Shown piece by piece: positions 1 through 45,597 of a stretch of DNA of 45,597 bases. Under the pieces are notes generated by a model. The model was given only the letters and a program-made list of their open reading frames with translations. It made no database searches and had not been told where the DNA came from. The translations under genes and the position numbers were made by a program. Where the stretch lies: the NCBI GenBank assembly GCA_003228915.1, contig QIGL01000091.1, positions 1 through 45,597 on the forward strand, written 5' to 3'. How positions within the stretch are numbered: the first letter of the stretch is position 1; each line of letters opens with the position of its first letter. This stretch comes from Acidiferrobacteraceae bacterium (GTDB lineage: Bacteria > Pseudomonadota > Gammaproteobacteria > Acidiferrobacterales > SZUA-150).

Positions 1-1987
1 CCTTGATCTCGCCCCATAATAATTCCAGTACCCGGTGCACCAGGCTGCCCCGCTCCATGGCCGATAGGCCTTCGCCAGTATCTGCGAGCGGTTGGGCACC
101 GAGCCGATAACGGGCAAAGGCGCTAAACGGGCACATGGCCTGTTGTTTAATCAGGCCGGTACCACCGCGACCACTGGCACCCGCGTCCAGGGGTGGTGCT
201 TGATCCTCAGCAACTATTTCAAGACTGCCCTGTTTGTGAATGCTTAACATGTAATTTTCATTAGCAGCATTAATTATTTTTGCTTTTGTGGTTTCCGGTA
301 TTTCCAGGATCAGGGGACTGGGGCGCAGTGTTTTATCATCTTCACGCTCGGGTGAGCTGACAATAACTTCAGTGGCGCTGGTTAATAATGCATGGGTCAA
401 TAATCTTGAAAATTCCAGCTCCCGTTCGGCCGAGGCATGGGGCATGGCCAGCTCTCGTTGCAGTCGGGTGGGCAGCAAAGGATGGGGCCGCGGCGCCTGG
501 GGCCAGACTTCGTCATGGAGACCAAGCAGCCACATATAATCAAATGCCAGACCTTTTGCTTCCAGCACCCCGAGTACGGTAATGGCAGTGGTTTCGCCTT
601 CCGGTTGAAAAATCGTTTCATTGGCCAGTCCGCGCAACTGGCTCAGGGCTTCATGCAAAGTAATGAGGCCGCTAATGGTTTCCAGGCCGGCGTATGTTTC
701 CAGGACCTCGCGGAAACGTTTGACGGTTTGAAATTCGGGACTGCTTAATTGTCGTGAACCGGGCCAGCCCATGGTATTTAAAACCCGGGTAAAAAACTGC
801 GCCCAGTCATGGCTTGACTGGCGCGTGGGCATGTCGGTTTTTAATTCGACCAGTGCGGTTAAACTGGCGGCCAGTAACGGGCAGGCATGAGGGGCAGTGG
901 TGCCGTCATGGTTCAGGCCTTTTGCCTGGCGGGCTAGTATGTCGACGCGAATACTGGTGGCCCCCTGCTCTCTTAACCAGGCATCGAACAAGGCCCGTGC
1001 GCTGGTTTCACTTGCAGCTGCTTCCATAAAAACAGAAGCCAGCAAGCGGCTCACTTTTTCCAGGCTCAGGCGGTGGTTCAAACACTCGAGTATTAACAGT
1101 GCATCGAACACCAGCGAGTAATTAGCCAGGGGCAGGCCCAGGGAAAGATCATAAGGACGGGTTTGATCCTGGTTGCCGGGTAAACCAGCAGCCGGACACA
1201 ATTCCTGATCCAGGATCCTGATCACGTCGGCGCGGACACTGGCCAACTGCGGAATGACAATGGCGATTTTCGCGGTGGCATTTTTCGTCAGCAATTGCCT
1301 GGCCCATTGGCCCGCGGCTTTTATCTCGTCCCGGGTAGTGGCCAGGCTGACCCTCGAATGTTTAGTGGTCTGATTGTTTTCCTGCAAGTGAGTAGCGACG
1401 AGACCACTGGCCTCAAGCTGGTCGAATATTTTTTGCTGGATTGGGGTCGGATCTTCAAAACCAGCCAACAAAACCTCGCTGGGCAAGCCAAGCTGGTCGG
1501 CAGCTATACTATTATATAGGTGCTCACCGAGGCGGGCCTCATCGAGCCAATGTTTTTGGCTGCATTTTTCCTGATAAGCCTGGGCCCATTGCCTATAAAC
1601 CGCCACGTCTTCATCGACTTGTGGGCCCAACTTGTCCAGGGACAAGCCCCAGTCATGGAGTAATAACCAGGCTTGCTGGGCCGATTTGGCGCTGGCGTGG
1701 AGATTGAGCAAAGACAAGTGATCGGATTTTTCGCTAATGATTTGTTGCCACACCAGCCGGGCCTGGGCTTCGCTCAATAAGCTTTTGTCACTTAGATGCT
1801 CGACCTCTAGCCAACTTTGTTTAAGCCAGCTTTGCCAATGCAAAATCTTTGGTTGCACCCAGGCCTCGTGACCGGCCGCGATCTGGATCTGGCCGTATTG
1901 TTCCTGTAAAAAACGGGCGAGCCTGAGGTTGCCCGTGAGTACCAGGGATGTCGGGTCAAGTTCTGCTAATTGGGGATATGGGTGCAC
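1..1987 (-). CDS. AddB-like PD-(D/E)XK nuclease, probable DNA repair protein (3' part missing)
   Basis: The reverse strand is open from about 2026 to the window edge, so the C-terminus lies outside. Near the N-terminus it reads LVLTGNLRLARFLQEQYGQ, typical of AddB-like 'probable DNA repair protein' sequences. Near the left edge it reads KQQAMCPFSAFARYRLGA and then ERGSLVHRVLELLW, the Cys-Pro-Phe segment and the GxxxHxxLE motif that open the RecB/AddB-family nuclease domain. The catalytic D/ExK residues would lie beyond position 1. By family knowledge such proteins form a helicase-nuclease with a UvrD-like partner encoded next door; none is visible here. The start is uncertain: GTG at 1987 or TTG at 2026, neither with a clear ribosome binding site. 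This gene has no ATG-initiated frame, so it is easily missed. Confidence 0.8.
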   Translation of the reverse strand, partial: MHPYPQLAELDPTSLVLTGNLRLARFLQEQYGQIQIAAGHEAWVQPKILHWQSWLKQSWLEVEHLSDKSLLSEAQARLVWQQIISEKSDHLSLLNLHASAKSAQQAWLLLHDWGLSLDKLGPQVDEDVAVYRQWAQAYQEKCSQKHWLDEARLGEHLYNSIAADQLGLPSEVLLAGFEDPTPIQQKIFDQLEASGLVATHLQENNQTTKHSRVSLATTRDEIKAAGQWARQLLTKNATAKIAIVIPQLASVRADVIRILDQELCPAAGLPGNQDQTRPYDLSLGLPLANYSLVFDALLILECLNHRLSLEKVSRLLASVFMEAAASETSARALFDAWLREQGATSIRVDILARQAKGLNHDGTTAPHACPLLAASLTALVELKTDMPTRQSSHDWAQFFTRVLNTMGWPGSRQLSSPEFQTVKRFREVLETYAGLETISGLITLHEALSQLRGLANETIFQPEGETTAITVLGVLEAKGLAFDYMWLLGLHDEVWPQAPRPHPLLPTRLQRELAMPHASAERELEFSRLLTHALLTSATEVIVSSPEREDDKTLRPSPLILEIPETTKAKIINAANENYMLSIHKQGSLEIVAEDQAPPLDAGASGRGGTGLIKQQAMCPFSAFARYRLGAQPLADTGEGLSAMERGSLVHRVLELLWGEIK

Positions 1988-2119
1988 GCAAGCAGTATAA
2001 CGGTGATGATGGCGAATGAATATCAAACCTGAGATTGGCTTACTACATTTGCCGTCATTCCCGTGACAACGGGAATCCAGACATTCAAGGCATTTAAATT
2101 TATTTGCTTGTGTAATAAA

Positions 2120-2275
2120 AGATCAGGAGCTGGATTCTGACCTCCATGGAGGGAGGAAATGCAAAAGAATTGTCGGGAACAATTCTTGCCGGCTTCCCAT
2201 AAAACCTCCTGGCGGAGTTTTATCATGGACTTCCTGAACCATCTCTGATGGTTCTGGTCGCACGGGAATGACAGG
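2120..2275 (+). repeat. Composite multi-hairpin intergenic repeat, copy A
   Basis: Four short hairpins occur in fixed order: CCTCCATGGAGG (2141-2152), AAGAATTGT/ACAATTCTT (2165-2187), an AAAACCTCC..GGAGTTTT stem (2201-2221) and AACCATC/GATGGTT (2237-2253). It is preceded by a REP-like unit near 2051-2073 with CATTCCCGT..ACGGGAATCC arms. The same order occurs at 6662-6797 and partly at 3960-4060. Apparent reading frames across it are artefacts of the repeat. Confidence 0.8.
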
Positions 2276-2554
2276 TCGAGGGTGACAGGGGCATCACTGA
2301 AATGACGAGAAGTAACGGGTATGACGACAATTGTTGACATCAGCGCCTGATTCATTTTATTCTCAACCCATGATGATCGTAACTAAAACAGTGAAAAAAC
2401 TATGGTGGCTGCAACCATCATGGCTGGCTGTTTGATCTCATCTTCGTAGTATTATTCTCTAAACAACTTTAAGTATTTCAAAACAGCGGCCACGGATTTC
2501 ACCGTGATGCCCGTTTTGTCTGTTCACGCTGAAATCTTTGGTTATAAGATTTAC

Positions 2555-2705
2555 TGCTGGATTCCCGTTTCCACGGGAATGACGAGATTAACAACTTGAA
2601 ATCAAGATCTGGATTCCCGTTGCCACGGGAATGACCCGGTTGTAGGAATGACCTGGTTGTAGGAATGATCAGGCTGTGGGAATGATCAGGCTGTGGGAAT
2701 AACGG
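2555..2705. repeat. REP-like palindromes and a 4 x 17-bp tandem array
   Basis: Two REP-like palindromes (GGATTCCCGT..ACGGGAATGA) lie at about 2560-2584 and 2610-2634. The tail of the second continues into four 17-bp direct repeats at 2628-2644, 2645-2661, 2662-2678 and 2679-2695. Each starts GGAATGA; the last two are identical and the first two differ by one base. The stretch 2290-2550 around it shows no gene or recognisable signal. Confidence 0.75.
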
Positions 2706-2719
2706 AACGGTGTCGTGGC

Positions 2720-2856
2720 CGTCATTCCCGCGCGACCAGAACCATCAGAGATGGTTCAGGAAGTCCATGATAAAACTCCGCCAGGAGGTTTTATGGGAAA
2801 GCGGGAATCAACGGTGTCGTCGGTCGTCATTCCCGCGGAAGCGGGAATCCAGTATT
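2720..2856 (-). repeat. Composite repeat, inverted partial copy plus REP unit
   Basis: This is an inverted partial copy of the composite repeat. It has the AACCATC/GATGGTT hairpin at 2740-2756 and the AAAACTCC..GGAGGTTTT hairpin at 2772-2792, in reverse order and orientation relative to 2201-2253. The other two hairpins are absent. A clean REP-like palindrome (CATTCCCGC..GCGGGAATCC) follows at about 2826-2850, shortly before the transporter gene. Confidence 0.75.
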
Positions 2857-2888
2857 AACAGTAAGCAGTTGATTTAAGGTTTAAATTT

Positions 2889-3824
2889 ATGAAACCAATA
2901 ACAAGCTCTATACAAACAGGAAAAGATAACGCCCGCCTAACAGGCATCCTGTTTGTGCTCGCGGGTGCATTAGGATTTTCCGCCAAGGCGGTGCTGGTCA
3001 AACTGGCTTTTGCTGCCCAGGCAGATCTGGATGTCATTACCCTGATGGCCTTACGCATGGGCATGGCCCTGCCATTTTTTGTTGTGATTGCCCTGTTTAT
3101 AAAAAAAACCAAAAACAATGCGCAGTTTTCCAAGGATACCCTTGTCCCTGTTGTTGTCCTGGGCTTGCTGGGTTATTACCTGGCCAGTTATTTTGATTTC
3201 TGGGGCTTAAAATTTATCCCGGCCGGTCTTGAACGGGCAATTTTATTTACTTATCCAACCATTGTTGTGTTGCTCTCGGCCCTGGTTTACAAAACAAAAC
3301 TGAGCGGTAAAACTGCGCTGGCCCTGGTAATCAGTTATAGCGGTATTGTCCTGGCCTTCTCGTCTTATGCGGCACTCAGTACGGCGGGCAATTTTGACAA
3401 TCTCATGACCGGTAGCCTGCTGGTATTTTCGGCTGCAATCAGTTTTGCAATTTTTATTATCGGCAGTGCAAAAATGATTCATAAAATGGGCTCAATACAG
3501 TTCACGGCCTGGTCAATGATCGTGGCCTGTATTGCCACGTTAATTCACTTTTTCGTGGTTAACGATATTAATGATATTTTTGTACCGGGCAAAGTGCTTT
3601 TTATTGCTGCGATCCTGGCCATATTTTCAACGGTGATCCCGTCATTTTTTATTGCCGCGGGCATTAAAAGAATTGGTGCCAGCACGGCTTCTATTGTTAA
3701 TTCAACGGGGCCGATTATTACCATCATACTGGGTTATTATTTACTGGATGAACACCTGGCGCTGAACCAGTTTATTGGCATCGGCCTGGTGATAACGGGT
3801 GCCGCACTGGTGAGCAGGAAATGA
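2889..3824 (+). CDS. EamA/DMT-family transporter
   Basis: A 311-residue, strongly hydrophobic protein with about ten predicted membrane segments, the usual size of EamA (drug/metabolite transporter) proteins. Two EamA repeats can be seen, starting near residues 16 and 163, each with small-residue-rich helices such as ILFVLAGALGFSAKAVLVK. Family members export or import small metabolites at the inner membrane; the substrate cannot be inferred. The ATG at 2889 follows a purine-poor leader with no strong Shine-Dalgarno. It is isolated: repeats lie on both sides and no operon partner is evident. The fold is confident, the function is open. Confidence 0.85.
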   Translation: MKPITSSIQTGKDNARLTGILFVLAGALGFSAKAVLVKLAFAAQADLDVITLMALRMGMALPFFVVIALFIKKTKNNAQFSKDTLVPVVVLGLLGYYLASYFDFWGLKFIPAGLERAILFTYPTIVVLLSALVYKTKLSGKTALALVISYSGIVLAFSSYAALSTAGNFDNLMTGSLLVFSAAISFAIFIIGSAKMIHKMGSIQFTAWSMIVACIATLIHFFVVNDINDIFVPGKVLFIAAILAIFSTVIPSFFIAAGIKRIGASTASIVNSTGPIITIILGYYLLDEHLALNQFIGIGLVITGAALVSRK

Positions 3825-3839
3825 TATTTAAATTATAAG

Positions 3840-4172
3840 TTCTTGTCAGTATGACGAGGTGCAGGGGAATGACGAAGTGGTGCGACTACCTTACGCCCGT
3901 CATGCCGGACTTGATCCGGCATCTATGTCTTTAAGGCATTTGAATTACTACGACTAAATGAAAAAAATCAAGAGCTGGATTGACCGCCAGGGATGGCGGG
4001 AATGCAGTAGGATTGTCGGGAACAATCCTTGCCCGCTTTCGCCGGAATGACGAAGGTGCCGGAATGACAGGTTGGAGGATATTGTTGCATTGCTGGAATG
4101 ATGGCGTGCGCCGGAATGACGAGGTGGTGTGATTACCCTATGCCCGTCATACCGGCCCAGAGGCCGGAATGG
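3840..4172. repeat. Mosaic intergenic repeats, composite copy B
   Basis: The spacer holds a palindrome GTCATGCCGG..CCGGCAT (about 3899-3925), then composite-repeat hairpins CCGCCA/TGGCGG (3984-3999) and AGGATTGT/ACAATCCT (4009-4029), and a final CCGG palindrome at 4143-4170. The last two hairpins of the composite are missing. No gene is seen here. Confidence 0.7.
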
Positions 4173-4186
4173 TATTCCCATTAACA

Positions 4187-5647
4187 CTAGTAACGAACCA
4201 GCACCCGGTACTTCAGCCGTGTCTCGCCTTCTGCCGGTACTTTAATGAACCACTCGGCGGTGCCTGCTGCTGCCCGTTTGTATTTGTGGCTGCTGGCCAG
4301 CATTTTCCAGTCACCGGGCACGGGTTCCAGTACACGTACGGTGACGGCTTCTGATTTCGCATTTTTAAGCACCAACTCAAAACTGCTTTCGAAGGCATAA
4401 TGGTACTTGCCTTCTGCTTTATGCTTGCGGAATTTGGTTTGTTTTTTATGGGCGGTAATATCAAAGGCGTTACCCAGTTTTAATTTGGCGGTTTCGTTTT
4501 TGGGTGTGTGGTCGATACGATCTTCACCAATAAACTGGGCCTTGCCGGACTGGTCTTTTTTATAAACTCGCACCACACCTTTTGGCAGTGGCAAACCCAA
4601 CCCATGGGATTTCTTGTTTTGCAGTTTCATAAATACACCGACTTTTAGTTTTTGGCCAAGTTCGCCGTAACTGCTGCGGTAGTAATAATCCCTGCCCCTT
4701 AACAAAAACTCCTTTTCGACTGGCACGCTAGCCACGCTTAACATGCTCACTTGCTTGGTTTGATTATTGGCAATGGTGGTGGGATTCTCTAACGAGTACA
4801 TGTGATACTCAAACAGGCTTTGCTGTTTCATTTTGGCGGAGCGGGCATATTTCACAGGCGCTCTTGATTCGAGCGCCATAACCATGTCTCGCTCAACAGG
4901 GGCCTGGTTCACGTCACCGGCAACCAGTTGTAGTTTTGCATTTTTATAAGTTGTACCGCTGGTATTTTTTAACGTCACCCAACCAGTCAGGTTTATTTCA
5001 GAATCGTCGGCACTGAGTTCGGCAACATAGTCAGCCTTCCAGGACAGGCCACCGGTTAAATAACTCAGCTCCACGTCTTGTGTTTGCTTTGCATCGTTAT
5101 TTAATTTCATCGCCAGTGTCGGTCGGTCGCGTAAATTTTCCGGCACCTTGTCAAACACAATACGCCCGGGTACGCCGGTTTCAATACGATCACCGATTTT
5201 TAACACAACGCCATTATTAACACTGAGTACGGTTGCCTCGATGCGGGCTTCTTTGCCGGTACGGGGGTGGGTTTTGATAATGCCGACCTGGCGGCCAACA
5301 TATTTTTCCAGTAATTTTGTTGGTGTCAGCAAATCGTAATCAAAGTTCTGCTCAATCAGCGATAAACTACCGGCATTATTCAGGCTGCGCAACAAGGCGG
5401 TTTCCGGCCGGATGCGGCCACTGACATCACGAAATGCCAGGTAATTCAGGCCCTGTTCCAGTGAAATTTTGCGCTGGTCTTTTACCAGGGCCAGGTTCTC
5501 ATTATATATAGTCACAGCCACGCTATATTGATCGTCCAGGGTGCTGCGAATCTCCTTGTTTTTGGCCAATACCGGGGTGGCGACAAAAGCCAGCGTGGTC
5601 ATGGTTATAATCAGGTTAAGCAAATGACTTCTTATGGGTGTTATCAT
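4187..5647 (-). CDS. DUF4139 domain-containing secreted protein
   Basis: 486 residues from the ATG at 5647, chosen over a TTG 12 bases upstream because GGAG lies at good spacing before the ATG. The N-terminus is a signal peptide (hydrophobic stretch ending in TPVLA, then KNKE), so the mature protein is periplasmic or surface-exposed. The body matches DUF4139: the opening YNENLALVKDQRKISLEQG, the segment LSWKADYVAEL, and a beta-rich C-terminus. DUF4139 proteins are of unknown biochemical role. The gene is divergent from the amidohydrolase with a 55-bp gap, so the two may share a regulatory region. No enzymatic motif is visible. Confidence 0.85.
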   Translation of the reverse strand: MITPIRSHLLNLIITMTTLAFVATPVLAKNKEIRSTLDDQYSVAVTIYNENLALVKDQRKISLEQGLNYLAFRDVSGRIRPETALLRSLNNAGSLSLIEQNFDYDLLTPTKLLEKYVGRQVGIIKTHPRTGKEARIEATVLSVNNGVVLKIGDRIETGVPGRIVFDKVPENLRDRPTLAMKLNNDAKQTQDVELSYLTGGLSWKADYVAELSADDSEINLTGWVTLKNTSGTTYKNAKLQLVAGDVNQAPVERDMVMALESRAPVKYARSAKMKQQSLFEYHMYSLENPTTIANNQTKQVSMLSVASVPVEKEFLLRGRDYYYRSSYGELGQKLKVGVFMKLQNKKSHGLGLPLPKGVVRVYKKDQSGKAQFIGEDRIDHTPKNETAKLKLGNAFDITAHKKQTKFRKHKAEGKYHYAFESSFELVLKNAKSEAVTVRVLEPVPGDWKMLASSHKYKRAAAGTAEWFIKVPAEGETRLKYRVLVRY

Positions 5648-5702
5648 GGTGTGCTCCAATTTGTTGTGTTTGTGGATTCAAAACTAGTAACGCGGGCGCG
5701 CC

Positions 5703-6620
5703 ATGAAAGGGTTAAATTATTTACAATTAATTCGTTGTTTGCCTGTTTTGGGGCTGTTTTTCCTGTCGGGCACTGTTGTGGCCGCAGAAAAACCCCAAAT
5801 CGCTGATGTCCATTTGCATTACAACTGGGATCAGCAAAGTGAAACTTCGCCAGAAGATGCCATTCAAATTCTAAAAAAGAACAACGTGGTGTTTGGCATC
5901 GTCATTGGCACGCCGCCCGAACTGGCCCTTGAGTTATCTCGTCAGGCGGATGGCTGGTTAATACCCATATTTTCACCCTATTTAACCCCCGAGCATCGCA
6001 TGGACTGGTTTGCTGATAACAATGTATTGACCGAAGCTCGTGCTGGACTTAAAAGCGGTCAGTATTATGGCATTGGTGAGGTGCATTTATTCGCCGGCCT
6101 GGGGCCCAGGTTGAGCAATCCCGTGCTAACAGGCTTGATTGATCTTGCGATCGAATTTGATGTGCCCTTCCTGGTTCATATATCAACTTCCAGTTACAAA
6201 TATTTTTTACCCCTGTGCAAAAAATATTCAGAGGCCCGTTTTTTACTGGCCCACGCTGGTGGCCTGCTGGATGCTGAAAATATTTCTGCACTCATGCGGG
6301 CCTGTAAAAATATCTGGGTGGAATTCTCGTCCAGGGATTCGTTGCGGTATATCGACTCGCCCATCGTCGATGACAAGGGCAGGTTATTGCCCGGTTGGCT
6401 GGCGTTAATTAATCGTTATCCCAAACGGTTTATGATTGGTTCAGACCCGGTCTGGCCGGTTGATAACCGGCACCAATGGGATACACCGGATACTGGTTGG
6501 CAAAAAATGGGTGAATACCTGGCGTTCCATCGGCTTTGGTTAAGTTATTTACCGAAGCAACTGGCGAACAGGGTCAGGCTGGAGAATGCTTTGGAGTTTT
6601 TTCGGTACCAGGTGAAATAA
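5703..6620 (+). CDS. Secreted amidohydrolase-family metal-dependent hydrolase
   Basis: 305 residues with a signal peptide (LPVLGLFFLSGTVVAAE), so probably periplasmic. Metal-site motifs of the amidohydrolase_2/TatD-like superfamily appear in order: DVHLHYNWD near residue 36, VPFLVHISTSS near 160, FLLAHAGG near 183 and MIGSDPVWP near 245. These match the expected HxH, two single His and the Asp. The substrate is unknown. The length is normal for the family. The ATG at 5703 has no strong ribosome binding site. The gene diverges from the DUF4139 gene and is followed by composite repeat copy C. Confidence 0.8.
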   Translation: MKGLNYLQLIRCLPVLGLFFLSGTVVAAEKPQIADVHLHYNWDQQSETSPEDAIQILKKNNVVFGIVIGTPPELALELSRQADGWLIPIFSPYLTPEHRMDWFADNNVLTEARAGLKSGQYYGIGEVHLFAGLGPRLSNPVLTGLIDLAIEFDVPFLVHISTSSYKYFLPLCKKYSEARFLLAHAGGLLDAENISALMRACKNIWVEFSSRDSLRYIDSPIVDDKGRLLPGWLALINRYPKRFMIGSDPVWPVDNRHQWDTPDTGWQKMGEYLAFHRLWLSYLPKQLANRVRLENALEFFRYQVK

Positions 6621-6661
6621 ATAAAATACCCGTAAACGTCGAGACAGGAATATACTAATCA

Positions 6662-6797
6662 AGATCAAGATCTGGATTGACCGCCAGGGATGGCGGGAAT
6701 GCAGTAGGATTGTCGGGAACAATCCTTGCCCGCTTTCCCATAAAACCTCCTGGCGGAGTTTTGAAACCATCTCCGATGGTTCTGGTCGCACGGAATG
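6662..6797 (+). repeat. Composite multi-hairpin repeat, copy C (most complete)
   Basis: All four modules are present: CCGCCA/TGGCGG (6681-6696), AGGATTGT/ACAATCCT (6706-6726), AAAACCTCC..GGAGTTTT (6742-6762) and AACCATC/GATGGTT (6765-6781). Compared with copy A (2120-2275), stems 1 and 2 differ by paired changes that keep base pairing. Confidence 0.8.
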
Positions 6798-6833
6798 ACT
6801 ACAATTGTAGGTAGCGTGTCACGTCTGGTGAGC

Positions 6834-8684
6834 CTAGTGACTGTCGGGTACCACGCCCACTTGCGGCATATCTGCCAGACCGGTTTCCCGTGCATGTTCC
6901 TCAAAACCCTGGTTGCGCCAGAAAAAAGCACCGGGCATGGTCGTGGGAATTACCAGCACATAAAACAGGGCGCGCCCAACCAGCATTGTTGCAATAATGA
7001 GGAATGATAAACCACTCCATACAGCCAGGCCGAGCCAGCCTTCCAGGCTACTAAAACCAAAACCCGCCATGGCAATTATCGTGATTAACAAGGCCGCATT
7101 ACGTGTCAGGTAAGATTTTCCAAAACGGGTGGTTTGTTCGTACTGGGATGCTGCGCCCTCACCACCGCGACGGTTTAACTGGCGAGCATGGACGTACAGG
7201 CCAAGACCTTCCATCACCAACCCAACAACAACTGGCCATGCCAGCCATTGGTAAAAAGTTGCAACAGGCTGGCCATCAATAATCAACGTCGTCCCGTAGA
7301 TTAAACCAATCACCAGCGCGCCGAGTACCAGCGTGTTTCCCATAAAGGTCGTCAAGGTCTGCCAGTGATCCCAGAATGGACGGGCCTTGATGCGGTAGGC
7401 CAGGTACATCAGGTATATTGATAACGGCCCGCTAATCAATGCACCCCAACCAAGGAACGCTTTGGTCGTATCGACCAGGCTGGCTGGCATCCATGTTAAC
7501 AATTGTGGAAACAATATTGGCGCCAGCTCCAGTACCGCGTAAGCACCCAGCAAATTCATAAATACCACGATACCAGCCGCTTCGCGACTGACAGGCGAAT
7601 ACCGTAAATTATTAAAGCCCCGGTAAAAACGATGGGGTTTGCCCAGGTGCATGGCGGACAAGACCAGCGCAATGACTTGTACTGCGACCGTGCCGAACAA
7701 TACGGCAGAATAAAGCAGCGGATGGGTTGTCGCAGAAGCTCCGGTCATGCCAAACCATGACGCCAGGAACAATATCGTAAAAATTCCCACTGCGCCCTGG
7801 GTTAACAGGGTAAACAATACCAGTGGATTTTCCCGGGAGTTGAGCAGTTTTAAATTCCACTGCCGGTCTTTTTTTAAGACACGAACTTTTGTTTTGTACT
7901 TGCCTTCACCTTGCTCGTCACGCTCATAACGAATGGGCATGGAATCCGGTCGTGTCATTTCACGGGGCAGGCTTTTGGTTTGCTGAAAACGAATATTGGG
8001 ATGGGTGATCTCCGGATTCGGGAAGCCCGGTATTTGCGTTTCCAGTTGCTCGCGGTTCTCGGGTTTGGTTTCAATGACACCAAAATCCAGTGCCCCGGCC
8101 AGGCAGGCCGATACACAGGCGGGTTTTAAACCAACCTCGAGACGGTCAACACACATATTACATTTTTCAACATGGCCCTGGACAGGATCCAGCTGCGGTG
8201 CATTGTAGGGGCAGACCCAGGTGCAATAACCGCAACCAAAACAAATATCGGGGTCCTGCAATACGGCACCGTATTCTGCAAACTTGGTATAAGCTCGGGT
8301 CGGGCAACCCTTGAGGCAAACCGGGTCATCGCAATGGTTGCAGGCCATGGAAATATTCATGCGATGGTAGTCCGGGTAGGTACCGCCCTCGACATAACCT
8401 ACCGCGCGAAATGCCAGGTGCGGATCAAGATTATTTTTTTCACTACAGGCCGATTCACAGGCGTGACAGGCAATGCAGTTATCGGCATTAAAATAAAATC
8501 CGTGTTGTTTGTAACGATCAGGATTTTCGCTGACAGCGTTATCGCCATTAATGTTCAGGCTTTTGCCAGCTAAAACATCCGACTCCCGGATCAGCTCGAT
8601 GAATTTTCCATAACGATTTTTTTCCGGCGCATCGGTCTTCGGGACAAAGGCATAACCGGGCTCGTCTTTACGTACTTTAAACAT
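6834..8684 (-). CDS. Fused 4Fe-4S ferredoxin / DmsC-type membrane anchor, electron donor to NasA
   Basis: 616 residues in two parts. Residues about 60-260 carry four cysteine clusters (CIACHACESAC at 70-80, CNHCDDPVCLKGCP, CFGCGYCTWVCP, CNMCVDRLEVGLKPACVSAC) for four 4Fe-4S clusters, as in DmsB/NrfC proteins. Residues about 280-600 form roughly eight membrane helices like the DMSO-reductase anchor DmsC. The gene begins 15 bp downstream of nasA on the same strand and is the last gene of the nirB-nirD-nasA operon. By inference it passes electrons from membrane quinol to the cytoplasmic nitrate reductase. DmsB and DmsC are usually separate polypeptides; here they are fused. Confidence 0.85.
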   Translation of the reverse strand: MFKVRKDEPGYAFVPKTDAPEKNRYGKFIELIRESDVLAGKSLNINGDNAVSENPDRYKQHGFYFNADNCIACHACESACSEKNNLDPHLAFRAVGYVEGGTYPDYHRMNISMACNHCDDPVCLKGCPTRAYTKFAEYGAVLQDPDICFGCGYCTWVCPYNAPQLDPVQGHVEKCNMCVDRLEVGLKPACVSACLAGALDFGVIETKPENREQLETQIPGFPNPEITHPNIRFQQTKSLPREMTRPDSMPIRYERDEQGEGKYKTKVRVLKKDRQWNLKLLNSRENPLVLFTLLTQGAVGIFTILFLASWFGMTGASATTHPLLYSAVLFGTVAVQVIALVLSAMHLGKPHRFYRGFNNLRYSPVSREAAGIVVFMNLLGAYAVLELAPILFPQLLTWMPASLVDTTKAFLGWGALISGPLSIYLMYLAYRIKARPFWDHWQTLTTFMGNTLVLGALVIGLIYGTTLIIDGQPVATFYQWLAWPVVVGLVMEGLGLYVHARQLNRRGGEGAASQYEQTTRFGKSYLTRNAALLITIIAMAGFGFSSLEGWLGLAVWSGLSFLIIATMLVGRALFYVLVIPTTMPGAFFWRNQGFEEHARETGLADMPQVGVVPDSH

Positions 8685-8699
8685 ATTCTCTGCCCTGCC

Positions 8700-10880
8700 C
8701 TAGTAAGTACGCGCGGCTTTATTGCGAACACTGGCGGCCTTTTGATCCGCAGCCGGCTCAATGTGGACACCGCACTGTTTAAATGCAGGTTGACGTGAAT
8801 GGGGGTCGAGCAGTCCCAGCGTTAAACGGTTGACACAGTCGTGATAATGAAACGGCACAAAAACCATGTTGGGTGGCACCCGCTGCGTCAGTTGTACCAT
8901 GACCACGGCATCACCCCGTCGTGACGTCAGGCGCGCATAACTGCCATGTTCGATGCCCAGCTCACTCGCCGCATCCGGGTTCATTTCCATGTAAGGCGTT
9001 GGACTGAATTTATTGAGGTTACCAATCTTGCCGGTACGGGTACGGGTATGAAAATGTTCAACCACCCGGCCACTGTTGAGCCAGAAAGGATAATCTTCAT
9101 CGGGTCGTTCGTTATTATCAACAAAAGGCAGGGGGATGAGTTTGGCCTTGCCGTCGGCATGCTGAAATTTTCCATCGGTATACAAACGCGGTGAGCCGGT
9201 CTCGTCGCCTTCGGTACATGGCCACTGGATACCACCCTGGGCTTCAATTTTTTCATAACTCATACCCGAGTAATCAAGCATGCGTCCTTTCGATAATTCA
9301 CGCAGCTCCTGGAATACCCCTTCCGCGGTTTCCGGGAATTTTATTTTTTTACCCTGGTCAAAGCGTTTGGCCATTTGATTAAAAATCCAGAGGTCGGGTT
9401 TGGAATCGGCATGGGGCGCAATAACATTGCGAATTAAGTTAACGCGACGTTCGGTATTGGTAAAACAGCCTTCTTTCTCTGCCCACACGGCAGCTGGCAG
9501 GTAGGCATGTGAATACTCATTGGTCTCAACATCGGCGTAGGCATCCTGCACCACCAGGAACTCAAGCGCCTCCAGGTTCTTGCGAATGCGCGGCGTATTG
9601 GTCATGGAGGTCATGGGGTTGGTGGCAATCAGCCACAGGCCTTTAACCTGGCCAGTCTCTATAGCCGGGAAAATATCGGTTTGAAACAGGCCACGTTTTT
9701 TTGGAAAAAATTCTTCGTCGATGCCCCAGTAATTGGCAATATCCTTGCGATCCTGTTCGTTTTCCAGGGCCCGGTAACCGGGCAGGCCGGAGCACGATGA
9801 CCACTCGCGGGTACCCATGGCATTACACTGGCCGGTAATTGAAAGCGAGGTACCACCGGGTTTGCCAATGTTGCCCGTGATTAAATTCAGGTTGTTGATT
9901 CCAACCACACCATCGGAACCATGGGTGCTTTGATTAATACCCATGGTCCAGATGGTCATGGCAGCGCCGGCCCGGGCATAAGTACGGGCCACATTACGTA
10001 TCGTGTCTTCGTCGATGCCGCAAATACGCGATGAGGTGATCGGGTCATATTGCTCTACCAGTCTGGCAAATGATTCGTAGTCCGAGGTACGGCTATCGAT
10101 AAAGGCCTTGTCTTCCAGTCCTTCATCAAGAATCACATGGGCCAGGCTGTTGAGCAATACCAGGTCGGTACCGGGGGTGATGGGCAAATGAATATCGGCT
10201 TGTTGCGCCAGCATGGTGACACGGGGATCAACCACGATCAGCGGGAATTTTCGTTTTTCCATGGCCTGTTGCAGGCGCCAGTAAATAATCGGATGTTGTT
10301 CCGGCAAGTTAGAGCCAATGGCTAACAGGCATTCAGTATCGTCGAAATCATCATAACACCCGGGCGGCCCATCACTGCCGAATGAACGTTTGTATCCAGA
10401 CACCGCCGATGACATGCATAAGGTTGTATTGCCGTCATAGTTATTGGTGCCAATAACACCACGGGAAAGTTTGCCGAGGGTATAAAACTCCTCGGTCATA
10501 ATCTGGCCGGTTGAAACAATGGCGAATGAATCTGGCCCGTATTTGTCCTGGATACGTTTTATTTCGGAGGCGACTTTATCCAGGGATTGATCCCAGGAGA
10601 CTGCTTTAAATGGATCGTGGCGTTTGTCTCGCAATAATGGCGCGCTGCCACGGCCAGCTGACTTGAACAACTCGTGTTCAAAAATACCTTTCAGGCAAAG
10701 TTTACCCTGGTTCACGGGTGCCGAACCCACACCGCGACTGGCAACGGCGTCGCCTGTTTTATTCAGACCCACTTCGATAGAACAGCCGGTCGAGCAATAA
10801 CCGCAAGTGGTATATTTCCACTCGACGACGCCCTTGTCGGCTATCTTGATCGGGTTTTTATGTTTACGTCCGAAAAGCAT
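8700..10880 (-). CDS. nasA: Assimilatory nitrate reductase, molybdopterin catalytic subunit
   Basis: 726 residues of the molybdopterin oxidoreductase family. Cys26, Cys29, Cys33 and Cys62 match the N-terminal 4Fe-4S site, and Cys155 in NTTLCMSSA fits the Mo-coordinating Cys of Nas/Nap enzymes. There is no twin-arginine signal, so the protein acts in the cytoplasm and reduces nitrate to nitrite. It lacks the C-terminal BFD-type [2Fe-2S] extension that lengthens many NasA proteins. The operon order nirB, nirD, nasA, FeS-anchor and the divergent nitrate transporter support an assimilatory role. Transcription probably starts at the sigma-54 promoter ahead of nirB. Confidence 0.9.
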   Translation of the reverse strand: MLFGRKHKNPIKIADKGVVEWKYTTCGYCSTGCSIEVGLNKTGDAVASRGVGSAPVNQGKLCLKGIFEHELFKSAGRGSAPLLRDKRHDPFKAVSWDQSLDKVASEIKRIQDKYGPDSFAIVSTGQIMTEEFYTLGKLSRGVIGTNNYDGNTTLCMSSAVSGYKRSFGSDGPPGCYDDFDDTECLLAIGSNLPEQHPIIYWRLQQAMEKRKFPLIVVDPRVTMLAQQADIHLPITPGTDLVLLNSLAHVILDEGLEDKAFIDSRTSDYESFARLVEQYDPITSSRICGIDEDTIRNVARTYARAGAAMTIWTMGINQSTHGSDGVVGINNLNLITGNIGKPGGTSLSITGQCNAMGTREWSSCSGLPGYRALENEQDRKDIANYWGIDEEFFPKKRGLFQTDIFPAIETGQVKGLWLIATNPMTSMTNTPRIRKNLEALEFLVVQDAYADVETNEYSHAYLPAAVWAEKEGCFTNTERRVNLIRNVIAPHADSKPDLWIFNQMAKRFDQGKKIKFPETAEGVFQELRELSKGRMLDYSGMSYEKIEAQGGIQWPCTEGDETGSPRLYTDGKFQHADGKAKLIPLPFVDNNERPDEDYPFWLNSGRVVEHFHTRTRTGKIGNLNKFSPTPYMEMNPDAASELGIEHGSYARLTSRRGDAVVMVQLTQRVPPNMVFVPFHYHDCVNRLTLGLLDPHSRQPAFKQCGVHIEPAADQKAASVRNKAARTY

Positions 10881-10920
10881 GATTCATTCTTGAATGTTTA
10901 GGTACATATAGTCGTCTGCA

Positions 10921-11286
10921 CTATTTATTCGGGCAGCCTTTTTTGGGTGTCAAAGACAAGTAAACCGCATCGCCATCAATTCGTACCGGGTAACTGGCGG
11001 CACAGCCTTCATCGGGCTCGACGGCCTCACCGGAATCGAGATGAATTTTCCAGTCATGCAAGGGACAGGCAACTTTTTTACCATGGACAATGCCCTGGGA
11101 TAATGGTCCGCCCTTGTGTGGGCATTCATCACGTAGGGCAAATATTTCGTCGTTATCGGTCCTGAAAACTGCAATATTAAAATCACCGGCCGATACCACG
11201 CGGGCACCCAGTTTCGGTATGTCGTTTATGTGGCCAATTTCGATCCATTCAGATGAATCTGCATTTTTATCGACAGCTGCTTGCAT
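10921..11286 (-). CDS. nirD: Nitrite reductase (NADH) small subunit
   Basis: 121 residues, the normal length for NirD. It has the Rieske-like signature CPHKGG (about residue 61) and CPLHDWKI (about residue 80), giving the Cys-His pairs for a [2Fe-2S] cluster. NirD is the partner of NirB in cytoplasmic NADH-dependent reduction of nitrite to ammonium. It lies 19 bp downstream of nirB and 40 bp upstream of nasA on the same strand, so co-transcription is likely. Confidence 0.92.
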   Translation of the reverse strand: MQAAVDKNADSSEWIEIGHINDIPKLGARVVSAGDFNIAVFRTDNDEIFALRDECPHKGGPLSQGIVHGKKVACPLHDWKIHLDSGEAVEPDEGCAASYPVRIDGDAVYLSLTPKKGCPNK

Positions 11287-11305
11287 TATCTATGCTCCTG
11301 TTAAC

Positions 11306-13741
11306 TTATCCAACTTGCTTCAGGGTTGTAAATTCGTGGGCATCAGCGCCCTTGGCGCGTTGTTTCCACGGGTCATCCTGTGAGAATTTCTGGGAAAAGT
11401 GAAAACGCTCGGCCAGTTTTTTACGATTAACTTTATCGTCCACGACCTGTTCTTTAATATGGCTAAGGCCAATACGTTCGATCCAGGGCGCGGTACGTTC
11501 CAGGTAATGCGCCTCTTCACGATAGAGTTGTATATAGGCTGCACTGTACTCAATCACTTCTTCTTCAGTCGATACATTGCAAAGAAAATCTGTTGCTCGC
11601 ACCTTGATGCCGCCATTGCCGCCTACATGTATTTCGTAACCGGAATCGACACAGACAACGCCAAAATCCTTAATGGTCGCTTCGGCACAATTACGGGGAC
11701 AACCTGATGCCGCCATTTTAAATTTATGTGGCATCCACGAGCCCCATGACATTTTTTCAAGCTCAATACCCAAACCTGTAGAGTCTTGTGTTCCAAAACG
11801 ACACCATTCTTTACCAACACAGGTTTTAACTGTACGCAATGCCTTGCCGTAGGCATGGCCAGAAACCATGCCGGCTTTATTTAGATCATCCCAAACAGCC
11901 GGTAACTCTTCTTTTTTGAGCCCATATAGCCCAATACGTTGTCCACCAGTTACATGAACCGTATCAATATTAAATTTCTCTGCGGCATCCGCCACTGCCC
12001 GAAGTTCTTGCGGAGTCGTCATGCCACCCCACATGCGAGGGATGACAGAATAAGTACCATCACCTTGAATATTGGCATGGGCACGCTCATTAATGAAGCG
12101 TGACTGACCGTCATCCTTGTAGGTATCAGGCCAGGCGCAGACGAGATAATAATTCAGCGCCGGTCGGCATTTAGGACAACCGTTTTCAGTTTTCCACTCA
12201 AAGTGCTTCATTACCTCGGGAATGGTTTTTATTTGGTTGGCAACAATACCGGTACGGACTTCATCATGGGGATGATCGGTACAAGGACACATAGGAGTTT
12301 TACTGGGCGAATCCGAGTAATCACTGCCCAGTGTGGTGGCCAGTAATTGTTCGACCAGGCCGGTACAGGAGCCGCAAGAACTGGAGGCCTTGGTATGGGC
12401 GCGCACGTCATCGAGGGTGAATAAACCCTTGGTGGTAATGGCCTTAACAATGTCACCCTTGCAAACACCGTTACAACCACAAATCTCCATGTCATCACTC
12501 ATGGCCATCACGGCGTTCTCGCCACCATGACCGGAATCACCCAGGTGGGCCTGTCCATATAATAAGTGATTACGCATATCGCTGATGTCAGTACCATCAC
12601 GCATTAACTGAAAATACCAGGCACCATCAACGGTATCGCCATACATGACGGCACCAATAATTTTATTGTCCCTGATCACAATCTTTTTGTAGACACCACC
12701 GGCCACGTCCTGCATGACCACTTCTTCAGTGTCTTCATCGCCATGGAAGTCACCGGCAGAAAATAAATCAATGCCGGTCACTTTGAGTTTTGTCGATGTC
12801 ATGGAACCTTCGTACCTGGCGTAACCCAGGTGGGCCAGGTGATTGGCGCAAACCTTGGCTTGCTCGAACAAAGGTGCAACCAGGCCGTAAACTTCGTTCC
12901 GATGCTGGACGCATTCGCCCAGGGCATAAACACGGGGATCATAAGTTTGCATGGTGTCACTGACCACCAACCCGCGCTCACAATGTAACTTGGCAGACTT
13001 TGCCAGATCTATATTTGGGCGTATACCTACCGCCATAACCACCAGGTCGGCAGTCACCTCGCGGCCATCTTCAAGCAACACACCCTGGACACGTTTTTTA
13101 CCAATGATTTCTTTTGTTGATGCTGCCAATAAAAATTCCAGGCCCCGTGCCTCCAGGGATTTTTTCAGCATTTTGCCGGCAGCGCTGTCCATCTGGCGCT
13201 CCATTAAGGTATCCATCAAATGGATAACCGTCACTTTCATGCCTTGCTGGATTAATCCATAAGCGGCCTCAAGGCCCAACAGACCACCACCGATGACAAC
13301 TGCGTGCCGGTGTTCTTTGGCAGCTGCCAACATGAAGTCGACATCATTGATGTCACGAAAGGCAATCACGCCGGGCAGATCATGGCCGGGCACGGGAATA
13401 ATAAAAGGGTGGGAGCCAGTAGCAATTAATAAGCGATCATATTCAACTTCGGTGCCATCATCGGCAATCACTTTTCGCTGTTTGCGATCGATTTTAGTAA
13501 CCGTTTTGCCTTTATGGAGGGTGATGTTGTTTTCCGCATACCAGGCATCATCATTTAACATGATTTCATCAATGGTTTTCTCGCCGGTTAAAACCGGGGA
13601 TAACAGGATGCGGTTATAGTTGCCGTAGGGCTCGGAACCAAAAACCGTGATGTCATACATATCGGGTTCCAGCTCCAACAGGTTTTCCAGGGCTCGAACA
13701 CCGGCCATGCCGTTACCGATTAAAACAAGTTTTTCCTTCAT
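11306..13741 (-). CDS. nirB: Nitrite reductase (NADH) large subunit
   Basis: 811 residues, close to full-length NirB. The order is an N-terminal FAD/NAD(P)H domain (LVLIGNGMAG; VVIGGGLLGLEAA), a BFD-like [2Fe-2S] site (CGCNGVC and CGSC, about residues 420-460), a nitrite/sulfite-reductase half domain, and the siroheme/4Fe-4S ligands CVGKEWC and CPRNC (about 640-690). It reduces nitrite to ammonium in the cytoplasm. ATG at 13741 is preceded by GAGG at good spacing. It is the first gene of the operon, about 70 nt downstream of the predicted sigma-54 start, so control by nitrogen limitation is likely. Confidence 0.95.
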   Translation of the reverse strand: MKEKLVLIGNGMAGVRALENLLELEPDMYDITVFGSEPYGNYNRILLSPVLTGEKTIDEIMLNDDAWYAENNITLHKGKTVTKIDRKQRKVIADDGTEVEYDRLLIATGSHPFIIPVPGHDLPGVIAFRDINDVDFMLAAAKEHRHAVVIGGGLLGLEAAYGLIQQGMKVTVIHLMDTLMERQMDSAAGKMLKKSLEARGLEFLLAASTKEIIGKKRVQGVLLEDGREVTADLVVMAVGIRPNIDLAKSAKLHCERGLVVSDTMQTYDPRVYALGECVQHRNEVYGLVAPLFEQAKVCANHLAHLGYARYEGSMTSTKLKVTGIDLFSAGDFHGDEDTEEVVMQDVAGGVYKKIVIRDNKIIGAVMYGDTVDGAWYFQLMRDGTDISDMRNHLLYGQAHLGDSGHGGENAVMAMSDDMEICGCNGVCKGDIVKAITTKGLFTLDDVRAHTKASSSCGSCTGLVEQLLATTLGSDYSDSPSKTPMCPCTDHPHDEVRTGIVANQIKTIPEVMKHFEWKTENGCPKCRPALNYYLVCAWPDTYKDDGQSRFINERAHANIQGDGTYSVIPRMWGGMTTPQELRAVADAAEKFNIDTVHVTGGQRIGLYGLKKEELPAVWDDLNKAGMVSGHAYGKALRTVKTCVGKEWCRFGTQDSTGLGIELEKMSWGSWMPHKFKMAASGCPRNCAEATIKDFGVVCVDSGYEIHVGGNGGIKVRATDFLCNVSTEEEVIEYSAAYIQLYREEAHYLERTAPWIERIGLSHIKEQVVDDKVNRKKLAERFHFSQKFSQDDPWKQRAKGADAHEFTTLKQVG

Positions 13742-13822
13742 TTAAAGCCTCGCTTAATGCTTGAATTAATACTTATATAAATGTCGATATGCGTCGGGCA
13801 TCATATAGATTGGATATATATT

Positions 13823-13839
13823 AGCAACCACCGTGCCAG
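13823..13839 (-). promoter_or_regulatory. Sigma-54 promoter for nirB-nirD-nasA
   Basis: Read on the minus strand: CTGGCACGGTGGTTGCT. It fits the RpoN consensus YTGGCACGRNNNTTGCW at every fixed position, with GG and GC ten bases apart. The predicted start near 13812 leaves a leader of about 70 nt before nirB. Confidence 0.85.
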
Positions 13840-13933
13840 TATTTAATTAAACCCTGATATTCCAATAACTGTTTGTTTTTGTTAGTATTAATCACGATAT
13901 TTCAGCCACTATGAATTATCTATTAAGTGATTA

Positions 13934-13950
13934 TGCACTATAATGGTGCA
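13934..13950. promoter_or_regulatory. NtrC binding site
   Basis: TGCACTATAATGGTGCA matches the NtrC consensus TGCACYNNNNTGGTGCA at every defined base. It lies about 95 bp upstream of the nirB sigma-54 promoter and about 180 bp upstream of the narK one. It could serve as a shared enhancer; no second good site was found. Confidence 0.8.
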
Positions 13951-14128
13951 ATACTGGGTTCTATGCCTCCTGACGGGACAAAATTACCATTCCTTGGGCC
14001 TGGCGCTACCTGTGCCAGTCCGGATACCAGAAAAAGACAGCGGCGCTTTTATGCGCAATATAAAGGATCAAATCAAAATTTTCGCGATAAATTTATTTGC
14101 TGTGCCCAAAAAAGAAGCAAAAAAAAAC

Positions 14129-14145
14129 TTGGCACGGCGATTGCT
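14129..14145 (+). promoter_or_regulatory. Sigma-54 promoter for narK
   Basis: TTGGCACGGCGATTGCT fits the RpoN consensus exactly, with GG at 14131-14132 and GC at 14143-14144. The predicted start is near 14156, about 42 nt before the transporter's GTG. Confidence 0.85.
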
Positions 14146-14148
14146 AAC

Positions 14149-14164
14149 AACCACTTGAGTGGTT
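14149..14164 (+). promoter_or_regulatory. Perfect 6-bp hairpin at the predicted narK transcript start
   Basis: AACCAC-TTGA-GTGGTT, a perfect stem with a 4-base loop, spans the start expected from the sigma-54 element. It may be an operator or a 5'-end structure, or it may be chance. Confidence 0.35.
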
Positions 14165-14197
14165 TTAATTTCAAACAAGTTACAGGAGTAGTTTTTA

Positions 14198-15667
14198 GTG
14201 TCAGGTCAGAAAATAAATCTGTTTTCATTCTCGGGAAATATTCGCATTCTGCATTTGAGCTGGTTTGCGTTTTTCCTGACCTTTGTCATGTGGTTCAGTT
14301 ATGCGCCACTACTGTCCGCAATCAGGGAAACACTGCAATTAACCGATCAACAGGTAAAGACCCTGCTGATCCTGAATGTAGCGCTGGCCATTCCCGCCCG
14401 GATAATTGTCGGCATGCTGGTGGATGCCTTTGGTCCCCGGCGCATGTTTGCATTGTTGCTCGTGATTTCCAGCTTTATCAGTTTTGGTTTTGCCTTTGCC
14501 GAAGATTATGAACAGCTGGCACTCATGCGTTTTTTGATGGGATTTACCGGCGCCGGTTTTGTTATCGGCATTCGTATGATTAGTGAATGGTTCCCGGCCA
14601 AACAGCTTGGGCTGGCCGAAGGCATTTATGGTGGCTGGGGAAACTTTGGCTCGGCGGCAGCAGCTATTAGCCTGCCGACATTGGCGCTTTTATTTGGCGG
14701 TGAAAATGGCTGGCGTTACGCCATTGCCAGTACCGGTGTTATTTCCGCCATCTATGCCGTGATCTGGTTCTTTTCAGTCAGTGACACACCCAAAGGCTCG
14801 ACTTATTTCAAGCCCAAAAAAAGCGGCGCCATGGAAATTTCCAGTCCAGGTGATTTTTTCCTGTACCTGGTTGTACTGCTACCCCTGTTCGCCGCCCTGG
14901 CCGTACTGACCTGGAAACTGGGACCAGCAAACCTGGCCATGTTAAGCGCTAATACGGTTTACCTTATTTACGGCAGCTTGTTGGCTATTTATATTTTCCA
15001 GGTTTTTAGGATATACCAGATTAACCGACATGTATTTTCTGCGCCTGTCCCGGAAATAGAGCGTTATAATTTTAAACAGGTAGCAGTATTGAATCTTGCC
15101 TACATGGTGACCTTTGGTTCAGAACTGGCTGTTGTTTCCATGTTGCCATTATTTTTTATGGACTCATTTAATTTATCGGCGGTCATGGCCGGGCTGATCG
15201 CTTCCATATTTGCCGGGCTCAATCTAATCATGCGCCCTGCCGGCGGTTTAATCAGCGATCGGTATGGCCGTAAATCTTCTTTAATCGTCATACTGGTTGG
15301 ACTGGCTGTGGGTTATGTATTCATGAGTTTTATGGATGGTAGCTGGCCGTTACTGGGCGCCGTTGCGGTTACGATTTTTAGTTCCCTGTTTGTGAACGCC
15401 GGTAACGGTGCAGTGTTTGCTGTCATTCCACTTGTGAAACGGCGCCTCACAGGCCAGATTGCCGGTATGGCCGGTGCTTATGGCAATGTCGGTGCCGTGG
15501 CATTTCTGACGATATTTTCTTTTGTTCCCACCCAGGTTTTTTTCCTGGTCATTGCCGGTACCTCGGTGTTCTCCTTGCTGGCCGTCGCTTTTTTTATGGA
15601 TGAGCCCAGGGGACAAATGGCTGAGGTGTTGCCGGATGGTACGGTGCAAATGATTGACGTCCATTAG
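14198..15667 (+). CDS. narK: Nitrate/nitrite transporter, MFS family
   Basis: 489 residues with about 12 membrane segments. Both nitrate-porter signature regions are present: GGWGNFGSAAAA (near residue 146) and NAGNGAVFAVIPLVKRR (near 398), with a later GAYGNVGAV. The protein brings nitrate into the cytoplasm for NasA. GTG at 14198 was chosen because AGGAG lies at 14184-14188. A longer frame starting at 13927 overlaps this gene but runs through the promoter elements and is not real. The gene is divergent from nirB, with its own sigma-54 promoter. NarK and NasA-type porters are hard to separate by sequence alone; the context favours assimilation. Confidence 0.92.
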   Translation: MSGQKINLFSFSGNIRILHLSWFAFFLTFVMWFSYAPLLSAIRETLQLTDQQVKTLLILNVALAIPARIIVGMLVDAFGPRRMFALLLVISSFISFGFAFAEDYEQLALMRFLMGFTGAGFVIGIRMISEWFPAKQLGLAEGIYGGWGNFGSAAAAISLPTLALLFGGENGWRYAIASTGVISAIYAVIWFFSVSDTPKGSTYFKPKKSGAMEISSPGDFFLYLVVLLPLFAALAVLTWKLGPANLAMLSANTVYLIYGSLLAIYIFQVFRIYQINRHVFSAPVPEIERYNFKQVAVLNLAYMVTFGSELAVVSMLPLFFMDSFNLSAVMAGLIASIFAGLNLIMRPAGGLISDRYGRKSSLIVILVGLAVGYVFMSFMDGSWPLLGAVAVTIFSSLFVNAGNGAVFAVIPLVKRRLTGQIAGMAGAYGNVGAVAFLTIFSFVPTQVFFLVIAGTSVFSLLAVAFFMDEPRGQMAEVLPDGTVQMIDVH

Positions 15668-15721
15668 GACATTACAAAAATTCGCCTTTCTAACGATGAC
15701 ACCGATATACTGATGTTACAT

Positions 15722-15917
15722 TTAGGGAAACTTTGATCAATATGTGTTTGTCATTCCGACATATGTTTGTTATTCCGGCATATACTTGTCATTCCGACCG
15801 AAGCGGAGGAATCTTGTCACTTCCTGATACTACTGAAGTTCCGTGGGTTGAGATCTCTCCACTACGGTCGAGATGACACCGCTACGGTCGAGATGACAAG
15901 TGATCAGAGTTTCCTTA
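15722..15917. repeat. MITE-like repeat, copy 1 (three tandem units)
   Basis: The ends are inverted: TTAGGGAAACTTTGATCA at 15722 and TGATCAGAGTTTCCTTA at 15901. Inside is a short tandem array of ATATGTTTGTYATTCCGRC-like units: a 21-bp variant at 15740-15760, then 15761-15779 and 15780-15798. A core follows with CGAAGCGGAGGAATCT and CGGTCGAGATGAC. No coding capacity of its own is seen. Confidence 0.75.
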
Positions 15918-15943
15918 GTAATAACGAGTTTTTAAGGACGGTC

Positions 15944-17653
15944 ATGGCAAGGCAACTCCAGGTATCAACTGCTCACGTCAGTGAAGCGGGCATGAAATCC
16001 GGCAATGAAGATGCTTGCGGTGTCCATGTGCCTGACGATGAAGGCCAGCTGATAAACAAGGGTTTTGTTGCGGTCATTGCCGATGGTGTCAGCGCCAGCG
16101 ATGCCGGCAAGGAGGCCAGTGACGGTTGCGTGCAGGGATTCCTGACTGATTATTACAGCACACCTGATTCCTGGACGGTTAAAACCTCGGCCCACAAAGT
16201 ATTAACTGCGCTCAATCGCTGGTTACATGGCCAGGGACACAAGCTCTATGGCTCTGAACGCGGCATGGTCACGACACTGAGCGTACTGATATTAAAATCC
16301 ACCACTGCCCATTTATTTCATGTAGGCGATACCCGTATTTATCGCTTGCGTGATAATGACTTTGAATGCCTGACTCGCGATCACAAGGTTAAAGTTGGTA
16401 ACGACAAGGAATACCTGGGTCGTGCCATGGGCATTGATATTAATGTTGATATTGATTACCGCAAAGTCTCTGCCAAAAAAAATGATCTCTACCTGATGAC
16501 TACCGATGGTGTACACGACTTTGTCAGCAACGATTTCATGATCAAGACTTTAAAGTCAACAAAAGATCTGGATCAAATATGCAAAATATTAATCGCCAGT
16601 GCGGCTGACAATAAAAGTCACGACAATCTTACTTGCCAGTTGATTCGCATCGACTCCCTGCCCGACCAGGACCAGGATGCGGCATTTCAAGAGCTAACAA
16701 AACTGCCGTTCCCGCCAGCCCTGGACACCGGTATGATTCTGGACGGCTACAAAATCCTCCGTGAAATTCATGCCAGCAAACGCACGCAGCTTTACCTGGC
16801 CGTGGATCAGGAAACCGGCAAACAGGTGGCACTAAAAACACCTTCGGTCAATTATGAGGATGACCCAACTTATATTGAATTGTTCTTGCATGAAGAATGG
16901 GTCGGCAAACGACTGAACAATACCCACGTACTCAAGATTTGCGATCACCAGCGCAAACGTAATTTTCTCTACTGCGTCATGGAATACGTAGACGGCACAA
17001 CCTTGCGCCAGTGGATGCGCGATCATCCGGCACCGACAATTGTTGAGGTGCGTCATATTATCGAGCAAATCGCCCGTGGTTTAAGGGCTTTTCACCGGCT
17101 GGAAATGATTCACCAGGATCTGAAACCCGAAAATATCATGATTGATCAATATGGCGTGGTAAAAATTATTGATTTTGGTTCAACTAAAATAGCCGGCATT
17201 GAAGAAATAACTTCGCCGGTTGAACGCATAAGCTTACTGGGAACCGTCAACTACACGGCCCCGGAATATACCCGCAACGAAATGCCCACCAATCGTTCAG
17301 ATATTTTTTCTGTCGGCGTAATTGCCTATGAAATGTTGACTGGCGAGCTGCCTTATAAAGAAAGATCGTTCCGGAAAAAAATAACCCGCCTGGATTACAT
17401 ATCAGCTACTGAACATAATCCGGATGTCAGTGACTGGGTTGATGGTGCCCTGAAAAAAGCAGTTGATCCCGATAACCATCGTCGTTACGACACGCTTTCC
17501 GAATTCATCCAGGACCTGACCAAACCCAATACATCGCTAATCAGCACCGATGCCCTGCCACTGATAGAACGCAACCCGGTGGGTTTCTGGCGTACTGTTT
17601 CACTGGTCCTGTTTGTGCTCAACCTGATTTTAATATTTTATTTATTTCGGTAA
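15944..17653 (+). CDS. Bifunctional PP2C phosphatase / Ser-Thr protein kinase
   Basis: 569 residues from ATG 15944, which has AAGGA six bases upstream; a longer frame from 15767 only reads through the repeat and is rejected. Residues about 1-235 are a PP2C phosphatase domain (ADGVSASDAGKEASDG, HVGDTRIYRL, TTDGVHDFVS, SHDNLTC). Residues about 265-540 are a Hanks-type kinase with the ATP-binding Lys298 in VALKTP, catalytic Asp392 in HQDLKPEN and IIDFGS for the metal-binding loop. The C-terminus is one membrane helix, so both catalytic domains face the cytoplasm. Genes of this architecture recur beside gammaproteobacterial nitrate-assimilation genes, but their substrate is not established. Confidence 0.9.
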   Translation: MARQLQVSTAHVSEAGMKSGNEDACGVHVPDDEGQLINKGFVAVIADGVSASDAGKEASDGCVQGFLTDYYSTPDSWTVKTSAHKVLTALNRWLHGQGHKLYGSERGMVTTLSVLILKSTTAHLFHVGDTRIYRLRDNDFECLTRDHKVKVGNDKEYLGRAMGIDINVDIDYRKVSAKKNDLYLMTTDGVHDFVSNDFMIKTLKSTKDLDQICKILIASAADNKSHDNLTCQLIRIDSLPDQDQDAAFQELTKLPFPPALDTGMILDGYKILREIHASKRTQLYLAVDQETGKQVALKTPSVNYEDDPTYIELFLHEEWVGKRLNNTHVLKICDHQRKRNFLYCVMEYVDGTTLRQWMRDHPAPTIVEVRHIIEQIARGLRAFHRLEMIHQDLKPENIMIDQYGVVKIIDFGSTKIAGIEEITSPVERISLLGTVNYTAPEYTRNEMPTNRSDIFSVGVIAYEMLTGELPYKERSFRKKITRLDYISATEHNPDVSDWVDGALKKAVDPDNHRRYDTLSEFIQDLTKPNTSLISTDALPLIERNPVGFWRTVSLVLFVLNLILIFYLFR

Positions 17654-17707
17654 GCCCCGCTACTGTCCCGCATAACCCGAACAAGGGATTCCGATGATGA
17701 TGTACAC

Positions 17708-17840
17708 TTATAGGTTGGGCTGAAGAATAAAGCCCGGCAATGGAACTTTTAAATATATCCTGTTGGGCTTCGTGCCTCGGCAACTGCGTCCTGCGTTGCT
17801 CTACCTCCTGCGTCCATGCAGTCGTCAGCGCCAACCTACG
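17708..17840. repeat. Fragmented AGGTTGGGCT-type intergenic element
   Basis: TAGGTTGGGCTGAAG at 17711 is answered by TGTTGGGCTTCG at 17761 and CCAACCTACG near 17831, giving nested inverted arms typical of a common proteobacterial intergenic repeat. The middle part, CTCGGCAACTGC...GCAGTCGTC, resembles an insert in the MITE-like copy at 37258-37302. The spacer 17654-17883 holds nothing else recognisable. Confidence 0.55.
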
Positions 17841-17883
17841 ACACGGTCTTTCTTCACGCAAGGAAATAAATATTACATTTAGT

Positions 17884-18477
17884 TTACGGGACAGCAGCAA
17901 GTAAGTCCTGTGCTTTTTTTATATCTTTTTCTTCATTCACATTAATAAATGCATCCGCTGCATTGCTGAAATCGACTTCTGAATATTCTGCCTGTTGAAT
18001 CCAGTCTTGCACCTTGCGACCGCCACTTTGTAAATACGGGGTTATAGTTTTTGCCTTCGTCGCTGTCATTAACATGATCGTGTTTTGCAAACGTTTGCCA
18101 TCGAATGCCACGGCCAGTTGCTGACCGTCTTGCAAGCCGTCGAACAATCGTTTTGCCAGGTTACCGGGTAATAGCGGCGCATCACAAGGCACCACCAGCA
18201 AATATTTTGTTTTTAAAAAGGGCAGAATGCTGGCAACACCCGCCAGCGGCCCCCAGTACTCGCCCATGTCATCCTTGATCACGCGCTCACAATAAGGCTG
18301 GTATTGTTCGGTATTACGATTGGCGCTAATAAACATGGCGCTAACTTGCGGCAATAAATTTTGCTGCACATACTCAATCAATGGCCGCCCGGCTAAAACC
18401 AGCAGGCCCTTATCGGCACCGTCCATACGGGTTCCGCGGCCGCCCGCCAGGATTAACGCGGTAATGTCATTTTTCAT
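17884..18477 (-). CDS. mobA: Molybdenum cofactor guanylyltransferase
   Basis: 197 residues, the usual size of MobA. The N-terminal nucleotide-binding loop LILAGGRGTRMDGADKG, the MGEYWGPLAGV segment and the metal-binding VVPCDAPLLP are present. MobA joins GMP to molybdopterin to make the bis-MGD cofactor needed by nitrate reductases such as the NasA encoded upstream. It is on the opposite strand from the kinase gene and convergent with it. Its ATG at 18477 lies four bases from the end of the next gene, so it could be co-transcribed with the RHH/nucleotidyltransferase pair, although the functions are unrelated. Confidence 0.92.
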   Translation of the reverse strand: MKNDITALILAGGRGTRMDGADKGLLVLAGRPLIEYVQQNLLPQVSAMFISANRNTEQYQPYCERVIKDDMGEYWGPLAGVASILPFLKTKYLLVVPCDAPLLPGNLAKRLFDGLQDGQQLAVAFDGKRLQNTIMLMTATKAKTITPYLQSGGRKVQDWIQQAEYSEVDFSNAADAFINVNEEKDIKKAQDLLAAVP

Positions 18478-18481
18478 TTTT

Positions 18482-18730
18482 CTAAACTTGTTCCTGCATC
18501 AGCCACGCAGTCATTAACTTTTTTATTTGGGTCTGATATTTTTTATTTTCCAATTCACATTTTGTTCTAAATGTTTGCAATAAAGATTCTGGTATTTTTA
18601 TGCTAATTAGTCGAGACTTGTCACGAGGTATTTGCATCTTCCTAAAATCCTCGAGAAACTGCACTATCTCGTCCGGCGACATGGCCCGACAACTCTCAAG
18701 ATACTCGGACGAAAAATACTGAACCGGTCT
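18482..18730 (-). CDS. Small RHH-like protein, putative antitoxin partner
   Basis: About 83 residues, starting with GTG at 18733; that start overlaps the stop of the upstream nucleotidyltransferase gene by three bases, implying coupled translation (a later ATG, MSPDEIVQFL, is an alternative). The C-terminal half, SRLISIKIPESLLQTFR followed by a basic helix, looks like the ribbon-helix-helix domain of CopG/BrnA-type antitoxins. The N-terminal 40 residues are acidic and helical. The gene is four bases upstream of mobA. I infer a DNA-binding partner of the nucleotidyltransferase; the family assignment is moderate. Confidence 0.6.
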   Translation of the reverse strand, partial: RPVQYFSSEYLESCRAMSPDEIVQFLEDFRKMQIPRDKSRLISIKIPESLLQTFRTKCELENKKYQTQIKKLMTAWLMQEQV

Positions 18731-19191
18731 CACGCCAATTGCTCCAACGCTTTTACATCTTCCAAATCTTGCGGGCGTGCCGACTTTTTCTTCATGGTTA
18801 TCAAATCATCAATTGAGATAACTTTGATCTTAAGTCCAGATACTTCTTTTGTGACACTGCGTAACTTGCGCACGTCTTCATTAATTAAAATATCTACAAC
18901 CTCTGCCAGATTAGTTGGATTTATAAATGACCAGGCTATCAAATTCCGATTCTTGATATATTCCTCCCGAAATTCAAATAATTCATTTGCCACAACTGGC
19001 AAACGTGGCTTGAGGCCAATATCGGCCAGCGCAGCCTCGGCCGCAATAAAACTTTTTTTGTCCAGTTGGATCACAAAATCAATATCCACTGTGCCGCGAA
19101 TAGCGCCATGTAGTGATACCGCATAACCGCCCACAAGGGTGTAGCGCACCTTGTGCTTGTTCAGACTTTCAACAACGCGATGTAGAAGCAT
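18730..19191 (-). CDS. Nucleotidyltransferase-fold protein (AbiEii/MNT-like), putative toxin
   Basis: 153 residues. The pattern VGGYAVSLHG followed by GTVDIDFVI is the GG...DxD signature of minimal nucleotidyltransferases of the AbiEii/MNT type, with the two metal-binding Asp in DID. A C-terminal ISIDDLITMKKKSARPQDLEDV helix is also common in this group. Family members act as NTP-transferring toxins or as antitoxins to HEPN proteins; no HEPN gene is present here and the partner is an RHH-like protein. ATG at 19191 has no Shine-Dalgarno. A palindrome at 19200-19217 sits just upstream and may be the autoregulatory operator. Confidence 0.7.
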   Translation of the reverse strand: MLLHRVVESLNKHKVRYTLVGGYAVSLHGAIRGTVDIDFVIQLDKKSFIAAEAALADIGLKPRLPVVANELFEFREEYIKNRNLIAWSFINPTNLAEVVDILINEDVRKLRSVTKEVSGLKIKVISIDDLITMKKKSARPQDLEDVKALEQLA

Positions 19192-19199
19192 GGTTTAAA

Positions 19200-19217
19200 G
19201 TATATACCGATATATAC
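19200..19217. promoter_or_regulatory. Palindromic operator candidate before the TA-like pair
   Basis: GTATATA-CCGA-TATATAC, a perfect 7+7 inverted repeat, lies 8 bp upstream of the nucleotidyltransferase ATG. Its AT-rich arms could overlap the -10 region. Autoregulation by the RHH-like protein is inferred. Confidence 0.5.
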
Positions 19218-19278
19218 CAATTGAAAACTCATCACAATCAAATGAACTATAAATATTTAAAATAATAACCACAAAAAC

Positions 19279-19417
19279 TTAAGGAAGCTCTGATCAATAT
19301 ATGCATGTCATTCCGACCGAAGCGGAGGAATCTTATAACTTCCTGATACTACTGAAGTTCCGTGGCATGAGGTCTCTCCACTGCGGTCGAGATGACAATT
19401 AATCAGAGTTTCCTTAA
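19279..19417. repeat. MITE-like repeat, copy 2 (one tandem unit)
   Basis: TTAAGGAAGCTCTGATCA at 19279-19296 and TTAATCAGAGTTTCCTTAA at 19399-19417 form the terminal inverted repeats. There is a single ATATGCATGTCATTCCGAC unit (19299-19317), then the same core as the other copies. The element ends lie symmetrically on TTAA. Confidence 0.8.
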
Positions 19418-19504
19418 GCTTATTTTGCCTATTTTATAGGCAAATCCGCACTTAACCCCGCTTGATCGTAACAGGCCAGCACCCTATCATGGAGAACAGA
19501 ATGA

Positions 19505-19516
19505 GAACATCTGTTC
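19505..19516. promoter_or_regulatory. GAAC-N4-GTTC palindrome upstream of dinB
   Basis: GAACATCTGTTC lies about 30 bp upstream of the dinB ATG. It has the form of the LexA (DinR) box known from Gram-positive bacteria, not the CTGT-N8-ACAG form of most gammaproteobacteria. It may bind a damage-responsive repressor; this is only a motif match. Confidence 0.4.
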
Positions 19517-19546
19517 CCACCCCCTTTATTTTAAATTGAGCGCGCT

Positions 19547-20809
19547 ATGAACGAAGTCCAAACCACAATAGAACCAGGCCAACCCTGGCAACGGGCCATT
19601 ATCCTGGTGGATATGAACGCCTTTTTTGCTTCTATTGAACAACACGATCGCCCGGAATGGCGCGGTCGGCCGGTGGCCATTACTAATGGCGAAATCGGGA
19701 CCTGCATCATCACCTGCTCTTATGAAGCACGCGCCTATGGCATCAAAACAGGCATGCGCCTGAAACAGGGGCGTGAATTGTGTCCTGACCTGATCCAGTG
19801 CCCGGCCCACCCAAAACGGTACGCCGAAGTTTCGTCCCGCATTATGTCGGCCCTGGTTGATATCACCCCTGACCTGGAAGTGTTTTCTGTTGACGAGGCC
19901 TTTCTTGATGTGACCCACTGCCAAAGCCTGTTTGGCTCACCGGAAAAAATTGCCCGGCTAGCAAAAGAAAAGGTTTTTCAGGCCTCGGGCATACTGTGCT
20001 CGGTTGGTGTCAGCGGCGATAAAACCACGGCCAAGTACGCCGCCAAATTAAACAAACCAGACGGCCTGACGGTGATTCCCCCCTGGTTGGCGGAAAAACG
20101 TTTACAAAATGTGTCCGTTACCGAATTATGCGGCATTGCCAAAGGCATTGGCCGTTTTCTTGGCGAACGTGGCGTCCATGTTTGTGGTGACATGCGCAAA
20201 CTACCCATTAGCGCACTGGCAAAACGTTTTGGTAACCCGGGTCGACGCATCTGGTATATGTGCCAGGGACAGGATCCGGAGCCACTGCAAACCCATGTTG
20301 CCGCCCCCAAGTCTATTGGCCACGGCAAGGTGATGCCACCCAATACCAAAGACGTCGAACTATTACTGACTTACCTGTTACACATGAGCGAAAAAGTTGC
20401 CGCGCGCCTGCGTAGACACGATATGCAGGCGGGCAAATTTTTTGTTGGTGTGCTGGGCCCCGAGGGCTGGATTGGTGGCAAGTTACGAACTGCCCTGCCC
20501 ACCAATGATGGCCACGACATTTTCGATTTATGCCGAACCGTATTAAGTGATTACTGGTCTGGTGAAGGTATTCGCCAGGTGCAGGTAACCGCAATGAGCC
20601 CACACCTGGTCAATAACCAGTTTGAGTTTTTTGGCAACGATATTGATAACAGGGGACACGACAAAAAAATTAGCAACAAGGTCATGGACATGATTAACCA
20701 GCGTTATGGCGAATTCACCCTGGCACCGGCACGGTTACTAAATCGTTCCAGCATGCCCAATGTTATTGCCCCGGCCTGGAAGCCCTTTGGCCATAGACAG
20801 ACTATTTAG
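19547..20809 (+). CDS. dinB: DNA polymerase IV-like Y-family polymerase
   Basis: 420 residues with Y-family landmarks: LVDMNAFFAS with Asp22, the YEARAYGIKTGM steric-gate region, and SVDEAFLD with catalytic Asp116 and Glu117. The thumb/HhH segment (SVTELCGIAKGIGRFLGERG) and a little-finger domain follow. It is a little longer than E. coli DinB, with extra residues at both ends. It copies past damaged bases at the cost of fidelity. The following SRAP gene starts 29 bp downstream on the same strand. A GAAC-N4-GTTC palindrome lies upstream. Confidence 0.88.
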   Translation: MNEVQTTIEPGQPWQRAIILVDMNAFFASIEQHDRPEWRGRPVAITNGEIGTCIITCSYEARAYGIKTGMRLKQGRELCPDLIQCPAHPKRYAEVSSRIMSALVDITPDLEVFSVDEAFLDVTHCQSLFGSPEKIARLAKEKVFQASGILCSVGVSGDKTTAKYAAKLNKPDGLTVIPPWLAEKRLQNVSVTELCGIAKGIGRFLGERGVHVCGDMRKLPISALAKRFGNPGRRIWYMCQGQDPEPLQTHVAAPKSIGHGKVMPPNTKDVELLLTYLLHMSEKVAARLRRHDMQAGKFFVGVLGPEGWIGGKLRTALPTNDGHDIFDLCRTVLSDYWSGEGIRQVQVTAMSPHLVNNQFEFFGNDIDNRGHDKKISNKVMDMINQRYGEFTLAPARLLNRSSMPNVIAPAWKPFGHRQTI

Positions 20810-20838
20810 CAGTAAACTATACAGGCAACTATATAATT

Positions 20839-21249
20839 ATGTGCGGCGGCGTTTATTACACTATTGATGATCAGGATGTACGGGTTTATTTCCCTAATCC
20901 GTCGGCCAAATTACCGGTCAAAAAAAAGCATGGGGAAGTCACCTTATTGCCCTGGGGTCGACGCAAGGAACAAGTCGGTCACCTGCCCTTGGGTGGTTGG
21001 GCCAGGCTGGATTCTATTTATGCCGGGCGCTGGGATCGTTGGTTCCCGGTACCGGTCAAGCTCGCCGTAAAAAGTTTTATGGAAAAAGATATCGAGGGGC
21101 ACAGCCACTGGTTTGACCTGACCAAGGGACAGTTTATCCAGGGGCTGATTGCCCGCGATAATCACGAACAGCGTATTTACGTGGTCACAGTGACCCCGGA
21201 AATGGAAGACGCGGCACACGATCGCTGGCCAAGAATATTAAGTCGATAA
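20839..21249 (+). CDS. Compact SRAP (YedK/HMCES-like) abasic-site protein
   Basis: 136 residues starting MCGGVYYTIDD, with the invariant catalytic Cys2 of the SRAP family, which forms a thiazolidine crosslink to abasic sites in single-stranded DNA. The C-terminal AAHDRWPRIL matches the family motif holding the catalytic His. The protein is much shorter than YedK (about 220 residues), and the Asn and Glu motifs are not obvious to me. Its position 29 bp after dinB fits a DNA-damage-tolerance operon. Confidence 0.75.
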   Translation: MCGGVYYTIDDQDVRVYFPNPSAKLPVKKKHGEVTLLPWGRRKEQVGHLPLGGWARLDSIYAGRWDRWFPVPVKLAVKSFMEKDIEGHSHWFDLTKGQFIQGLIARDNHEQRIYVVTVTPEMEDAAHDRWPRILSR

Positions 21250-21324
21250 TAATCAATGTTTTCTACCTGTAATGATGACCCATTTGGTCAACTTCTGTAA
21301 AAATTACATAAATAGTTAAAAATA

Positions 21325-21338
21325 TTGATCTGCATCAA
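21325..21338. promoter_or_regulatory. Perfect FNR/Anr-type box
   Basis: TTGAT-CTGC-ATCAA matches the FNR consensus TTGAT-N4-ATCAA exactly. It lies about 98 bp upstream of the PAS-LuxR start codon and shares two bases with the 20-bp operator at 21337-21356, so FNR and a second regulator could compete or cooperate here. Confidence 0.65.
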
Positions 21339-21356
21339 TGATGTTATTGCATCATT
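21337..21356. promoter_or_regulatory. Cluster operator, site 1
   Basis: AATGATGTTATTGCATCATT, with inverted AATGATG/CATCATT arms. It matches sites 2 (22384-22403) and 3 (32349-32368) in length and arms; differences are confined to the central bases. It lies upstream of the PAS-LuxR gene, consistent with autoregulation. Confidence 0.7.
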
Positions 21357-21435
21357 AGTCTACAACAGTGTCCTGGGGCAGTACTTTTTTATATGGCCGG
21401 GTTTTGACGCGCGGTCAGAACCTGAGAGGTCTATC

Positions 21436-22062
21436 ATGGCCAACCTTGCAGACTTGCTTTTTCGCACAGTGGACGGTGTTTTTGCTGTCAATGCTCAGCA
21501 GAAAATCGTCTTCTGGAATTCTGGTTGTGCCCAGTTATTCGGCACGCCTGCCAACGAAGCGCTCGGCCGCCCATGTTGCCAGGTTGTGCGGGGGAAGGAT
21601 CCCACCGGACAGCCCTTTTGTGGAGGGGGGTGTTGCATGTCTCGATTAAGCCATGGCGAGGACATTCACGGGACGTTTCCACTTCGGGTATATAATAACG
21701 AAGACAAAGAAATGAGGTTCTCGGTAAACATCGTGCTCGTGCCGTCCCGCCGCAAGGATCGCTGGACATGTGTGCACCTGCTTCATAGAGAAGGCGCAAC
21801 GGATACCCTTGATGTACTGGAATACAATTCAAATAACAACAGTCGCCCGTCTCCTCTTGCGATCTCTTCACTGACGGCACGGGAACAGGAAATTCTTCAG
21901 CTACTGGCAGAGGGTCTTGCCGTTTCGATAATGTCTGAGTTGTTAAACATCAGTCGCGTGACAGTACGGAATCACCTGCAACATATTCAGGCGAAACTCG
22001 GTGTACATAGCCAGGTGGAAACCGTGGCCTATGCATATCGACATAACCTGGTCCAGTATTAG
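21436..22062 (+). CDS. Cys-rich PAS-LuxR transcriptional regulator
   Basis: 208 residues from ATG 21436, chosen for the GAGAGG sequence upstream; a TTG-initiated frame from 21325 would run over the FNR box and operator. Residues about 5-115 are a PAS domain with cysteines at 31, 47, 48, 62, 66 and 67, in the pattern CCQVVRGKDPTGQPFC then GGGCC. Residues about 140-208 are a LuxR/GerE helix-turn-helix (LTAREQEILQLLAEG and ISRVTVRNHLQHIQAKLGV). There is no receiver domain, so the signal is probably sensed directly. I infer that the Cys group senses redox or reactive sulfur and that the protein binds the 20-bp palindrome found three times in this cluster. Confidence 0.85.
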   Translation: MANLADLLFRTVDGVFAVNAQQKIVFWNSGCAQLFGTPANEALGRPCCQVVRGKDPTGQPFCGGGCCMSRLSHGEDIHGTFPLRVYNNEDKEMRFSVNIVLVPSRRKDRWTCVHLLHREGATDTLDVLEYNSNNNSRPSPLAISSLTAREQEILQLLAEGLAVSIMSELLNISRVTVRNHLQHIQAKLGVHSQVETVAYAYRHNLVQY

Positions 22063-22088
22063 CCATAACCACTAAATAGGGGACAGCA

Positions 22089-22361
22089 ATGGTAAAAAAG
22101 ATTGCCGTACTTGTCAGGGACAGACAGGGTGAAGCGCTCAGGATGGCGCTTGGGCTCACCCTGGTGGACGATATTATCGATGTATATATGCTTAACGGGA
22201 AGTTTACAGCGACAGAACAGGATCGCCTCAACCTTGGGATAATGAAGGAACTGGATATGAAAATAATCTCCAATGTGAAAGAAAACGAGGGCGCGGAATA
22301 CCTTTCAACCCGGGAGATAGCGCACAAACTGCCTGAGTACGACCATGTTTTGCCTTATTAA
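22089..22361 (+). CDS. DsrE-like small protein
   Basis: 90 residues beginning KKIAVLVRDRQGEALRMALGL, a Rossmann-like DsrE/F-type start, and ending YDHVLPY. No cysteine is present, so it lacks the conserved sulfur-carrying Cys of DsrE/TusD and may act as a structural or regulatory subunit. It lies 26 bp downstream of the regulator gene, with GGGGA before ATG 22089, and is probably co-transcribed with it. The family call rests on the motif, length and the neighbouring DsrE/H-like genes. Confidence 0.6.
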   Translation: MVKKIAVLVRDRQGEALRMALGLTLVDDIIDVYMLNGKFTATEQDRLNLGIMKELDMKIISNVKENEGAEYLSTREIAHKLPEYDHVLPY

Positions 22362-22383
22362 TTCAAAACCACCCTCCCGCAAA

Positions 22384-22403
22384 AATGATGCAAATGCATC
22401 ATT
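22384..22403. promoter_or_regulatory. Cluster operator, site 2
   Basis: AATGATGCAAATGCATCATT, with ATGATGC/GCATCAT arms around AAAT. It is identical in all 20 bases to site 3 (32349-32368), and the likeness extends into flanking AAA and CATT. It lies 187 bp upstream of the second DsrE-like gene and probably drives the large sulfur-carrier operon. Confidence 0.75.
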
Positions 22404-22570
22404 TCATTGGCCAACTTCTCGTTTTAGTATTTTTCATGACTTATATAGGCTGGCAAAGTAGTTTGTTTGCGAGGCAGGGGTAGCGTGTGCATCTACAGCA
22501 AGTCCGCGATTAAAGATGCTGGGGCACGGCAAGTGCTTAAGGCGGGCTGTCACTGGTTACGGGGCCAAAA

Positions 22571-22873
22571 ATGAAACTGGGAATCCTGGTAAATACGGAT
22601 AAACATCTTGAGCACCTGCTGGGAATCTCAAAGGCCGCCATAGCCAAAAATCATGAGGCAAGTATTTTTGTCATGGATGAGGGAACGAGGTTGCTGGAAA
22701 CTGATTTATTTGTTGCGCTGGCGAAACTGCCATCCGTATCGGTAACACTTTGCGAGCACAGCGCAAATAGTTACGGCATTAATACAAAAAATCTATCGGA
22801 GGACATCAGCTGTGCCAGCCAGTTTAACAACGCAATGATGAGCCATGATGCTGACAGGATGATTGTTTTATAG
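22571..22873 (+). CDS. DsrE/DsrF-like small protein
   Basis: 100 residues: MKLGILVNTDKHLEHLLGI, then ASIFVMDEGTRLL, an alternating beta-alpha pattern typical of DsrE-like folds. Cysteines are in TLCEHSA (about residue 60) and ISCASQF (about residue 80), which could carry persulfide. Its ATG overlaps the stop of a possible 29-codon leader frame (22485-22574). It is the first substantial gene after operator site 2 and is followed six bases later by the 58-residue DsrH-like gene. Assignment to DsrE/F is by pattern and context. Confidence 0.65.
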   Translation: MKLGILVNTDKHLEHLLGISKAAIAKNHEASIFVMDEGTRLLETDLFVALAKLPSVSVTLCEHSANSYGINTKNLSEDISCASQFNNAMMSHDADRMIVL

Positions 22874-22879
22874 GACGCC

Positions 22880-23056
22880 ATGAAAATGAAAATACTTCAT
22901 ATTTTAAATGATGGTCCAACCGAATTGTCCGATCAAATGATCGATCTGAATTCCAATGAGCACCAGATAGAGGTCGTTAATCTTGGAGAAAAAGCAATCT
23001 CGTATGACGAGCTCGTCGACAAAATATTTTCCTGTGAGCGGGTCATCTCCTGGTAA
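22880..23056 (+). CDS. DsrH/TusB-like mini-protein
   Basis: 58 residues: M-K-M-K-I-L-H-I-L-N-D-G at the start and KIFSCERVISW at the end. The LHIL opening and the final Cys...ISW are typical of DsrH/TusB, though the protein is only about 60% of their usual length. The Cys six residues before the terminal Trp could be the active thiol. AGGA precedes the ATG at good spacing, and the gene starts six bases after the DsrE-like gene. With the two preceding genes it gives an E/F/H-like trio. It is too short for common length cut-offs. Confidence 0.65.
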   Translation: MKMKILHILNDGPTELSDQMIDLNSNEHQIEVVNLGEKAISYDELVDKIFSCERVISW

Positions 23057-23141
23057 TGGACCACAGAATAGTTTCGATGCGTGCTCGTAAGAAAGAGTAA
23101 AGACGGGAAGATGTACCACGAGAATCGGAGGCATATTATTA

Positions 23142-24983
23142 GTGAGCGGAACCGATCAGAATCATGTTGGCGATTCGATCCCCTGGTTGCAGTGGCGGCC
23201 GTGGGCCGGTATTGCTTTTCCTGTTGACCACAAAATTTTTGGCTTAAACAAAAGCAAACCAGAACAAAATATCGACACGCTCCTGATCATCCTGATCTCC
23301 CTGTTGACCCTTACCACATTTCTTGCACTTTTTGTCTTTCGTTCACTGGATGACAATCGCCTCACAAGCTGGCAGTGGGTATTCGCCGGCGATGATGCCC
23401 TTAAAATTGTGTTTATACTTGTTATCGGTGTTTTCCTTGCCTACGTAGTTTCCAGTATTTCCCTGTCAATACGCAAGCCGGCGATAGGGCTTTTTATTTT
23501 CTCATTTATTATTTCCGCACTCTCCTGGGCAGAACCAGAGGTGATCGTCGATGCATCAAGGTATTTCGTGCAGGCCAAGTTTCTCGAACTGTATGGTATT
23601 GGTTATTTCTTTAGCGAGTGGGGAAAAGAAATTGCAGTGTGGACAGATTTGCCGCTTGTGCCATTACTTTACGGCCTTGTTTTTAAATTTTTCGGTGAAC
23701 ACAGGATCGGCATCCAGTTATTTAACAGCTTACTATTTTCCGGAACGGCAGTACTGACTTACCTGATTGGCAAAACATTATGGAATGAAACTGTTGGTTT
23801 ATATGGCGGCGTGCTGCTTCTCGGGATACCTTTTTTGCTTACCCAGGTGCCGCTCATGCTGGTTGATGTTGCCACCATGTTCTTCTTTACACTCGCCCTG
23901 TTCACGACCATCAAGGCCGTCAAACAAGGCGGCACAGCGCTGCTGTTATTAGCATCAGTCACGATCGTGCTGGCGATGTTAACCAAGTATTCGGTCTGGC
24001 TGATGCTTAGTGTTATCCCTGTCGTTTTTGTGTCTCATTTTGAATACGGGAAAAAAACTCTTCTCCGACGTGCAACCGTAATAACACTGGCGACATTTTT
24101 CCTGATCGGGATAGTTCTGCTCTGGAATTTTAATGTATTTGCAGAGCAACTGAAGTTGCTCCTGAATTACCAGGTGCCCGGGCTTAAACGCTGGGGCGAG
24201 AGCCTTGCCTCGACCTTTTTCTTCCAGGTACACCCCTACATTACCCTGGCCGCATTATTTTCAACCTATGTAGCCATCAGGAAAAAAGATCTCAAGTTTT
24301 TAATTATTGGCTGGTTACTGCTGCTCGTTATTGTGCTGGAAATAAAACGGGCACGATACCTCATTGTGATTTTTCCGATGCTGGTTTTGATGGCGGCCTA
24401 CGGAATCAATGAAATCAGAAATGTAAAAATAAACAGGTTTATTGTTTCATCTACCGTCGCCTCGGCACTCGTAATAACGTTTTTTGGATACCTGCCTTTT
24501 TTACAAAAAACCAGTGCAATTAACCTGAGCCAGGCCGGGAAATATCTCGATTCCATAGACACCGGTAAAACACAAGAAATCGAAGTGATAACACTGCCCC
24601 AGGCAAACACAATCGTTAACCCTGCGGTGTCAGTACCTGTGCTCGATTTATTTACCCAAAAGACACTTGTATATCGCGATGACAAAGGTCTGATTCCAGA
24701 CCCACGATTAATCGAAAAATCACCGTTAAGATTTACCTGGGCATACAGGAATCCTAAATTCTTTTCTCAATACTTTTTTACCAATGGCGGCACATCCCCT
24801 GGCATATTAAAGAAACGTATCCCGGTGGTTATCATTTTTGGTGACGCCAGCCAGGCTAATTCTCAGGGTATATCGGATCAAATAACGAAGCGAATAGAGG
24901 GTTATCGTCTGGCCAAAGAATTAACGATAATCGATAAAGTGTTCAGGTATCAGACGCTGATTCGGGTGTACCAACCCGTATAA
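23142..24983 (+). CDS. GT39-like (ArnT/PMT-type) membrane glycosyltransferase
   Basis: 613 residues with about 11-12 membrane segments followed by a hydrophilic C-terminal domain of roughly 140 residues (from about 470). The segments IVDASRYFVQAKFLE and WTDLPLVPLLYGLVFKFFG resemble the periplasmic acidic loop and first conserved region of the ArnT/PMT_2 family. Such enzymes move a sugar from a polyprenyl-phosphate carrier to lipid or protein on the periplasmic side. GTG 23142 has GGAGG upstream. A glycosyltransferase between sulfur-carrier genes is unusual and suggests a glycosylated product or protein. The acceptor is unknown. Confidence 0.75.
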   Translation: MSGTDQNHVGDSIPWLQWRPWAGIAFPVDHKIFGLNKSKPEQNIDTLLIILISLLTLTTFLALFVFRSLDDNRLTSWQWVFAGDDALKIVFILVIGVFLAYVVSSISLSIRKPAIGLFIFSFIISALSWAEPEVIVDASRYFVQAKFLELYGIGYFFSEWGKEIAVWTDLPLVPLLYGLVFKFFGEHRIGIQLFNSLLFSGTAVLTYLIGKTLWNETVGLYGGVLLLGIPFLLTQVPLMLVDVATMFFFTLALFTTIKAVKQGGTALLLLASVTIVLAMLTKYSVWLMLSVIPVVFVSHFEYGKKTLLRRATVITLATFFLIGIVLLWNFNVFAEQLKLLLNYQVPGLKRWGESLASTFFFQVHPYITLAALFSTYVAIRKKDLKFLIIGWLLLLVIVLEIKRARYLIVIFPMLVLMAAYGINEIRNVKINRFIVSSTVASALVITFFGYLPFLQKTSAINLSQAGKYLDSIDTGKTQEIEVITLPQANTIVNPAVSVPVLDLFTQKTLVYRDDKGLIPDPRLIEKSPLRFTWAYRNPKFFSQYFFTNGGTSPGILKKRIPVVIIFGDASQANSQGISDQITKRIEGYRLAKELTIIDKVFRYQTLIRVYQPV

Positions 24984-25032
24984 GCTCTATCCAGTATTGA
25001 GCAGTGAATTAATTTGCTACAGGAGAGATTAA

Positions 25033-26475
25033 ATGACTGAGAATGCAGTTAATAAAGGTGAAAGGAAAAACCGTTTCTGGGCCTTTTTTGTATTGGGCTT
25101 TTTTGCCCTGGTCAGTATTACGACCTTCGCTTATAACGAATATTACATTTATCTTTCTATTTACCTGTGGTTTGGTTTGATATATGGACTGGCCCTACAG
25201 TATGGCCGGTTCTGTTTTTCCTCCGCTTTCCGGGATCTGTTTGCGGTTGGTGTTGCCAGAATGGCGGTTGGAATCACCATCGCCATTGTGCTTTTTGCAC
25301 TTGTTGCTTCCCTGGTGACCGCCCAGGGTTTAAGCACCTTTCACCCTGCCCCCTCTGGCATTCACGCAGTGATCGCCGGGGTTATCTTTGGAATGGGGAT
25401 GGTGATTGCCGGTGGTTGCGCCTCTGGCTCTTTGTATAAAACCGGTGAAGGCAATATGAATGCCTTGATTGTGGTTTTCTCCATCAGTGTGTCCCAGGCT
25501 TTATTTGTCGACGTCGGCGGATGGGCCAACAATCTTGTCCCGGAGTCATGGCATCACTCGGCTATTGCAAAGGGACTGCCAGCGTCAATCAACGTGGGCG
25601 ACGGATGGATGGATCAGTACCTGGCGGGTTATGTCTGGAATCATCCAGTGACAACCTTCGCAAAAATGCTGGGCTGGGACAATTCCTCGGCATTGGGAGC
25701 GATCGTGGGTAATTTCTTCCTTGGTGTCCTGGTGCCCTCGGCATTACTACTGGCCGTGGTTTATTTTGTCTGGTCGCGCAAAGCCTTTGTCAGGAAAAGA
25801 GTCAAGGCGGGCCAGGAAAAGATGACGATGCTTGATGAGGTGAAAGGCTATTGGGCGATGTTATCGGCCTCCAAGCGAACGGCGATCGCAGGCCTGGTTA
25901 TTGGTGTTGCAGCAGGGTTGCACATGCTGGTGCTGCAAGGGGCGCGGGTTAAATTTGGCGTTAAGAATGCAGGAGCACTGCTGGAGAGAATGGGTTTCGA
26001 TTATGGCATATCGGTTAACGGAACCGTTTTCGATCCCGGTTATTGGTATGTAACAACCCAGGAGGCGCAGTGGGTCGGCTGGTTGTTGCAGAAAACGACT
26101 GGTGCCAATTATATGGATAACGTGTTTTTTGGTTATGTGAATGGCATTCCCAATCCTGCCATCAATCCTGCGGACTGGATGTCCCTGGCAACCATTGGCG
26201 GTGCCGCCATCATGGCATTGTTATACGGTGAATTTAAATTCAAAAAACCAACCCTTGAGCTTGCTACCTGGGCGATCATCGGCGGCACATTGATGGGCAT
26301 TGGTGCCCGGCTGGCGCTCGGCTGCAACATCGGCGCCTTTTTTATCCGGGTCGCGAACGGTGATCCCTCCGGATGGTTATTTGGTATTGGCATGGTTCCC
26401 GGTGCGTATATTGCGGTTAAGTTCTTTAACTGGTGGACCGAAAGAAAAATGGCAAAACAAGGTTTTGGTTTGTAA
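25033..26475 (+). CDS. YeeE/YedE-family sulfur (thiosulfate) transporter
   Basis: 480 residues, polytopic. The family's cysteine motifs are visible: Cys61 in YGRFCFSSAFRD, Cys129 in GGCASGSLYKTGEG and Cys431 in ALGCNIGAFF. In the characterised YeeE (TsuA) such cysteines pass thiosulfate through the membrane. AGGAG lies upstream of ATG 25033. A tusA-like gene follows 23 bp downstream, the same pairing as YeeE-YeeD, so import of thiosulfate or a related sulfur species and hand-over to TusA is the likely role. At 480 residues it is longer than E. coli YeeE (about 350), with an added middle section near residues 240-330. Confidence 0.88.
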   Translation: MTENAVNKGERKNRFWAFFVLGFFALVSITTFAYNEYYIYLSIYLWFGLIYGLALQYGRFCFSSAFRDLFAVGVARMAVGITIAIVLFALVASLVTAQGLSTFHPAPSGIHAVIAGVIFGMGMVIAGGCASGSLYKTGEGNMNALIVVFSISVSQALFVDVGGWANNLVPESWHHSAIAKGLPASINVGDGWMDQYLAGYVWNHPVTTFAKMLGWDNSSALGAIVGNFFLGVLVPSALLLAVVYFVWSRKAFVRKRVKAGQEKMTMLDEVKGYWAMLSASKRTAIAGLVIGVAAGLHMLVLQGARVKFGVKNAGALLERMGFDYGISVNGTVFDPGYWYVTTQEAQWVGWLLQKTTGANYMDNVFFGYVNGIPNPAINPADWMSLATIGGAAIMALLYGEFKFKKPTLELATWAIIGGTLMGIGARLALGCNIGAFFIRVANGDPSGWLFGIGMVPGAYIAVKFFNWWTERKMAKQGFGL

Positions 26476-26498
26476 TTTAAAAAACCAAAGGAGATAAC

Positions 26499-26750
26499 AT
26501 GGCTATGAAATTCGAAAAAGTAAATGAAGGCAATTATCATTTGGATGTAACGGGCTATGTTTGTCCGCACCCGCAGATTTATACCAAGAAGGCGCTGGAA
26601 AGAATCGAGCCAGGTGATGTGTTACAGGTGATATTCGATAACCCGTCTTCCGGTGAATCGATTTCAACCATGTGTGAAAACACAGGCGATGAGATTGTCG
26701 ATAAGAAAAAAGAAGGTGGTCAATTTATATGGAGCATAGAAAAATGTTAA
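26499..26750 (+). CDS. TusA-family sulfur carrier protein
   Basis: 83 residues with the signature LDVTGYVCPHPQIYTKKAL: Cys22 in a CPxP motif, where the family carries a persulfide. A second Cys is the last residue (IWSIEKC). It lies directly downstream of the YeeE/YedE gene. Family knowledge: TusA/YeeD proteins accept sulfur from a transporter or rhodanese and pass it to DsrE-like partners. ATG 26499 follows AAAGGAGA; an internal ATG at 26505 is possible. Confidence 0.92.
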   Translation: MAMKFEKVNEGNYHLDVTGYVCPHPQIYTKKALERIEPGDVLQVIFDNPSSGESISTMCENTGDEIVDKKKEGGQFIWSIEKC

Positions 26751-26768
26751 TTAGAGAGGTAGCGTGCA

Positions 26769-26954
26769 ATGAAAAATGATCTTTGGGTTGTGATTGTAAT
26801 TACGCTGGGCTTTATTGGATTCCTGATGGGCTATAGTCTTCCGCCCCTGGTAGAGACAGGCATGTTAACTGGTAAAGGAGGACAGGCTCAGGAGGTACAA
26901 AATCTGGACAAGGACATGGCACAGTATTACCGCGATTTGTCTAAAGACGAATAA
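26769..26954 (+). CDS. Single-pass membrane mini-protein, paralogue 1
   Basis: 61 residues: MKNDLW, one hydrophobic helix (VVIVITLGFIGFLMGYSL), a Gly/Gln linker, and a charged tail ending QYYRDLSKDE. No known family recognised. The neighbour at 26997 has the same build: MKN-x-[I/L]-W start, one helix containing GFLxGYS, and a YYR-x-L end. The helix-out tail probably faces the periplasm or cytoplasm as a short docking peptide. It is 18 bp after tusA. A subunit of the transporter or a scaffold is possible; a modified peptide is less likely. Confidence 0.65.
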   Translation: MKNDLWVVIVITLGFIGFLMGYSLPPLVETGMLTGKGGQAQEVQNLDKDMAQYYRDLSKDE

Positions 26955-26996
26955 AATAGTACAGATCTACACGACTGTGGATAAAGGAGCAGAGTA

Positions 26997-27206
26997 TTGA
27001 AAAACAAAATCTGGGCGTTAATCGCGCTGATAACGGGACTGCTGGGTTTTCTCGCAGGTTACAGCATATCGTCAACCACTGGTGTCGAACCGGGGTTTTT
27101 TGAGGCCGTGGAGACAGGCAGTTATGGCGGTGGTGGTGGCGAAGAAACTATCGAGGGGGTCAGTGCAGAAGACCAGGAGTACTACCGAAAATTGCAGGAA
27201 GAGTAA
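26997..27206 (+). CDS. Single-pass membrane mini-protein, paralogue 2
   Basis: 69 residues from a TTG start at 26997 with GGAG eight bases upstream. It has the sequence MKNKIWALIALITGLLGFLAGYS, then a stretch containing five consecutive Gly (GSYGGGGGEE) and an acidic tail ending QEYYRKLQEE. It is clearly related to the preceding gene, so a local duplication is likely. Its stop codon overlaps the ATG of the flavoprotein gene by one base, suggesting translational coupling. No family recognised. Confidence 0.65.
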   Translation: MKNKIWALIALITGLLGFLAGYSISSTTGVEPGFFEAVETGSYGGGGGEETIEGVSAEDQEYYRKLQEE

Positions 27207-28702
27207 TGCCAGGTGCTCCCATGGACGCCAGACGTAACCAGACAAATGATGTGATCATCCTGGGTGCCGGCCTTGCGGGTCTCGGCGCCGGTTATGCCTT
27301 AAGTATTTCTAATTCCAGCTCCGACACAAATGTTCTTGTCATCGAGGCAGGTAAAACAGTCGGTGGTCTGGCAAAAACAATAAACCGCAACGGTTTTAGA
27401 TTCGATTTAGGGGGTCACCGGTTTAAAACAAACAAACCAAAAATAGAGCAGTTGGTCAGGAATATCATGGGGCACGAATTACTTGTCGTCAATCGATCCA
27501 GCAAGATCTTGCTGCGCGACAAATATTTTGACTACCCGTTAAAACCGCTTAATGCCATTTCCGGATTTGGCATTGCGACGACCTCAAGAATCCTCCTGGA
27601 ATATACGGCCGGGTTACTAAAACAACCATTTGTGAATGAAAAAATCGTTTCCCTTGAAGACTGGGTTGTTCATCATTTCGGCCGCACCCTGTTCAATATT
27701 TATTTCAGGGAATACAGCGAAAAAGTCTGGGGCATAAATTGTAACCGGATTTGCATGGAGTGGATGGAACAGCGCATCCAGAAACTTTCACTTGGCAAGG
27801 CCATTAAAAAGGCGCTGTTTAAATACAGTGGCAAAAACAACGGTATGCACACCCTGGCAAGTGAATTTCTTTACCCCTCCCTGGGTATCGGGCGCATAGC
27901 CAACAGACTGAAACAAGAGATCGAAAAAAATAATACCGTGCTCACCAATTCCCGTGTTGTGCGGATTAACCATAATGGCAACAGAATAGAAAATGTCACC
28001 ACCCGGTCTGGCCCTGCTAATAACAAAATGAACGCCCAGGCTTGTGACCACGGTGGTAATGAATTCATATCCAGCATACCGGTGGCCACGCTGGTGCAGT
28101 TGTTACATCCAAGACCACCGACAGAGATACTTGAGGCCGCATCAAAACTCAAATACAGGGACCTGGTAATCGTGACCATCATGCTTAACCGCGAGCGAGT
28201 CACCGACCAGACCTGGGTCTATCTCCCGGAGCAAAAGATTCCCTTCGGCAGGATTCATGAGCCAACAAACTGGAGCAACAAAATGGCGCCCCCGGGCAAG
28301 ACCCTGCTGGTCACCGAGCATTTCTGTTTTCGTGGCGATAAAACCTGGAGTGCCAGTAACGAGGAACTGGCCGAGAAGACCGTTAGCAATCTCGTCACCC
28401 TGGGTTTTATTAAAAGGCACGAAGTACTCGACAAGGTGGTGTTACGCATCCCCAGGGCTTACCCGTTATTCGAAGTTGGTTACACTAAACAGCTGGAAAA
28501 GATATGCAAGTATCTCGATCGCTATGGCAACCTGCGTTTGATTGGACGGGGCGGCATGTTCCGCTACTACAACATGGACCATACCCTTGAGTCCGGTATC
28601 AGCGCCGCTGAAGCCTTGATGGCCAACAAGCCCGAATTATTCAACCCCGAACTACTCGACCAGGGAAGGAATGAAACTTTCCAGACAGGCACAGACTCAT
28701 GA
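27206..28702 (+). CDS. FAD-dependent oxidoreductase, UDP-galactopyranose mutase / amine oxidase superfamily
   Basis: 498 residues. The N-terminal FAD-binding pattern IILGAGLAGLGAGYALS is followed by VIEAGKTVGGLAKT and FDLGGHRF, which is typical of UDP-galactopyranose-mutase-like and protoporphyrinogen-oxidase-like flavoproteins. A C-terminal IGRGGMFRYYNMDHTLESG closes the FAD site. Related proteins often lie in glycan gene clusters with unknown substrates. The stop overlaps the ATG of the next gene (ATGA), so the two are translationally coupled. A sugar or polyprenyl substrate would fit the neighbouring glycosyltransferases. Confidence 0.78.
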   Translation: MPGAPMDARRNQTNDVIILGAGLAGLGAGYALSISNSSSDTNVLVIEAGKTVGGLAKTINRNGFRFDLGGHRFKTNKPKIEQLVRNIMGHELLVVNRSSKILLRDKYFDYPLKPLNAISGFGIATTSRILLEYTAGLLKQPFVNEKIVSLEDWVVHHFGRTLFNIYFREYSEKVWGINCNRICMEWMEQRIQKLSLGKAIKKALFKYSGKNNGMHTLASEFLYPSLGIGRIANRLKQEIEKNNTVLTNSRVVRINHNGNRIENVTTRSGPANNKMNAQACDHGGNEFISSIPVATLVQLLHPRPPTEILEAASKLKYRDLVIVTIMLNRERVTDQTWVYLPEQKIPFGRIHEPTNWSNKMAPPGKTLLVTEHFCFRGDKTWSASNEELAEKTVSNLVTLGFIKRHEVLDKVVLRIPRAYPLFEVGYTKQLEKICKYLDRYGNLRLIGRGGMFRYYNMDHTLESGISAAEALMANKPELFNPELLDQGRNETFQTGTDS

Positions 28703-30168
28703 AAGTTGTGCTAATCCACCCGGCGTGGTCGCCTGAAGAAATATTTCCTTCCAAAACCGTTGCCTCACAAATCAATTACTGGCAACCACTGGGTACCCTG
28801 TACGTGGGCGCCAGTCTGCTCAGGGCCGGTCATGAAGTAAAATTTTTTAACGGTGCCTTCATGCCCCATGAAGAATTATTGCGGCGCGTAAAAGAATTCA
28901 AGCCGGATTTTGCCGGTCTTTATTCGACCACCTTCGGCTGGCCAAAGGCCGTGAAAACTGCCGACGCCATTAAACAGATTGATAAAAAAATATTTACCTG
29001 TGTCGGTGGGCCTTACCCGATCGCCATGCAGGAACAATGTCTAAACGACGAAAGCCGCAACATCAATGCTGTGATCACGGGCGAAGCGGAAATCACTATG
29101 GTCGAGTTGCTGACCAGCTTACATCACGGAAAAAATCCCCATGGGGTACAGGGGGTGGTCTTCAGGCAAGGGATGAACATCATTAAAAACCCGCCGCGGC
29201 CGTTAAATGAAAACCTGGACGCACTGCCCTTCCCTGCCCGGGAACTGCTGGGCGATATGAATCAATATATGCCACCGCCGGCAACCTATAAACGAAAACC
29301 GGTCACCATTCTTATTACTTCCCGGGGTTGTAACAGGCGATGTATTTTTTGTTTCCAGATCGACAAAAACAGAAACAGTGGCAAGCGTGGCATTCGCTTC
29401 CGTAGTGTTGAAAATGTTTTGCAGGAAATCGAACTTTGTCTCAAGCAGGGTTACCGTGAAATCAAGTTTATTGACGATACCTTTACCGCCGATTATGACC
29501 GGGCCATGGCGATATGCCGAGAGATCAAAGCGCGGCGGCTTGATTTCACCTGGTTCGCCTCTGCCTGTATCAATCAGGTGGACAAAACCCTGCTCCAGGC
29601 CATGAAAGATGCGGGTTGTTGGGCCATCCTGTTTGGTGCCGATAGTGGTGTCCAGAAAACCCTGAACGCACTCCGGAAAGCCACTACCCTCGACCAGATA
29701 CGACGGGATGTGCTTGCCGCAAAAGCGGTCGGGTTAAAAGTCAGTACACCATTTATATTCGGCGCACCGGGAGAAACTTATGCGGACGGTTTAAAAACCA
29801 TTGAATTTGCCGTCGAGCTGGACGCCGACCTGGCAAACTTTCATGCCCTGACACCCTTTCCGGGCACTTATCTCTATGACAACCTGGACAAGTTCGGGTC
29901 GGTCTCTGGCGATCTCTCGGATCGCAACTATCAATCGGCGGCGTTTGTCCCCTACTCCATGACCCGCGATGAAATCCTGACCCTGCGCCAGCTGGCATTC
30001 AGACGCTTTTACTCCCGGCCAGTTTTTCTATTTAGAAGGCTATTGGAAATCAGAACCCTGAATGATTGCAAAGTCGCCATCAGGGGTATCAAGAGCCTGT
30101 TCTGGCTCTGGACGGGTACTAAATTGTTTCACAAACGTAAAGGAGGTGTGCTAACTCGTGCTGGATGA
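28699..30168 (+). CDS. B12-binding-type radical SAM enzyme (BchE/HpnJ-like class)
   Basis: 489 residues. The first 140 form a Rossmann-like cobalamin-binding-type domain (VVLIHPAWSPEE, then PLGTLYVGASLLRAGHEV). The radical SAM motif SRGCNRRCIFC gives Cys211, Cys215 and Cys218 for the 4Fe-4S cluster. The region ALTPFPGTYLYDNL and an EAD..FHA-like context match the BchE/HpnJ class of methyl- or ring-forming enzymes. The DxHxxG cobalamin ligand motif is not evident. It is the last plus-strand gene of the operon and converges on the SPASM radical SAM gene, whose 3' end it overlaps by 40 bp. Substrate unknown. Confidence 0.85.
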   Translation: MKVVLIHPAWSPEEIFPSKTVASQINYWQPLGTLYVGASLLRAGHEVKFFNGAFMPHEELLRRVKEFKPDFAGLYSTTFGWPKAVKTADAIKQIDKKIFTCVGGPYPIAMQEQCLNDESRNINAVITGEAEITMVELLTSLHHGKNPHGVQGVVFRQGMNIIKNPPRPLNENLDALPFPARELLGDMNQYMPPPATYKRKPVTILITSRGCNRRCIFCFQIDKNRNSGKRGIRFRSVENVLQEIELCLKQGYREIKFIDDTFTADYDRAMAICREIKARRLDFTWFASACINQVDKTLLQAMKDAGCWAILFGADSGVQKTLNALRKATTLDQIRRDVLAAKAVGLKVSTPFIFGAPGETYADGLKTIEFAVELDADLANFHALTPFPGTYLYDNLDKFGSVSGDLSDRNYQSAAFVPYSMTRDEILTLRQLAFRRFYSRPVFLFRRLLEIRTLNDCKVAIRGIKSLFWLWTGTKLFHKRKGGVLTRAG

Positions 30169-31262
30169 GCGCTTTGTATCTGCACATACTCTTTGACCAG
30201 GGTTGGGTACAACCGCGGATTAAACAGGATGTTGGTAATAAAATAACATTCGTGTGTGCAGTAACAACGATTGTTATCAATTGAATCCAGCACGGGTTGG
30301 GCCATTTCGGAGTGAACGACTTTTTTCATGTCGTAGTCATAATCCCTGACATTACCGAAACTCGTCGACAAAATCTCGCACGGGTACACCTGCCCGGTCT
30401 CCGTCAATACCAGGTTTAATTTGCCGGCATAACAGGGAATCTGTCTTTGCCGATCAAGCAATGTCTGGTGGATCAAACGCCGCTGTAAAATATCCTGGGC
30501 CGCCTTCAGGCGGGCACCACGAAACCGGTATATGTTCGACGTTTGGTTTTTAAGATTGCTCTCAAGCCGGTTAATCGCACGGTGGTATTTTTCGTGATCT
30601 ACTTCTTTATAGTGTGCATCCGCAAGGTTGCCGCGCACCATTGAAATAGTATGCGTTTTAACATTCGCCATGGTTTGTACAAAATCAATAATCTCGTCCA
30701 TTTTGTCCTGGTTCTCGGAACAAAATACCGTATTGACGCCCAGTTCAAAATTTTCATACTTCGCCAACAGGTCGCCAAGCTGCTCATATGTGCACATGGT
30801 TTTATCAAAGTTACCCGGTGTATTTCGTAACACATCGTGATCGCTGTGCAGGCCATCAAGGGAAAGTTTGACGGTCACCACAGACTTTTTGCAGTATTTT
30901 AAAATTTGTTCTGTTTTATCTCTGATTAAATCTGGCATCAGGCCATTAGTAGGAAAAAGCATAAAAACGGGGCTGTTTTGTTCGTAAAAAACTCTGCTGA
31001 TTTCCACGAGATCCCTTCTCAGGTACGGCTCACCACCGGAGAATGCCAGCCACAACAGTTTGTCCATTGATGCCGATATTTTTTTAATTTCGTCAAGTGA
31101 AAGTTCTGCTGCGTCGGTATTGTCATTTTCTGCATTACTGGTGTTGTCTACATAAAAACAAAATGGACAGCGGGCATTACACCTGCGGGTGACAAAAAAA
31201 GTGAGTTGAACGGCTTGCCCTTTCGAGAGAATTGAACCGCTATGGCGCAGTGGTGAAAACAT
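30129..31262 (-). CDS. Radical SAM/SPASM-domain enzyme
   Basis: 377 residues. Cys28, Cys32 and Cys35 in TRRCNARCPFC bind the radical SAM cluster. The C-terminal region (about 285-345) has the SPASM-type cysteines: IPCYAGK, VYPCEIL and NRCYCTHECYF. SPASM enzymes act on peptides, proteins or small molecules. Its ATG overlaps the stop of the GT2 gene, so the two are coupled. Its 3' end overlaps the opposing B12-type radical SAM gene. No obvious precursor peptide is encoded nearby, although the two mini-proteins at 26769-27206 cannot be excluded as substrates. Confidence 0.85.
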   Translation of the reverse strand: MFSPLRHSGSILSKGQAVQLTFFVTRRCNARCPFCFYVDNTSNAENDNTDAAELSLDEIKKISASMDKLLWLAFSGGEPYLRRDLVEISRVFYEQNSPVFMLFPTNGLMPDLIRDKTEQILKYCKKSVVTVKLSLDGLHSDHDVLRNTPGNFDKTMCTYEQLGDLLAKYENFELGVNTVFCSENQDKMDEIIDFVQTMANVKTHTISMVRGNLADAHYKEVDHEKYHRAINRLESNLKNQTSNIYRFRGARLKAAQDILQRRLIHQTLLDRQRQIPCYAGKLNLVLTETGQVYPCEILSTSFGNVRDYDYDMKKVVHSEMAQPVLDSIDNNRCYCTHECYFITNILFNPRLYPTLVKEYVQIQSAHPARVSTPPLRL

Positions 31263-32266
31263 CAGGTGTTCTCCTGTAATACGCGCCTGCCAACAAAGTG
31301 CCTGGCTAACCCGGCAAGCGCACCAAGACCGACCGCCACCGGGTAGATCAACAGGTAATAAGCTGTCGCGACCAACGCAAACTTGAATCCCCTGGTGCGG
31401 TAAAATGCTGTCAGCAAGCCCCTGTTCACAAACAGGTTGATGGCCAGTAGCAATAAGACGAGTAATATGAGAACACTATTACCTGTTAAATAATAAGCAA
31501 GCAAAAATAAGCCAATGGCAAACCAGGCAGTTACATTTGTTTTCAGGCCTATGGATGCCGTGCCGGAATCTACAAACACATCGCCGTAATTTATGGAGTA
31601 CATGGTCCAGTACATGGATTTCCTGATGGCATTAGACAAAGAACGATACAGGGAAAAATTAAATATGTGCTGCACCTGGATGGCCGGGTTTATAACAAGC
31701 CGGTATCCTTGCTCGCGCAACCGGTGGCTGAAGTCGACATCTTCAATTATCGGCAGGAACTTCTCGCTGAAGCCACCACTCTTGTGAAAACTTTCGGCAT
31801 TGATGACCATTGCATGGGTGGCAATATAATCAGGGTGATCTACTTCCCTGGTCTCTGAATAATTTACAAAAACGGACTGAAACAGGCTAAAGAAGTTGTT
31901 GTCGAATGGAAAAGACGTGTAGCTGCCACCAATAACAGTGTTGGGGTCTGCCGAAGACATGGCCTGGTTGACAAGCGCAAGGGTGTTTTCCTGAAGCAGG
32001 CAATCGGCATCAGTAAAAAAAATCATATCACCGCTACTATGAGTGGCCCCGATATTCCTTGCCCGTGCAGCACCGGCATGTGAGGCCAGACGGATGAGTT
32101 TACAAGGGAATTTTTTTATCACTTCGACCGAGTCATCTCTGGAACAGTCATCGACCACAATGACCTCGAAGTTTTGATACCTGGAGGCAAATACGGCTTC
32201 GAGACACCTGGCTATCGTGGCGCCCCCTTGATAGTTGGGAATAATTACCGAGATAAATTTTTCCAT
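31262..32266 (-). CDS. Family 2 glycosyltransferase with C-terminal membrane helices
   Basis: 334 residues. The GT-A domain begins VIIPNYQGGATIARCLEA, with VDDCSRDDSVE and the metal-binding DAD in FFTDADCLL. Residues about 230-320 include three or four hydrophobic helices, so the enzyme is anchored to the inner membrane and probably acts on a lipid-linked acceptor. It is the first gene of a two-gene minus-strand operon with the SPASM enzyme, starting downstream of the shared regulatory region that carries operator site 3. Confidence 0.85.
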   Translation of the reverse strand: MEKFISVIIPNYQGGATIARCLEAVFASRYQNFEVIVVDDCSRDDSVEVIKKFPCKLIRLASHAGAARARNIGATHSSGDMIFFTDADCLLQENTLALVNQAMSSADPNTVIGGSYTSFPFDNNFFSLFQSVFVNYSETREVDHPDYIATHAMVINAESFHKSGGFSEKFLPIIEDVDFSHRLREQGYRLVINPAIQVQHIFNFSLYRSLSNAIRKSMYWTMYSINYGDVFVDSGTASIGLKTNVTAWFAIGLFLLAYYLTGNSVLILLVLLLLAINLFVNRGLLTAFYRTRGFKFALVATAYYLLIYPVAVGLGALAGLARHFVGRRVLQENT

Positions 32267-32657
32267 ATACCAACTCTACTCCAGTGACCTCCAAAGTGCC
32301 TGCAAAAATCACGCTTTATGCATTGTGCATCATCCTGGTGCCGGGAAAAATGATGCAAATGCATCATTCCATTTGGCATTGATTGGTATTCTAATGAGAC
32401 CTGCAAGTACTGGAAGTAAGGGCATTTTGGTTGTCCGGGCAGGCGTCTCGTAAAAAGGTGGGGGGCGGCCCGGAGCCGTCGTCGAGCGTGAGATGGAGAA
32501 AGTGAAAGTACCCTGGATGATGTCACACACGCTCTGCGCCCAACCAGACAGCTCAGAAAGAATACTTTGTGAGAGGCAATGCTCGATGTGTGAGTGCCGG
32601 TTATGAGTAACAGGAAAGTGGTTAGAGATATTTTAAATGGTTAACTGGAGGTGGATC
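32267..32657. other. Divergent regulatory region between GT2 and rhodanese genes
   Basis: 390 bp without a gene. It contains operator site 3 (32349-32368), 83 bp from the GT2 start codon and about 290 bp from the rhodanese start codon. The rest, 32440-32640, includes a GC-rich stretch with no recognised gene or structure. Confidence 0.6.
32349..32368. promoter_or_regulatory. Cluster operator, site 3
   Basis: AATGATGCAAATGCATCATT, identical to site 2 about 10 kb away. The flanks are also alike (AAA before, then YCATT with TGG soon after). Placed between divergent genes, it could control the GT2-SPASM operon, the rhodanese gene, or both. Confidence 0.75.
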
Positions 32658-33671
32658 ATGAACAAGTTACGAAAATTGAGAATTTCTGCTATGGGAATTC
32701 TGATACTTTTTCTTATGGGTTGGGCAGGAGTCGCCTCGGCGTCGAGCTGGACAAATCCTGATCTTCTTGTCACGCCAGATGAAGTCAAGAAAAACATCAA
32801 GAAAGCAAATTGGACGGTTGTTGATTGCAGGGGCCTGGATGATTATGCCAAGGGCCATATTCCTGGCGCCATCAGCCTCGGTAAACGCTGCAAGAAGGCC
32901 TTGCGGGACCAAACCGCGAGGGTTTTTCAGGATACTTCAAAATATGAAAAACTTTTTGGTAAAGTTGGTATCGGCAATAAAACCCACGTGGTTTTTTATC
33001 ATGGAGATATCAAGACCTTGACAGATGCCACCGTCGGATTCTGGATCATGGAGTATCTCGGGCACGATAAGACCCACGTTCTCAACGGGGGCATCGAAGC
33101 ATGGCGCAAGGCGGGCAACCGGCTCGACAACAAACCGGTTAAGAAGAGCCCTAAAAAATTCAAGGCCAAGGTCGTCTCCAGCAGGTATGCCGCAACAAGT
33201 GAAATTGTAAAAATTGCCAATGGCCAGATTAAAAACGTACAACTTATCGATTCAAGAACAAAAAAGGAATATGACGGTAAGGACATCCGGGCAATCAGGG
33301 GTGGTCATATACCCAATGTGACCATGAATAAATCACATGTAGATACCGTGCTGCAGAAAAAAGACAGGAAGACCGGGAAAATGAAACCTACCGGTTACCT
33401 TGATGCAAACCAGGCTCACAAGGTATTTGGCAAACTGAACAAAAACAAACGCACCGTCGCCTACTGCCAGACGGGTACGCGTTCAACCCTGACTTATCTC
33501 CAGCTAAGGCTGCTTGGCTTCAAGAATCCTGCAAACTGGGATGACTCATGGAGGGTCTATGGCTCCACGCTGATGTATCCTGTTGCCAATGAGCAATGGT
33601 TTAATTTTGCCAAGATGAATAAAGAAATGAAAAAGCTCAAGAAAAAACTCAAGAAACTGGAAAAGATATAA
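32658..33671 (+). CDS. Secreted tandem-rhodanese sulfurtransferase
   Basis: 337 residues from ATG 32658, which has GGAGG at 32647-32651; a TTG/ATG-region start further upstream lacks this. The N-terminus is a signal peptide ending ASA-SS, so the protein is periplasmic. Two rhodanese domains follow: residues about 30-155 (inactive; VVFYHGD where the Cys loop should be) and about 165-315 with Cys270 in the active loop CQTGTRS. The last 20 residues are a Lys-rich helix (KEMKKLKKKLKKLEK) that could bind membranes or a partner. It moves sulfane sulfur between thiosulfate or a similar donor and a thiol. A strong terminator follows. Confidence 0.9.
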   Translation: MNKLRKLRISAMGILILFLMGWAGVASASSWTNPDLLVTPDEVKKNIKKANWTVVDCRGLDDYAKGHIPGAISLGKRCKKALRDQTARVFQDTSKYEKLFGKVGIGNKTHVVFYHGDIKTLTDATVGFWIMEYLGHDKTHVLNGGIEAWRKAGNRLDNKPVKKSPKKFKAKVVSSRYAATSEIVKIANGQIKNVQLIDSRTKKEYDGKDIRAIRGGHIPNVTMNKSHVDTVLQKKDRKTGKMKPTGYLDANQAHKVFGKLNKNKRTVAYCQTGTRSTLTYLQLRLLGFKNPANWDDSWRVYGSTLMYPVANEQWFNFAKMNKEMKKLKKKLKKLEKI

Positions 33672-33710
33672 GCGGTCCTGTAAACAGGAAAAGATAAGGA
33701 CGTAAGTTTG

Positions 33711-33746
33711 AACCAGGTGGGATTCGTAAATCCTGCCTGGTTTTTT
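33711..33746 (+). terminator. Intrinsic terminator after the rhodanese gene
   Basis: AACCAGG pairs with CCTGGTT and inner GGATT with AATCC around a short loop, followed by a run of six T. It ends the rhodanese transcript, and its stem also lies just past the 3' end of the convergent DUF1858 gene. Confidence 0.8.
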
Positions 33747-33758
33747 GTGGATAAAATT

Positions 33759-33953
33759 TCAGGCGATTTTTTTATTTATGTCTTCAAGAAGCGAAGCAAG
33801 ATTCATATCTTTTTCTTTGGCCAGCCTTGCCATTGTCCACATCATACTTGAATCATGACCGCAACCACACAACCCCAGGTCCATGAACCAATCCGTCAAT
33901 TCCGGATAGTCTCTTAGTACGGTACCTACAGTTGTTGTAGCATCAATTTCCAT
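33759..33953 (-). CDS. DUF1858-like small cysteine protein
   Basis: 64 residues from ATG 33953 (MEIDATTTVGTVL); TTG 33962 and GTG 33956 are in-frame alternatives. The layout DYPELTDWFMDLGLCGCGHD resembles the DUF1858/ScdA-N helical domain, in which a small Cys/Gly-rich segment follows the second helix. Such domains accompany Fe-S or redox proteins. It is convergent with the rhodanese gene, so it may belong to the sulfur cluster by location, but it has no operator copy. Confidence 0.7.
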   Translation of the reverse strand: MEIDATTTVGTVLRDYPELTDWFMDLGLCGCGHDSSMMWTMARLAKEKDMNLASLLEDINKKIA

Positions 33954-34102
33954 CACGGCCAAAAATATAGTTCATGGATAGATTGTATCTTAAAATCATA
34001 CGGTTTAGTAAGGTAACCAGTCGTACCAACCCCAGTGCTATTATCAGGGATAATGGCAATGGGAGTAATCAGTAATAGAATAACAACAGGAGCTTGTCAT
34101 CA

Positions 34103-35251
34103 ATGGAAGCGGATGTGGGTGTAATTTCTATTAGTGGTGCCGGGCCGGCAGGTTTGGCAGCAGCCATCACACTGGCCAAAGCCGGGCGCCGCGTCATCGT
34201 ATATGAACGCTACACTGAAGTAGGCAACCGTTTTCATGGCGACCTCCAGGGACTTGAAAACTGGACGACGGAAGGTGATGTCCTGGATGAACTGGCCGGT
34301 CTCGGGATTGCAGCAAATTTTTCTGCAACGCCATTCCATGAAGTTGTGTTATTTGATCCAGAGGGGCAAGAACATATCTATCGCTCGGAAAAACCCATGG
34401 CCTATATTGTCCATCGTGGCGCCCTGCCGGGCACCCTTGATATCGGGCTTAAAGAACAGGCCCTGGCCGCCGGGGTAGAAATTCGTTTTGGAGAAACCTG
34501 TCGCAAGCTACCAGCTGGGGGAATTGAAGCCGGTGGTCCCCATGGGGCTGATGCCATAGGCGTGGGTTACCTGTTTGAAACTGACCTGGCCGATGGTGCT
34601 TATGTTGCCTTATCGAACCAACTGGCGCCCGGGGGTTATGCTTACCTGCTCATCCAGGGCGGACGTGGCACGTTAATGTCATGGATGTACGCGGATTTTC
34701 ACAATGAAAAACAATACCTGGAGCGCTGCCTGGCATTTTTTCAGGCCAGGGTAAAACTGGATATGAAAAATCCCCGACGCACCGGGGGTGCTGCTAATTT
34801 TCTTTACCCCGGTTCTGCCCGTAAAGGCAACTTGCTCTATGCAGGAGAGTCTGCCGGTTTTCAGGATGCCCTTTGGGGATTCGGTATGCGCTACGCCATG
34901 CTTTCTGGAAGACTTGCGGCACAGGCGTTACTTGCGGACCGGCCAGGGGATTATGACTCACTGTGGCGCAAACGGCTGGGCGGCCAGCTTCGGGCAGTAT
35001 TGGTGAATCGCTATTTTTATCAGCGCCTGGGAGACAACGGATTTAATATTCTGCTAAAGAGCATTGATCATGCCTTGCAACACAACCCGGACGGACGCCG
35101 CTGGTTACATCGTTACACCAGATGGCGCCTCTGGAAACGCTTGTGTTTTCCAGTGGTAAACCATTTATATCATTCAAGTCGGCGGGCGCCGGATGTTGGG
35201 GTCGCAGGATGTACTTGTACCTGGTGCCGTTGCCGACACTCGGCTCTTTAA
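34103..35251 (+). CDS. Geranylgeranyl-reductase-like FAD oxidoreductase with Cys-rich tail
   Basis: 382 residues from ATG 34103, chosen for AGGAG at 34088-34092; a TTG at 34094 is too close to it. The FAD motif ISGAGPAGLAAAITLAKAG is followed by VIVYERYTEVGNRF, and GNLLYAGESAGFQDALWGFGMRYA matches the second FAD-contact segment of the geranylgeranyl reductase family. Members saturate isoprenoid chains or act on lipids. The C-terminus ends in the unusual cluster CTCTWCRCRH, four Cys in eight residues, possibly a metal site. It converges on the Rieske gene. The substrate is not determinable from sequence. Confidence 0.78.
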   Translation: MEADVGVISISGAGPAGLAAAITLAKAGRRVIVYERYTEVGNRFHGDLQGLENWTTEGDVLDELAGLGIAANFSATPFHEVVLFDPEGQEHIYRSEKPMAYIVHRGALPGTLDIGLKEQALAAGVEIRFGETCRKLPAGGIEAGGPHGADAIGVGYLFETDLADGAYVALSNQLAPGGYAYLLIQGGRGTLMSWMYADFHNEKQYLERCLAFFQARVKLDMKNPRRTGGAANFLYPGSARKGNLLYAGESAGFQDALWGFGMRYAMLSGRLAAQALLADRPGDYDSLWRKRLGGQLRAVLVNRYFYQRLGDNGFNILLKSIDHALQHNPDGRRWLHRYTRWRLWKRLCFPVVNHLYHSSRRAPDVGVAGCTCTWCRCRHSAL

Positions 35252-35289
35252 CATCGAATCACACCCCGCTAAACCTTTCTAACTCCGTT

Positions 35290-35901
35290 TCAGGCCGTAG
35301 GCGCTTGACCCTTCAAGTCAGTATCAACGCCGACCAGGACCCTTGTTTCACTCAAAAAAATATGAGGCGGCACCACCAGGTTGGTAGGCGCGGGTACGTT
35401 CTTGAACACCCGTCCCGCCAGGTCGAACTTGGATCCATGGCAGTGACAAAAATAGCCGCCGGGCCAGTCGGCGTTTATCCCTGATGCCTCACCCACAGGA
35501 AAATGCTCCGTCGGAACACACCCGAGATGGGTGCAGATACCTATCACTACCATGATCTCTGGCCTGATGGATCGATACAGGTTTTTGGTATAAGCCGGTT
35601 GCTGGCTTTCCACATTGGAATTTGGATCCACCAGTATGTCTGCGATCTTGTCCAAAGTCGCCAACATCTCGGGCGTTCGCGATATAACCCACACCGGCTG
35701 GCCGCGCCATTCGACCGTGAGCATCTGCCCTGGCTTGAGTTTACTAAAATCCACCTCGACCGGCGAACCCAGGGCCCGGGCCCGGGCGCTCGGTCTCCAA
35801 CTTGCGATAAAGGGCACCGAAGCAAGTGCCAAACCGGTCCCGCCCAACACACTGGTAGCGATTATCAGACGCCGTCGAGTTTTATTCACTTTTTCCGTCA
35901 T
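35290..35901 (-). CDS. petA: Rieske iron-sulfur protein, bc1-complex type
   Basis: 203 residues. An N-terminal segment with RRRLIIATSVLGGTG gives a twin-arginine-like signal/anchor. The [2Fe-2S] ligands are CTHLGC and CHCHGS, with the two conserved Cys of the disulfide, as in ubiquinol-cytochrome c reductase. The length is normal. No cytochrome b or c1 gene is adjacent: downstream is a convergent flavoprotein, and upstream a 287-bp spacer without genes. It is either an extra copy or a stand-alone Rieske serving another oxidoreductase. Confidence 0.88.
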   Translation of the reverse strand: MTEKVNKTRRRLIIATSVLGGTGLALASVPFIASWRPSARARALGSPVEVDFSKLKPGQMLTVEWRGQPVWVISRTPEMLATLDKIADILVDPNSNVESQQPAYTKNLYRSIRPEIMVVIGICTHLGCVPTEHFPVGEASGINADWPGGYFCHCHGSKFDLAGRVFKNVPAPTNLVVPPHIFLSETRVLVGVDTDLKGQAPTA

Positions 35902-36188
35902 AATCTGACCCCGTCACGCATTGTTGTAATTGCGCTGTAAAAAACATATCCCCATAAACAACATATAGGTAAGGTACACCCTGCACCTACGGTTCAGGTC
36001 AAGCAAAAAAAAGATTATGCTTGTGATCAAGACAGCCTGACTCGTGACCCAATACAATCTGACCCCGGTTTTTTGCGGGCACCAAAGCCCAAAAATCTGC
36101 CTACGGGAAAAGTTTGTCATCGCAGAGGTTCGCCAAACAGCTAGTGGTGATCAGGTCCAGTTAAAGGGAGAAGTCATTCAGGAGAGCT

Positions 36189-37064
36189 ATGGACGACGAC
36201 GCAACATTACCATTACACGATTTCCGGGTCTTGACGCTGGCACTAAACGTACCGGGTCCGATAGCAGCTGCCCGTTTGGTCGAGCTCGGGGCCAGTGTCG
36301 TTAAAATCGAACCGCCATCAGGTGACCCACTGGCGCAGGTATGTCCTGACTGGTACCGGGCACTGACCCGGCGCCAGGAAATCATCCAGCTCGATCTTAA
36401 ATCTTCCGCCAACCGCTCACGACTCGCGCAACTATTAAAACCGTGCGATTTGTTGCTAACTGCAAGTCGCCCCGGCACGCTGGTACGGCTAGGCCTTGAC
36501 TGGCCAACGTTACATCAACGCCACCCCCTGCTATCACAGGTAGCAATCGTAGGTTTCCCTGGTCAACAGGCCGATTTACCAGGTCACGACCTAACCTACC
36601 AGGCACGCCTGGGCTTGCTCAATCCACCAGCACTACCCCGCACCCTGGTCGCGGACCTGGCTGGTGCCGAGCAAACCGTGAGCGCTGCACTGGCATTACT
36701 ACTTGCCCGTGAGCGTAATGGTAAAGGCGGTTACCGCCAAATTGCCCTGTCTGAGGCGGCGGCGATTTTTGCTGAACCGATGAACTACGGCCTGACTCTG
36801 GCCGGTGGAAAACTCGGTGGCGGTTTGCCAGAATACAATCTCTATAAAACGCGAAAAGGCTGGATCGCTTTGGCCGCCCTGGAACCCCACTTCTGGCAGC
36901 ACTTGCAACAGGTTATGGAGGTAAACACGCCGGAACAAACGGCGCTAACACAAAAAGATCTGGCACAGTATTTCCTGGCCCGCACTGCGGTGGACTGGGA
37001 ACGTTGGGGCGAGGATCATGACATGCCCATCGTCGCCTTGAAGGAGTCATTCAATGAGCAATAA
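36189..37064 (+). CDS. CaiB/BaiF-type (class III) CoA transferase, compact
   Basis: 291 residues. The N-terminus FRVLTLALNVPGPIAAARLVELGASVVKIEPPSGDPL is split here only in description: PGPIAAARL and VVKIEPPSGD are the family's CoA-binding segments. Asp134 in GHDLTYQ fits the catalytic Asp that carries the acyl anhydride. The protein is about 80 residues shorter than typical members (about 370-400), mainly by a missing small domain section near the C-terminus, so activity is plausible but unproven. It precedes thiolase and SDR genes and probably serves acyl-CoA metabolism. Confidence 0.75.
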   Translation: MDDDATLPLHDFRVLTLALNVPGPIAAARLVELGASVVKIEPPSGDPLAQVCPDWYRALTRRQEIIQLDLKSSANRSRLAQLLKPCDLLLTASRPGTLVRLGLDWPTLHQRHPLLSQVAIVGFPGQQADLPGHDLTYQARLGLLNPPALPRTLVADLAGAEQTVSAALALLLARERNGKGGYRQIALSEAAAIFAEPMNYGLTLAGGKLGGGLPEYNLYKTRKGWIALAALEPHFWQHLQQVMEVNTPEQTALTQKDLAQYFLARTAVDWERWGEDHDMPIVALKESFNEQ

Positions 37065-37084
37065 GTCGGTTCGGCGCTCTAAAA

Positions 37085-37337
37085 TAAGGAAACTCTGATC
37101 AATATATGTTTGTCATTCCGGCATATACTTGTCATTCCGACATATGTTTGTTATTCCGACATATGTTTGTTATTCCGGCATATGCTTGTCATTCCGACCG
37201 AAGCGGAGGAATCTTGTCACTTCCTGATACTACTGAAGTTCCGTGGGTTGAGATCTCTCGGCAACTGCTCCATGCGGCTCCTCCATCCCTGGAGTCGTCC
37301 ACTGCGGTCGAGATGACAATGGATCAGAGTTTCATTA
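37085..37337. repeat. MITE-like repeat, copy 3 (five tandem units)
   Basis: TAAGGAAACTCTGATCA at 37085 and GGATCAGAGTTTCATTA at 37321-37337 form the ends. Five 19-bp units of ATATGTTTGTYATTCCGRC type run at 37104-37122, 37123-37141, 37142-37160, 37161-37179 and 37180-37198. The core is interrupted at about 37258-37302 by a CTCGGCAACTGC...GGAGTCGTC segment that resembles the element at 17770-17830. Confidence 0.8.
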
Positions 37338-37362
37338 ATTATTTATGATAACGAGGACACCG

Positions 37363-38526
37363 ATGAATGAAGCAATTATCCTGGGTGCGGTTCGGACACC
37401 CTTCGGTAAACGCAATGGCGTTTATGCCGCGACCCGTCCCGATAGCCTGTTAGCCCACACCCTACAGGCAGTTACAAAGCGAGCAGGCATCGACACCGGC
37501 AAGATCGAAGATGTCATTACCGGCAATGTCACCCAGACTGGCGAACAAGGGGCAAACATATCCCGCCAATCAGTGCTGCTCGCGGGTTTTCCCATTACAG
37601 TGCCCGGTGTCAGCCTCAACCGCATGTGCGGATCCGGCCAACAGGCTGTGCACTTTGCGGCCCAGGCCGTGGCCGCCGGTGACGCTGATTATATGATCGG
37701 TGCCGGTGTCGAGAGCATGACCCGTGTCCCGATGTTCAGTGATCTGGGGGGTGGGGGCGGATTTGATACACTGAATCCAGAACTCCTCGAGCGTTACGAG
37801 TTGATCCACCAGGGAGAGAGCGCAGAACGCATCGCCGAACAATGGTCGCTTAGCCGTTTACAGTTAGATCAGTTCGCGACCGAAAGTCATCGCCGCGCCA
37901 GTGCCGCCTTCGCTGCTGGTCGGCACGGCGAGATCATTCCGACGCCCGGCACCGACAAGACTGGCAATAAAATCAGCGTCACCCGCGACCAGGGCGTGCG
38001 CGATCACATCGACCCGGACAAAATGGCGCAACTACCCACCGTTTTTCGTCCCGGGGGTAATGGTGTCATCACCGCGGGCAACGCCAGCCAGCTTGCCGAT
38101 GGCGCCGCGGCCGTGCTGGTAGCTCGCAGCGAGGCTGCACTTGCAGATGGCTTTCGACCACTGGCACGGTTCCGTGCCCGGGTTGCCGTTGGTGATGATC
38201 CGACCTTGCAACTCATGGGCGTGGTGCCGGCCACCAAAATGGCATTGGCCCGGGCACAACTGACCTTGGCCGACCTGGACTGGATCGAGATCAACGAGGC
38301 CTTTGCTTGCGTGGTACTGGCATGGGCGCAGGAGCTGGAACCGAATATGGACAAGGTGAATCCCTGGGGTGGAGCCATTGCTCACGGTCATCCCCTGGGT
38401 GCTACCGGCGCCGGCCTGATGGCCAAGATGCTTACCGGCCTTGAGGCCACGGATGGACAGTTCGGTTTGCAAGTCATGTGCATCGGTCACGGCATGGCGA
38501 CTGCTACTATTATTGAGCGTATTTAA
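37363..38526 (+). CDS. Acetyl-CoA acetyltransferase (thiolase)
   Basis: 387 residues from ATG 37363, with GAGGA six bases upstream (an ATG at 37345 has none). The nucleophile Cys89 lies in NRMCGSGQQ, the His motif in [10 protein letters not shown], and the second catalytic Cys in [11 protein letters not shown]. The enzyme cleaves or forms 3-ketoacyl-CoA in the cytoplasm. Together with the SDR at 38806 and the CoA transferase at 36189 it suggests a short-chain acyl-CoA pathway. Whether the direction is degradative or synthetic cannot be told. The gene follows the third MITE-like copy directly. Confidence 0.92.
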
Positions 38527-38537
38527 TGGAGGGTATT

Positions 38538-38780
38538 ATGAAAGCCTGGTTGCAATGTGCTTGTAAGCCGCGCGTAGCTTGGCGGGCAACCAAGTACGCT
38601 TTTTTTGTCGGCATCATCCTGATCCTGATCAATCACGTGGATCACATTTTACAGGGAGAAGTGACGGGCACCAATCTCATTAAAATGGGGCTTACCGTGC
38701 TGGTACCGTATCTTGTCTCTACCTTTTCCAGCGTTGGCGCCATCCTGGAGATGCAGGCGAATAAGCTTAATCAAGTATAA
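38538..38780 (+). CDS. NrtS-like small membrane protein
   Basis: 80 residues from ATG 38538, preceded by GGAGGG; an ATG at 38526 overlaps the thiolase stop and gives four more residues. Two membrane helices are present (KYAFFVGIILILINHVDHIL and LIKMGLTVLVPYLVSTFSS). The pattern matches small proteins annotated as nitrate/nitrite transporter NrtS. It lies between the thiolase and SDR genes, unlinked to the nitrate island some 20 kb away. The transport role is a family-level claim; location in the inner membrane is evident. Confidence 0.7.
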   Translation: MKAWLQCACKPRVAWRATKYAFFVGIILILINHVDHILQGEVTGTNLIKMGLTVLVPYLVSTFSSVGAILEMQANKLNQV

Positions 38781-38805
38781 AATACTATCAGGGAGGTAAA
38801 CAACC

Positions 38806-39573
38806 ATGGACATAACAGGTAAAACATTTCTCATCAGTGGTGGCGCCTCTGGCCTGGGCGCGGCCACCGCGCGTTTGTTGATTCAACAAGGGGCTAATGT
38901 GGTAGTTGCCGACCGTAATTCCGATGCCGGTGTGGCTATCATCGCCGAGCTGGGTGAGTTCGCACGCTTCGCCCAAACCGATGTGACGAACGAGGACAGT
39001 GTTCAGAATGCGGTAACACTGGCGTTCGAAACTTTTGGTGGCCTGCATGGTGCAATCAGTTGCGCCGGCATCGGCATACCGGAAAAAATCATTGGTGACG
39101 AGGGTCCCCATCGCCTGGCCACTTTCGAAAAAGTGATCCGGGTGAACCTGACCGGCACCTTTAATGTTGCCCGGCTAGCTGCAAACACCATGGCCAAAAG
39201 CGAGCCCCAGGCCAACGGCGAACGGGGTGTGATTATTAATACCGCTTCGATCGCGGCCTTTGAAGGGCAGCTTGGTCAGGTTTCCTACGCGGCCTCCAAG
39301 GGCGGCATTGTCAGTATGACTTTGCCCATGGCTCGGGAACTGGCCCGTGATGGAATTCGTGTCATGACCATCGCCCCGGGGATTTTCGACACCCCCATGC
39401 TGGCCGAATTATCAGACGAGGTGCGGGAATCCCTGGGTCAACAAACACCCTTCCCGGCACGCCTGGGTCACCCGGATGAATATGCGGCACTGGTACAGCA
39501 TATTATTGAAAACGAGATGTTGAATGGCGAAGTAATTCGGCTGGATGGTGCCATGCGCCTGGCAGCGAAATAA
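38806..39573 (+). CDS. Short-chain dehydrogenase, 3-hydroxyacyl-CoA dehydrogenase type 2-like
   Basis: 255 residues. The cofactor motif [16 protein letters not shown] is near residue 8, and the catalytic Ser is followed by Tyr161 and Lys165 in SYAASKGG. The Asp of VVVADRN favours NAD(H). The [19 protein letters not shown] segment and the overall length resemble HSD17B10/HADH2-type enzymes, which oxidise 3-hydroxyacyl-CoA. It starts with GGGAGG upstream, 26 bp after the NrtS-like gene, and is probably co-transcribed with thiolase. Confidence 0.88.
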
Positions 39574-39628
39574 AAAAACTATTGCTAAACTAACGCGCGT
39601 ATACATATATATAATTCAGGAGGTATTT

Positions 39629-40378
39629 ATGACAAACACTGATGCAAAAAAATTGACATGGCCGAACATGCTGCTGGCCCTGGTCGTTGTGCTCGCCCTT
39701 GGCGGGCTTGTGATGACGCTGCTTAGCCCGGTCATGGGCCACCAGGAAAATATCTCGTTTAATCACTGGTACGGTAACTGGCCGGTGATGGCCGGTGCCG
39801 CTGCACTTTTTATTGCCTTCCTGCTCGGTTTTGTGCGGCCCCGGGGTGCGCCTGCCTGGCGCAGTGCCGGCATGGGTACTGCATTTTTTATTGCCTTGTT
39901 CACAGAAATGTTTGGTATTCCACTGACCATTTATTTCCTGTCGTCATATATAGATGTTTCACCAGGATTATTCGGCCACCAGCAAAGTCACCTGTGGGCC
40001 TTTTTGTTAAACTGGACTGGCCTGTTACCAATGCAATGGGCGGTATATGTCGTGATGGCACTGAGCATGATCTTGATTACGACTGGCCTGGTTGTGGTCA
40101 CGCTCGGATGGCGCCAAATTTATCTCGCCCGTAGTGACCTGGTCACGAGTGGCATCTACCGCTATGTGCGGCATCCGCAATACATTGGCTTCTTTTTAGT
40201 AATACTCGGTTTCCTGATCCAGTGGCCGACGTTAATTACTTTGGCAATGGCGCCAATCCTGTTCTGGATGTATCGACGATTGGCCCGGCGAGAAGAATTA
40301 GTGATGATCGAGCAGTTCGGTGATACCTATCGGGATTACATGGCCCGGGTCAACGGTTTTATACCCCGACTGCGTTAA
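39629..40378 (+). CDS. Isoprenylcysteine-carboxyl-methyltransferase-like membrane methyltransferase
   Basis: 249 residues from ATG 39629, preceded by a strong AGGAGGT; the frame upstream to 39545 overlaps the SDR gene. Five to seven membrane helices lead to the C-terminal signature YRYVRHPQYIGFFLV and REELVMIEQFGDTYRDYM, the SAM-binding core of ICMT/PEMT-type enzymes. Bacterial members methylate lipids, quinone-related compounds or unknown membrane substrates. It follows the SDR gene by 56 bp. After it, a GCCCC..GGGGC-like stem near 40412-40438 could be a weak terminator. Confidence 0.8.
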   Translation: MTNTDAKKLTWPNMLLALVVVLALGGLVMTLLSPVMGHQENISFNHWYGNWPVMAGAAALFIAFLLGFVRPRGAPAWRSAGMGTAFFIALFTEMFGIPLTIYFLSSYIDVSPGLFGHQQSHLWAFLLNWTGLLPMQWAVYVVMALSMILITTGLVVVTLGWRQIYLARSDLVTSGIYRYVRHPQYIGFFLVILGFLIQWPTLITLAMAPILFWMYRRLARREELVMIEQFGDTYRDYMARVNGFIPRLR

Positions 40379-40554
40379 CTTCCCTTCTTGTAGTTAAACT
40401 TTATCAAAAAGCCCCGATGCGTGGTTAACCGGGCTTGACTTGTAGGTTAGTAACAGGTGGTACTTTAGAGCCAGTTTGTTGCATGATAGACAAACCCTAA
40501 CTGGGGCTGTTGATAACGCTGGGATAGCGCACCCGATAAAAAAAGGAGTCTGCA

Positions 40555-41364
40555 ATGAAAATTATCTCAACTCGAATCGGGCCCGGAACGGGATGGTACT
40601 TGATTTATAGTGCGATAGTGACTGGCGTATTTCTCATGCTAAGCCTCTATCACGGTGCGGTGTTAGCCAGTGAGGATAAAACTGGCAGGGAAATCGTGGC
40701 TTCTGTTGAAAGTCGGCTGTGGGGTAACACGGTATCAGGGAAGTATGAGATGACCATTACCACGCCCTACTGGAAACGTACACTCAAGTTGCAAATGTGG
40801 ATGCGACGCCCCAATAAAAGCTTCGTCCGTATTCTGTCGCCTGCCAAGGAAGCCGGAATCGGCTCGTTACGAATCAAGAGCGAAATGTGGAACTACCTGC
40901 CAAAGGTAGAACGGGTTATTAAAATTCCACCCTCCATGATGTTACAACCCTGGATGGGTTCCGATTTTTCCAATGATGACCTGGTGAAGGAAAGCAGCAT
41001 GATCAACGACTATACCCACAAAGTCGCTGGTACCGAAAATTACAATGGCATAGAAGTCTATCGTGTTATCTCCACGCCGAAACCCGAAGCAGCTGTGATC
41101 TGGGGCAGCATTACCTACCTGGTGCGCAAGTCGGATTTAATGCCTGTACGGCAGGAGTACATTGACGAACGCGGCAAAATAATCAAAGTTCTGACTTTCT
41201 CTAAAATCCGCAAGTTTGGCGACCGGGAATTACCCTCGTTATGGGAGATGCGCCCCACCACGAAACCCGGGAACGTCACCCGAATCCGCGTAGTCGACGT
41301 GGTTTTCGATAAGCCGATAAAAGATTCTATTTTTACGCTCCGTAACCTGCGCCGCCGGCGTTAG
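40555..41364 (+). CDS. Outer membrane lipoprotein-sorting protein (LolA-like)
   Basis: 269 residues with a signal peptide (cleavage near GAVLA-SEDK), so periplasmic. The region YEMTITTPYWKRTLKLQMWMRRPNKSF and WNYLPKVERVIKIPPSMM represents the beta-rich lipid-carrier fold of this LolA/LolB-like family; each quote here is only part of it. Such proteins collect a lipid or lipoprotein from an inner-membrane ABC transporter. The ABC ATPase starts 21 bp downstream, and the permease and outer-membrane gene follow, so a four-gene export operon is likely. GGAG is present before ATG 40555. Confidence 0.82.
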   Translation: MKIISTRIGPGTGWYLIYSAIVTGVFLMLSLYHGAVLASEDKTGREIVASVESRLWGNTVSGKYEMTITTPYWKRTLKLQMWMRRPNKSFVRILSPAKEAGIGSLRIKSEMWNYLPKVERVIKIPPSMMLQPWMGSDFSNDDLVKESSMINDYTHKVAGTENYNGIEVYRVISTPKPEAAVIWGSITYLVRKSDLMPVRQEYIDERGKIIKVLTFSKIRKFGDRELPSLWEMRPTTKPGNVTRIRVVDVVFDKPIKDSIFTLRNLRRRR

Positions 41365-41385
41365 CCCGAATATTGGAGGAATATC

Positions 41386-42084
41386 ATGAAACTGGTAACA
41401 GTTAAACAAGTCAGTAAGCAGTACCAGCAGGACAGCATTGTTGTTAATGCGCTGGATACTGTAGATCTGGCTGTGGACGGTGGCGAGTTCATGTCCCTGG
41501 TGGGGCCTTCGGGTTCCGGCAAAACCACGCTACTGAACATTATTGGTGGCCTGGACGCACCCACTCGCGGACAGGTGTGGATTCGTGATCAGGAAATTGG
41601 CAGCCTGCAGAAGAGCCAGCTGTCTCGCCTGCGATTGCAGGAGATTGGTTTTATTTTTCAGGAATATAATTTAATCCCGGTGTTGAGTGCCATCGAGAAC
41701 GTTGAATACGTGATGTTGTTACAGGGCGTACCAGACAAGGAACGACGTGAGCGTGCCGAAGGTGTACTGGGCGAAGTAGGTCTTGAGCAGTACATCCACC
41801 GGCGGCCATCACAATTATCCGGTGGCCAACAACAGCGGGTCGCCGTGGCCCGTGCCATTGTGTCACAACCCGCTATTGTGCTGGCGGATGAGCCCACTGC
41901 CAACCTGGATTCCCGTACTGGCGCCGCCTTGCTGGATTTGATGCGCGACCTCAATGAGCGTCATAAGACCACCTTCATCTTTGCCACCCACGATCCCATG
42001 GTGATGGAACGTGCACGCCGCATCGTTACATTGCGTGACGGGAAAATTATCGATGACCGCACGCAAACCGGAGTGAAAAAATGA
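41386..42084 (+). CDS. LolD/MacB-type ABC transporter ATP-binding protein
   Basis: 232 residues. Walker A GPSGSGKT at 40-47, Q-loop IFQEYNLIP near 92, signature LSGGQQQRVAVARA near 145, Walker B IVLADEPTANLDS near 165, and the His switch ATHDP near 205. The NxxPxLS-type spacing fits the LolD/MacB/FtsE group. It provides energy to the permease encoded next, whose ATG overlaps this gene's stop by four bases (ATGA). Confidence 0.93.
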   Translation: MKLVTVKQVSKQYQQDSIVVNALDTVDLAVDGGEFMSLVGPSGSGKTTLLNIIGGLDAPTRGQVWIRDQEIGSLQKSQLSRLRLQEIGFIFQEYNLIPVLSAIENVEYVMLLQGVPDKERRERAEGVLGEVGLEQYIHRRPSQLSGGQQQRVAVARAIVSQPAIVLADEPTANLDSRTGAALLDLMRDLNERHKTTFIFATHDPMVMERARRIVTLRDGKIIDDRTQTGVKK

Positions 42085-44588
42085 AACTGCTACGCCTGGC
42101 CTGGCGAAATGTACTGCGCAACGTCAGGCGCTCCCTGATTACAGTGGTCGCAATAACCGTTGGCCTGGCATCACTGGTATTCCTGTGGGGGCTCATCGAT
42201 GGAATGAACGAGCAGATGATCGAAAACAGCACGAGCTATTTGACAGGCCATTTAAAAATACATGGGAAGGGTTATCACGAAGACAAGAAATTACATCGTG
42301 CTATAACCGATGACCCGGTTATTCGGGCAGAGATCCTGAAAGATAATAACATCAAAGCGTTGTCCGCACGGTTAGAAGGAAAGGCCATGCTAAGCGGTAC
42401 AAACAAGAGTCGTGGCATCATAGTGGTCGGCGTCGATCCCGAAAACGAAATCAAAATTACCACAATTAACAAAACTGTTATCGAAGGTCGCTACCTGCGC
42501 CCGAATGATAAAAATGGAATTTTGATTGGCAATAAAATGGCCCAGATACTCGACACCAGGCCCGGTGAAGATACCGTACTAATAACACAGGCGGCTGACG
42601 GATCAATTGGCGCCGGGCGTTATCGCATTGTCGGTATTTTCAAAACCGGAATTGATGCTATCGATACTAACTATGCCTTTCTCACCCTGGAGTCGGCGCG
42701 CGATCTATATGCCATGTGGGGGCGGGCCACGGCCTGGGCGGTACGACTGAATCAGCGCCAACAATCAGCCCAGGTGGCAGCAGCACTATCGGCCAAGCTG
42801 GGGCCAGACTACGAAGTCCTGGGCTGGCGCAAGCTACTACCATCTGTGGTACAGGCAGTGCAGTTTCACGAGGCAATGACCTATATCATTCTGGGAATTA
42901 TGTTTGTTGTGGTGGCGGTGGGAATTGCCAACACCATACTAATGGCAGTTATGGAGCGGACTCGCGAATTTGGCGTCATGATGGCCCTGGGAACCTCGCG
43001 CTCCCAGATTGTCGGGCTGGTAATCCTGGAGTCGATACTGCTAGGAATTGCAGGAATAATCGTCGGCAATATCGTTGGGCTTGGTATCAATTTTTATCTC
43101 GCCAGTACAGGACTGAATCTTGAACAGTTTGCTGCGGCCCTGGAAAGCATGCCCGGTCTTTCCTCGATTGTTTATCCGGTTTCGCGCCTGGATCACATTA
43201 CGGTATTGTCAGCCATTGTCTTCTTTATCAGCATCGTGCCGGCGCTTTACCCAGCATGGCGGGCGGCAAGTATTGAGCCGGTCGAGGCTATTCGCGGAAT
43301 ACCCAAACAAAAAACGCGCCGGCATTCGGCAAGTGAGCCTAAACCGCAACGTCACGCGCGTGCCGTATTCTGGGCTATCGCCAGTCGTGGCATAAAGCGT
43401 AATCCGCGCCGATCCCTGCTTACAGTTGGTGCCACAGCGTTTGGATTGGCGGCTTTTATTGTTTTGTATGCCTTGATTGAAGGTTGGTATGGGCAATTGG
43501 TGGAAAACTCGACTCGCTATTTTAGTGCCCATGTACAAATAGAGCGGCAGGGTTTTCGTCTCGACATGGAGCCAGGTCTGCGTATTGATAATTATGAACA
43601 GGTCTTGCAAAAAGTGAAACAAGACCCGGGTATTGTGGAGGCGTCTCCCCGGGTGCAGGCCCGCGCCATGGTCAGCAGCCCAATGGCATCGGAACCCTTA
43701 CTGATACTGGGTATTGATGCACAGAGAGAACAGCAGGTCACGCAGTTACAGAAAGTGATTATCAAGGGCGCCTACCTTACTGCCAATGAAAAAAACAGTA
43801 TCGTGCTCGGATCAAGGACGGCAAAAAAACTTGGTATCCGCATCGGCGAAAAAGTCGTTGTCACAGCACAACAGGTGAATGGCGACCTGGGTTCTGCCGC
43901 CTATCGCGTCGCGGGTATATTTGAAACGGGTAATGAATTTTTTGATGGTTTGATGGGCCTGATTCCACTGTCGGCAGGGCAGGAGTTGTTAGGCCTGAAC
44001 AACAGTGTCTCCACCATTGCCATCTTGCTAAAAGATCGTCGCGATAGTCGTGTATTTGCAAGCAGTTTGAATAGCAGCATAGGCAATAATGGACTTGAAG
44101 TGCTGCCATGGGAAACACTGATGCCAGCGGTTGTGCAAATGATTGAATTCAGTGATGTGTTCTTCTACATCATACTGGCTATCGTATTGTTCGTGATAGC
44201 CATGGGTATAATGAATACCTTGTTGATGTCGGTGCTTGAACGGACCCGCGAGTTTGGCGTCATGATGGCCCTGGGTACGGAGCCCGGGCAGATACTGCGT
44301 ATCGTCATCTATGAATCGCTGGCGTTGTCGGCAATCGGCATTATTGTCGGCACGGTTTTCGGTGTTATCGTGACGGCCTACTATCACAATGTGGGCATAG
44401 ATCTTACCAATTTGATGGACGCCTCCGAAGCCATACCGGGCATGACGCCTATTCTTAAACCGGCGCTCATCGTCGGAAGTTTATGGTGGGCAGCTTTTGC
44501 CTTGTTTGCTACTGGCGCGGCAACAGCAATCTATCCTGCCATTCGTGCAGCGCGACTGGAACCGGTCACGGCCATTCGCCATGTCTAG
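42081..44588 (+). CDS. Internally duplicated FtsX/LolE-type ABC permease
   Basis: 835 residues, about twice the usual 400. Residues about 1-410 and 425-835 repeat the same plan: an N-terminal helix (LAWRNVLRNVRRSLITV versus IASRGIKRNPRRSLLTV), a large periplasmic domain (STSYLTGHLKIHGKGYH versus STRYFSAHVQIERQGFR), and three C-terminal helices with ERTREFGVMMALGT in both. Eight membrane helices in all. A single chain thus supplies both halves that LolC and LolE supply as two. It is coupled to the ATPase gene and overlaps the next gene by eight bases. Confidence 0.9.
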   Translation: MKLLRLAWRNVLRNVRRSLITVVAITVGLASLVFLWGLIDGMNEQMIENSTSYLTGHLKIHGKGYHEDKKLHRAITDDPVIRAEILKDNNIKALSARLEGKAMLSGTNKSRGIIVVGVDPENEIKITTINKTVIEGRYLRPNDKNGILIGNKMAQILDTRPGEDTVLITQAADGSIGAGRYRIVGIFKTGIDAIDTNYAFLTLESARDLYAMWGRATAWAVRLNQRQQSAQVAAALSAKLGPDYEVLGWRKLLPSVVQAVQFHEAMTYIILGIMFVVVAVGIANTILMAVMERTREFGVMMALGTSRSQIVGLVILESILLGIAGIIVGNIVGLGINFYLASTGLNLEQFAAALESMPGLSSIVYPVSRLDHITVLSAIVFFISIVPALYPAWRAASIEPVEAIRGIPKQKTRRHSASEPKPQRHARAVFWAIASRGIKRNPRRSLLTVGATAFGLAAFIVLYALIEGWYGQLVENSTRYFSAHVQIERQGFRLDMEPGLRIDNYEQVLQKVKQDPGIVEASPRVQARAMVSSPMASEPLLILGIDAQREQQVTQLQKVIIKGAYLTANEKNSIVLGSRTAKKLGIRIGEKVVVTAQQVNGDLGSAAYRVAGIFETGNEFFDGLMGLIPLSAGQELLGLNNSVSTIAILLKDRRDSRVFASSLNSSIGNNGLEVLPWETLMPAVVQMIEFSDVFFYIILAIVLFVIAMGIMNTLLMSVLERTREFGVMMALGTEPGQILRIVIYESLALSAIGIIVGTVFGVIVTAYYHNVGIDLTNLMDASEAIPGMTPILKPALIVGSLWWAAFALFATGAATAIYPAIRAARLEPVTAIRHV

Positions 44589-45597
44589 TAAAAAGTTTTG
44601 GCCAGTACTTGTGCTGAGCCTTTTTCTTGGCGACTTTTGGCAGGCAGCGCAAGCAGAACTCGAAGTAAGTGGCAACTACAAAAATCTATATGTGAATTCA
44701 CGCACACTGGGTTTGCTAGAACCTCAACAACCCTACTACCTTGATCTCAATCGGCTGCGCCTGAAATTGAAGGGTGACCTGGGCGAGGAGACGTCATTCA
44801 ACGTGCAATATGACAATGAGGTGATCGTGGGCAGCTACCTGAAAACAAACCAGTTCCTTGTGCAAAAGAATTTGCCTTCGGATACTTACTTTAACCTGAA
44901 CAGGACCTATGCTGACGACACGTCGGTGTATGCACGCCACGGATTTTACCGGGCGTTTCTCGATACCCAGGTGGTCGGTATGGATGTACGTATTGGCCGA
45001 CAACGGATTGCCTGGGGCAGTGCTCTGTTCTGGAGTCCCATTGATATTATTAATCCGTTTAACCCTACACAGATCGAACGTGAGCAGCGCGTGGGCGTTG
45101 ATGCAGTTGCATTCGATTGGGACTATAACGACTTATCACGTCTTAGCCTGGTATATGCCGCTCATGCCGACCCCGTACGGGATACCACTGCGTTACGTTG
45201 GCGCACGAATATAGCCCTTTATGACCTGGGGGTCACTGCAGGTCGATTTCGTAACGACTCTATGGCGGGTATCGATTTTGCCGGGCAACTGGGACCAGCG
45301 GGACTGCGCGGTGAGTGGACCCAGACATCGTCGCTCGTTGATGGTCAATATCAACGCGTTGTTCTCGGAGCCGATTACACATTTCCCAACACACTATCGT
45401 TCATGGTTGAACTCTATTACAACGGCCAGGGTAAAGGTGATCAGTCAAACTATGATTTTGGTCGCCTGCTCTCGGGGCAAATCCAGAGCCTGGCACGACG
45501 TTATGTTGGTGCCCTGGTAGGTTATGACATATCACCTGTCTGGAAATTAGAAAACTATTATATTCAAAATCTTGATGACAGAAGCGATTTTCTTTAT
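44581..45597 (+). CDS. Outer-membrane beta-barrel protein (3' part missing)
   Basis: 339 codons up to the window end, with no stop. Signal peptide (VLVLSLFLGDFWQAAQA, then ELEVSGN). The rest alternates polar and aromatic residues in short strands, for example YKNLYVNSRTLG, GMDVRIGRQRIAWGSALFW and VVLGADYTFPNTLSFMVEL, as expected of a DUF1302-like or porin-like barrel. The GRQRIAWGSALFWSPIDIIN segment is often seen in such barrels. The ATG at 44581 overlaps the permease gene by eight bases, so it is the outer-membrane partner of the export operon. Confidence 0.8.
   Translation, partial: MSSKKFWPVLVLSLFLGDFWQAAQAELEVSGNYKNLYVNSRTLGLLEPQQPYYLDLNRLRLKLKGDLGEETSFNVQYDNEVIVGSYLKTNQFLVQKNLPSDTYFNLNRTYADDTSVYARHGFYRAFLDTQVVGMDVRIGRQRIAWGSALFWSPIDIINPFNPTQIEREQRVGVDAVAFDWDYNDLSRLSLVYAAHADPVRDTTALRWRTNIALYDLGVTAGRFRNDSMAGIDFAGQLGPAGLRGEWTQTSSLVDGQYQRVVLGADYTFPNTLSFMVELYYNGQGKGDQSNYDFGRLLSGQIQSLARRYVGALVGYDISPVWKLENYYIQNLDDRSDFLY

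Follow-up and report, generated by a model that had tools for sequence, protein, structure and literature searches.

Gene content and organization of the locus

The window analysed here is a stretch of 45,597 nt (contig QIGL01000091.1), and all coordinates are positions in this window. An earlier note, made from the sequence alone, had described its segment 21325–33671 as a regulon linking a sulfane-sulfur relay to radical SAM enzymes and membrane glycosyltransferases. Every gene named in that note is present and intact, including the DsrE-family members of the relay (Table 1). The genes from dsrE_b through that of the B12 radical SAM enzyme make up a single tight operon. Its intergenic gaps measure -4 to 85 bp, and its sulfur genes are interleaved with the biosynthetic ones. 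The SPASM–GT2 pair is convergent to this main operon, and the divergent gene of a secreted rhodanese comes next.

Table 1. Features of the locus, with positions in the 45,597-nt window.
Feature	Position	Strand	Basis
Operator copy 1 (AATGATGTTATTGCATCATT), upstream of LuxR	21337..21356		Palindrome match
PAS-LuxR regulator	21436..22062	+	Pfam GerE/PAS; start corrected from 21325
dsrE_a, putative DsrE-family fold, no Cys	22089..22361	+	AlphaFold model; no Pfam hit
Operator copy 2, perfect half-sites, before main operon	22384..22403		Palindrome match
dsrE_b, DsrE with active Cys61	22571..22873	+	PF02635
dsrH_c, DsrH-like small protein, 58 aa	22880..23056	+	Synteny; no Pfam hit
GT-C glycosyltransferase, PMT_2/GT39-like, ArnT-like fold	23142..24983	+	Pfam, structure model
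YeeE/TsuA/SoxT-family sulfur transporter (Sulf_transp)	25033..26475	+	PF04143; TsuA structure match
TusA sulfur carrier	26499..26750	+	Pfam; Cys22 conserved
mini1, small GGYG-family membrane protein with one helix and no remaining GGYG copy	26769..26954	+	Family comparison
mini2, small membrane protein with one helix and a single degenerate motif (GSYGG)	26997..27206	+	Family comparison
UDP-galactopyranose-mutase-like flavoprotein (FAD)	27206..28702	+	PRK07208.1-4 above NCBIfam cut-off; UGM structures E 1e-30
B12-binding radical SAM enzyme, CxxxCxxC	28699..30168	+	Pfam; closest solved structure AprD4
SPASM radical SAM enzyme	30129..31262	-	Invariant C28/C32/C35 and C277/C295/C333/C335/C339
GT2 glycosyltransferase, C-terminal membrane helices	31262..32266	-	Pfam
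Operator copy 3, between divergent GT2 and rhodanese	32349..32368		Palindrome match
Secreted two-domain rhodanese, signal peptide, catalytic-type Cys277	32637..33671	+	PF00581

A LuxR regulator with a conserved operator

The LuxR start at TTG 21325 given in the earlier note did not hold. This codon lies upstream of the first palindrome copy, and hence the reading frame would cross the operator. The corrected start, ATG 21436, yields 208 codons with three invariant Cys; the invariant-Cys motif of the PAS-LuxR proteins is GRPCCxxxRGKDxxGxxxCxGGC.

The palindrome AATGATGCAAATGCATCATT precedes all three units, the main operon, SPASM–GT2 and the rhodanese gene, and one copy lies upstream of LuxR. 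Matches with at most three mismatches have a chance expectation of 0.02 in the window, and no further site with fewer than two mismatches to AATGATGNNNNTGCATCATT was found elsewhere in the whole genome. The palindrome (sites with at most two mismatches) is present in 14 of the 15 loci with LuxR, in contrast to only 1 of the 65 loci without it. All of these sites lie between dsrE_a and dsrE_b or between GT2 and the rhodanese gene, or, in the window's genus, before LuxR, and other genera have the operator at the homologous places. The claim of shared operator copies at both ends and inside the cluster is confirmed. Both the regulon and its conserved operator are shown by comparison across loci. 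The Cys-bearing PAS-LuxR would sense sulfur or redox state, and would control both halves of the cluster via the AATGATGCANNTGCATCATT palindrome.

Conservation and co-occurrence of the gene set

We compared the gene set around orthologs of the B12 radical SAM enzyme in 80 loci from Gamma- and Betaproteobacteria, Nitrospirota, Desulfobacterota, Rokubacteria and Actinobacteria. Fusion of sulfur-uptake and biosynthetic genes was found in at least six bacterial lineages. Upstream sequence of at least 8 kb was available for 57 loci; YeeE was encoded in 56 of them, TusA or a TusA-like protein in 54, the flavoprotein in 50, and GT39 and dsrE_b in 46 each. Downstream, where at least 2.6 kb was available in 67 loci, SPASM was found in 47 and GT2 in 42. 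This comparison shows that gene order is conserved across phyla, and that the genes co-occur genome-wide even where they are unlinked. For instance, orthologs of the B12 radical SAM and SPASM enzymes occur in the same 7 of 145 relatives, with GT39 in 6 of those 7 and in one other genome. Of the 296 Nitrospirota genomes, 64 contain the B12 radical SAM gene, 65 the SPASM gene and 58 both; GT39, SPASM and GT2 are often not adjacent to the B12 radical SAM gene in this phylum. The YeeE/TusA type has been replaced in some loci with retention of the linkage. The UGM-like gene is missing near the B12 radical SAM gene in several loci, and four of those genomes have no strong ortholog. In locus L039, a gene for a YbhN-like lipid membrane protein adjoins SPASM. 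The Fisher values are uncorrected for phylogeny. Mirror-tree correlations, at 0.09 to 0.77, were no more than moderate, and partial open reading frames made them noisy; they were therefore set aside.

The earlier note had proposed a co-occurrence search of the B12 radical SAM, SPASM, GT39 and YeeE-TusA genes, and would have regarded a lack of conservation in relatives as a refutation. Co-occurrence was found and the set is conserved, which supports the view that the genes act as one system. Independent expression of the two groups of genes was its other possible refutation; joint expression is predicted from the alternating operon and the shared operator. An alternative explanation might be that history and HGT brought two unrelated modules together in one sulfur-metabolism island, without joint function. 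The patchy distribution (7 of 145 relatives) would be in line with this. However, we consider it very unlikely in view of the alternating gene order in one operon, the conservation of that order across phyla, the co-occurrence at genome level where genes are unlinked, the swapped YeeE/TusA type with linkage kept, and the conserved shared operator.

The sulfur genes

The dsrE_a protein has neither a Pfam hit nor a Cys, and its predicted fold appears DsrE-like (AlphaFold pLDDT 88). Its best fold match is 2pd2, with a TM of 0.71 but a weak E of 8e-3. The active Cys61 of DsrE is conserved in all 48 dsrE_b proteins compared (48/48), and Cys22 of TusA in 60/60. Together, yeeE, tusA, dsrE and two small partners constitute one syntenic block. 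By these criteria, this half matches the YTD cluster (yeeE–tusA–dsrEFH type II) of the literature, and as such is already known. Association with dsrA was weak (6/7 vs 64/138 genomes, P 0.056).

The biosynthetic enzymes

Comparison established the enzyme families, and the closest solved structures are AprD4 for the B12 radical SAM enzyme, UGM for the flavoprotein and ArnT for the GT-C protein. The B12 radical SAM enzyme meets the superfamily criteria, with CxxxCxxC and a B12-binding domain, and scores below the curated models of AprD4 (108.8 vs 500) and HpnJ/BchE (196.7 vs 577.6; 149.1 vs 481.35). The flavoprotein resembles UGM in fold and in sequence over most of its length (fungal UGM, E 1e-30) and keeps the GGH motif, and it fails the curated UGM model TIGR00031 (45.7 vs 303.75 bits). 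We class it as UGM-like only. In the SPASM enzyme, CxxxCxxC and the Cys of the C-terminal auxiliary clusters are invariant in 11 orthologs. It matches the peptide maturases SkfB, CteB and anSME, a resemblance as strong as that to anything else. The 'GT39' protein is a PMT_2 (GT-C) protein without a solved-structure match by sequence; its model is closest to ArnT (5ezm, E 6e-7, TM about 0.5) and meets the GT-C fold criterion. Family likeness of the radical SAM and UGM-like enzymes leaves the substrate unfixed.

Two other routes were dropped. A tetrapyrrole route, suggested by BchE-, AhbD/NirJ- and PPO-like matches, was rejected because all of these score far below curated cut-offs and because the route does not agree with the presence of the glycosyltransferases. 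A hopanoid route (HpnJ, HpnR) was dropped on the same grounds.

A family of GGYG-repeat membrane proteins

The earlier note had listed mini1 and mini2 as unknown, and missed that both belong to a family of membrane proteins with a single helix and, in other phyla, a tail of GGYG repeats. In the tails of this family, which is shown by comparison, 211 of 217 tyrosines lie inside GYG, against 31 expected, and there is no cysteine. A GYG repeat protein is found in 36 of the 296 Nitrospirota genomes, all 36 of which contain the B12 radical SAM gene. In most loci the GYG gene sits between tusA and the flavoprotein gene. The tails are predicted to be exported behind an N-in helix. Two further exported scaffolds, namely lipoproteins and a multiheme cytochrome, carry GYG repeats as well. 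GT39, SPASM and GT2 are retained where GYG is absent. One lineage, in which YeeE is short and TusA divergent, retains the enzymes, and the GYG protein is undetectable in most of its genomes. Hence, GYG cannot be the sole acceptor.

Proposed function

Since the biosynthetic genes are tied to the sulfur genes across lineages, we propose that the cluster produces an undescribed cell-envelope component for sulfur handling, a proposal that could as easily prove wrong as right. With equal reservation, the conserved, co-regulated system would take up sulfane sulfur or thiosulfate and, coupled to this uptake, modify the cell envelope. The secreted rhodanese would mobilise sulfur outside the cell, YeeE would import it, and TusA with the DsrEFH-type relay would pass it to cytoplasmic oxidation. 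A lipid-linked sugar would come from GT2, and the two radical SAM enzymes would edit it together with the UGM-like flavoprotein. In the periplasm, the ArnT-like GT-C protein would then transfer the edited sugar to an envelope acceptor. Both the sugar product and the order of steps are inferred. The best acceptor candidate would be the GGYG one-helix membrane protein (mini1/mini2 here), whose tail, once modified, would keep polysulfide or zero-valent sulfur next to YeeE; these two roles are likewise inferences. The products suggested by the earlier note, a sulfur-containing glycolipid, a thiolated or glycosylated envelope component, or a modified peptide, remain inference as well.

A bolder reading, which we consider unlikely, is that an undescribed pathway of both radical SAM enzymes, the UGM-like enzyme and the two glycosyltransferases turns the GGYG membrane tails into a sulfur-binding glycoprotein, possibly with a thiosugar. 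This glycoprotein would trap polysulfide or zero-valent sulfur and pass it to YeeE. If true, this would be the missing link from insoluble extracellular sulfur to cytoplasmic Dsr oxidation or disproportionation.

Alternatively, in a RiPP-like route, the B12 and SPASM enzymes might modify the GGYG tyrosines before export (cross-linked, hydroxylated or other), after which the glycosyltransferases finish the product, as MftF does in mycofactocin. Consistent with this, nearly all tail tyrosines lie in GYG, the repeats on two other exported scaffolds are what an enzyme recognition motif would predict, SPASM matches peptide maturases, and in Nitrospirota the GYG protein occurs only with the B12 radical SAM gene. 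However, Pfam scans found no RRE/PqqD domain in the cluster proteins scanned, the tails are predicted to be exported behind an N-in helix, the GYG-less lineage retains both enzymes, and the B12 radical SAM enzyme and flavoprotein are closest to sugar enzymes. This route seems improbable.

Another doubtful possibility is that the enzymes make a glycolipid or modify lipid A/LPS, and that the product may contain sulfur donated by TusA. This product would merely support YeeE, or the envelope, in cells under sulfur stress, and GYG would be a separate scaffold for YeeE. The likeness of the GT39 model to ArnT, a lipid A modifier, the persistence of GT39, SPASM and GT2 without GYG, and the YbhN-like neighbour in L039 would favour this. 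Against it stand the tie of GYG to the B12 radical SAM gene across Nitrospirota and the position of GYG between tusA and the flavoprotein gene in most loci.

Our preferred reading, the envelope component for sulfur handling, bears on two unsettled questions in sulfur oxidation and disproportionation: uptake of insoluble or polymeric sulfur, and the function of the YTD cluster. In many Nitrospirota and Proteobacteria and some Desulfobacterota, a YTD-type module is linked both to a GGYG-repeat membrane protein and to a module of several enzymes for envelope biosynthesis. This gives concrete genes, a candidate acceptor and a defined operator for study, and would reveal what two orphan radical SAM families do.

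Comparison with known systems

The sulfur half shares YeeE/YedE, TusA, a conserved-Cys DsrE and two small partners in synteny with YTD type II clusters (PMC12998232, PMC13293266, PMC13047784), and the distribution of type II subtype 1 (Nitrospirota, Pseudomonadota, Actinomycetota) agrees with these loci. However, the published version has five genes, and its role is disputed between PMC12998232 and PMC13293266. The radical SAM enzymes, glycosyltransferases, UGM-like flavoprotein, GYG protein and LuxR operator are unmentioned in the searched sections of these three papers. We did not find the gene combination in the open-access literature searched; subscription papers, including the original 2020 YTD paper, were outside this scope.

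The TsuA-TsuB and SoxT systems for thiosulfate/sulfur import (PMC11582611) also pair a YeeE-family transporter with a TusA-like partner, but they lack envelope biosynthesis genes and their regulator is SoxR-type instead of PAS-LuxR. By analogy, the sulfur globule proteins SgpA-D (PMC10386293) are small exported repetitive proteins of sulfur oxidisers. The GYG family differs in its one-helix anchor, GGYG repeats and linked enzymes, and no homology has been shown.

In mycofactocin/PQQ-type SPASM RiPP pathways, a SPASM radical SAM enzyme likewise adjoins a GT2 and a small precursor-like protein. In contrast, no RRE was found here, and the precursor-like protein is membrane-anchored, has many repeats and is tied to sulfur import. 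Aminoarabinose addition to lipid A (ArnC-ArnT) similarly combines a GT2 with a GT-C membrane transferase of ArnT-like fold. The cluster differs in that it has a UGM-like enzyme and two radical SAM enzymes in place of the Arn nucleotide-sugar enzymes.

Gene conservation across related genomes

The sulfur half of the cluster (YeeE, TusA and the DsrE-type genes) and the biosynthetic half (the flavoprotein, two radical SAM enzymes and two glycosyltransferases) are strongly supported as linked. The B12-binding radical SAM enzyme (B12rSAM) of a same-genus genome was 91% identical to that of the window. Counting the window's genome, just 7 of the 145 relatives carried orthologs (61–91% identity), with a gap below them down to ~31%, and their neighbourhoods contain the same genes in a nearly conserved order. 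Orthologs of the SPASM radical SAM enzyme were found in exactly these 7 relatives. Orthologs of the GT-C/PMT_2 glycosyltransferase GT39 were found in 6 of them (the exception, G055, is a 63% complete genome) and in one more relative.

When 84,980 species genomes were scanned for B12rSAM, 190 hits were returned and 80 loci retained: 46 from Nitrospirota, 12 from Gammaproteobacteria, 7 from Betaproteobacteria, 6 from Desulfobacterota/Delta, 2 from Rokubacteria, 2 from Actinobacteria and 5 whose record titles left the group unclear. The SPASM enzyme was present somewhere in the genome in 20 of 25 genomes, most of the 25 being without a local SPASM gene. Among 296 Nitrospirota genomes, the two radical SAM orthologs occurred together in 58, B12rSAM alone in 6 and SPASM alone in 7.

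Gene organization in the window

The window comes from a 2.66 Mb gammaproteobacterial draft genome, in which dsrA scores over the family cut-off; the organism is therefore likely a Dsr-type sulfur oxidiser. The gene list of the earlier note held, as every gene it named was found with an open reading frame.

Gaps in the main unit are small: 6 bp between dsrE_b and dsrH, 85 bp to GT39, 49 bp to YeeE, 23 bp to TusA, 18 bp to the small membrane protein mini1 and 42 bp to mini2, followed by a 1-bp overlap into the flavoprotein gene and a 4-bp overlap into B12rSAM. Hence, the DsrE relay genes are separated from the transporter gene by a glycosyltransferase gene, and B12rSAM is the last gene of the same operon. 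SPASM and the second glycosyltransferase, GT2, form one unit convergent to this operon, and the rhodanese gene is divergent from GT2.

Coordinates of features in the window and in related genomes and loci
Feature	Location	Position	Remark
Nitrate/nitrite assimilation island	window	6834-15667	NirB, small Rieske-type protein, molybdopterin oxidoreductase, NarK
Operator AATGATGCAAATGCATCATT	window	21337, 22384, 32349	0.02 expected
LuxR start	window	ATG 21436	corrected
B12rSAM	window	28699..30168 (+)	
SPASM	window	30129..31262 (-)	
DUF1858 mini-gene	window	33759-33962	hybrid-cluster-protein-associated; adjoins rhodanese; near the cluster again in 8/80 loci
GT39 ortholog	G089:C83	3814-5112	B12rSAM ortholog undetected in this relative (86% complete)
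Distant B12 radical SAM (30%) region	L044	8268-12954	adjoins YeeE-like protein, rhodanese (28%), GT2, large molybdopterin oxidoreductase; possibly a second sulfur-linked radical SAM system
Divergent TusA-like protein	L073	8361-8591	two Cys at its end; replaces TusA in the short-YeeE lineage
GYG lipoprotein	L079	8129-8464	AGYGDKAKEAV-like repeats
GYG lipoprotein	L086	6220-6660	AGYGDKAKEAV-like repeats
GYG lipoprotein	L088	8258-8482	
Universal stress protein	L089	8013-8483	often between GYG and flavoprotein genes; family in ~43/80 loci; not in window
Multiheme cytochrome	L110	19515-20525	exported; Cytochrome_C7; three APGYG repeats directly after signal peptide

Predicted co-regulation by a shared operator

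The start that the earlier note had assigned to the PAS-LuxR regulator failed; with the corrected start, the first operator copy falls within the LuxR promoter region. Outside the window, the genome contained no AATGATGCAAATGCATCATT site with <2 mismatches. Across related loci totalling ~1.5 Mb, sites with ≤2 mismatches were located only in the dsrE_a/dsrE_b gap, in the GT2/rhodanese gap or, in the window's genus only, 5' of LuxR. The operator was found in 14 of the 15 loci with a LuxR gene versus 1 of the 65 without (Fisher P 1.5e-13, without correction for phylogeny), and a contig end truncates the upstream side of the one LuxR-less locus that has it. Because the sites track the LuxR gene and recur at the same positions, we infer from comparison that the operator links both halves to one regulator. 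Co-regulation, like linkage, is strongly supported; binding of LuxR to the operator is untested.

A putative sugar product and its acceptor

The thiosulfate transporter TsuA is a relative of YeeE, and Cys22 of TusA and Cys61 of dsrE_b are invariant. The dsrE_a model has a DsrE-like fold with a weak E-value; it lacks a Pfam hit and Cys. The flavoprotein is UGM-like (E 1e-30) with the GGH motif retained, and scores far under the curated UGM model. B12rSAM has AprD4, a sugar dehydratase, as its nearest solved structure (E 1.8e-29) and falls under every curated family cut-off. In SPASM, the radical SAM and auxiliary-cluster Cys are invariant; the GT39 model is a GT-C enzyme nearest to ArnT (pLDDT 76), and GT2 has the usual DxD-type residues. 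Judged by family resemblance, these five enzymes might jointly make an edited sugar and transfer it from a lipid carrier. A glycolipid as the product remains a rival to a sugar-modified acceptor.

In most loci, the interval between tusA and the flavoprotein gene encodes a 50–150 aa protein with one N-terminal helix. The tail of this protein consists of consecutive GGYG repeats in Nitrospirota, Desulfobacterota and other groups; gamma- and betaproteobacterial tails have one or two motifs at most, as in mini2 of the window (GSYGG). Of the 217 Tyr in 30 tails, 211 lay within GYG (shuffled mean 31), and none of the tails contained Cys. The GYG protein occurred in 36 of 296 Nitrospirota genomes, all among the 64 with B12rSAM. 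GYG repeats were also found on lipoproteins inside or adjoining the cluster, and on a multiheme cytochrome in a genome that has the GYG membrane protein as well.

The GYG tails are probably an acceptor. They are not an obligate one, since in the lineage whose YeeE is short and whose TusA-like protein is divergent, the GYG protein is mostly missing genome-wide, yet the enzymes are kept. Speculatively, without Cys the tail would have only its aromatic side chains, or some attached group, with which to bind sulfur; this is one ground for expecting that it is modified. RiPP-like tyrosine modification remains a rival here. Sulfur would enter via YeeE and pass to TusA and the DsrEFH relay, as established for relatives. 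Under the sugar-transfer reading, GT2 would make the sugar, the flavoprotein and both radical SAM enzymes would edit it, and GT39 would move it to an acceptor in the envelope, for which the GYG tail is a plausible candidate.

Comparison with known systems

The combined system and its product are undescribed in the literature searched. Radical SAM, TusA and YeeE never appeared together in one paper of the open-access literature searched, and 'radical SAM' and glycosyl terms had zero occurrences in PMC12998232, PMC9751629, PMC13293266 and PMC13047784. The sulfur half is already known: the sulfur block of the window matches the published yeeE-tusA-dsrEFH type II (YTD) cluster described in these four papers, which anchors the system, and the taxa that PMC13293266 lists for DsrEFH type II subtype 1 agree with those of our loci.
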